From: a virus
Reading direction: 5' to 3' (one strand)
Virus record (IMG/VR): IMGVR_UViG_3300035689_000053
Location: 1 to 34,084 of that record
DNA length: 34,084 nucleotides
The position numbers and the translations under genes were made by a program. This document shows, in pieces, positions 1-34,084 of this stretch. The first letter of the stretch is position 1. Each line of letters starts with the position of its first letter. Below the pieces are notes generated by a model. That model had not been told where the DNA came from, searched no databases, and saw nothing but the letters and a program-made list of their open reading frames with translations.

Positions 1-20
1 CCTCGGTTCACGCCGTGAGG

Positions 21-75
21 CCAGTTCCTACGAAGCCAGTTCTACTGGATACCAGTTCTTAGAAACCAGTTCCTA
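21..75. repeat. Degenerate tandem repeat, four CCAGTTC units
   Basis: Four copies of CCAGTTCYTA-like units start at 21, 36, 52 and 66, a period of 14 to 16 bases. The units differ in their spacer sequence but keep CCAGTTC. No gene covers this stretch. Iteron-like repeats of this kind are seen at replication origins and operator arrays; the function here is inference only. Confidence 0.6.
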
Positions 76-130
76 GGGAAAAGGGTAAAGCCGAAGGGCA
101 AGGTGAAAGCGTATGGCGAAGGCGAAAGCC
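76..130. repeat. Purine-rich degenerate short repeat
   Basis: A run of GGYRAAG-type words (GGTAAAG, GGCAAGG, GGTGAAAG, GGCGAAGG, GCGAAAG) gives strong purine bias on the + strand. It directly follows the CCAGTTC repeat and precedes an AT-rich segment. No coding potential is evident and no function can be assigned. Confidence 0.4.
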
Positions 131-192
131 TAATTTTTATTAACCGCCTTGGTATGCCCAAGGCTACCACATAACTTTTTGAAAGTCAACAC

Positions 193-207
193 TCTGACAG
201 TGTCAGA
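193..207. promoter_or_regulatory. Palindromic 15-mer, site 1 (perfect)
   Basis: TCTGACAGTGTCAGA is a perfect 7+1+7 palindrome and the first of eight copies of this motif in the window. It lies in the non-coding left region, two bases before the first TGTTCC word of the iteron-like array. An odd-length palindrome of this size is typical of a dimeric helix-turn-helix operator; the binding protein is unknown. Confidence 0.75.
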
Positions 208-208
208 C

Positions 209-586
209 TGTTCCGTATCTGTTCCACACGTGTTCCAGAGTCGTGGAACACGCAAGCCTTTGATAAATAAAACAAAAACACGGTTTGTTCCAATGTTCCA
301 CGTTTTCCAAGAGGGGCTAAGGGGACAAAGTTAGATACCGTTCATGGCACGCCGCAAATCTGTAAATAAAATTTTTTCGGCAATCCGTATCCCCTATTCC
401 CAAAACTGTGGAACATGGAACACTTACACTATTTTCTGTTCCATAATATAACTTCTTCTTCTTTCTTCTTCTTAATAATCAATAACTTACTACACTCGCT
501 TACACTACGGAACGTCGCACCCGTGAAGAATAGTACAACTTTTTTTTGTGGAACACGCTGGAACATCGGAACACTTTTGCGGAACA
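209..586. repeat. Iteron-like TGTTCC/GGAACA array (origin or centromere candidate)
   Basis: GTTCC starts at 210, 221, 232, 287, 295 and 438, and its complement GGAAC at 245, 410, 417, 509, 550, 560, 568 and 581: fourteen copies in about 375 bases, where chance predicts less than one. Most copies extend to TGTTCCA or TGTTCCAC. The forward orientation dominates on the left and the reverse on the right. The first three copies are spaced exactly 11 bases apart, one helical turn. The array surrounds an AT-rich tract. The arrangement fits a replication origin, a partition site or a cooperative operator; which one cannot be told from sequence. Confidence 0.6.
443..490. other. AT-rich polypyrimidine tract, possible unwinding element
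   Basis: This stretch is made of ATAATATAA, then repeated CTT triplets (about 452-473), then TAATAATCAATAA. It lies in the middle of the GTTCC/GGAAC array and contains no plausible gene. An AT-rich segment inside iterons is the usual layout of a duplex-unwinding element, so it is marked as a candidate. Confidence 0.35.
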
Positions 587-774
587 TTACCCCCCAAGCC
601 ATCGCTAACGCAATCGGATTACCACGCCGACACAATTACCGGTGTGTTCAGGCACACACTTAATTCCAACATCACCTAAACAACGCACACACCACGCTGA
701 CACGTGCGGCCAGAGTGACCACTAAATTCCAAAATCTTTTCGCTCGGCAAGCCCATCGCCGTTGCCTCATCCAC
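587..774. other. Non-coding stretch with no recognised feature
   Basis: Between the last GGAAC word and the first promoter I find no gene with a ribosome binding site, no strong hairpin and no repeat. The short open frames crossing it have no protein-like composition. Confidence 0.4.
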
Positions 775-805
775 TTGATTAAGTTGTCAAGTTTTGTTAT
801 ACTAT
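775..805 (+). promoter_or_regulatory. Sigma70-type early promoter, copy 1
   Basis: A -35 box TTGATT (775-780) and a -10 box TATACT (798-803) are separated by 17 bases, and an extended -10 TGT (795-797) precedes the -10 box. Over 31 bases the region matches 1867-1897 at 26 positions. It faces the first early genes, and a palindromic operator (849-863) lies about 45 bases downstream. This is probably recognised by host RNA polymerase early in infection. Confidence 0.75.
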
Positions 806-848
806 GTATAGAATGGAGAGAGCGAGACGGGCCGGAAATACTCATGAC

Positions 849-863
849 TCTGACACTGTCAGA
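849..863. promoter_or_regulatory. Palindromic 15-mer, site 2 (perfect)
   Basis: TCTGACACTGTCAGA lies in the leader downstream of promoter copy 1 and upstream of the first gene. It is preceded at 837-848 by AATACTCATGAC, an extension shared with the sites at 1973 and 4621. Its position could block initiation or early elongation from the promoter. Confidence 0.75.
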
Positions 864-914
864 ACATGAACCTGCCAAGCACCTACAACGTAGAAAACGG
901 AGGCAACACAGCAT

Positions 915-1136
915 ATGTCGCAGAATGGTATGGAAAAGTTATGCACGAAGTGTTGGGCGAAGCGCGTACCGCATGCCCGTAGCATGGCGGGTTTCGATAC
1001 CTGCCTACCCTGCGGGGAGCGCGAAGCACGTAAGCGCAAGCACACCATCGTCCCACTGCACAAGTCGAACTACATCGTTCCTGCTAACGCTGACGAGGTC
1101 AGAGGCATCAACAACAAGGGAGGGTTTTACAGGTGA
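915..1136 (+). CDS. Small zinc-ribbon-like protein
   Basis: This 73-residue protein has two cysteine pairs: CTKC near residue 10 and CLPC near residue 30, followed by a basic stretch and a C-terminal segment ending in GINNKGG. The cysteine spacing suggests a small zinc ribbon, so nucleic-acid or protein binding is plausible, but no catalytic residues are visible. I recognise the layout as a recurrent small phage protein of unknown function. The start is chosen because GGAGG (899-903) lies 11 bases upstream of the ATG. It is the first gene after promoter copy 1 and its stop overlaps the GTG start of the next gene. Confidence 0.75.
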   Translation: MSQNGMEKLCTKCWAKRVPHARSMAGFDTCLPCGEREARKRKHTIVPLHKSNYIVPANADEVRGINNKGGFYR

Positions 1137-1366
1137 GCGTTAAGTTTTATGTCGGAGAGATGCGGTCGGATTACGCCACCATCCACGGGCTGACTGAGGA
1201 GGTGCATTTTCTGACCAGACTCGACTACGTGGTGACTGCACACGGCGATAGGGAAGTTGCCAACATCGACACTATGCTACGGGCTTCAGACAAGGAGTTC
1301 ATTCGTTCAGACAGTGACGTTCAGACGTATGTGGCCTTGGACATTTTCAACGAGGTGCAGCGATGA
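1133..1366 (+). CDS. Small hypothetical early protein
   Basis: A 77-residue protein with no recognised domain. The GTG start overlaps the previous stop (GTGA) and is preceded by GGGAGGG (1118-1124) at a spacing of 8, which decides the start. It is mixed alpha/beta in composition with no cysteine pairs, signal peptide or membrane segment. Its end overlaps the next gene by ATGA, so the three small genes 915-1848 form a translationally coupled early operon. The function is unknown. Confidence 0.65.
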   Translation: MSVKFYVGEMRSDYATIHGLTEEVHFLTRLDYVVTAHGDREVANIDTMLRASDKEFIRSDSDVQTYVALDIFNEVQR

Positions 1367-1848
1367 CTCTGCAAAACGACATGGACGATTGGTGGGCCGA
1401 CCACAAGCGTCAAGAAGACGAGATTCAACAGTTAGAACTTGAACTAGCCAAGATACGGCAGGAGGTTGAGCGTATGAAAGTCTATCCGCAAGACATCTTT
1501 ACGGATGCCAATGGCACGAGCCTACAGGGCTACGTCCGTGCCGACTACAGTGAGTTGGTCGCTGCGTTCGGTGAGCCACTGGAAGGGGATGGCTGCAAGA
1601 CACAGGCTGAGTGGGTGTTGGTTTTTGAAGTTCCACAGGACGATGGCTATGCCGACCGCGTGGTCGCGACCATCTACGACTGGAAAAAGTACGACCAGAC
1701 GGTCGAGGACATCACTCAGTGGAACATTGGGGGACATGACCCACGTGCGCCAGAGTTGGTCATCGACTATCTGAACTATCAGCGCGACATGGAGCGTGGC
1801 GAGATATCGCCCAACGGGCGACCGTACCTAAAAGCGAATTATGCCTAA
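1363..1848 (+). CDS. Hypothetical protein with N-terminal coiled coil and conserved C-terminal domain
   Basis: This 161-residue protein starts at an ATG overlapping the previous stop. Residues 10-38 are charged with heptad-like leucines and isoleucines and probably form a coiled coil. The remainder contains the block GYVRADYSELVAAFG followed by WVLVFEV and ATIYDWKKYD, a pattern I have seen in other phage proteins of unknown function. No catalytic motif is clear. It is the last gene before a 150-base gap holding the second promoter, so it closes the first early transcription unit. Confidence 0.7.
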   Translation: MTLQNDMDDWWADHKRQEDEIQQLELELAKIRQEVERMKVYPQDIFTDANGTSLQGYVRADYSELVAAFGEPLEGDGCKTQAEWVLVFEVPQDDGYADRVVATIYDWKKYDQTVEDITQWNIGGHDPRAPELVIDYLNYQRDMERGEISPNGRPYLKANYA

Positions 1849-1866
1849 CGCCGATAGTGTTTGTTC

Positions 1867-1897
1867 TGGATTTAATTGTTAAGTTGTGTTATACTAT
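1867..1897 (+). promoter_or_regulatory. Sigma70-type early promoter, copy 2
   Basis: The -10 box TATACT (1890-1895) carries an extended TGT (1887-1889). The -35 box TGGATT (1867-1872) lies 17 bases upstream. The sequence matches promoter copy 1 at 26 of 31 positions, including TTGTYAAGTTKTG just upstream of the -10 box. It drives the DUF3150/AAA/VWA module. The weaker -35 box suggests lower strength than copy 1, but this is inference. Confidence 0.7.
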
Positions 1898-1899
1898 TC

Positions 1900-1943
1900 T
1901 TGTCATGTGGTAGTGACAAACAGGGCGGGACTGCACACCGCCC
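1900..1943 (+). other. Two adjacent hairpins in the module leader
   Basis: TTGTCA (1900-1905) pairs with TGACAA (1914-1919), and GGGCGG (1923-1928) pairs with CCGCCC (1938-1943). Both lie between promoter copy 2 and the DUF3150-like gene. No T-run follows, so this is not an intrinsic terminator. It may be a structured 5' leader that affects mRNA stability or translation. Confidence 0.4.
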
Positions 1944-1972
1944 GACTCTAGTGAACTGTAAATACTTACGAC

Positions 1973-1987
1973 TCTGACAGAGTCAGG
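1973..1987. promoter_or_regulatory. Palindromic 15-mer, site 3 (degenerate, overlaps the ribosome binding site)
   Basis: TCTGACAGAGTCAGG differs from the consensus at positions 9 and 15. Its last bases run into the AGGAGG (1985-1990) ribosome binding site of the gene at 1999. The extension AATACTTACGAC (1961-1972) is shared with sites 2 and 6. The two mismatches create or keep the ribosome binding site, so this copy may be a compromise between operator and translation signal. Confidence 0.65.
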
Positions 1988-1998
1988 AGGCTGAGCAA

Positions 1999-2910
1999 AT
2001 GGAATCTCAAACGAACTCATTACTGAAAAAGCCCGACCACGTAGTTTCGCTTGCTACATCGGGCATCTTGGTCAACGTCGAGGTCAGCGTGTGGACTGGC
2101 ACGAAGCAGGATCGCGAGATCAGCGACGAAGTCACCACGGCGAAGAAGGCCGACAGGGACGCAGGGCGTTTCGTTAAGAAACTTCTTGCAGGTGTCCACG
2201 AGCATCGTGCCGTGCTGAACGACCGGCAGACTTGGTACAACTTTGTCGAGCGTGAAACTTACCCATGGTCGGGTCGGTGGCGGTTCCTGCCAACGCCGCG
2301 CATCGTCGGGTTCATGAAGCAGGTCGAGGAGCGTCAAGCCAAGACTGAAGAACTCAAGGACAAGTTTCGGCAGGTCTACACCACTGCCGTGGCTAACGAA
2401 GCGTTTGTTCAAGGTGACATGTTCAAGGCTACGGACTACCCACCTGTGGACGAGGTGATGTCGTGCTTCAAGGTGAAAGTTTTTACGGCAGAAGTCCCAG
2501 TCGGTGACTTCCGTTGTCAGATAAGCAACGACCTAGCCAATGACTTGGCGCAACACTACGAGCGGCAAGCCAAGGACTTGGTGCAAGACATCTACCAGAA
2601 GCAGGTTGAGCAGATGGTTGATGTAATGAAGTCGCTCTCACACTGCTGCGACACCGAGACCGTGATCGAAGACGGTCAGATGAAAGTCAAGAAGCGCAAG
2701 TTGTACGACACCACGTTGCAGCGGGCACAGGAGATGTGCGAGACCTTCAAAGACTTCAACGTCACACAGGACGGTCGCTTGGAGGAGGCACGTGCCGAAC
2801 TCGAACGAGTGGTGTCTGGGTTGGACATTGAAACTCTACGCAACAATGACACCAAGCGTGTCGTCGTCAAAGAGAGCGTCGATGACATCCTGAAGAAGTT
2901 TGGTTTCTGA
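1999..2910 (+). CDS. DUF3150-like protein of an AAA/VWA module
   Basis: This 303-residue soluble protein is rich in charged helices, with long predicted coils around residues 100-130 and 180-300. Its composition and position directly before a MoxR-type AAA ATPase and a metallopeptidase/VWA protein match DUF3150 proteins, which occur in this three-gene arrangement in phages and plasmids. No catalytic motif is visible; an adaptor or substrate-binding role is an inference. The ATG is supported by AGGAGG at 1985-1990. A degenerate palindromic site overlaps the start region and a perfect one covers the stop codon, so both ends may be regulated. The family name is from memory and would need a profile search. 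Confidence 0.7.
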   Translation: MESQTNSLLKKPDHVVSLATSGILVNVEVSVWTGTKQDREISDEVTTAKKADRDAGRFVKKLLAGVHEHRAVLNDRQTWYNFVERETYPWSGRWRFLPTPRIVGFMKQVEERQAKTEELKDKFRQVYTTAVANEAFVQGDMFKATDYPPVDEVMSCFKVKVFTAEVPVGDFRCQISNDLANDLAQHYERQAKDLVQDIYQKQVEQMVDVMKSLSHCCDTETVIEDGQMKVKKRKLYDTTLQRAQEMCETFKDFNVTQDGRLEEARAELERVVSGLDIETLRNNDTKRVVVKESVDDILKKFGF

Positions 2911-2920
2911 CATTGTCAGA
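2906..2920. promoter_or_regulatory. Palindromic 15-mer, site 4 (perfect)
   Basis: TCTGACATTGTCAGA contains the stop codon TGA (2908-2910) of the upstream gene and ends 33 bases before the ATPase start codon. It occupies the only gap between the two genes. The intergenic position suggests control of the ATPase gene apart from the gene before it. Confidence 0.75.
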
Positions 2921-2953
2921 TTTGTACGTAATCAATCGGAGGCTATATCAGTC

Positions 2954-4042
2954 ATGAAACGAGAAACTCTTAACTTTAACAACGCCATCAGTATCCCCGA
3001 GGCGTTCAAGTTGTTGTTGGTGAACGGCAAGAGCAAGACTTATTACTTCCAAGGTGAGCCTGGCATTGGCAAGTCAACGCTCTACAAAATGTTGGTTGAA
3101 GCATTGGGTGATGCTTACGATCACGTGTACCTTGATTGGTCGTGCATCGACTACGGTGAGTTGGGCCTACGTGCGCCGAACCGTGACACTGGCGAATTGG
3201 AAGTATACATATCGTCGCTGCTCAAGCCGAAGTCTAACAAGCCCAAGTTGATCATGATCGACGAGTACGACAAGGGCGACAAGATGCTACAGAAACTTGG
3301 CGCACGGCTCACGCTAGACAAGGTGTGGATGGACTATGTGCTGCATCCAGACTCTATCGTGTTCGCGACAGGTAATCTTGCAACAGATGGTGTGGGCAAC
3401 GCGCTGTTGGCGCACGCATCGAACCGTGTCACAACGCTGAACATTCGCAAGCCGACCGTGGACGAGTGGTTGGTGTGGGCGACTAACGCAGGGTTGTCTA
3501 TGGAGTTGAGAGCGTTCGTCAAGATGACGCCGTCAGTCATGGCGAGTTACTTGGATGGAATTACTCCACAGGACAACGAGCATGTGTTTATCCCCGTGCA
3601 TCGGACTAAACAGTTTTGCTCCCCGCGATCACTCGCTAACTGCGACCCCGACATCGTGAACCGTGGCAGGTTAGGTCATTCGCTGACGATGGCGGCACTG
3701 GCAGGTTCGATTGGCGTACCGAGTGCGAAACAGTTGGCTGCGGTGTTGGCGCTGAAGGACGAGGTGGTGTTGGCAGAGGATGTTATCAAAGACCCTGACA
3801 ATGTCAGAGTGCCAGAGAAACAGGCCGCGCTCTTTATGATGATGTTCAACGCCATCGACGTTATCCAGACGCAGGACGATTTGAGCAAGTTCATGAAGTT
3901 CATGCGACGAACGAAGTCTGAGGAGTTGCAGTCAGTCTTCTTCACGATGGCGATGGGTAGCAAACGACTCTCGCCTATTGCATCCAAGAACGCTGAGATT
4001 TCTAAGTGGCTGCAAGACGGCAACTACCAACTGCTGACTTGA
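2954..4042 (+). CDS. MoxR/CbbQ-type AAA+ ATPase
   Basis: A 362-residue AAA+ ATPase. Walker A is GEPGIGKST (residues 34-42) and Walker B is LIMIDEYD (D103, E104); the segment VFATGN after Walker B fits sensor 1. MoxR-type ATPases work with VWA-domain partners to remodel or load cofactors into target proteins, and the next gene encodes such a partner. The start at 2954 is preferred over an upstream in-frame GTG because GGAGG (2938-2942) precedes it and the conserved region begins soon after. A palindromic site (3794-3808) lies inside the coding sequence. The target of the ATPase is unknown. Confidence 0.88.
   Translation: MKRETLNFNNAISIPEAFKLLLVNGKSKTYYFQGEPGIGKSTLYKMLVEALGDAYDHVYLDWSCIDYGELGLRAPNRDTGELEVYISSLLKPKSNKPKLIMIDEYDKGDKMLQKLGARLTLDKVWMDYVLHPDSIVFATGNLATDGVGNALLAHASNRVTTLNIRKPTVDEWLVWATNAGLSMELRAFVKMTPSVMASYLDGITPQDNEHVFIPVHRTKQFCSPRSLANCDPDIVNRGRLGHSLTMAALAGSIGVPSAKQLAAVLALKDEVVLAEDVIKDPDNVRVPEKQAALFMMMFNAIDVIQTQDDLSKFMKFMRRTKSEELQSVFFTMAMGSKRLSPIASKNAEISKWLQDGNYQLLT
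3794..3808. promoter_or_regulatory. Palindromic 15-mer, site 5 (intragenic)
   Basis: CCTGACAATGTCAGA has one outer mismatch to the consensus and keeps the core TGACANTGTCA. It lies within the AAA ATPase coding region, where it encodes Asp-Asn-Val. An intragenic position is unusual for an operator and resembles elongation-blocking 'stoperators'. Confidence 0.6.
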
Positions 4043-4068
4043 TTTGAACAACTAACAATGGAGGCTGT

Positions 4069-5346
4069 ATGAACGCAGTAGCAGAGACAATCCCCGTGAG
4101 TACGCACGAGGCGACAATGAAGTTGAAGAAGGTGCATATCAGACTGATGAAGCACCCTGAGACTTGTTTGTTTTCGGGCATCCTGATGATGGGTGAATCA
4201 AGTGTCGATGTCGGAATTCCGACAGCGTACACAGATGGTCTAAACAAACGCTATGGGAAAGACTTTATCGAAAAGTTGAGTCTTGCCGAGTTGGGTGGGT
4301 TGGTGCTGCACGAGAACGGGCACGTGATGCTCAAGCATATTCCACGCCACAGGGATTTGATCAAGCAGAACCCGCGCCTTGCCAACGTGGCGATGGACTT
4401 TGTGATCAACGCCATCATCATGGAGATCAGTCAGAAAGCACCCGAGTTGGTGAAGTTACCGAAGGGTGGCTTATACGATCCCAAGTATCACGGTTGGTCT
4501 GTGCGTCAAGTATGGGATGACTTGGTTAAGCGCATGGAGCAGGAGCAGAAACAGCAAGGCAACGGAGGGGGTTCCGGCCAGCAAGGTCAGAGTGGCGGCA
4601 ACGCTAATAATACTTCCGACTCTGACAGTGTCAGCGACATGCAGCCGCTCGACGAGCATGACATCGAATCGACTGAGACGATGGATGGCGAAGCCGCTGA
4701 TCAGTTATCCAAAGAGATCGACGAGGCTATCAGTCAAGGTTCTATTATCGCAGGTCGATTTGGTGTGAAGACTCCCCGTGCCATCACTGAGGTGTTGGCT
4801 CCCAAGGTGGACTGGCGTGAAGAACTACGCGAGTTTGTAAGCGCAGCCACGGCAGGACGAGACGAGTTGACTTGGGCGAAACTTAATCGACGCCGCCTCA
4901 CTGATGATTTGTTCCTGCCACACGTGGAGTCCGAGACGATTTACGAAGGCGTCATCGCTAACGATACATCGGGCAGCATCGGAGACGCGCTGCTGAACAT
5001 GGTCGGTGGTGAGATCGCGTCCATCTGTGAAACGTGCAGACCAGAGCGCATGCGCGTGTTGTGGTGGGACACGATGGTGCATGGTGAGCAGGTGTTTGAA
5101 GGTAACTACGATGGCATCGCTACGCTGCTGAAGCCGTTGGGCGGTGGCGGTACTAGGGTGTCTTGCGTCAGTGACTACATCACGAAGAACAACGTCGATC
5201 CACAGTTCCTGATCGTGTTCACGGATGGTTATGTAGAGAACAACATCGAATGGGAGTTGAACTGCCCAGTGTTGTGGCTGCTGCCGCCGAGTCACAACAG
5301 GGACTTTGAGCCGCCCGTTGGTCGCAAGATTGTTATTGAAAACTAA
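4069..5346 (+). CDS. Zincin metallopeptidase-VWA fusion (DUF2201-like)
   Basis: A 425-residue protein with two recognisable parts. The N-terminal half has the zinc-peptidase motif HENGH (residues 81-85, HExxH). The C-terminal half is VWA-like with the metal-site motif DTSGS (residues 299-303) and a later FTDGY. Between them lies a Gly/Gln/Asn/Ser/Asp-rich linker (about 160-205). This architecture matches the DUF2201 'VWA-like metallopeptidase' family, usually paired with a MoxR ATPase as here. The ATG follows GGAGG (4060-4064). The linker is partly encoded by a palindromic site (4621-4635) plus its upstream extension. Proteolysis or chelatase-like remodelling of a host target is possible but unproven. 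Confidence 0.85.
   Translation: MNAVAETIPVSTHEATMKLKKVHIRLMKHPETCLFSGILMMGESSVDVGIPTAYTDGLNKRYGKDFIEKLSLAELGGLVLHENGHVMLKHIPRHRDLIKQNPRLANVAMDFVINAIIMEISQKAPELVKLPKGGLYDPKYHGWSVRQVWDDLVKRMEQEQKQQGNGGGSGQQGQSGGNANNTSDSDSVSDMQPLDEHDIESTETMDGEAADQLSKEIDEAISQGSIIAGRFGVKTPRAITEVLAPKVDWREELREFVSAATAGRDELTWAKLNRRRLTDDLFLPHVESETIYEGVIANDTSGSIGDALLNMVGGEIASICETCRPERMRVLWWDTMVHGEQVFEGNYDGIATLLKPLGGGGTRVSCVSDYITKNNVDPQFLIVFTDGYVENNIEWELNCPVLWLLPPSHNRDFEPPVGRKIVIEN
4621..4635. promoter_or_regulatory. Palindromic 15-mer, site 6 (intragenic, with extension)
   Basis: TCTGACAGTGTCAGC has one outer mismatch. It is preceded at 4609-4620 by AATACTTCCGAC, nearly identical to the sequence before sites 2 and 3. 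It lies in frame inside the low-complexity linker of the VWA protein and encodes part of a Ser/Asp run, where sequence constraint is low. Confidence 0.65.
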
Positions 5347-5358
5347 TTGGAGGTTGTC

Positions 5359-6468
5359 ATGGCTAAGCGAAATTCAATCAAGGTGAACATCGACGAGATG
5401 TTCCTACCGAACACGAAGATGGATGACGATAAACTGCGGAAAGAAGCAGTGCGTTCTCCGACATGGCCTATTGCTGTCGCTATCTACGGCGCGACCGAGG
5501 GGCGCGTCAGGGTCGCAGACTTTGTTGCTCCACTCACTCACAGTTGGGGGAGCGAACTTGATATGCAGCACTACATGACGCTGACTACCGTGCATGGTTT
5601 CAGTGTTGCAAACATCAAGTACGACCCGCGACCGAAAGACGAGCGTAGTGACGACGAGACTGCGTTCACCATTCAAGCCGTTAATAACATCTTTCGTGAT
5701 ACCAACAGGTACGGATTTGGTGGTGAGAAGTTATGCACCAACACGCAGCGTTATGCCGTGCAAAAAATGGCGAAGGGTCGCCATGATGTTCATCATTCAA
5801 TATGCAGTGCAGTGTTGACTGTTGAGCAAGCACTGAGCGATCACGTGCGTAGCATTCTTGATAACGCTATGGATAATACATACGGCAGTAGTCTAAGCGG
5901 TCGCCCGACTGTCACCATCCCACGTGAGTATTCTCAGTCACTGCTGAAGGTGTTCATGGGTGACGCCGACAAGAGCAGCATCCCGTTCAACTTGATGGAC
6001 AAGATCAGAACGATATACACCACGATGAAGCAGTCTGATGAGAAGTTTGATGCATCACTCGCTACGGTGCGCTCCATGCTTGAGGGCGAGAAGATCGTTT
6101 TCTTTCCGCAGATACGTGGCGGCGTGATCGTGGGCAAGACCAATACTGTGCCGATTTCCGCTGCACTTGACATGTACCGTGACGGGTCGAATCTGCCCTA
6201 CGCAACCAATTTCGCGTACATGCCAGAGGTAGGGTTCTCTATGCCGTTGCGGTGGTACAAGAGCCTGCAAGATTTGCCGAGCGACTTGCGGAAAGAATTA
6301 GAAATACAACTCGTCATGCTCAAGGCACACATCGGCTGCGACAACCTTGTGCCGACCGACGATGACATGAGAGATAAAAAGTTCTGGCCTGAGATCGGTG
6401 CAGCGTGTCGCAAGGAGTCCCAAGCGACATCGCCTATGTTTATCTTGAACAGCATGAACGTAGCGTGA
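5359..6468 (+). CDS. Hypothetical protein downstream of the AAA/VWA module
   Basis: A 369-residue protein I do not recognise. It is soluble, mixed alpha/beta, with no signal peptide, membrane segment or clear catalytic motif. A moderately basic central region (about 130-160) is followed by a helical segment (about 190-245). The ATG at 5359 is preferred because GGAGG (5349-5353) lies 5 bases upstream; an in-frame TTG at 5347 would lie inside that signal. It follows the VWA gene by 12 bases and is probably co-expressed, so it could be a fourth member or substrate of the module. Confidence 0.7.
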   Translation: MAKRNSIKVNIDEMFLPNTKMDDDKLRKEAVRSPTWPIAVAIYGATEGRVRVADFVAPLTHSWGSELDMQHYMTLTTVHGFSVANIKYDPRPKDERSDDETAFTIQAVNNIFRDTNRYGFGGEKLCTNTQRYAVQKMAKGRHDVHHSICSAVLTVEQALSDHVRSILDNAMDNTYGSSLSGRPTVTIPREYSQSLLKVFMGDADKSSIPFNLMDKIRTIYTTMKQSDEKFDASLATVRSMLEGEKIVFFPQIRGGVIVGKTNTVPISAALDMYRDGSNLPYATNFAYMPEVGFSMPLRWYKSLQDLPSDLRKELEIQLVMLKAHIGCDNLVPTDDDMRDKKFWPEIGAACRKESQATSPMFILNSMNVA

Positions 6469-6469
6469 T

Positions 6470-6850
6470 ATGTCCGTATATAAAACTTATACGCCACTGA
6501 AGATAGGCGAAGGATATCGCACTTACGCGAACATCGAAGACGGTCTGTATAAAATTTTCTTAGATGAAAACGTAAAGCGCGAGTTTACCGATGCCACTTT
6601 ACCCAATGAGATCAAGGTCATAGTCGGTCTAATCAACGCCTATGACTGGGAGAAGATTCACCAGAGTAGTAGGCACACAAGTATCACAGATCAGCCTAGC
6701 GAAAATTACGCGATGGTGTGGATGTTCGACGATGCCGCTTACCCACCCGTGCTTATCGACATAGGTTGGCGGTACAAGCAGCACTACTGTCTCGTATTAC
6801 CCACCCCCCTCTTTCAAGAATTACGTGGAGGTATGACAATGTCAGAGTAG
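6470..6850 (+). CDS. Hypothetical protein
   Basis: A 126-residue protein without a recognised domain. It starts one base after the previous stop. The C-terminal third (WMFDDAAYPPVLIDIGWRY) looks like beta strands of a compact domain. The last codons overlap palindromic site 7. It lies between the AAA/VWA module and the VRR-NUC gene and has tight coupling to both. The function is unknown. Confidence 0.6.
   Translation: MSVYKTYTPLKIGEGYRTYANIEDGLYKIFLDENVKREFTDATLPNEIKVIVGLINAYDWEKIHQSSRHTSITDQPSENYAMVWMFDDAAYPPVLIDIGWRYKQHYCLVLPTPLFQELRGGMTMSE
6832..6846. promoter_or_regulatory. Palindromic 15-mer, site 7
   Basis: TATGACAATGTCAGA has one mismatch at position 2 and keeps the core. It covers the end of the preceding gene and lies 30 bases upstream of the VRR-NUC start codon. 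It marks the downstream boundary of the motif-rich early region. Confidence 0.65.
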
Positions 6851-6876
6851 TAACTATTCCTATTGAAGGAGCCACT

Positions 6877-7155
6877 GTGACGCCTGAAGCCAAAGTCAAA
6901 GCGAAGGTAAAGAAAATTCTTATGGAGATGGAAGCGTATTACGCGATGCCGATGGGAACTGGTTTCTTTTCTTCTGGTGTCCCAGATTTTTTAGTTTGTA
7001 AACAAGGCTTGTTTTATGCTATAGAGTGTAAAGCAAATGGCAACAAACCGACTGCGCTGCAACTAAAGCATCTTGATGATGTGCGTAAAGCAGGTGGAGT
7101 TGCCTTAGTTATAGACGAGTCAAACGTAAATCAGTTGAAGGAGTTAATGAAATGA
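6877..7155 (+). CDS. VRR-NUC domain nuclease
   Basis: A 92-residue single-domain protein of the VRR-NUC branch of the PD-(D/E)XK nucleases. Visible catalytic residues are D37 in GVPDFLV and E50/K52 in AIECKA, with Q62 in the following TALQLKHL helix. Stand-alone phage VRR-NUC proteins of this length are thought to be structure-specific nucleases acting in replication or recombination. The GTG at 6877 is chosen over an upstream frame opening because AAGGAG (6866-6871) precedes it and the family begins here. It overlaps the next gene by four bases. Confidence 0.85.
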   Translation: MTPEAKVKAKVKKILMEMEAYYAMPMGTGFFSSGVPDFLVCKQGLFYAIECKANGNKPTALQLKHLDDVRKAGGVALVIDESNVNQLKELMK

Positions 7156-7538
7156 GTAGGAAGAAAGTTAATAAGTCTGAGGTAATCCGCAAGTATTTTA
7201 CTGCGGGTTTGTCGGTCAAAGAAATCAAAGAAAAAACGGGTTACAAAGATTCGCTAGTGCGACTTGTGATTCGTAACTACAAGAACAAGGCCAAACCGTC
7301 AAGAATTCTTGCAGCAATAACTGAGATCAAGAACGACATAGTAAACAAACCGCTTCACTACACGACTGGTGGTGTCGAGACGCTCGACTTCATCGAAGCC
7401 AAAGATTTGAACTACCGCTTAGGCAACGTAGTCAAGTACGTGGTACGTGCAGGTAAGAAGCACACCGATCCTGTTGAAGACCTAAAGAAAGCGCGGTTCT
7501 ATCTTGACCGTGAAATCACTGTCCGTGAGAGGGCTTAA
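7152..7538 (+). CDS. DUF3310 protein with N-terminal HTH-like segment
   Basis: A 128-residue protein. Residues about 63-124 form a DUF3310 domain with NKPLHY, DFIEA, NVVKYVVRAGKK and DLKKARFYLDREI blocks, often annotated as a phage nucleotide-kinase-like protein without firm biochemical proof. Residues about 8-45 resemble a helix-turn-helix (AGLSVKEIKEKTGYKDSLVR), so this looks like a fusion of a DNA-binding segment to DUF3310. The start overlaps the VRR-NUC stop by ATGA. Confidence 0.8.
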   Translation: MSRKKVNKSEVIRKYFTAGLSVKEIKEKTGYKDSLVRLVIRNYKNKAKPSRILAAITEIKNDIVNKPLHYTTGGVETLDFIEAKDLNYRLGNVVKYVVRAGKKHTDPVEDLKKARFYLDREITVRERA

Positions 7539-7540
7539 TC

Positions 7541-8359
7541 ATGTCTAAAAGAGTTAAGTATACTTATCAAGTCGAGACCATCGACGCAAAGAAAGCGCGT
7601 CAGTATCTGTCCAATGTTCACGTTCGTCAGAAGGGGCGTGACTTCAAGGGCGTGATCCAGACGTATGCCGATGCGATGAAGAATGGCACATGGGATACCG
7701 ATGTAGCCCAAACCATTTCATTCGATAACACAGGCGCGTTGATCGACGGGTGGCATAGACTTCACGCTGTTGAACTGGCGAATGTCTCGCTGCCTTTTCT
7801 CGTCGCCCGTAACGTCGAGCCGCATGCGTTCGCACACTACGATGCAGGTAAAGCGCGATCCCTAGCGTTTCGTCGTGGCGTAGAAAACAATCGTCAGGCC
7901 ATCATTGGTGCGCTCATCAGAACTGCGTTGTATCCGTATGGCACTAGCCGCCACACGGTCGAGCAGAGCGAAGTCACTGAGAACTTTGCGCGTGAGTACC
8001 TCGACTACTTTGACGAGCATGCCACTAGCACCAACAAGGCGCGGGTCAGTACGGCGTCCTGCCGTGCGGGAGTTATCTTGTCTTTGATGGCTCATCCAGA
8101 TCGTAAGTCCACGATCATCTACGCATACAACGACATGATCCACGGAAATTTTGAAAAAGCGCCACGTTCCGTGTCTAACTTGTATAGACGTTGCTTAGAA
8201 GACAAACGACTGACCAACATGGATTACGTCGCGTTGGCGTGGCATGCGTTCAATCCGCACAAGTTCGGGAACCTCAAACTCGTTGTACGTGACTTGAGCA
8301 GCGACATCCACGACATCCAGAACAAGGTTCTCAAGGACTTGAAGGGAGCCATCCAGTGA
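7541..8359 (+). CDS. ParB/Srx-fold-like phage protein
   Basis: A 272-residue protein whose N-terminal 110 residues resemble the ParB/sulfiredoxin-like domain of phage proteins: an ISFDNTGALIDGWHRL block holds D69-G-W-H-R73, matching the DGxHR signature. The C-terminal 150 residues are helical and of unknown role. Family members include NTP-dependent ParB-like proteins and nucleases; which activity applies is unclear. The start is two bases after the previous stop, with GAGAGGG upstream. A link to the repeat array at 209-586 as a partition-type protein is possible but speculative. Confidence 0.7.
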   Translation: MSKRVKYTYQVETIDAKKARQYLSNVHVRQKGRDFKGVIQTYADAMKNGTWDTDVAQTISFDNTGALIDGWHRLHAVELANVSLPFLVARNVEPHAFAHYDAGKARSLAFRRGVENNRQAIIGALIRTALYPYGTSRHTVEQSEVTENFAREYLDYFDEHATSTNKARVSTASCRAGVILSLMAHPDRKSTIIYAYNDMIHGNFEKAPRSVSNLYRRCLEDKRLTNMDYVALAWHAFNPHKFGNLKLVVRDLSSDIHDIQNKVLKDLKGAIQ

Positions 8360-8994
8360 ACACCATACAGATCGGTCGTAAGCGACTGAGCGAGATCGTG
8401 TGGGGCATCATTGATGAGGAAGTCGTTGACCTGCCGTGGGCTGATATAGAAAAGATCATAGTGGCGCAGAATCAACTGCGATACCGCGCTGACTACAACA
8501 CTGGGTCTGTACCGATGAGTGATGCTGAAGAATTATTCCGCATCGTTCGTTTCTTCAAGCCCGATGCCATAGCAGAAGTCGGCACGTTCATCGGCGTGTC
8601 TACTTTGACGATGAACCTCGCCTGTAATCGTATGGTGGACATCTACACCTGTGATGTGTCGAACGATATCAATTTAGATGTACCCAACATCTTTCAGTAC
8701 CCCAAGAAGCCCTCGCATGAGATGTTCTCTGACATGGCTGAGAAGAACGCGAAGGTAGACCTAGTCTATCTTGATGGTCGGCTGAGTCAGCAGGATGTTG
8801 AGCCGCTGAACAAGATCATTCACGAGAAAACCGTGTTTGTCATGGATGATTTTGAAGGAGTCGAGAAGGGTGTCGTCAACGCGATGATGCTAGAGTCAGT
8901 AGGTAGAGTTCTTATCTATCCTCGCGAAGGCAGGAAGACTGCCATTTCAATACCGCTTACTGTCTTACAAATCGTACCGCAGGAGCCAACATGA
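8356..8994 (+). CDS. Class I SAM-dependent methyltransferase
   Basis: A 212-residue protein with a Rossmann-fold methyltransferase core: motif I is AEVGTFIGVST (about residues 73-83), and the DLVYLDG segment (about residue 135) is the strand-4 motif, as in the Methyltransf_24 type. The substrate is not evident; no DNA-methylase catalytic tetrad such as DPPY or NPPF is seen, so a small molecule or sugar substrate is more likely. The GTG start overlaps the preceding stop. It opens a cassette with two glycosyltransferase genes, suggesting joint modification of a glycan or another phage or host component. Confidence 0.75.
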   Translation: MNTIQIGRKRLSEIVWGIIDEEVVDLPWADIEKIIVAQNQLRYRADYNTGSVPMSDAEELFRIVRFFKPDAIAEVGTFIGVSTLTMNLACNRMVDIYTCDVSNDINLDVPNIFQYPKKPSHEMFSDMAEKNAKVDLVYLDGRLSQQDVEPLNKIIHEKTVFVMDDFEGVEKGVVNAMMLESVGRVLIYPREGRKTAISIPLTVLQIVPQEPT

Positions 8995-9110
8995 TTAGGT
9001 GGATGCTTGATATGTGGAGACGGTGGAAGTGGGAGCGTAAACGAGCATGGGCGCACGTGCCGCCACCTGAGTGGGCAGCGAAGCGTGGAACAGGGAGAGA
9101 CTACTGGTGA
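8991..9110 (+). CDS. Tiny Trp/Arg-rich protein
   Basis: A 39-residue frame beginning MIRWMLDMWRRWKWER and ending in TGRDYW. It overlaps the previous stop by ATGA and the next GTG start by GTGA, and so fills exactly the gap between two coupled genes. Seven tryptophans and many arginines give an amphipathic basic peptide. The coupling at both ends argues that it is translated; its role is unknown. It could also be a simple ribosome-bridging peptide. Confidence 0.55.
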   Translation: MIRWMLDMWRRWKWERKRAWAHVPPPEWAAKRGTGRDYW

Positions 9111-10969
9111 GCGAAGAAACCAAACAGAAAAGCCTAGCCGAGTTTGCACAAGCCATTTACAAGATGGGCTTTGAGACGGCTGAGAGCGGCAAGTACGACG
9201 AGGCTATTGGCCTTCTGACTAACGTACACATCACTCTACCAATTCTCACGGCAGTCGAGTTGCAGATTGGGCGATGCCATTGGGAGATGCACCGTTGGGA
9301 ACTAGCACGGCAGCATTTTGAAATCGCTACCCAACTGGAGCCGCACAACGACGATGCAGGATGGACTGTTGGACTTCTAGCCCTGCAGATGGGTGACTTC
9401 AAAAAGGGTTGGGAAGGCTACGAGCGGCGATGGGGAAGTAAGTCTTTCAAGTCTCCCAAACTTCACACCAAGCACCCGCAGTGGGAGCGTGGCAAGGGGC
9501 TACGCCGCCCGATCATCTGGTGTGAGCAGGGCATCGGTGATCAGATTCTTTACGGGTCTTTGATTGAAAAGTTAGCCAAGGAAGTAGACGAGATCACGGT
9601 GATGATCGACCTGCGCGTGGCTAACCTCTTTCAGCGTGGGTGCAAGGCGAAGAACGTCAAGTTCATCTCACACAACTCACGAGTGAAGATGAGCGAACAC
9701 GACTCGCACATACCGATTGCCTCTCTGGGTAAATACTTCATTAACTCAGTCCGAGATATCGCGCCGAGCGTGACGTTTGGCTACATCAAGGCCGATCCAG
9801 AGCGCGTGGCTATGCTCCGTAAAGAGTATGGATTCCACGAAGGTGATTTCGTTGTAGGGCTTACGTGGACAAGCACCGCGCCGATCATCGGCGGTCACAA
9901 GTCTGTGCCGCTTGAAGCGTTCCGTCCGATACTGGACAAGCCGCATTTGAAGTTCATCAACTTACAGTACGGGGACTCACAGAGAGACGGCGATGGGTTT
10001 CATCCAAGTCTCATCACCACGCACATCGATACCTTTTTCGACATGGAGAATGTCGCTGCGCTCATGGAGATATGTACCGTAATCATCTCGCCCTCGTGCG
10101 CGAACGTGCATCTGGCAGGGGCGATGGGCAAGGATGTTCTACTTCTTGATGCCAACAAACTCTGGTACTGGAACAACCGTGTGGGCAACGAAAGCCTCTG
10201 GTACTCCGGTGTCAAAATCTTCCAACGCGAGAACATGAACGCGCCGTGGGACTTGCAGTTGAGCCAAGTCCAAGAAGAACTTGAAGTGATGTTGGGTGAA
10301 CGCCAACGACGACGCCAGACTTTCGTTTTCTTCCACGTGGGCAAGGACATTTCCTACCCGCAGAAGATGGTCAAGTCCGTCTTGCGTCATAACCCCGACG
10401 CAGACATCATCATGTGTACCGACACCGATACACCGGATGTGATGGGCATCACTGATCGCTACGAGACGGAGATTGATACCGACAATCTTATGTATGCCCG
10501 TACCATGGCATACACCAATCTGAAACTCGACCGCCCCGCCATTTATGTCGATACCGACATGATCATCCAGAGCGAGATTGATGTAGAAGAAATACTGAGC
10601 GGGACGCAAGTTGCGTTTTGCCGCCGGTCGTTCAACGGCGATGACAAGTTCAACATAGAGCAACGTGGGCTGCGCTTTGATGAATACGAGGGCAAGTCCA
10701 TCGGAGATATTTACCCTTATGTGGGTTGCATGGTGGCTACGCGAGACGGTGGTGTGTGGGCAGACATTCTGTCTATCTTCAACAGCCTAGAGCCGAAATT
10801 TAAGAAATGGTACGGCGATCAAGAAGCACTGCGTATCTACGCAGAAAAGTACGGATGCGCGGAAGCACCAGAATCAGTTTATGGATGCTTACCGGAACAC
10901 AAGCATGACGATGCGAAGATCGTCCATTACAAGGGGCCAAGCCGTAAGAAACTATTTGAGGGTGTATGA
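9107..10969 (+). CDS. TPR-GT-B-GT-A glycosyltransferase fusion
   Basis: A protein of about 620 residues with three parts. Residues 1-115 hold TPR-type helices. Residues about 125-400 resemble a GT-B enzyme of the GT9/GT41 type, with WCEQGIGDQILYGSL near the start and SPSCANVHLAGAMG near the end, the usual donor-binding region. Residues about 405-620 resemble a GT-A enzyme of the GT8 type, with the metal-binding DTDMI motif (about 480). The GTG at 9107 is preferred over an ATG at 9071 because GGGAGAG lies 8 to 9 bases upstream and it couples to the small gene before it. It probably transfers sugars to a surface glycan or to modified phage DNA. Confidence 0.8.
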   Translation: MSEETKQKSLAEFAQAIYKMGFETAESGKYDEAIGLLTNVHITLPILTAVELQIGRCHWEMHRWELARQHFEIATQLEPHNDDAGWTVGLLALQMGDFKKGWEGYERRWGSKSFKSPKLHTKHPQWERGKGLRRPIIWCEQGIGDQILYGSLIEKLAKEVDEITVMIDLRVANLFQRGCKAKNVKFISHNSRVKMSEHDSHIPIASLGKYFINSVRDIAPSVTFGYIKADPERVAMLRKEYGFHEGDFVVGLTWTSTAPIIGGHKSVPLEAFRPILDKPHLKFINLQYGDSQRDGDGFHPSLITTHIDTFFDMENVAALMEICTVIISPSCANVHLAGAMGKDVLLLDANKLWYWNNRVGNESLWYSGVKIFQRENMNAPWDLQLSQVQEELEVMLGERQRRRQTFVFFHVGKDISYPQKMVKSVLRHNPDADIIMCTDTDTPDVMGITDRYETEIDTDNLMYARTMAYTNLKLDRPAIYVDTDMIIQSEIDVEEILSGTQVAFCRRSFNGDDKFNIEQRGLRFDEYEGKSIGDIYPYVGCMVATRDGGVWADILSIFNSLEPKFKKWYGDQEALRIYAEKYGCAEAPESVYGCLPEHKHDDAKIVHYKGPSRKKLFEGV

Positions 10970-11151
10970 AAAATACAGATGACGATTGGGATAGTGAGTG
11001 GGATCGTATGACTCACACTTCGACCGACTACAAGAGAGAGATACGCGAGATGCGTGAGCGAATCAGATGGTACGTGTCTCGCATTGAAGAACTGGAAACT
11101 GAGGTGAGACAGTTGAAAAGTACAGACGCAAGATGGGTGCAAGAGCCATGA
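10966..11151 (+). CDS. Small coiled-coil protein
   Basis: A 61-residue protein: an acidic N-terminus (DDDWDSEWD), then a charged helix (about 20-52) with heptad-like I/L spacing typical of a coiled coil. It starts by ATGA overlap with the fusion glycosyltransferase. No family is recognised. Two similar small coil proteins occur at 12502 and 15072, each next to a larger enzyme gene. Confidence 0.55.
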   Translation: MKNTDDDWDSEWDRMTHTSTDYKREIREMRERIRWYVSRIEELETEVRQLKSTDARWVQEP

Positions 11152-11187
11152 TTAGCGAAGACATGAAAGTATGAGGGGAGAAAGCAA

Positions 11188-11547
11188 ATGACATCTGTGC
11201 ATCAGAAGAAAGAACTAGGCCGTTGGCTACTGCCGGGCGCGGAGGGTGTCCAGCAGTTTGGAGTAACCCGCAAACCCCACGCATTTCACCGCGCCATGAT
11301 GCGAATATGTTTTGGCTGGCAGTGGATGGACAAGGAACTGACTTGCGACTACTGCAACCTTTACCCAAGGCTACGTAAGAAAACACACTGCGAAGAGTGC
11401 GCCCGTTCTCTGGAAGGCGGCGAGTTATATAACGTGATCAAACTTGCCGAGAAAGCCGGGATCGTATTCGGAATAAACAGCACGGAAATCACAGTGCAGA
11501 AATTGGAGAAGTTCCTTGCTCTAGCACAGGGGATCAAGAAGACATGA
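11188..11547 (+). CDS. Hypothetical zinc-ribbon-like protein
   Basis: A 119-residue protein with a CDYC-x12-CEEC pair around residues 53-72, consistent with a zinc ribbon. The C-terminal 35 residues form a helix-rich segment. GGGGAGAAAG lies upstream of the ATG. It overlaps the next glycosyltransferase gene by ATGA. The function is unknown. Confidence 0.6.
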   Translation: MTSVHQKKELGRWLLPGAEGVQQFGVTRKPHAFHRAMMRICFGWQWMDKELTCDYCNLYPRLRKKTHCEECARSLEGGELYNVIKLAEKAGIVFGINSTEITVQKLEKFLALAQGIKKT

Positions 11548-12221
11548 AAATCTTTATTGGTTGGGACAGCCGCGAAGACATCGCGTACCAAGTGTGCCGT
11601 CACTCTCTGCTCAAGCATACGTCCGTGCCGCTTGAGATTCAGCCGATCAAACAACAGGAGATGCGCGAACGGAACCTGTACTGGCGTGAGCATGACCCGT
11701 TGTCATCGACAGAGTTTTCCTTCACCCGTTTCCTCGTGCCGCACCTTGCAGGGTACAAGGGGTGGGCGGTGTTCATGGACTGTGACTTTTTCTGGCGAGG
11801 TGATGTCGCTGCGTTGCAGGACTACATGAACCCGTACTACGGCGTGGTTGTAGTGAAGCACGACTACAAGCCGAAAGAGTCAACGAAGATGGACGGGGCG
11901 GTGCAACATCAGTATCCGCGTAAGAATTGGTCGAGCATGATCCTGTGGAACTGTGAACACTTACACGTTAAGACGCTCACCCCCGAGATCGTGAACCGTG
12001 AGTCTGGCATGTACCTTCATCAACTGAGGTTCTTGTGGGACGCATGCATAGGCGATCTGCCGATTGCCTACAACTATCTGGAAGGGTGGCATACGAAAGA
12101 TGATTGCCCGAACCCGCAAGCCGTTCACTTCACCAGAGGTGGGCCGTGGTTCAAGGATTGGGTAGATGTTGAATATGGGAAAGAATGGATGAACGTAGCC
12201 AAGGAGATTGTTCATGAGTGA
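11544..12221 (+). CDS. GT-A fold glycosyltransferase (GT8-like)
   Basis: A 225-residue protein starting MKIFIGWDSREDIAYQ, the nucleotide-sugar-binding start of a GT8-like family found in phages and bacteria. The metal-binding motif is D79-C-D81 in FMDCDFFW. The C-terminal half has an HxxGGPW-type end (HFTRGGPWF), as in related sugar transferases. It is separate from the GT-A domain in the fusion at 9107-10969, so the cassette holds three glycosyltransferase domains. It starts by overlap with the previous gene. Confidence 0.8.
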   Translation: MKIFIGWDSREDIAYQVCRHSLLKHTSVPLEIQPIKQQEMRERNLYWREHDPLSSTEFSFTRFLVPHLAGYKGWAVFMDCDFFWRGDVAALQDYMNPYYGVVVVKHDYKPKESTKMDGAVQHQYPRKNWSSMILWNCEHLHVKTLTPEIVNRESGMYLHQLRFLWDACIGDLPIAYNYLEGWHTKDDCPNPQAVHFTRGGPWFKDWVDVEYGKEWMNVAKEIVHE

Positions 12222-12492
12222 GATTAAGAAAGAGACGGTCGAGGACGATGATGCATACTTGATCATCCCCGAAGAACACGTGAAGAAGATTGCCATGCCC
12301 GAAACGGTGTGGGCGAAGATCGACGATGACGGTAAGTTGGAAGTGCTGCGGTGGGACATCATTGAGATTTACTCCGCAGAGTTCGACTCGCTGAACCGTA
12401 ACGGTAAAACCAAGTCTCAGACGCACGTGATTTGCAAACTGCTGACGTTGGTACGCGATCAAGTCAAACGAGACTTCATCGTGCCGAAGTAG
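12214..12492 (+). CDS. Small acidic hypothetical protein
   Basis: A 92-residue protein. The ATG at 12214 is preferred because AAGGAG (12201-12206) precedes it, and it overlaps the glycosyltransferase end by eight bases. The N-terminus is acidic (VEDDDAYLIIPEEH), followed by a beta-like WAKIDDDGKLEVLRWDIIE stretch and a basic C-terminal helix. No family is recognised. Confidence 0.6.
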   Translation: MSEIKKETVEDDDAYLIIPEEHVKKIAMPETVWAKIDDDGKLEVLRWDIIEIYSAEFDSLNRNGKTKSQTHVICKLLTLVRDQVKRDFIVPK

Positions 12493-12501
12493 AGTCCAAT
12501 A

Positions 12502-12684
12502 ATGGAAACTGAAGAAGACATCTTGGACTTGATTCGTGCGTTACCGAACGAGATCAATGACACTGGAACAACTACAGAATTTAAGTTCCTCACCGTAGGT
12601 GGGGTGCTTTGGGCATGTCACGACGAGATCAGGCGGCTGCGCGAAGAAGTCGCCACATTAAAAAAGGGTGGTAAGAAGAAATGA
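12502..12684 (+). CDS. Small coiled-coil protein
   Basis: A 60-residue protein with an acidic start (METEEDILDLI) and a C-terminal helix (DEIRRLREEVATLKK) typical of a coiled coil, ending in a lysine tail. The ribosome binding site is weak. It overlaps the next gene by ATGA. The function is unknown. Confidence 0.5.
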   Translation: METEEDILDLIRALPNEINDTGTTTEFKFLTVGGVLWACHDEIRRLREEVATLKKGGKKK

Positions 12685-13229
12685 TTTATTCGAGTGCAGG
12701 GCCGTTACCAAGACATACGTATTGTTATGTTCAGCCACACACGTTTGGTAACAGTGACTGGGAGCGAGTGGCGTGGTTTGGGCTAGTGAGCCATCCCGGT
12801 CGTACTTGGGGTTGTCACGTTATGTTGGAGTGTGGGGCAGTGTATCGGAACGTGCCGCTGCACAGACTCATGCACAAGGTATCGACCACGACAATGAATT
12901 GGATGCCGTGCGATAGCCAGACTTGGGATTGCTACGGACATCACTTCAGCGTGGTGGAGTATCCGTTCCTTGAAGCCGTAACAATGCGCGTTCGCCTGCG
13001 TTCTAAAGAAGAACTGACTGGGCGATACATGTTCACAGCCATACCTATGCTTGATGGATTTAGTTTGGAACCAGAACAGTCCAAAGAGTTTTACTTCATC
13101 AAGTTAGACAACGGCAGGTTTACGGCGCAGCCCACTAATCATGTACTCGTGCAAGACAAGTCGTTCATCACTGAATCTGAGTGGCCTAGGCTTGAGCGTC
13201 AGACAGAAACATGGAGCGTCGATCCATGA
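12681..13229 (+). CDS. Hypothetical protein upstream of the DNA polymerase
   Basis: A 182-residue protein rich in aromatic residues, cysteine and histidine, with predicted beta strands throughout; no domain is recognised. It contains WDCYGHHFSVVEYPFLE near residue 80 and a GRYMFTAIPMLDGFS segment. It is coupled at both ends (ATGA with the neighbouring genes), so it is co-translated with the polymerase. Confidence 0.6.
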   Translation: MIYSSAGPLPRHTYCYVQPHTFGNSDWERVAWFGLVSHPGRTWGCHVMLECGAVYRNVPLHRLMHKVSTTTMNWMPCDSQTWDCYGHHFSVVEYPFLEAVTMRVRLRSKEELTGRYMFTAIPMLDGFSLEPEQSKEFYFIKLDNGRFTAQPTNHVLVQDKSFITESEWPRLERQTETWSVDP

Positions 13230-15085
13230 GTTTTGTAACGCTAGATTTTGAAACGTATTACGCCAAGGACTTCAGCCTTAGCAGGTTGACTACTGAGGAG
13301 TACGTACGCAATCCTAAGTTTGAAGTTATAGGCGTGTCGATGAAGATCGACGATGACGCCCCGATGTGGTTCAGCGGTACGCATGCCGAGATCAAGGCAT
13401 GGCTTGGGCAAGTTGATTGGAGCAACTCCGCGCTGCTCTGCCATAATACTCAATTCGATGGTGCGATCCTGTCGTTCATCTTCAACATAGTCCCGGCGTA
13501 CTACTTTGATACGCTGTGTATGGCACGTGCAATACATGGTGTTGATGCGGGAGGTTCGCTGGCCGCACTAGTCGAGCGGTACTCGTTGGGTAAGAAAGGT
13601 ACAGAGGTTGTCAACGCTCTTGGCAAACGCCGCGCTGACTTCAACAAAGAAGAACTTGAGCGTTATGCGGAATACTGCATAAACGACACTCAACTCACCT
13701 TCAGGTTGTTCAACGCTCTGCTTGCCGAAGGGTTCCCGCAGTCCGAACTAGACCTCATCGACATGACGCTGCGTATGTATACGCAACCTGTGCTGCATGT
13801 TGACGACGCCTTGTTGCTACAGCGTCTTGAAGAAATCAAACAGGAGAAGTCTGAACTGCTGCGCGGTCTGATGGACAAACTCGGCGCGGCTACCGAAGAA
13901 GATGTACGCAAGAAGTTGGCAAGCAACCCGCAGTTCGCTGCTGTCTTAAAAGAACACGGTGTCGAGCCGCCCAAGAAAGTCAGTGTCACAACGAACAAGG
14001 AAACTTTCGCTCTCGCCAAGAACGACGAGGGCTTTATCGCATTACTGGAATCCGATAACCCGCTTGTACAGCAACTGTGCGCCGTGCGTTTGGGTACTAA
14101 GTCAACCATAGAGGAGTCACGCATTGAACGCTTTATCGGTATTGGTGCTAGGAATCGCGGTCGGCTACCTATCCCGCTCAAGTATTACGGCGCTCACACA
14201 GGCCGTTGGGCCGGGACTGACTCGGTTAATTTCCAGAACCTGCCTAGCCGCGACAAGAAAAAGAAGACACTGAAGAACTCGGTGATCGCGCCCGAAGGCC
14301 ACACCGTTATTAACTGTGACAGTTCACAAATCGAAGCACGGGTTCTGGCGTGGTTTGCAGGAGAGCATGCTCTGGTTGAGCAGTTCCGCGAGGGTGATGA
14401 CGTATACAGCAGGTTCGCTAGCAAGATTTACAAGCGACCGATCAGCAAGGCCGATCCCGTCGAACGGTTCGTAGGTAAGACCTGCATCCTTGGACTTGGC
14501 TACGGCACGGGCGCAGCGAAGTTACGGCACACTCTGAAGACGCAGCCGCCGGGAGCCGACTTGCCAGAGGACGAGTGCAAGCAGATCGTGAACTTGTATC
14601 GCAGCATCAACGACAAGATCGTGGACTTGTGGCGTGATTCAGAGATGGCGCTGAGTCATATCGCAGGTTGGACTAGCGAGATGAATGAGTATTCGTTGGG
14701 GCAACACGATGCAGTAAGAGTAAACAGCACAGGTCTACGACTGCCTAATGGATTGTATATCCGATACCCGAATTTGCGTATCGAAGATGAACGCATGACC
14801 TACGACTCCCGCAAGGGTGCTGTATCTATCTGGGGAGGTTCGGTAGTCGAGAACGTGGTGCAGGCACTTGCTCGTATCATCGTGGCTGAGCAGATGCTTA
14901 AACTACGTGAGCGATACAGGCCCGTGCTGACCGTGCATGACGCTGCCGTTATCGTGGTACGCACGAGTGAACTTCAAGACGCCCTTGCGTTCATAACACA
15001 AGTAATGTCTACTCCACCGGACTGGGCTAAAGGTCTGCCTGTGGCCTGTGAGACTAAACACGGACAGTCTTATGGAGAGTGCTGA
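13226..15085 (+). CDS. Family A DNA polymerase with 3'-5' exonuclease (Leu762 type)
   Basis: A 619-residue replicative polymerase. The exonuclease domain shows DFE (D7, E9), HNTQFD (73-78) and YCINDTQ (D154). The polymerase domain shows motif A INCDSSQIEAR (D365), motif B R414-x3-K418-x3-L422-GLGYG and motif C TVHDAA (D572). Position 422 matches E. coli Pol I Phe762 and is Leu; the Glu usually after the motif C Asp is Ala573. The ATG at 13226 is chosen over 13211 because it gives the ATGA overlap and starts next to the exonuclease motif. It copies the phage genome with the SNF2 helicase and primase-helicase downstream. Confidence 0.93.
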   Translation: MSFVTLDFETYYAKDFSLSRLTTEEYVRNPKFEVIGVSMKIDDDAPMWFSGTHAEIKAWLGQVDWSNSALLCHNTQFDGAILSFIFNIVPAYYFDTLCMARAIHGVDAGGSLAALVERYSLGKKGTEVVNALGKRRADFNKEELERYAEYCINDTQLTFRLFNALLAEGFPQSELDLIDMTLRMYTQPVLHVDDALLLQRLEEIKQEKSELLRGLMDKLGAATEEDVRKKLASNPQFAAVLKEHGVEPPKKVSVTTNKETFALAKNDEGFIALLESDNPLVQQLCAVRLGTKSTIEESRIERFIGIGARNRGRLPIPLKYYGAHTGRWAGTDSVNFQNLPSRDKKKKTLKNSVIAPEGHTVINCDSSQIEARVLAWFAGEHALVEQFREGDDVYSRFASKIYKRPISKADPVERFVGKTCILGLGYGTGAAKLRHTLKTQPPGADLPEDECKQIVNLYRSINDKIVDLWRDSEMALSHIAGWTSEMNEYSLGQHDAVRVNSTGLRLPNGLYIRYPNLRIEDERMTYDSRKGAVSIWGGSVVENVVQALARIIVAEQMLKLRERYRPVLTVHDAAVIVVRTSELQDALAFITQVMSTPPDWAKGLPVACETKHGQSYGEC

Positions 15086-15257
15086 TCGTATAAAGGAACT
15101 TGAGGCAGAAGTTACTCTGCTGAAGGAGCACATACGGTTGGAGGAAATCTACATGAAGACTTTGAGAGAACTGAACAATAGTTACTGGAAGACCATAGTT
15201 AAGCAGCGCAAACAACTGGCTGACTTGGGTGTCCACGTTAAGGGTGACAACGAATGA
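15072..15257 (+). CDS. Small coiled-coil protein overlapping the polymerase end
   Basis: A 61-residue protein, mostly one charged helix (RIKELEAEVTLLKEHIRLEE) with heptad leucines. The ATG at 15072 overlaps the polymerase end by 14 bases and precedes the nuclease gene by ATGA overlap. A start further upstream at 15048 is possible. It may be an accessory subunit, but this is inference. Confidence 0.5.
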   Translation: MESADRIKELEAEVTLLKEHIRLEEIYMKTLRELNNSYWKTIVKQRKQLADLGVHVKGDNE

Positions 15258-15907
15258 TTCAATGGTCGTACAGTAGCCTTAAAGACTTTGTGAACTGCCC
15301 TCGGCAGTATTACGAAGTTAAGGTTGCCAAGTCTGTAACTAAGAAAGTTACAGAGCAGATGTTGTATGGAACGGAGGTTCACAAGGCTGTCGAAGACTAC
15401 GTTCGCGAAGGCAAGCCGCTTGCCAAGCACTACGCACACTACAAGCCTGTGCTTGATGAACTCTTGAAGATACCGGGAAACCGATACCCCGAATATCAGA
15501 TGGGGCTGCGACTGGACAAGACGCCGTGTGAGTTTGACGACGAGAACCGTTGGGTTCGTGGGATTGTTGATTTGCTGATCGTGGACGGTGAGGATGCATA
15601 CATCATCGACTACAAGACCGGCAGCAATAAGTATCCTGACCCGAAGCAGTTGAAGTTGATGGCGTTGATGACTTACTGCCACTTCCCAGAGGTGGTCAAC
15701 ATCAAGGCGGGACTGCTGTTCATAACTAGGAACTCGTTCGTGCCGGAAGAGTATTCGCGTTCTGATATAAACAAACTCTGGATGGAGTTTGCATCCGATT
15801 TGAATAGATTAGAGTTATCGTACGAAAACAACATGTGGCCTGAGAAACCAACTGGCTTGTGCGGTTGGTGTCCGGTCGAGAAATGTAAGTTCTACAAGGT
15901 GAGGTAG
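15254..15907 (+). CDS. Cas4/RecB-like PD-(D/E)XK nuclease with Fe-S cysteines
   Basis: A 217-residue protein. Catalytic residues are H43 (YGTEVHKAVE), D106 (GIVDLLIVD) and D119-Y-K121 in IIDYKTG, with the Q-containing helix KQLKLMALM after it. Four cysteines, C15 in NCPRQYY and C203, C206, C211 in CGWCPVEKC, match the layout of a 4Fe-4S cluster as in Cas4 and AddB-type nucleases. It likely acts as a single-strand exonuclease in phage replication or recombination. There are no Cas1, Cas2 or CRISPR repeats nearby, so an adaptation role is unlikely. Confidence 0.88.
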   Translation: MIQWSYSSLKDFVNCPRQYYEVKVAKSVTKKVTEQMLYGTEVHKAVEDYVREGKPLAKHYAHYKPVLDELLKIPGNRYPEYQMGLRLDKTPCEFDDENRWVRGIVDLLIVDGEDAYIIDYKTGSNKYPDPKQLKLMALMTYCHFPEVVNIKAGLLFITRNSFVPEEYSRSDINKLWMEFASDLNRLELSYENNMWPEKPTGLCGWCPVEKCKFYKVR

Positions 15908-15909
15908 TT

Positions 15910-16164
15910 ATGCCGTATGTAAACAAGCCGCGCCCCTACAAGCATGAGTACAAAAAGCAGGTAGCGCGTGACGAACATGAAGATCGTATGGAGCGACAAC
16001 GTGCGCGTCGGTCGTACGACAAAAAAGGCATTGACCGAAAAGGTAAAGATGTGGCACATGTAAGGGCGTTGTCGAAAGGCGGCACCAACCGCGACGGCAC
16101 TCGTCTACAGGCACCATCTAAGAATCGTTCGTTCCGTCGCAAGTCGAGCGGAGCGATGAAGTAA
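15910..16164 (+). CDS. Small basic HNH-like protein
   Basis: An 84-residue very basic protein. The C-terminal half, DVAHVRALSKGGTNRDGTRLQ followed by SKNRS, resembles the core of a reduced HNH nuclease (His, GG, Asn) but lacks the full His-Asn-His triad I would expect. The N-terminal 45 residues are Arg/Lys-rich helices. A nucleic-acid-binding role is likely; nuclease activity is uncertain. Confidence 0.6.
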   Translation: MPYVNKPRPYKHEYKKQVARDEHEDRMERQRARRSYDKKGIDRKGKDVAHVRALSKGGTNRDGTRLQAPSKNRSFRRKSSGAMK

Positions 16165-16215
16165 TTCAACGTAAGGCGTGAGTGCGTTGGATGGGGTTTT
16201 CTTTCACCCTTCCCC

Positions 16216-16304
16216 TGCGGGAGTGATACCGCAAACCGCGTCAGTTGACGGTAAGGCACCCGCGTGTTGGGCACCCCCCGCACAGCCTCCACCTTAAGCG
16301 TCAA
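16216..16304 (+). ncRNA. Structured non-coding stretch (candidate leader or small RNA)
   Basis: In the 181-base gap before the SNF2 gene, TGCGG (16216-16220) pairs with CCGCA (16229-16233). A longer stem has TTGACG (16245-16250) with CGTCAA (16299-16304) and TAAGG (16252-16256) with CCTTA (16292-16296). The second stem abuts the terminator hairpin at 16305. No open frame here looks coding. It may be a riboregulator or a small RNA ended by the terminator. Confidence 0.4.
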
Positions 16305-16330
16305 CCGTCTGGCCCACGAGACGGGCTTTT
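16305..16330 (+). terminator. Intrinsic terminator before the SNF2 helicase gene
   Basis: CCGTCT (16305-16310) pairs with AGACGG (16319-16324) across an 8-base loop, followed by GCTTTT. The stem is short and the T-run only four bases, so efficiency may be partial. It ends 15 bases before the helicase ATG. Confidence 0.55.
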
Positions 16331-16345
16331 ACAAATAGGTACAGT

Positions 16346-17935
16346 ATGAACATAGTTGAAAACCAAGCATTACAGTTCAGTATTCCTTACAACCTTGCTG
16401 ACGATATCTACAGTCATGTAGAGAAGTGCGAGATCACTAAGTCACAAGGCAACAGTAAAGAAATAGTTTTGTTCTGGGATCACAAGGAAGTATCTGTAGC
16501 AAGCGCCATCATTGATCAGGCGCAGCCGAACATAACTCTTCCAAAACTTCCTTCACCCATATTGCGAGACTACAACTGGCCCGGCGTATACAAGCCGTTT
16601 GAACATCAGCGAGACACGGCTTCGTTCCTGTCCGTTAGACAACGTGCGTTCTGTTTCAACGAGGCAGGTACGGGCAAGACATCCGCTGCTATCTGGGCCG
16701 CTGACTATCTAATGAACTTAGGGATCATCAAGAAAGTCTTGGTGGTCTGTCCTCTATCTATCATGTATTCGGCGTGGCAAGCAGATGTCTTTAGGACTGC
16801 CATGCACCGTACGTGCGCCGTGGCCTACGGCACGAGCGAGAAAAGAAAGAAGATCATTGAGAGCGAGTACGACTTCACGATCATCAACTACGACGGCACA
16901 CACGTGGTGTTCGATGAACTCGTCGCTGCCAAGTTCGACTTGATCATTGTTGACGAGGCAAACGCTTACAAAACGGCATCGACGAAGCGATGGAAGACCC
17001 TAGCCAAACTACTCACGCCCGACACGTGGCTATGGATGATGACTGGCACACCCGCCTCACAGTCACCTGTTGATGCGTTTGGTCTTGCAAGACTCGTGTC
17101 GCCCCAGCGCGTGCCGAAGTTCACGACGGCGTGGCGAGATAAAGTTATGCAGCAGGTAAGCCGCTTTAAGTGGTTGCCTAGACCGACGCACAAAGAAGAA
17201 GTACACCGAGCGTTACAGCCCGCAGTGAGGTACTCCAAGAAAGAGTGTCTTGATCTACCAGAACTTACTTATCAGACACGCGATGTGCCGCTTACTTCGC
17301 AGGTAGCAAAGTATTACAAAACGCTAAAGCAGCAGATGCTGATTGAAGCAGCAGGGGAACAAATCTCCGCCGTAAACGCAGCAGCATCGTTGAATAAACT
17401 TCTACAGATCAGCGGCGGTGCGGTGTATACCGACAAGCAGCAAGTCATTGAGTTCGACATCTCTCCGCGACTGCGCGAACTGAAAGATGTACTTGATGAA
17501 ACGTCAAACAAGGTTGTAGTATTTGTTCCGTACATCCATACTATTGATGTAGTCACGAAGTTCTTAACTAGCGAAGGTTTCACGAGCGAGGTCATACAGG
17601 GTTCAGTTGCAGCACAAGAACGCGCAGAGATCATCAAACGATTCCAATCTTTGACCGACCCGCGAGTGCTTGTGATTCAGCCGCAATCTGCAGCGCACGG
17701 CATCACGCTAACTGCTGCTGACACCGTTGTGTTCTGGTCGCCAGTGATGAGCGTAGAGACTTATCTGCAGTGCATCGGACGTATTGAACGAGTCGGGCAG
17801 AAGAACAAGATGACTGTTGTTCACCTGCAAGGCTCGGATGTTGAGAAGAAGATGTATGCCATGCTGCAAGGCAAGGTAGACAGTCATCAAAAAATAGTTG
17901 ACCTGTACAGTAACGTAATCAGTGAGGAGGCATAG
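16346..17935 (+). CDS. SNF2-type superfamily 2 helicase
   Basis: A 529-residue helicase with a preceding FEHQRDTASF Q-like motif, motif I NEAGTGKTSAA (about 104-114), motif II DEAN (203-206), motif III MMTGTPAS and motif VI QCIGRIERVGQ. The GRIERVGQ form is typical of SNF2-like phage helicases. The family translocates on double-stranded DNA; here it probably serves phage replication or recombination. The ATG has only a weak AGGT upstream. DEAN replaces the common DEAH, a substitution near but not in the metal-binding Asp-Glu pair. Confidence 0.88.
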   Translation: MNIVENQALQFSIPYNLADDIYSHVEKCEITKSQGNSKEIVLFWDHKEVSVASAIIDQAQPNITLPKLPSPILRDYNWPGVYKPFEHQRDTASFLSVRQRAFCFNEAGTGKTSAAIWAADYLMNLGIIKKVLVVCPLSIMYSAWQADVFRTAMHRTCAVAYGTSEKRKKIIESEYDFTIINYDGTHVVFDELVAAKFDLIIVDEANAYKTASTKRWKTLAKLLTPDTWLWMMTGTPASQSPVDAFGLARLVSPQRVPKFTTAWRDKVMQQVSRFKWLPRPTHKEEVHRALQPAVRYSKKECLDLPELTYQTRDVPLTSQVAKYYKTLKQQMLIEAAGEQISAVNAAASLNKLLQISGGAVYTDKQQVIEFDISPRLRELKDVLDETSNKVVVFVPYIHTIDVVTKFLTSEGFTSEVIQGSVAAQERAEIIKRFQSLTDPRVLVIQPQSAAHGITLTAADTVVFWSPVMSVETYLQCIGRIERVGQKNKMTVVHLQGSDVEKKMYAMLQGKVDSHQKIVDLYSNVISEEA

Positions 17936-18336
17936 TGAATACGGTGAATACAGAACAGTTAGTCGAAGCGTTTATTGCCATACGTGATCAACGCGAAAGA
18001 TTACTACGTGAATTTGAGGCTGCTGACAAAGCACTCAAAGACGAAGCCACACAGATCGAAGCCGCGCTACTCGACATCTGCAACTCGGTGAACGCTGACA
18101 GTATCAAGACTGGTCACGGCACCGTTATGCGGAAGTTGAACGAGCGTTTCTTCTGCCAAGACTGGGATAACTTTTACAAGTTTGTTCTTGATAACGAGGC
18201 TCCGCACTTGCTTGAGCGGCGTATACATCAGAGCAACTTCAGAGAGTTTCTCAACGGTCATGAAGATGACGGGCTACCTCCCGGCATCAACGTGATGCGA
18301 GAGTTCGGTGTAACAGTACGCAAAAACAGTAAGTGA
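17935..18336 (+). CDS. Hypothetical protein of the replication block
   Basis: A 133-residue protein. Residues about 8-48 form a charged coiled coil; the remainder (KTGHGTVMRKLNERFFCQDWDNFYKF pattern, split over 55-85) looks like a compact alpha/beta domain that I have seen in other phages without a known role. GAGGAGG (17924-17930) is only four bases before the GTG at 17935; a second GTG at 17944 is possible. It sits between the helicase and a possible ssDNA-binding protein. Confidence 0.65.
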   Translation: MNTVNTEQLVEAFIAIRDQRERLLREFEAADKALKDEATQIEAALLDICNSVNADSIKTGHGTVMRKLNERFFCQDWDNFYKFVLDNEAPHLLERRIHQSNFREFLNGHEDDGLPPGINVMREFGVTVRKNSK

Positions 18337-18342
18337 GGATTT

Positions 18343-19197
18343 ATGAGTAACGACATCATAGTCAGTTTGAAGAACCAGATCGCCACGGTGCAGACTGGAC
18401 TCGACGATGACACTCGTGCCGTAGCCGGTGGCGGCACTGGCGGGGTCAAGCGCATCAGCATCAAGGGCGGCGTATTCCGCAAGATGGCAGGTGGCAAGGA
18501 AGTCGCGTCTATCGAAGACCGGCACATGAACGTCATCTTTGTGAAGATGGCTCACACCGCTAGCCGCACCTACTACTCTGGTGCATACAAGGAAGGCGAG
18601 AAGATCGCACCTATCTGCTGGTCAACCGACTCCAAGACGCCTGACGTTGAGGTAAAGAATCCTCAAGCCAAGTCTTGCGATTCTTGCCAGTGGTCGGTCA
18701 AGGGATCGGGTCAGGGTGGCAGCGGCGCGGCATGCCGTTTGTCTTGGCGAACTGCGGTTGTGCTGCCGAATAACCCCGGCGGTGATGTCATGCAGTTGGT
18801 GCTTCCTGCAACGTCTTGCTTTGGCAAGGAAGAAGGCGGCAAGTATCCGTTCCGTCCCTACATTCAGATGTTGGCTAGCAACGACATTTCGGCAGGGCGT
18901 GTTGTAACTAAGATGCAGTTCGACACTAAGTCGCCTGTACCGAAGGTGCTGTTCTCACCCGTTGCAGCGGTGGACGAATCGGATATTGAAGTTATTACCC
19001 GTCAGCGCAACTCGGCAGCGGCAGAAGCAGCCGTTAAGTTGACTGTGTATCAAGCAGACGAAGGTGAGACTTCTGGCCCCATCGTCACTGGCCCTGCTGC
19101 TTTGCAGGAACCGAAGTTGCGTGAGCCAACTAAGAAAGCCGAGGCTGCTCCGAACGGGGACGTTGCCGACGTTGTCAAGAAGTGGGCGAAGAAGTAA
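18343..19197 (+). CDS. Possible ssDNA-binding or replication accessory protein
   Basis: A 284-residue protein I do not firmly recognise. It has a Gly-rich segment (25-35), a CDSC pair near residue 110 followed by two further cysteines (ACRLSW, TSCFGK), which could bind zinc or an Fe-S cluster, and a flexible Ala/Pro/Glu-rich C-terminus ending in a lysine tail. The position between helicase and primase genes and the OB-like beta-rich centre make a single-strand binding role plausible, but this is inference from context. Confidence 0.6.
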   Translation: MSNDIIVSLKNQIATVQTGLDDDTRAVAGGGTGGVKRISIKGGVFRKMAGGKEVASIEDRHMNVIFVKMAHTASRTYYSGAYKEGEKIAPICWSTDSKTPDVEVKNPQAKSCDSCQWSVKGSGQGGSGAACRLSWRTAVVLPNNPGGDVMQLVLPATSCFGKEEGGKYPFRPYIQMLASNDISAGRVVTKMQFDTKSPVPKVLFSPVAAVDESDIEVITRQRNSAAAEAAVKLTVYQADEGETSGPIVTGPAALQEPKLREPTKKAEAAPNGDVADVVKKWAKK

Positions 19198-19206
19198 GGA
19201 GTTACC

Positions 19207-19518
19207 ATGCCTCGCTCATACGGCGACAAGTTCTTAGTCGCGCTAAAAGACGGAGACCCCAACCGCTTGGGGGTGAAACTTGGCAGAGTATGTGTCGAGG
19301 CTAACCTCCCTGCGGCTTACGTGGCTAAAGCGTTGGATACGTCACGAACTACGGTCTATGCGTGGTTCAGAGGACAGGGTATAAGGGAAGAGAAGCGCAC
19401 TCGTATCGAAGCCTTCATCTACCTCATTGAGGAAGACATGAAGCAGGGTGTACTTCCCGCTCGTAACTCTCTCGACGCGAAGATATACATCTCTCAAATG
19501 CTGGGAGGGAATCTTTGA
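19207..19518 (+). CDS. HTH DNA-binding protein
   Basis: A 103-residue protein. Residues about 38-62 (NLPAAYVAKALDTSRTTVYA, then WFRGQ) form a Cro/CI-like helix-turn-helix; the C-terminal helix may mediate dimerisation. It ends directly before a strong terminator. It is one of two proteins with a recognisable HTH here (the other is the DUF3310 fusion), so it is a candidate binder of the repeated palindrome, though nothing in the sequence proves the link. GGAG precedes the ATG. Confidence 0.75.
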   Translation: MPRSYGDKFLVALKDGDPNRLGVKLGRVCVEANLPAAYVAKALDTSRTTVYAWFRGQGIREEKRTRIEAFIYLIEEDMKQGVLPARNSLDAKIYISQMLGGNL

Positions 19519-19542
19519 TTTAGGTTTGTTTGACACCTCTCT

Positions 19543-19571
19543 GGCGGGGGACTGCTGACCCCGCCTTTTTT
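19543..19571 (+). terminator. Strong intrinsic terminator before the primase-helicase gene
   Basis: GGCGGGG (19543-19549) pairs perfectly with CCCCGCC (19559-19565) across a 9-base loop and is followed by six Ts. It ends 14 bases before the ATG of the primase-helicase gene, with no promoter visible between. Confidence 0.85.
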
Positions 19572-19585
19572 ATCTGTGGCAGTGT

Positions 19586-22414
19586 ATGCAAAAAGAATTT
19601 TACCAGAAAGCATTACCGTCGCAGGGTGTTTACTGTGTTGCCGGTATTAAGAATGACAAAACAACTCACCGCTTCGTGGAAACACTCGACGACTTGGTTG
19701 TAGTGATTAACGAGTTTGCAAATGGAGGCCAGAATGTATTCGTAGCACTAAATAGTTTTAAGGGTCATAGCCGCAAGACTGACTACGCTCAGTTCTGCAA
19801 GACATTTTTTATTGACCTTGACGTTGGCGAGAACGACAAGAAGTACCGCAGCAAAGAAGAAGCACTTGCTGCGTTGGACGATTTCGTCAAGCAGTACGAC
19901 CTGCCGCCTCCTGTCCGTGTGGATTCGGGTGGTGGGGTACATGCTTACTGGATTCTTGACCGCGACGTACCGACCGATGAATGGAAGGCTTACGCCACCA
20001 AGTTCAAGCAGATGTGCTTGGACTATCTCAAGATTGATCCTGCCGTAACGGCAGATGCAGCGCGTATCCTGCGTTGCCCCGAGACACTTAACTACAAGAC
20101 CGATCCACCGGCACCGACCAAGTTCTTGGACACGGAGTTCGTCGAGTACGACTTCGACATGTTTAAGAGTTACTTAGGCGAAGTAAGCACTGGTGGATCA
20201 ATTCTTGATCTCCTGCCAAAGGGGCTTGATGAAGACACGAAGAAGATAGCGCGGCTCGACAACTACGAGACCACGTTCCAAGACATCGCAGAGAAAAGTC
20301 TGAGCGATCAGGGCTGCGCTCAGATTAAGCATATTCTAACTAACGCTACCACGTTGGAAGAACCGTTGTGGTACGCAGGGCTGTCAATCGCACGGCACTG
20401 CACCGACTGGGAAGCATCCATCCACTTGATGTCTGAAGACCACCCTGAGTACAACTATGAAGCAACAATTCGCAAGGCTAATCAGTCTTTTGGTAAACCG
20501 TTTTCGTGTGACAAGTTCAACGATCTCAACCCCGGCAAGTGCGACGGCTGCGCCTTCCGAGGCCGTATCACAAACCCTCTTGCCGTTGGAAGGCGCTTTG
20601 TCGAAGCCACGGAAGACCCCAAGGAGAACGCAGTTCGGGTCGAAGAGGATTCCAAAGAAGTTCCGGTACTTCCACCTGCGATCCGTCCCTATGTACGTGG
20701 ACGAACCGGAGGAATTTATTTCCTACCACCCGCCGAAGTTGACGAAGACGGAACACGATACCAGCCAGAACCGACTCTAATATCAACTAATGATTTCTTT
20801 CCTATCAAGCGGATGTACAGCCGTACTGAGGGCGAGATATTCACAATCCGTGCGTTGCTGCCGCACGAGGTTCGCGAGTTTGAACTGACTCACGAGTCGA
20901 TGCAGTCACTGGACGAATTCAAGCGAACGCTTGGCAGGGCGGGTATCTCCCCGCCCACGCAAACACAATGGCCTAAATTGGTGGAATACATGACGAAATG
21001 GGCGCACTACTTACAGTCGCAGGACGCTGCCGAACAGGTACGTGGTCAGATGGGATGGACGCTAGAAAACGATGCGTTCGTTATTGGTAATGTAGAGATC
21101 GCACGGGACGGCAAGGAGCGGCATGCTCCGGTGTCTCCGATGGTCAAGAGCATCGCTAAGATGCTTGAGCCACACGGCTCCTACGAGAAGTGGCAGGAGT
21201 GTGCCAACAAACTAAACATGCCGGGATTTGAGATGCATGCCTTTGCTCTTGGCATGGCGTTCGGCTCTCCGCTGATGCGCTATTGCACCACAAGCGGCAT
21301 GACCTTCTGCTACACCGGCAACACTGGTGGCGGTAAGACTGGTGCGCTGCTTGCGGCTAGTAGCGTGTTCGCCAATCCCAAGAACGTCAGCGTATACAAG
21401 GCGACCGATAACGGTCTGGTGCAACGCGCCCTCAACTTGAAGAACATTATCCTGTGCTTGGACGAGGTCAAGGACAAAGACCCGAAAGAACTTTCAAACT
21501 TGATTCACTCCGTCGCACAAGGTAAGGGCAAGATTCGGTTGCAGTCGAGCGTTAATGCCGAGCGTGAGCAGGAGTTGACTGCGTCACAACTGTGCTTGAT
21601 GACATCTAACGAGTCCATGCGGGATAAGATTTTCGCAGCCAAGCGCAACCCAACTGGCGAGATGGCTCGTTACATGGAGTTCCGCATCAATCGGCCTGCG
21701 GCCATGGCAGACAACCCCAGACTGGGTGAAGAAATTTTTGACCCATTCAACACCAACTACGGGTGGGCCGGGTTTGAATACATCAAGCACTTGATGCACG
21801 TGGGCGACGAGGGCGCGACCAAGACACTGAACAGTTGGCACGAGCGGATCAGACAGTCGCGGTTCGGCACGGACGCATCGTATCGGTTCTATGAGAACGC
21901 TATCGCTTCTACGTTCGCTGGGCTGGAGTTAGCCATCCAAGCCGACATCGTCAATTACGATTTAGAAAGGTTATTCAACTACGTACTGCTGCAGTCAATC
22001 ATGGTCAGAGACAAAACGATCAAAGACGGCGAGGTGGACTACGAGGCTCTGATCACGGAGTTCTTGCTCAAGTACCAGAACGGTATTCTCGTATTCAACG
22101 AAGGCAGGCAGATCGCAGATGCCTACGGTGCCATCGTGGCGCGAATCGAAATAGACACCAACATGCAGTACATCTCCAAGACTGAGTTAAGAAAGTATTT
22201 AGTCACGGAGTGCAACGTCAGCACAGAAGAGATGGAGACGGTGTTGAAGGCGAAGGGAACCCTCGTAGATGCCAAGAAGATGCGGCTCTCAACGGGGTGG
22301 AAAGGTGGCGTGACCTCACCGATATGGACTTACGCCTTCCGTGCTGATCCTGCCGTAACTAGGGAATTCTTGGAGAAGTTCAAAGATGACGGGGACAAGG
22401 CTTCAGGAGCCTGA
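19586..22414 (+). CDS. AEP-type primase fused to DUF927 helicase
   Basis: A 942-residue fusion. The N-terminal primase shows FFIDLDVG (D77, D79), the SGGGVH motif (114-119) and RILRCPETLNYK, the three hallmarks of archaeo-eukaryotic-type primases. A cysteine cluster CDKFNDLNPGKCDGC lies around residue 312. The C-terminal helicase is DUF927-like: Walker A GNTGGGKT (578-585) and Walker B ILCLDEV (D626, E627). It probably primes and unwinds DNA at the fork. No clear ribosome binding site precedes the ATG, and a strong terminator stands just upstream. Confidence 0.9.
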   Translation: MQKEFYQKALPSQGVYCVAGIKNDKTTHRFVETLDDLVVVINEFANGGQNVFVALNSFKGHSRKTDYAQFCKTFFIDLDVGENDKKYRSKEEALAALDDFVKQYDLPPPVRVDSGGGVHAYWILDRDVPTDEWKAYATKFKQMCLDYLKIDPAVTADAARILRCPETLNYKTDPPAPTKFLDTEFVEYDFDMFKSYLGEVSTGGSILDLLPKGLDEDTKKIARLDNYETTFQDIAEKSLSDQGCAQIKHILTNATTLEEPLWYAGLSIARHCTDWEASIHLMSEDHPEYNYEATIRKANQSFGKPFSCDKFNDLNPGKCDGCAFRGRITNPLAVGRRFVEATEDPKENAVRVEEDSKEVPVLPPAIRPYVRGRTGGIYFLPPAEVDEDGTRYQPEPTLISTNDFFPIKRMYSRTEGEIFTIRALLPHEVREFELTHESMQSLDEFKRTLGRAGISPPTQTQWPKLVEYMTKWAHYLQSQDAAEQVRGQMGWTLENDAFVIGNVEIARDGKERHAPVSPMVKSIAKMLEPHGSYEKWQECANKLNMPGFEMHAFALGMAFGSPLMRYCTTSGMTFCYTGNTGGGKTGALLAASSVFANPKNVSVYKATDNGLVQRALNLKNIILCLDEVKDKDPKELSNLIHSVAQGKGKIRLQSSVNAEREQELTASQLCLMTSNESMRDKIFAAKRNPTGEMARYMEFRINRPAAMADNPRLGEEIFDPFNTNYGWAGFEYIKHLMHVGDEGATKTLNSWHERIRQSRFGTDASYRFYENAIASTFAGLELAIQADIVNYDLERLFNYVLLQSIMVRDKTIKDGEVDYEALITEFLLKYQNGILVFNEGRQIADAYGAIVARIEIDTNMQYISKTELRKYLVTECNVSTEEMETVLKAKGTLVDAKKMRLSTGWKGGVTSPIWTYAFRADPAVTREFLEKFKDDGDKASGA

Positions 22415-22592
22415 GTGGGTCTTTCCGTTTGACGGTATGGAAGTCGGGGATTCTTTCTTCGTGCCTACCGTCAAACCGGCAGAGATGCTGTATAAGTTAG
22501 ACACCTGCGCCAAGATCGCCAAGGTTAGGGTGAAGGCTTATGCCTCGTCCAAGGACGGACATCTTGGCGTCAGGGTCTGGCGTATTGGCTAG
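22386..22592 (+). CDS. Small conserved phage protein
   Basis: A 68-residue protein with a beta-rich core (MEVGDSFFVP, KVRVKAYASS, GVRVWRIG). The pattern 'M.VGDSFFV ... GVRVWR' recurs in phage small proteins of unknown function. It overlaps the primase-helicase end by 29 bases, and GGAGAAG lies upstream. Its stop codon shares CTAG with the stop of the convergent virion gene. Confidence 0.7.
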   Translation: MTGTRLQEPEWVFPFDGMEVGDSFFVPTVKPAEMLYKLDTCAKIAKVRVKAYASSKDGHLGVRVWRIG

Positions 22593-25500
22593 TTGCCAGC
22601 CAATTCTTCTACGCGGCTACGTACACCGTATGGTAGGTACAGACCATCTACTGACTGCAACTGCCGCGAACGCCTGCCGCTAAGTGACTTCATCAGCGTT
22701 TCCGGTGTGATGATAAGCCCTTGTCGCGGGTTCTTCTGGTTGAACTTCTTTATGTCAGCCAGAACTTCCTGCATGCCCTGACGATCCTTTTCCTGCCACG
22801 CAGCGTTGTACTGGTCGATCAAAGCCGCACGACGCTTCTTTAACTTGGAATCAAACTTGGCATCAACACCGGCACGTTCACGGGCCTCTGCAACTTCGGC
22901 AGGATTGAAGCCAACCGCTTGCATCATCAAGTTGTAGCCACCGATGTTCTCAACGACAGGCGTACCGTCTTTGTTTCTTACGCCTTCTTCTGCCATACGC
23001 AGAGTTTTGAAGCCGTTACGTATGAAGGACGGAGTGATAGCCTCAATAGACCGCATGTACTCGCCTTCACCAAACAGTTCTACGCCACGCTGTGCGCTAA
23101 GGAACGCGCCGTAGGCTGGCCCCATTGCCTGCTCTAGCGTGTACAAAAACGGCCCGACTTCAGCCATGCGCCTCGGGTCATCGCGCCAGATCATTCCGTT
23201 GAAGCCGGTACGGGATGCAATGTCCACGCCGATCATCTGGTTGAGCAGCCCCTTGCGACCCGTTTCACCGAACTTATCGTTTACGTAAGCATTGAAGTCG
23301 TACGGCTCGTCATCGTCGCCCATAAGCAGATTCGCCAAGAACTCTACTGCGCCATACATCGGCATGCCTTGCAGACCGGCAATGAGGAAAGACGAACCAA
23401 AAATACCTATCAACTGACTGCGTGCAACTTCCCGCGTCTGAGCGTCAGCATCGCCAAATGCTTGCTTGAACAATCTGCTGAGCAAGTAGATTTGCGCTTG
23501 AGCAAACCGCTTGAAGGTGAACATCACCTTACCAAACCCTTGCTGGAACAAGCGCGGCCCAGTCTCGGCAAGAGCAGAACCGTGTGCGTCACTGACTACT
23601 TTCAAGGCTTCTTCGATAGCCTTGTCTACGTTCTTAGTCCTCTCGTAAGCAAGATCAAATGCTGCAAGCAGAGTGACTTCGCGGTTGAAACGCTCGGAGT
23701 TTTGGAACAGCCAGCCAAGGCCATGAGTCACACGTGCCTTGATGCCGACGTAGTCTTTTACGCCAGCCTTTTGTGCTTCAGTGATTTCGTACCCGGTTGA
23801 ACGACGGATGACCGAACGAGCAACGGCTGTCTGGTATAACTTTTTGTACTTACGGTCTAAATTGGCGGTTTCGCCAAACGTGAAGTCGGACGGGAAAGCG
23901 CCTTTACCAGCGTTGTTCGTATCCCAACCACCGTTGAAATACGTGCTCATGGCCTTGTCCATGGCAGCGGTGGTCTTAGCCACGCCGTACTTACCCATCA
24001 GCAACGGAGCCACAACCATGGGCAACTGGGTCGTGTTGATAAGTGCCGAAGAAATGTTACCGGCGATAAACCATATGTAACTGAAGTAACTTGCCCCATC
24101 TACCAGCCAGTTCTTTTCTGGGTTACGGATGAAGTCAACTTGCTTCTTCAGGTTACTGTATACGGCACCAAGCGTTTTGTTAGTGACACGCTCACCACCC
24201 GCTTGCTTGTAGATTTCATTCATCGTCTCTTCAAGCGGAATGGCGTACTCAAGGTTCGTGAGTTGGTTCGCCATGCGGGTAGCCACGTTGGCGTAAGCCT
24301 GAAACACATCAGGCTCAAAGCCGAACACGCCGTAGCGATCAACGCCCGTGGCTATATCAAACGAGGCTTCACGAGGACGGTACATCTGCCGGATGGATTC
24401 TGCCGGGAGATAGTTCAAGAAAGTCTCATACACCGCATCAATCATGTCCTGCGGCGCACCTTTGTTCTCCATCTCACGGACTACATCGCCTAAGAACCCA
24501 GTCGGCGGGGGGCCGCTGCGACGAGCATCGCGCAGTCTTGAGAACGTAGAGAACTCTTTGCCGCCCTCTGCTCGGGCAGCGTCCTCACCACGCTGACGGT
24601 CAAGGTCACTCGCGTACGCCGCGACAATCGTCTCGCCGTTCTTGTCTGTGTAAGACAACCAATAATTGCCATCGCGCCAGAGCGGCAGGTACACCTGCAA
24701 ACGCTTCGCGTCATACTTGGCTTTGAGTTTGTCTACAACATCCTTACCAAGCCGCTGCTCCATCAACTTGAAGAGTTGTTGCGACTTGTTCTCGTAGTCT
24801 TCACGCAAATCTTTGTAGGCTTTACGGAGATCGGCAGGCAGACTGTTGTACTCTCTGACAATGTCATAAGAAACTTTATCGAAGGGCGTCATCTTGTCCT
24901 TCGGTTTCTTGAGGACTGCCTGCACCGAATCCTTGAGCGGGTCAACCTGATAGACCGTGGTCAGGTTCGCTACCTTGAAGAATCTTTCAAGCGTCTCAGG
25001 CTTGTCTTTGTAGTTGTTGGACAGTTCAAACCACTTGGTTACGTTGGTGCTAACTTCCTCACGCCGACGCATTTCGGTCGCGCCACGATTACCAAGTAGC
25101 GTGTCTAACTTAGCAACAGACGGAAGTTCCTTAGCCCACACCTCGGCAATCTGCGGTATTGACAGGAACGAGATGGCCCCGTCACGCAAATTGTCGTACA
25201 CGTTGCCCAGCGAACTGCGTACGCCGTCGCCAATCTTGTTGTCGTAACGAGGCGCGGTAGTGTTTACATCGAAGACGTTGCTAAGGCGTTCTTTAGCCTG
25301 CCTGCGCTGAAACATCGGTTCGCCAGACGGGCTAAGTCTAGCCTCGCGTTCACGAGTGGTAACCGTATCGTGCGCCTCAATAAGAATCTGACGAACATCG
25401 TTGTTGCTGTAGTTGATTTGTATGCCCATACCGCGAATGAACTTGCGGATCATGGCAGCAACACGATTGAACGCCGCACGTATACCTGCGTCTTTGATTA

Positions 25501-28500
25501 CTCCCTTAGAAGAAGCCTCGGCAAGGACTTCTTCAATAGCCATAGAACGACGATCAGCGTCATTCATGTACTTATACGCGTCTGGAAACCTCTTAAAATA
25601 CCCATCAGCGGCTTTACGCATCGCAGGGTTAGTGCGATAGATGTCTAACATCACTTCGCGTAAACGACGACCAAACAAGTTTTTAAGCCCGAAGTGGCCT
25701 AAAGACTCATGGAACATCGTGGCGCGTACGTTAGCCTCTGTGGTAGCGTTGTCAGCGATCAGGAACACATCGCCGTTGATGTAGAAACCGCTAACGTCAT
25801 CTGGAGTTCTGGCACGCAAAGTCTCTGGCAGTTCATCAATAGACTGCACAACGAAGATACGCGGCTTGTTCTTCCAGTTGGCAGCGGTCTTGGTGGCAAT
25901 TTCGTAAACGCGATCAGCGTCCATGCCTGCGCCTTTACCGCGTTCAAAACGTAGCCCGATGTCTCTCTTACGAGTACGACGGCGTTCTTCACGAGCGGCT
26001 TTCTCCGCTTCTTCACGTTCTTCGGCACGGGCCTTTTGGGCCTTAATTGCTTCGCGGAATTCTGTGTCTTCCTCAAACGTGGCCTGCTCAGCCGTTACCT
26101 GCGGAGCGACAACTTCACCGTACTTGGCTTCGCTTTTCTTTAACCTGTTCTCAGCCTCAACAAGTTGACCCATAGTTATTTGTGGGTCTGACAGAGTGCC
26201 GTATAGGCTACGGAAAAATCCGTCGCTTAATATTTTTTCTTTACCAATCTTACGGTTATCTGACTCTTGTTTCTGCAGAGCGACTGCTCGTTCTACAAGC
26301 CCCTTGTGCTTGGCTTTGGTAGCCTCAATCAGCGTTCTACGCTCAGCAACACCGGCAGGATTGGCAGCGTATGCCGTGGCTTCTTTAGTAAGTCCCAAAG
26401 TCTTAGCATTGTTAACTTCGGCAGGACTTAGTTTCTTGCGTGTAACACCACGCGCTTCGCCGCCTACAAGATCAAGCCCGTACTGCCTACCTTCCATATC
26501 AGGTGCAGCGGCTAATTGACGCAAATCGTCTAACGTAGACTGAAACTCTGGACTAACTTGTGTACGTTTCCCGACCGCCGTAACACCGGGCTTTTCTTCA
26601 GAAACCTCTGGCAATACTTCACGCACAGCAGGCCGTGGCGCACCTTGAAGCACTTCAGGTCTGGCAGCGGTAATCGACTCACCTTCAATACGGCCTTCAC
26701 GCGCTGGAGTTACTGGCGTGGTCTTGAGTTCCTCAAACACCGTGTACAGGTTTTTCTTACCCGGTACGGGAACAATAGCGCCACTGCCAACCAGCGCCTC
26801 ACGTAACGCTCTGGCTTCAGAAAGTTCTATACCAAGTGTCTGTTGAAGACTAATTGGGTCTGCTTTGCCAGTAGCACGGACGAAATCCAATGCAGCCGTG
26901 CGTATGCTTGTAGCGCGAGATGGAGTCTGTGCTGCCTCAAGTTCTTCTTGGGCAACGTCAATATCTTCTAGTGCAGGTTCGACGATCTCCGCTCCCGCAA
27001 GAGCAACTGCAGCAGGTTCGCCAACTCGTTCCATTGGGGCAACTGCAGGCTCTGCAGTAACTTGTCCTGCGGATACAGGTCGTGATGGAGGCAGTACATC
27101 GCTTCCTCCAACTGCTCCAACGTCAACTTCTTCAATATCTCTGGCGCGTATGTCTGCATCTTTAACCTCCTCTGCTTTAGCAGCCGGAGCCGTCTCTACT
27201 TCCTGCAATATATAGGTGTTGCCACGCCTTACAAGTACGCCCTCGTCAATTAAAGACTGCCTAAGTTCTTTGGCTTCCTGTAGCGGAATAGCCAACCGAT
27301 TACGTAACGTATCTACGTTGGTCTTGCCCGTCTCCTTGAACACCTCAAGGGCGGCATCCCGCATCGTGTATTCAGGTTCTTCTACAGTTGGGGCTTCTAC
27401 CGTTGGCTCTTCAACAGTAGGTTCCTCCTCCACCGGAGCGACTTCTTCCTCACGCTCAGGCGGCGTGTACGGCACACCCTCGTCTTCTACGGGTGCAAGT
27501 GCTTCAGCCTCTGCCGCTTCACGCAGAGTCTGCTCGTCATAACCGCGTCTCGCTGTAAGTTCTTCTTGCTCACGTTCATAGGCTTGAACGGCTTCGCGCT
27601 CAAGCCGCGCCTCTTCATCGGCTGCATCTTTCTCTTCGTCAATAACCGCCCTAACCTTTTCTTCTTCCTTAGTTTGCCGGGCTACTTCTTCCTTTACAGA
27701 AGCCTGCGTACCGGGAGGAGCAGTCGGAGGAGGTTCTTCCTCAGTCAATCTCTCTTCAGCACTTGGAGGAGGCTGAACACCACGGACACGACGCCCCAGC
27801 GCCATGTCTGTAAGAACCTGAATAAAAGCACCAACACCTGCGCCGTAAGCACCTTCTTCGCCAGCACTCTCAATCAGTTCTTGGCTAGGCTTATACAAAC
27901 CTTTAGCCACAATGTTTTGAGCAACTTGCGCCGCTGCTTCCTGTGCGCCTTCTTCACCGGCTGCTTGAAAGCCTCGCTTGATGCGATCTAGTATGGTTAG
28001 TTGTGCGTCACGTGGTAAACGCTTTACAAAGTTGAATACCGGTATGGCTTCGCTTGCGCCGATAACGGCACCCGCCGCTGTAGCGAGACCTTTATCTTCT
28101 TCGCCACCTTCCATCTCGGCACGTTGCCGTGCCTCACCTGCGCCAGCACCGACACCAAGACCGACTGCACCAGCCCGTCCAGCCGCACCAAGTGGGCCAA
28201 GCGCAAAGAACGGGGCGGTCGAGCCGAGAGCCTCACCGAACTTACGGCCCGTAGATTCTTCGTAACCGGGAGCAGCCTTGAAGGCTTCACGTGCAGCACC
28301 AGCCAATTCAGCGGCTTTACCACGAACAGCCATCTCTGCCCTTTCGGGCAGTAACGCAGCGGCACCCGTAGCCGCCGTCTCAAGCAGCCCAGCAGCACCG
28401 GGAATCACGCCCTTGAAGGCTTCTTTTACTTCACCACCTAGCGTGGTTTCTTCTTCAGCGGCACCAATACGTCGCTGAACGGCGGCGATCACCTGTTCTT

Positions 28501-28570
28501 TACTAGCCCCCGCTGGCCCTTCGATGGAGTACGTTTTCCCATCGGGCATTGTGACTTTGTAGCGAGGCAT
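22589..28570 (-). CDS. Giant internal virion (ejection) polyvalent protein
   Basis: A 1993-residue protein. The N-terminus (about 1-35, starting MPRYKVTMPDGKTYSIEGP) is a domain common at the start of phage virion proteins. A hydrophobic Ala/Gly-rich part follows (50-150), then an acidic linker, two FtsK-gamma-like winged-helix domains (about 401-460 and 553-612), a zincin-like domain with HESLGH (954-959) and EE at 1013-1014, and a long helical C-terminal region with an LPD38-like segment (about 1600-1720). Such proteins are carried in the capsid and injected to build a channel or act on the host. Its stop overlaps the convergent gene. Confidence 0.85.
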   Translation of the reverse strand: MPRYKVTMPDGKTYSIEGPAGASKEQVIAAVQRRIGAAEEETTLGGEVKEAFKGVIPGAAGLLETAATGAAALLPERAEMAVRGKAAELAGAAREAFKAAPGYEESTGRKFGEALGSTAPFFALGPLGAAGRAGAVGLGVGAGAGEARQRAEMEGGEEDKGLATAAGAVIGASEAIPVFNFVKRLPRDAQLTILDRIKRGFQAAGEEGAQEAAAQVAQNIVAKGLYKPSQELIESAGEEGAYGAGVGAFIQVLTDMALGRRVRGVQPPPSAEERLTEEEPPPTAPPGTQASVKEEVARQTKEEEKVRAVIDEEKDAADEEARLEREAVQAYEREQEELTARRGYDEQTLREAAEAEALAPVEDEGVPYTPPEREEEVAPVEEEPTVEEPTVEAPTVEEPEYTMRDAALEVFKETGKTNVDTLRNRLAIPLQEAKELRQSLIDEGVLVRRGNTYILQEVETAPAAKAEEVKDADIRARDIEEVDVGAVGGSDVLPPSRPVSAGQVTAEPAVAPMERVGEPAAVALAGAEIVEPALEDIDVAQEELEAAQTPSRATSIRTAALDFVRATGKADPISLQQTLGIELSEARALREALVGSGAIVPVPGKKNLYTVFEELKTTPVTPAREGRIEGESITAARPEVLQGAPRPAVREVLPEVSEEKPGVTAVGKRTQVSPEFQSTLDDLRQLAAAPDMEGRQYGLDLVGGEARGVTRKKLSPAEVNNAKTLGLTKEATAYAANPAGVAERRTLIEATKAKHKGLVERAVALQKQESDNRKIGKEKILSDGFFRSLYGTLSDPQITMGQLVEAENRLKKSEAKYGEVVAPQVTAEQATFEEDTEFREAIKAQKARAEEREEAEKAAREERRRTRKRDIGLRFERGKGAGMDADRVYEIATKTAANWKNKPRIFVVQSIDELPETLRARTPDDVSGFYINGDVFLIADNATTEANVRATMFHESLGHFGLKNLFGRRLREVMLDIYRTNPAMRKAADGYFKRFPDAYKYMNDADRRSMAIEEVLAEASSKGVIKDAGIRAAFNRVAAMIRKFIRGMGIQINYSNNDVRQILIEAHDTVTTREREARLSPSGEPMFQRRQAKERLSNVFDVNTTAPRYDNKIGDGVRSSLGNVYDNLRDGAISFLSIPQIAEVWAKELPSVAKLDTLLGNRGATEMRRREEVSTNVTKWFELSNNYKDKPETLERFFKVANLTTVYQVDPLKDSVQAVLKKPKDKMTPFDKVSYDIVREYNSLPADLRKAYKDLREDYENKSQQLFKLMEQRLGKDVVDKLKAKYDAKRLQVYLPLWRDGNYWLSYTDKNGETIVAAYASDLDRQRGEDAARAEGGKEFSTFSRLRDARRSGPPPTGFLGDVVREMENKGAPQDMIDAVYETFLNYLPAESIRQMYRPREASFDIATGVDRYGVFGFEPDVFQAYANVATRMANQLTNLEYAIPLEETMNEIYKQAGGERVTNKTLGAVYSNLKKQVDFIRNPEKNWLVDGASYFSYIWFIAGNISSALINTTQLPMVVAPLLMGKYGVAKTTAAMDKAMSTYFNGGWDTNNAGKGAFPSDFTFGETANLDRKYKKLYQTAVARSVIRRSTGYEITEAQKAGVKDYVGIKARVTHGLGWLFQNSERFNREVTLLAAFDLAYERTKNVDKAIEEALKVVSDAHGSALAETGPRLFQQGFGKVMFTFKRFAQAQIYLLSRLFKQAFGDADAQTREVARSQLIGIFGSSFLIAGLQGMPMYGAVEFLANLLMGDDDEPYDFNAYVNDKFGETGRKGLLNQMIGVDIASRTGFNGMIWRDDPRRMAEVGPFLYTLEQAMGPAYGAFLSAQRGVELFGEGEYMRSIEAITPSFIRNGFKTLRMAEEGVRNKDGTPVVENIGGYNLMMQAVGFNPAEVAEARERAGVDAKFDSKLKKRRAALIDQYNAAWQEKDRQGMQEVLADIKKFNQKNPRQGLIITPETLMKSLSGRRSRQLQSVDGLYLPYGVRSRVEELAGN
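24854..24868. promoter_or_regulatory. Palindromic 15-mer, site 8 (inside the giant virion gene)
   Basis: TCTGACAATGTCATA keeps the core TGACANTGTCA with one outer mismatch. It is the only copy outside the first 7 kb and lies in the opposite-strand late gene. It may be an outlying site or a chance match. Confidence 0.35.
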
Positions 28571-28574
28571 GAGA

Positions 28575-30068
28575 TTACTCTACAGTAAGACCGCCAAATC
28601 CGTCGCCTTCTCCACCGAGTCCTAACAACTCACGCTGCATAGAAAGTCTTGCTGCCTGCGACTGCGCCCCAGACTCCGTCGCCTCTTTACGCGCACGTTG
28701 AGCAATAAGTTCTTTAGCCAACTTCGCCGCAGCCTGCCGTTGTTGTTCGGTCAGGTTCGGATCGGTCGATTTTAGGATAGCGTTGTCGATTGCCTGATCA
28801 AGTCTGAGGGCTTTGCTCGCCGTAGAAGCACGACGGTCAGCACCTTCCTGAGCAAGTCTAGCGCGATAGTTAGCACCGGCTTCGGTTCTGTCAGCCAGAC
28901 CAACAGCGACTTGAGTCTTGGTAAGTTCACTCTGAGCCGATGTAACTTCAGAACGAAGTTTATCAAGCCGGTCGATACCAGACTTGGTCGCGCCACGCTT
29001 GACCTGTGCTTCCAGATCGTCAAGTTGTAACTTTTTGTCCTGCAGCCTTTCAAGAAGTTGCTGTTCTTTATCCTTGATTGTCTCGTAGGCTTTCATGCCT
29101 TCGGCACCGCCAATAGACAAAGTCTCCCAAAGGTTACGCGCACCCTTGGCAGATGCTGCAAACCCAGCCTGTGCAAACGCCAGCCAGAACTTCTTTTCTG
29201 CTGAAGTCGTGCCTTTCTTTTCCTGCTCTTCAATCTTGGAACGCCGCGCTGCCAGCGACTCAAGGTACGGCTTCTCTCTGGCAAGTTCAGCATCAATCGC
29301 TGCCTGCTCGTCCTTGGGCAACCTAGCCTTTGCTTCAGCCAGTCGTTTCTCTAACGGCGAGAGGTCTATTGCCGCAGATTTCGGCGGCGCAGAAAGAGGT
29401 CTTGCAGCACCAGCACCGGTTTGGTCTTGACCCATATTCATAGAAGCAAGCGTACGGTAGTCTTCTGCCGAGAGACCTTCAGGAATCTGCTCAACACTTG
29501 CTTCTTGAGCCTGCTGGGCTTCCTCTTCGTCTCCGCCAACCAAAGCGCCAAGGCCGAGCAAACTTGCTGCCAAGCCAAGCGGATGTCTACGAGCAAGCCC
29601 CAAGGCCGCACCTGCCGCACGCTTATAAAACGGCGCTTTGTATGGCACTAGAGAGCGGTTGCGCGGTATAGACCCACCATCATCAAACGCAACGATGCCG
29701 CCACCAGCCATTTGCGCCTGCGGTGCAGGTTCACCTGTAATACCACCACGCATCGCTGCACGTGCAAGATTCGGCGTCGGCATACCAGCCACGCCTTGAC
29801 GCATACGCTCCTGTTGCTTTAATTGAGCGTATTGGTTAGAAACTTCATCAGCGACGTTGCTAGTCGAGGGTTTCTCATTCTGCTGTTTTTCTGCCGCCTC
29901 TTTCACTTTGCGGTATTTGAATACCAGAGAAGCCAGACGCGGGTCAGCCCCCATGCCAAGCAAGAAGTCCTCAACCTGATCGGGAGGAATCTGCTTCTCT
30001 TGGATGAACTTATCGGTCGCCGCAACTCGCGGATCAAGCGCAGATATGCCCTGAAGTGACTGTGCCAT
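28575..30068 (-). CDS. Virion-associated protein with GGGIVAFDDGG motif
   Basis: A 497-residue protein. The N-terminal 60 residues are helical; the block GGGIVAFDDGG (about 125) is a glycine-rich motif frequent in phage virion or injected proteins. A short hydrophobic segment (about 160-178, LGLAASLLGLGALVGG) is followed by a long charged coiled coil (about 230-470). AGGAG lies 7 bases before the ATG. It sits four bases upstream of the giant ejection protein and is likely made with it; an internal core or ejection role is inferred. Confidence 0.7.
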   Translation of the reverse strand: MAQSLQGISALDPRVAATDKFIQEKQIPPDQVEDFLLGMGADPRLASLVFKYRKVKEAAEKQQNEKPSTSNVADEVSNQYAQLKQQERMRQGVAGMPTPNLARAAMRGGITGEPAPQAQMAGGGIVAFDDGGSIPRNRSLVPYKAPFYKRAAGAALGLARRHPLGLAASLLGLGALVGGDEEEAQQAQEASVEQIPEGLSAEDYRTLASMNMGQDQTGAGAARPLSAPPKSAAIDLSPLEKRLAEAKARLPKDEQAAIDAELAREKPYLESLAARRSKIEEQEKKGTTSAEKKFWLAFAQAGFAASAKGARNLWETLSIGGAEGMKAYETIKDKEQQLLERLQDKKLQLDDLEAQVKRGATKSGIDRLDKLRSEVTSAQSELTKTQVAVGLADRTEAGANYRARLAQEGADRRASTASKALRLDQAIDNAILKSTDPNLTEQQRQAAAKLAKELIAQRARKEATESGAQSQAARLSMQRELLGLGGEGDGFGGLTVE

Positions 30069-30091
30069 TTACATCTCCTACTTACGGGCCT

Positions 30092-32173
30092 TTAGCCTCT
30101 ACCAGCCATGTATAGACCACCGAGTCCTGCTAAGGCTCCAAGTGGGCTGGCTTGTGCGCCGTAAAGACTTTGAACCCCGCCAGCGGTCGGCGTACCGCGA
30201 ATCAAGTCTGACATGAAGCCAAGTTGCTGGTACGGGTAACGCTGCCGGTTGAGGAAGTCCTCGTACGCAGCCTGAAGCCTCTGCTGCTCCAGACCTTGCA
30301 TCTGCTGACCTGCCGCCATCTGGGCTTGGTTGATACCTTGCTGTTGAGCAAACTGCTGCTGACCCAGATTGCCGAGCATGCCTGCCGCAGCCAACTGCTG
30401 CTGGATACCTTGAAGACCAAGGTTCTGTCCAAACTGCCGTGACTGCTCACCAAACTGCGCCCCAAATTGACGTTGAGCAAGGGCTTGCTGCTGAGCCTGA
30501 AGTTGAGACTGCTGGTTAGCCAACTGAGCCTGTAGACCCTGCTGCGCTCCCAACTGCTGAACACCGAGTTGTGCGGCAAGGTTCTGCTGACCGGTAGTCA
30601 GACCAGCCTGCTGGTTGGCAAGAGCCGCTTGCATACGAGCCTGTTGATTGGCAAGTCCAGCCTGCAACCCTTGCTGTGCGCCCAACTGCTGAACGCCGAG
30701 CCTAGCCTGAAGATTCTGCTCAGCCGCTCTCTGTCGAGCCTGCTGGTTAGCCAACGACGCTTGGAGGCCCATCTGGCCTCCCTGTATACGGGCTTGTTGG
30801 TTAGCCAACTGAGCCTGCAGCCCTTGCTGTGCGCCAAGCCCCTGCGTCTGAAGCGCAGCCTGAAGATTGGCCTGACCGGCAGTAAGTCCTGCTTGCTGGT
30901 TAGCCAACGCTGCTTGCTGCTGAGCCTGTTGGTTAGCCAACTGGGCTTGCATGCGTGCTTGAAGGTTAGTTTGACCAGCAGTCAAACCCGCTGCTTGGTT
31001 AAGCCGCTGAGCCTCCAGCCCCTGCTGAGCCATCAACTGCTGGCGATTCTGTGCTGCAGCCAGATTCTGCTGACCGACCTGCATACCCGCTGCCTGATTG
31101 GCAAGAGCAGCCTGCAGTCCCTGTTGTGCGCCTAACTGCTGGACGCCAAGTCGTGCAGCCAGATTCTGCTGGCCCGTGGTAAGACCCGCTTGTTGGTTAG
31201 CCAGCGCGGCCTGCAACGCTTGGGCACGGTCAACGCCATACTGCTGCTGAGCCTGCTGGAACGCCTGTTGCGTACCGGTAGCCTGTATGCCCTGCAACTG
31301 ATTAGACAAATTGCGCTGCGACTCAGACCGAAGAAGCGCCTCGCGGCTACCGCCACGACCTCCCGCACGTGCAGCGGCAGCACCCACACCCGGCATCTGA
31401 CGGGCTGCATCGCGCATCGCTTCACGCTTCTGGGTCTCCACAACGTCCTGCATGTACGGAGACATGTATGGCTGAAGTGAAGAAAGGCCAAACCGTTCAG
31501 CCTGAACCTGCTGGGCTGGCCCCATCTGATACTGCTCAAGGGCTTGAGTGCCGACACGCTCGGCTGGCCCCATCTGCAATCGCTCAAGATCAGACGGTGC
31601 TTGAACCTGTTGCGGCCCAGCCATTTCAGCGCCAGCAACTTGAGAGGCTTGAACCTGTTGCGGCCCACCCATCTGAATGTCGCGAAGGCCGGGTGCAAAG
31701 ACAGAACCAAAATCAGTCTGAGCCGCAACGCTTTCCGGCCCTTCCATCTGGTACTGCTGTAGTTTCTGGGCTTTTACTTTGTCAGCAGATACACGCTCTG
31801 CTGGCCCCATCTGGTACTGCTGTAGACTGGGAGCCTGTGCGCCAAGGTAACTAACGTCTAACCCTTGATATTGGGCTGGACTGTATTGCCCTAACTTTTG
31901 GGCTTGAAGCCCAGCAAGCCCAGCCATACCGGTGGCTTGACCAATTTGAGAAGCAGTCTGTTGCTGCTGAATCTGCTGCATCGCCTGTTGCTGGAGCGGG
32001 TTAAGCCCTGCGATGCGCTGCCCACCATAAGTCTGGTAGGGCTGGTTGTATGTAAGATTTTCTGCCGTGCCAAGAACCTTCTTGGCATACGGCATCAACT
32101 CAGGAGGTATCGTTACCTGAGTAACTGTTTGTTGGGTAGGTGCTGAACTACCACCGCCACCGCCGCCACACAT
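30092..32173 (-). CDS. Q/A-rich hendecad-repeat virion protein
   Basis: A 693-residue protein starting MCGGGGGG. Residues about 115-230 hold repeats around QYQMGPAERV; residues 324 to about 570 are 11-residue repeats of the type LANQQAGLTTG / QQNLAARLGVQ / QLGAQQGLQAA. Eleven-residue periodicity predicts a nearly straight or right-handed coiled coil. The C-terminus (YPYQQLGFMSDLIRGTP) resembles the end of phage internal virion proteins. AGGAG lies 8 bases before the ATG, inside the end of the GNAT gene. The extremely low complexity suggests a structural rod in or on the virion. Confidence 0.75.
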   Translation of the reverse strand: MCGGGGGGSSAPTQQTVTQVTIPPELMPYAKKVLGTAENLTYNQPYQTYGGQRIAGLNPLQQQAMQQIQQQQTASQIGQATGMAGLAGLQAQKLGQYSPAQYQGLDVSYLGAQAPSLQQYQMGPAERVSADKVKAQKLQQYQMEGPESVAAQTDFGSVFAPGLRDIQMGGPQQVQASQVAGAEMAGPQQVQAPSDLERLQMGPAERVGTQALEQYQMGPAQQVQAERFGLSSLQPYMSPYMQDVVETQKREAMRDAARQMPGVGAAAARAGGRGGSREALLRSESQRNLSNQLQGIQATGTQQAFQQAQQQYGVDRAQALQAALANQQAGLTTGQQNLAARLGVQQLGAQQGLQAALANQAAGMQVGQQNLAAAQNRQQLMAQQGLEAQRLNQAAGLTAGQTNLQARMQAQLANQQAQQQAALANQQAGLTAGQANLQAALQTQGLGAQQGLQAQLANQQARIQGGQMGLQASLANQQARQRAAEQNLQARLGVQQLGAQQGLQAGLANQQARMQAALANQQAGLTTGQQNLAAQLGVQQLGAQQGLQAQLANQQSQLQAQQQALAQRQFGAQFGEQSRQFGQNLGLQGIQQQLAAAGMLGNLGQQQFAQQQGINQAQMAAGQQMQGLEQQRLQAAYEDFLNRQRYPYQQLGFMSDLIRGTPTAGGVQSLYGAQASPLGALAGLGGLYMAGRG
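30460..31204 (-). repeat. In-frame 33/99-bp tandem repeats
   Basis: The hendecad-coding part of the gene above is made of 33-base units grouped in 99-base blocks (LANQQ recurs every 11, 22 or 33 residues, with one 18-residue unit). The near-identical blocks make it prone to copy-number change and to assembly collapse. Confidence 0.8.
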
Positions 32174-32175
32174 AG

Positions 32176-32634
32176 TTAAACTCCTGTGGCGAACAAGCCG
32201 CCAATAAGTTTAAGCCCCATACGATTCATGATCTCAATCTTCTTGCCGGTGTCATCCATATTGAACACGCCGACAATCAAGGGCAGTTCCTGTTCCTTGG
32301 CAAAATTAGTAGCCGCATCCAACAACATCTTACCCACGCCGGTCTTACGATACTCAGGAAGTACGTAGAACCATCCGTCAGCAAGATACTCTTCGTCCGA
32401 GTACCATGGAGAAGTACGGTGGATGCCGATAGTGCCAAGAACTTTACCGGCATCGTCTTCTACTACCCAAGCACCGCACTCAATGTTCTTGATGCCCCAG
32501 AGCAGACCTTTCTCTGCGTTATGGTTTGAGGCACTCAGTTTGCCCATGCTGTGCTCGTTGGCGAAGTCACGAGTAATGACCAGAAAAATCCGGTCAATGT
32601 CTCGTTCGTTGACTTCTAGTTTGGTTACTTTCAT
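32176..32634 (-). CDS. GNAT-family acetyltransferase
   Basis: A 152-residue GNAT protein with the acetyl-CoA motif YRKTGVGKMLLDAA (R-x-x-G-x-G) around residue 98 and the preceding strand WFYVLPEY. The length is normal for a stand-alone GNAT enzyme. It overlaps the upstream virion gene by ATGA and its end carries the ribosome binding site of the next gene, so it is made with the structural proteins. GNAT genes inside phage structural operons are known; acetylation of a virion or host protein is possible but the substrate is unknown. Confidence 0.85.
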   Translation of the reverse strand: MKVTKLEVNERDIDRIFLVITRDFANEHSMGKLSASNHNAEKGLLWGIKNIECGAWVVEDDAGKVLGTIGIHRTSPWYSDEEYLADGWFYVLPEYRKTGVGKMLLDAATNFAKEQELPLIVGVFNMDDTGKKIEIMNRMGLKLIGGLFATGV

Positions 32635-34084
32635 GAGGGTAGGTACTTCTTCGGGTTAATTTGCGGGGCTTGCCGGGTCTTTCCGGTACGCGCCTTGCGG
32701 ATGTTAGCCATCATCTTGTAGAGCCTATCAGCACCGGCTTCGCTTGAGCCATTACCGATATGGGAAACCACATCGGCGGGGATGACAAACTCGCCATCAG
32801 CCAACCGGGCTTCCTGCTCACCATTGATGTTCGCCTTGATGTCATCCGACATGCCATCGCCGGGGCCACGCAAGAACTTACCGCCAGCGGCGTATTGAAT
32901 CGGGCCACCTGCGGCAAAGCCGCCCATGCTACCGAAATCCATACCACCAAAGTCCATACCACCGCCAAAACTACCCATATCAAACGACGGAGCAGGCTGT
33001 TGAGCCATCATTGCGCCGTAGTCAAAGGCAGGCTGCTGCATAGCGCCAAAGTCCATACCACCACCAAAACCCCCCATGTCAAATGAAGGAGCAGGCTGTT
33101 GAGCCATCATCGCGCCGTAGTCAAAGGCGGGTTGAGGAGCCGGTTGAGGCGTGGGCTGTTGAGCCATCATCGCGTCGTAGTCAAAGGCAGGTTGTGGTGC
33201 GGGTTGAGGAGCCGGTTGAGGCGCGGGTTGAGGAGCCGGTTGAGGCGCGGGTTGTGACATACCACCCATACCTCCAAGACCCGCAAGACCAGCAATACCG
33301 CCCATGCCACCGAAGCCGCCAAATCCACCCATATTAGGCGCAGGTTGTTGCGGAGCCGGTTGTGGAGCCGGTTGCGGAGCAGGCTGGGGTTGAGGCATGT
33401 AAGGCTGCATGTCAAACGTCTGCGAAGTCGGAGCCATGATTTCGCCAAAAAAATCATTAGACGGTCTACCGCCGCCAGTCGGTACTTCTGGTTCAAACGT
33501 TTGCGAAGTCGGAGCCATAGCCCCACCAAAAAAATCATTAGACGGTCTACCGCCACCAGTCGGTGCTTCTGGCTCAACCTGCGGCTGCATGGGTGATATC
33601 GGGCCGCTAGAGAATTCAGGAGGGGGCGTATATTCCCTACCGCCACCCGTCATATCAAAATCGGGCGTACCGCCGGGGTAGGCTCTACCAGAATCTCCCA
33701 TATTGAACCCGCCCATATCAGCAGGCGGGGAATAGTTATCGGCAAACGGATTCGGGTTTGCTTGCTGTTCACCACCAAACGCAGGCGTATTTGGCATATA
33801 ACTGCCGCTACCACCGATACCAGAAAAGTTTAGATTTTGCAGGCCGGACAAATCCAAATTGCTAAAGTCCATGCCACTAAAATCAGGCGTTCCAGCGCCA
33901 CTTTGGTCAGGCTGTGCCGTACCAAATCCTTGACCCGTATCACCACGGTACATTCCAGTGGTTTCGTCGAAGTCTTTTGAGCCTCCGGCGTACATCATCC
34001 CGCCGTCGCCGCCCATGTCTCCACCGAATTGATTGTCAGTCGGGCCGGTAAATTCATCACCGCTATATTGATTCTGGCCTCCCA
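32631..34084 (-). CDS. Gly/Pro/Gln-rich virion protein, 5' end outside window
   Basis: The frame stays open to the right edge with the same composition (NQYSGDEFTGPTDNQFGGD before the ATG at 34016), so the true start is probably beyond the window; at least 484 codons are visible. The N-terminal and middle parts are low-complexity Gly, Pro, Gln and Met with Pro-Ala-Gln repeats. The last 95 residues are conserved in type: DDIKANINGEQEARLADGEF, then FVIPADVVSHIGNGS and LYKMMANIRKARTGK. This C-terminal pattern recurs in phage virion proteins of aquatic phages. It is the upstream member of the late - strand operon. Confidence 0.7.
   Translation of the reverse strand, partial: GGQNQYSGDEFTGPTDNQFGGDMGGDGGMMYAGGSKDFDETTGMYRGDTGQGFGTAQPDQSGAGTPDFSGMDFSNLDLSGLQNLNFSGIGGSGSYMPNTPAFGGEQQANPNPFADNYSPPADMGGFNMGDSGRAYPGGTPDFDMTGGGREYTPPPEFSSGPISPMQPQVEPEAPTGGGRPSNDFFGGAMAPTSQTFEPEVPTGGGRPSNDFFGEIMAPTSQTFDMQPYMPQPQPAPQPAPQPAPQQPAPNMGGFGGFGGMGGIAGLAGLGGMGGMSQPAPQPAPQPAPQPAPQPAPQPAFDYDAMMAQQPTPQPAPQPAFDYGAMMAQQPAPSFDMGGFGGGMDFGAMQQPAFDYGAMMAQQPAPSFDMGSFGGGMDFGGMDFGSMGGFAAGGPIQYAAGGKFLRGPGDGMSDDIKANINGEQEARLADGEFVIPADVVSHIGNGSSEAGADRLYKMMANIRKARTGKTRQAPQINPKKYLPS
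32980..33177 (-). repeat. 99-bp tandem duplication in the Gly/Pro-rich gene
   Basis: Copies starting at 32980 and 33079 encode QPAFDYGAMMAQQPAPS-type units; the QPAFDYxAMMAQQP part recurs a third time near 33165. The 99-base offset keeps the frame. Confidence 0.65.
33421..33582 (-). repeat. 81-bp tandem duplication in the Gly/Pro-rich gene
   Basis: Two copies (33421-33501 and 33502-33582) share almost all bases, including a run of seven As, and encode a 27-residue unit with PTGGGRPSNDFFG and MAPTSQTF. The offset keeps the frame. This looks like a recent duplication. Confidence 0.75.

Follow-up and report, generated by a model that had tools for sequence, protein, structure and literature searches.

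Copies of the palindrome TCTGACANTGTCAGA crowd the early part of a 34,084-base fragment of viral DNA (the window, meaning the whole stretch analyzed), and they recur at corresponding places in related phages. With modest confidence they are interpreted as double-stranded operators for a symmetric, dimeric regulator of early transcription, which would shut promoters and block elongation.

A rescan of the window reproduced all eight coordinates and mismatch counts of a first-pass annotation: three perfect copies, four with one mismatch and one with two (Table 1). The core TGACANTGTCA is intact in seven of the eight, site 1973 being the exception. Allowing up to 0, 1, 2 and 3 mismatches, 3, 7, 8 and 9 sites were observed, compared with means of 0, 0.01, 0.153 and 1.9 in 1000 dinucleotide-preserving shuffles of the window. 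Seven copies with at most one mismatch against 0.01 expected are not explained by chance, and the almost empty shuffles agree with the earlier estimate of fewer than 0.1 such sites. At three mismatches the one extra match, at 1089, is weak, and shuffles there reach up to 8; the bare 11-mer at up to two mismatches barely exceeds shuffles (28 observed, mean 18.65, with 28 reached in 4 of 100). The crowding noted earlier was also evident, seven of the eight copies lying within the first 6,846 of the 34,084 bases (binomial P 9e-5). The window starts within the site cluster, and contigs nearly identical to it, like other close relatives, carry further copies upstream of its start.

Table 1. Palindrome copies and neighbouring features of the window (G numbers are related phage records)
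Feature	Position	Strand	Remarks
Site TCTGACAGTGTCAGA	193..207		Perfect; non-coding; borders TGTTCC/GGAACA-rich stretch; same context in G001-G004
TGTTCC/GGAACA repeat cluster	209..590		Lies between the first two sites; conserved in G005 and G007
Putative sigma70-like promoter	775..803	+	TTGATT-17-TATACT, TG before -10; 9/12 consensus matches
Site TCTGACACTGTCAGA	849..863		Perfect; centre near +46 of promoter-like 775-803 (putative start site)
Site TCTGACAGAGTCAGG	1973..1987		Two mismatches; abuts Shine-Dalgarno of ORF 1999-2910; identical 15 letters in G001-G006
Early 303-aa conserved protein	1999..2910	+	PrkA C-terminal match weak, under cut-off
Site TCTGACATTGTCAGA	2906..2920		Perfect; spans stop codon of 1999-2910, ahead of AAA-ATPase gene
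AAA ATPase	2954..4042	+	PHROG 1297; Pfam AAA
Site CCTGACAATGTCAGA	3794..3808		One mismatch; within AAA-ATPase gene; G005-G008 carry CCTGACGGTGTCAGA there
Metallopeptidase/VWA-like protein	4069..5346	+	DUF2201_N, DUF2201
Site TCTGACAGTGTCAGC	4621..4635		One mismatch; within VWA/metallopeptidase-like gene; vs G007: site 13/15 identical, upstream flank 10/30
Site TATGACAATGTCAGA	6832..6846		One mismatch; 3' end of ORF 6470-6850; vs G007: site 12/15, flanks 2/30 and 1/30
HTH protein, 103 aa	19207..19518	+	Binder proposed in the first-pass annotation
Isolated copy TCTGACAATGTCATA	24854..24868		One mismatch; inside reverse-strand gene 22589-28570

The copy at 24854 is probably a coding-sequence coincidence outside the operator set, since it is isolated inside a long reverse-strand gene and patchy in relatives: it is present in G003, occurs as a two-mismatch version in similar context in G008, and is missing from G005. 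G024-G026 carry one one-mismatch copy each, somewhere in the record. The proposed eight-copy set is accordingly amended: its seven early copies are operator-like, the eighth is probably no member, and more copies lie beyond this fragment. The repeat cluster between the first two sites is a possible replication origin. At the -10 of the promoter-like sequence downstream of it, G005-G007 read TATAAT; a promoter/terminator scan of positions 1-8000 gave no more than shuffles did (7 against 7.0 expected).

Relatives were found using the metallopeptidase/VWA-like protein as anchor; the 303-aa protein was present in all 20 gene-called records. Close relatives keep the sites, which recur in phages with proteins as low as 69-74% identical. 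In G005, a 60-kb relative, all 11 sites fall within 9.1 kb (reoriented record, 18735-27842). Even nearly identical DNA can differ by the gain or loss of a site, G003 having one at 769 that is absent from the window. When in-gene sites 3794 and 4621 were compared with G007, identity was not extreme (22-27% of windows were equally similar), and the case for their conservation is therefore the recurrence of the motif in the same column, not the level of identity. More divergent phages carry two to eight exact copies of the motif (L188, L235, L281; L194, L282; L256; L261); their terminases are 60-79% identical to that of G005. Contig L211, encoding a T7-type RNA polymerase, has three exact copies and one near copy; none of the genes tested had a match in it. 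A DNA search of INPHARED with positions 1-8000 gave no match, nor did tblastn with the 303-aa and HTH proteins, and a scan of genome contigs returned only two loci, in MAG contigs, both lacking palindromes.

Many copies of one site are thus present in the window and its relatives, some in putative promoters and most outside them. All 13 contigs whose first gene is of family A1 have a site 101-110 bp ahead of the matched start; its centre falls at about -31 to -33 of a putative TGTGGTATAAT promoter in the five records inspected by eye. Of 51 A2 loci found, eight were too short and left out; in 40 of the 43 analyzed (near-duplicates included) a site lies 60-260 bp upstream of the first gene, and two of the three misses begin within or just before that gene. 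Relative to the best-scoring promoter, the centre was at -45.5 to -47.5 in 26 of the 40, a placement of -45 to -47 that an activator could have as well. Other sites lie just downstream of putative promoters, against Shine-Dalgarno sequences or inside genes, with a mean spacing of 0.6-1 kb.

It is this combination of sites at promoters, at Shine-Dalgarno sequences and within genes that makes a regulator acting by occlusion and roadblock the best explanation. Judging from relatives, one operator, outside this fragment, would overlap the -35 region of the first early promoter. The regulator would close early promoters by occlusion and, at downstream sites, would stop RNA polymerase; early transcription would drop after it had built up.

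The symmetry claimed in the first-pass annotation is real: the site has dyad symmetry, and its two halves are conserved to about the same degree and vary independently. Double deviations numbered 29 against 35.6 expected (ten per-record lines summed), and single transitions were wobble-compatible in 22 cases and mismatching in 22. Independent half-sites and equal wobble and mismatch point to double-stranded operators of a dimer, not to RNA hairpins. A slight left/right inequality was present (86 vs 61 deviations, P 0.047), and the outer TA is stronger on the upstream side in A2 lineages.

Many more distant relatives that do not have the window's sequence carry a dispersed palindrome of their own in a similar layout. 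Judged by sequence, the operator thus differs between lineages while the layout stays similar. The sequenced Rhizobium phage RHph_TM3_14A (TM3) has 59 sites of GTTACC-N5/6-GGTAAC, compared with 2-4 in five shuffles; 18 of 58 site centres are intergenic (5.7 expected). Spacer length varies within this phage and among lineages, with centres of 2-6 bases in other lineages. G014 and G031 carry three and four exact copies, respectively, of TTCTGGGA-N3-TCCCAGAA. Operator class and kinship do not always coincide: G018 is genome-wide nearest to G009, G016 and G017, yet has the TTCCAC operator, as does G012. At least three distinct clades of A2 contain the TTCCAC operator, with long branches underlying several of the placements. 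Low-copy sets are weak, as scores of up to 5.5 arose among 48 Markov shuffles, and the G021 set (three exact copies) is within the Markov-shuffle range as a whole record. No palindrome was found in KPP25 and Rollin (50,000 bases each), L117 or L118, and no clear one in G010, G013 and G019 (whole-record scans) or L015, L017, L020 and L027. Such palindrome-less relatives count against the operator interpretation, as do L256, L261 and L282, whose first site (first exact site in L261) lies 34-41 bp before the start codon, apparently in the leader. Among the titles and abstract openings retrieved from the open-licence literature, none described these palindromes.

Several candidate binders were considered. 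The HTH protein put forward in the first-pass annotation did not hold up, its recognition helix failing to co-vary with the palindrome. G014 (L104) and L105 have exactly the helix SRTTVYAWFRGQGIREEKR, and G031 (L107) has a slightly different one; G014 and G031 have the other operator given above, and the 33-kb fragment L105 has neither palindrome. In G034, G038 and G039 (53, 41 and 61 kb) the helix is nearly the same and neither palindrome pattern was matched. The HTH-like N-terminus of the DUF3310 protein (7152-7538) is not favoured because it differs between the window and G007, which share the palindrome. The first early gene product, as an autoregulated binder, is attractive by position and lacks sequence support. 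No relationship was detectable among the first-gene families of the A1, A2, L188 and TM3 types, nor among those of the A1, A2, TM3 and L034 types, and A1-type and L188-type phages use one operator despite this. The first gene of G014 groups with A2 (hhalign 94%), and the L188 type and L261 are weakly alike (44%). First-gene proteins gave no convincing Pfam or PHROG match. An AlphaFold model of A2 was helical (pLDDT 83.5) and that of A1 poor (48.4); with the A2 model, Foldseek found nothing at E <= 0.001 in PDB and viral libraries, and the best VIA-align Z of 6.1 over 48 residues was uninformative.

Among other explanations, a phage-wide mark is a conceivable one, to which perhaps a quarter of our belief is given. 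In apparently virulent phages, a fast-diverging phage-specific protein would sit on palindromes at even intervals, one in about 0.6-1 kb and up to 59 per genome, and would coat or fold either the early region or all of the genome. It would thereby silence transcription globally or organize the DNA, with no link to lysogeny. Operator specificity would turn over between relatives while layout stayed, by analogy with heterotypic immunity.

Somewhat more doubtful is an architectural or segregation protein, of ParB, MatP, Noc or SlmA type, that organizes, anchors or protects phage DNA and influences transcription only secondarily. Spacing was more even than random in six of eight records: TM3 had a CV of 0.34 over 26-52 kb (0 of 5000 uniform draws as even), and P was 0.001 for G017, 0.002 for G015, 0.010 for G012, 0.020 for G011 and 0.046 for G007, but not significant for G005 (0.132) and G020 (0.135). 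For G012, G011 and G017 only main-cluster sites were tested (13, 14 and 13, respectively, of 17 each). Roadblocks do not require such evenness. Six TM3 sites within a single 6.9-kb gene also suit this explanation. The window site shares the inner core TGACRNYGTCA with matS, the site of MatP, as given in PMC6907758; TGACANTGTCA fits the core of the 13-bp GTGACRNYGTCAC, and the variants TGACGGTGTCA and TGACACCGTCA fit its R/Y positions. However, the outer pair is C..G instead of G..C, the palindromes of other lineages are mostly unlike matS, and the sites concentrate in early regions, beside promoters and gene boundaries. Neither MatP (PF06303), which the host might supply, nor the ParB gene expected of a ParABS partition site (ParB_N, PF02195) was matched in 18 phage records, many of them fragments.

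Given a similarly low probability, a host-encoded regulator could be the binder, the sites activating early promoters or serving to exploit or titrate it. This would suit the recurrent placement at -45 to -47 and an operator class that does not simply track phage kinship, as in the divergent carriers, L211 and the TTCCAC phages G018 and G012. Against it, the motif is possibly ancestral and lost in other lineages, and in-gene sites every 0.6-1 kb are ill-suited to activators. The TM3 palindrome had no exact copy in the 642,517-base Rhizobium etli plasmid p42f, a weak indication from one plasmid.

An RNA element is very improbable; it would be an mRNA hairpin, of 6 bp with a loop of 3 bases, that is protein-bound or processed and acts at ribosome-binding sites. 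Several copies abut Shine-Dalgarno sequences and the leader sites of L256, L261 and L282 would suit it, but the half-site counts show no excess of compensatory or wobble changes, on which ground the hairpin was rejected; the first site of A1 loci, and of most A2 loci, is upstream of the -10 of the putative promoter, and the spacer is variable in length. N4 virion RNA polymerase promoters are single-stranded hairpins with conserved pairing, and such promoters or replication iterons have still less to recommend them: TCTGAC-ANT-GTCAGA folds on paper into a stem of 6 bp closed by a 3-base loop, and phage relatives of the metallopeptidase-like protein at 25-30% identity include some annotated N4 gp25-like, but pairing is not under selection here, centres of other lineages have 2-6 bases, the sites are scattered across 7-9 kb, both within genes and between them, and the TGTTCC/GGAACA cluster is more origin-like. 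A search for RNA_pol (PF00940) gave no match in any record, controls being likewise silent.

It is chiefly in temperate phages that dispersed operators have been described, with a role in immunity, and lysogeny is the usual reason for stoperators. The present phages, as far as their sequences tell, give little sign of it: Phage_integrase was matched in one of 18 records (G019, distant) and none of seven more, and resolvase in none of the 18, the window and many records being fragments. RHph_TM3_14A is annotated with att sites and a "putative integrase", which matches the window's primase/helicase (E 1e-40) and DUF927. The temperate phage phiC31 has repressor sites, the CIRs (conserved inverted repeats), that are symmetric and dispersed over the early region, and in this description they resemble the present set.

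The likeness to L5 stoperators drawn in the first-pass annotation fits the probable function of a dispersed early set but not the form of the site. Cluster A mycobacteriophages such as L5 and Bxb1 are described in PMC6550527 as carrying 20-30 sites scattered over each genome, a minority of them in promoters, with diverged sets in related phages. The palindromes are alike in being dispersed, with some copies in putative promoters, and in diverging among relatives. Stoperators, of 13-14 bp, are asymmetric, monomer-bound and mostly in one orientation, unlike the symmetric window site; the bound protein stops elongation there, and they belong to temperate phages with an integrase or parABS and a known repressor, whereas here an integrase is found in one distant record only. 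The Nostoc cyanophages A-1 and N-1 have 43 and 21 motifs, typically between ORFs, for which stoperators are offered as one possibility in PMC4916379; these are reported there as asymmetric, unlike the window dyad.

This phage group, including the Rhizobium isolate RHph_TM3_14A, therefore combines a handful to 59 lineage-specific palindromes with little evidence of lysogeny. Questions made testable are whether early genes may be shut off by an elongation roadblock, which protein would read the palindromes, and by what route a regulator could change specificity jointly with its dozens of sites.

All eight copies of the 15-mer palindrome TCTGACANTGTCAGA that the first-pass annotation had placed in this viral record of 34,084 bases were recovered by a motif scan of the window. 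Its estimate that such sites should be rare by chance held, as seven copies with up to one mismatch were observed against a mean of 0.01 in 1000 dinucleotide-preserving shuffles; with up to two mismatches, eight were observed against 0.153. A promoter scan gave overall no excess over shuffles. Judged from the sequences of longer relatives, the window is a fragment.

Window sites, other window features and palindromes of distant relatives
Feature	Window position	Number of sites	Remarks
Site	193		Non-coding
Site	849		About 46 bp 3' of inferred start of promoter-like TTGATT-17-TATACT
Site	1973		Adjoins Shine-Dalgarno of 303-aa gene
Site	2906		Overlaps stop codon of 303-aa gene
Site	3794		Within AAA-ATPase gene
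Site	4621		Within metallopeptidase/VWA-like gene
Site	6832		3' end of small gene
TGTTCC/GGAACA repeat cluster	209-590		Kept in records G005 and G007
Small protein	915-1136		Two CxxC motifs; TraR/DksA zinc finger-like by eye; Pfam below cut-off
1993-aa gene	22589-28570, reverse strand		C-terminal part matches DarB-like antirestriction PHROG 10089
Long degenerate repeats	30492-31215, 32920-33573		Within reverse-strand genes; spacings e.g. 12, 33, 99 bases
TTCCAC-N6-GTGGAA		8-18	Five records
TTCAGG-N4-CCTGAA		17 and 17
TTTCAC..GTGAAA		19 and 9
TTCCGG-N4		17
TGTGAGA-N-TCTCACA		12	One weak
CGAATCA-N2-TGATTCG		5
TTCTGGGA-N3-TCCCAGAA		4
TTTGTGAC..GTCACAAA		5	3 good

Using the metallopeptidase-like protein as query, 40 loci were obtained. 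Loci L005-L012, with a query protein 100 to 69% identical, carried 6-11 sites each (up to two mismatches), while the remaining 32 yielded a single two-mismatch match, in L040; whole-record scans of G012 and G019 gave one such match each. Sites in relatives lie at matching places and continue upstream of the start of the window, and in the longer record G005 (59,966 bases) all 11 fall within 18735-27842 of the reoriented record. Entire sites are gained or lost between near-identical contigs, the site at 769 of G003 being absent from the window. At site 6832, 12 of 15 bases are the same in G007, against 2 and 1 in the 30-base flanks; the identity level of sites 3794 and 4621 in the same comparison is as such unexceptional. 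The dispersed set is real and operator-like, with more copies than first annotated.

Over-represented palindromes were also scanned for in distant relatives and refined by a symmetric matrix, with a threshold from one shuffled genome, revealing in many of them a dispersed palindrome of their own (see table). The few-copy sets are weaker because the best score among 48 first-order Markov shuffles reached 5.5, a maximum which the whole-record set of G021 did not exceed. No clear palindrome was seen in G010, G013 and G019 (whole-record scans) or in loci L015, L017, L020 and L027, and none was found in the 50,000 bases scanned of each of KPP25 and Rollin. This is a phage group with differing palindromes but a like layout.

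Rhizobium phage RHph_TM3_14A (MN988472), an isolate with a gene order like that of the window, contains 59 copies of GTTACC-N5/6-GGTAAC when each arm may have up to one mismatch, where five shuffles had 2-4. Leaving aside the doubtful site 12903, 18 of 58 centres were intergenic (5.7 expected, P 0.0002), and the palindrome is kept in two metagenomic relatives. The half-sites are 5 bases apart in 17 sites and 6 in 42, a tolerance apparently uncommon among operators of rigid dimers.

As to duplex or hairpin, deviations in the two half-sites were independent (29 double against 35.6 expected, the sum of per-record lines for ten records, excluding G015 and the window to limit double counting), and the single transitions in the ten records comprised 22 after which a G-U pair would remain and 22 after which pairing would be lost. 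In the window lineage the information content of the two half-sites is nearly the same, and each is flanked on its outer side by a faint TA. The 86 left against 61 right deviations (P 0.047) and an upstream outer TA stronger than the downstream one in lineages of first-gene family A2 count against perfect symmetry. Gaps between sites of RHph_TM3_14A were more even than under uniform placement (CV 0.34 in 26-52 kb; 0 of 5000 draws as even), as were those in G017, G015, G012, G011 and G007, based for G012, G011 and G017 on main-cluster sites; in G005 and G020 evenness was not significant. Among the results, even spacing fits ordinary operators least.

In the window lineage, the first early gene belongs to family A1 (220-232 aa) and lies outside the window. 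A site is located 101-110 bp 5' of the matched start in 13/13 family A1 contigs, its centre, by eye in five records, at about -31 to -33 of a TGTGGTATAAT promoter. An A2 query gave 51 loci, including several near-duplicates; eight of them, with too little sequence 3' of the gene, were left out, and the typical operator consensus of the other 43 was TA-N3-TTTCA-N8-TGAAA-N3-TA. In 40 of these a site precedes the first gene by 60-260 bp, the exceptions being L181 and L184, which start in or just ahead of this gene, and L185, without a site. When promoters were chosen by a simple score, the centre fell at -45.5 to -47.5 in 26 of 40; for the outliers near -84 the wrong promoter was probably picked. 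The first gene is tandemly duplicated in G009, G011, G012 and G016, the copies inspected each having a palindrome and promoter-like sequence; in the tree, the two G012 copies belong to clades far from each other. Several A2 lineages carry rows of terminator-like GGGGC-N4-GCCCC inverted repeats, mostly 5' of this gene (L019 3270-4435, L028 2640-3144, also L156 and L166).

The placement of the first-gene products is autoregulator-like, yet they divide into several types between which no relation was detected. Viral contigs scanned for the exact motif gave at least 118 stretches, of which 95 loci were read. Two or more copies of TCTGACANTGTCAGA (up to one mismatch) occurred at 17 loci or more, at least nine of the window lineage and at least eight more divergent (among the matches listed, L188, L235, L281; L194, L282; L256; L261; L211). 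With A1 as query, tblastn gave no match in any of these eight, and no relation to A1 was seen for the first-gene proteins of L188, L282, L256 and L261; thus, one operator accompanies different first genes. Together with the first exact site lying 34-41 bp before the start codon in L256, L261 and L282, unlike the window lineage, this weakens the hypothesis that the first-gene product is the binder. The HTH protein proposed in the first-pass annotation was rejected, its recognition helix being kept in lineages whose palindromes differ, or in which none was found, rather than following the palindrome. The putative binder may be ancestral and conserved, may come from a regulator gene that was swapped, or may be host-encoded. 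Contig L211 (1-5522), a fragment which matched none of the genes tested, encodes a T7-type RNA polymerase and a Toprim protein, and has three exact copies of TCTGACANTGTCAGA and one near copy, one directly 5' of the polymerase gene's ribosome-binding site.

The TGTTCC/GGAACA cluster is a possible replication origin; 500-base stretches from 209 and 245 hold 6/10 TGTTCC and 7/19 GGAACA copies. TTCCA/ATTCC-rich stretches occur at a like place in G009, G011, G017 and G018. The small CxxC protein is present in 12/20 gene-called records.

A phage integrase was identified in one of 18 records (the distant G019) and in none of seven further records, RHph_TM3_14A included; resolvase and ParB_N were found in 0/18, many of the records searched being fragments. 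The RHph_TM3_14A annotation lists a putative integrase and att sites; this "integrase" aligns with the window primase/helicase (24% over 811 columns, E 1e-40) and matches DUF927, and the record gave no Phage_integrase match. The 60-kb records suggest virulent phages.

L5-clade phages are described as carrying 20-30 sites per genome, operators and stoperators, which diverge among relatives (PMC6550527). Their stoperators, to which the palindrome had been likened, may serve as a working model; since their site symmetry differs from that of the window palindrome, membership in an L5-type system is not claimed. The sites lie at the first promoter's -35, 3' of promoters, ahead of ribosome-binding sites and within genes, and such positions would suit a repressor that blocks elongation as well. 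The palindromes probably serve early-gene repression with roadblocks, by the putative binder.
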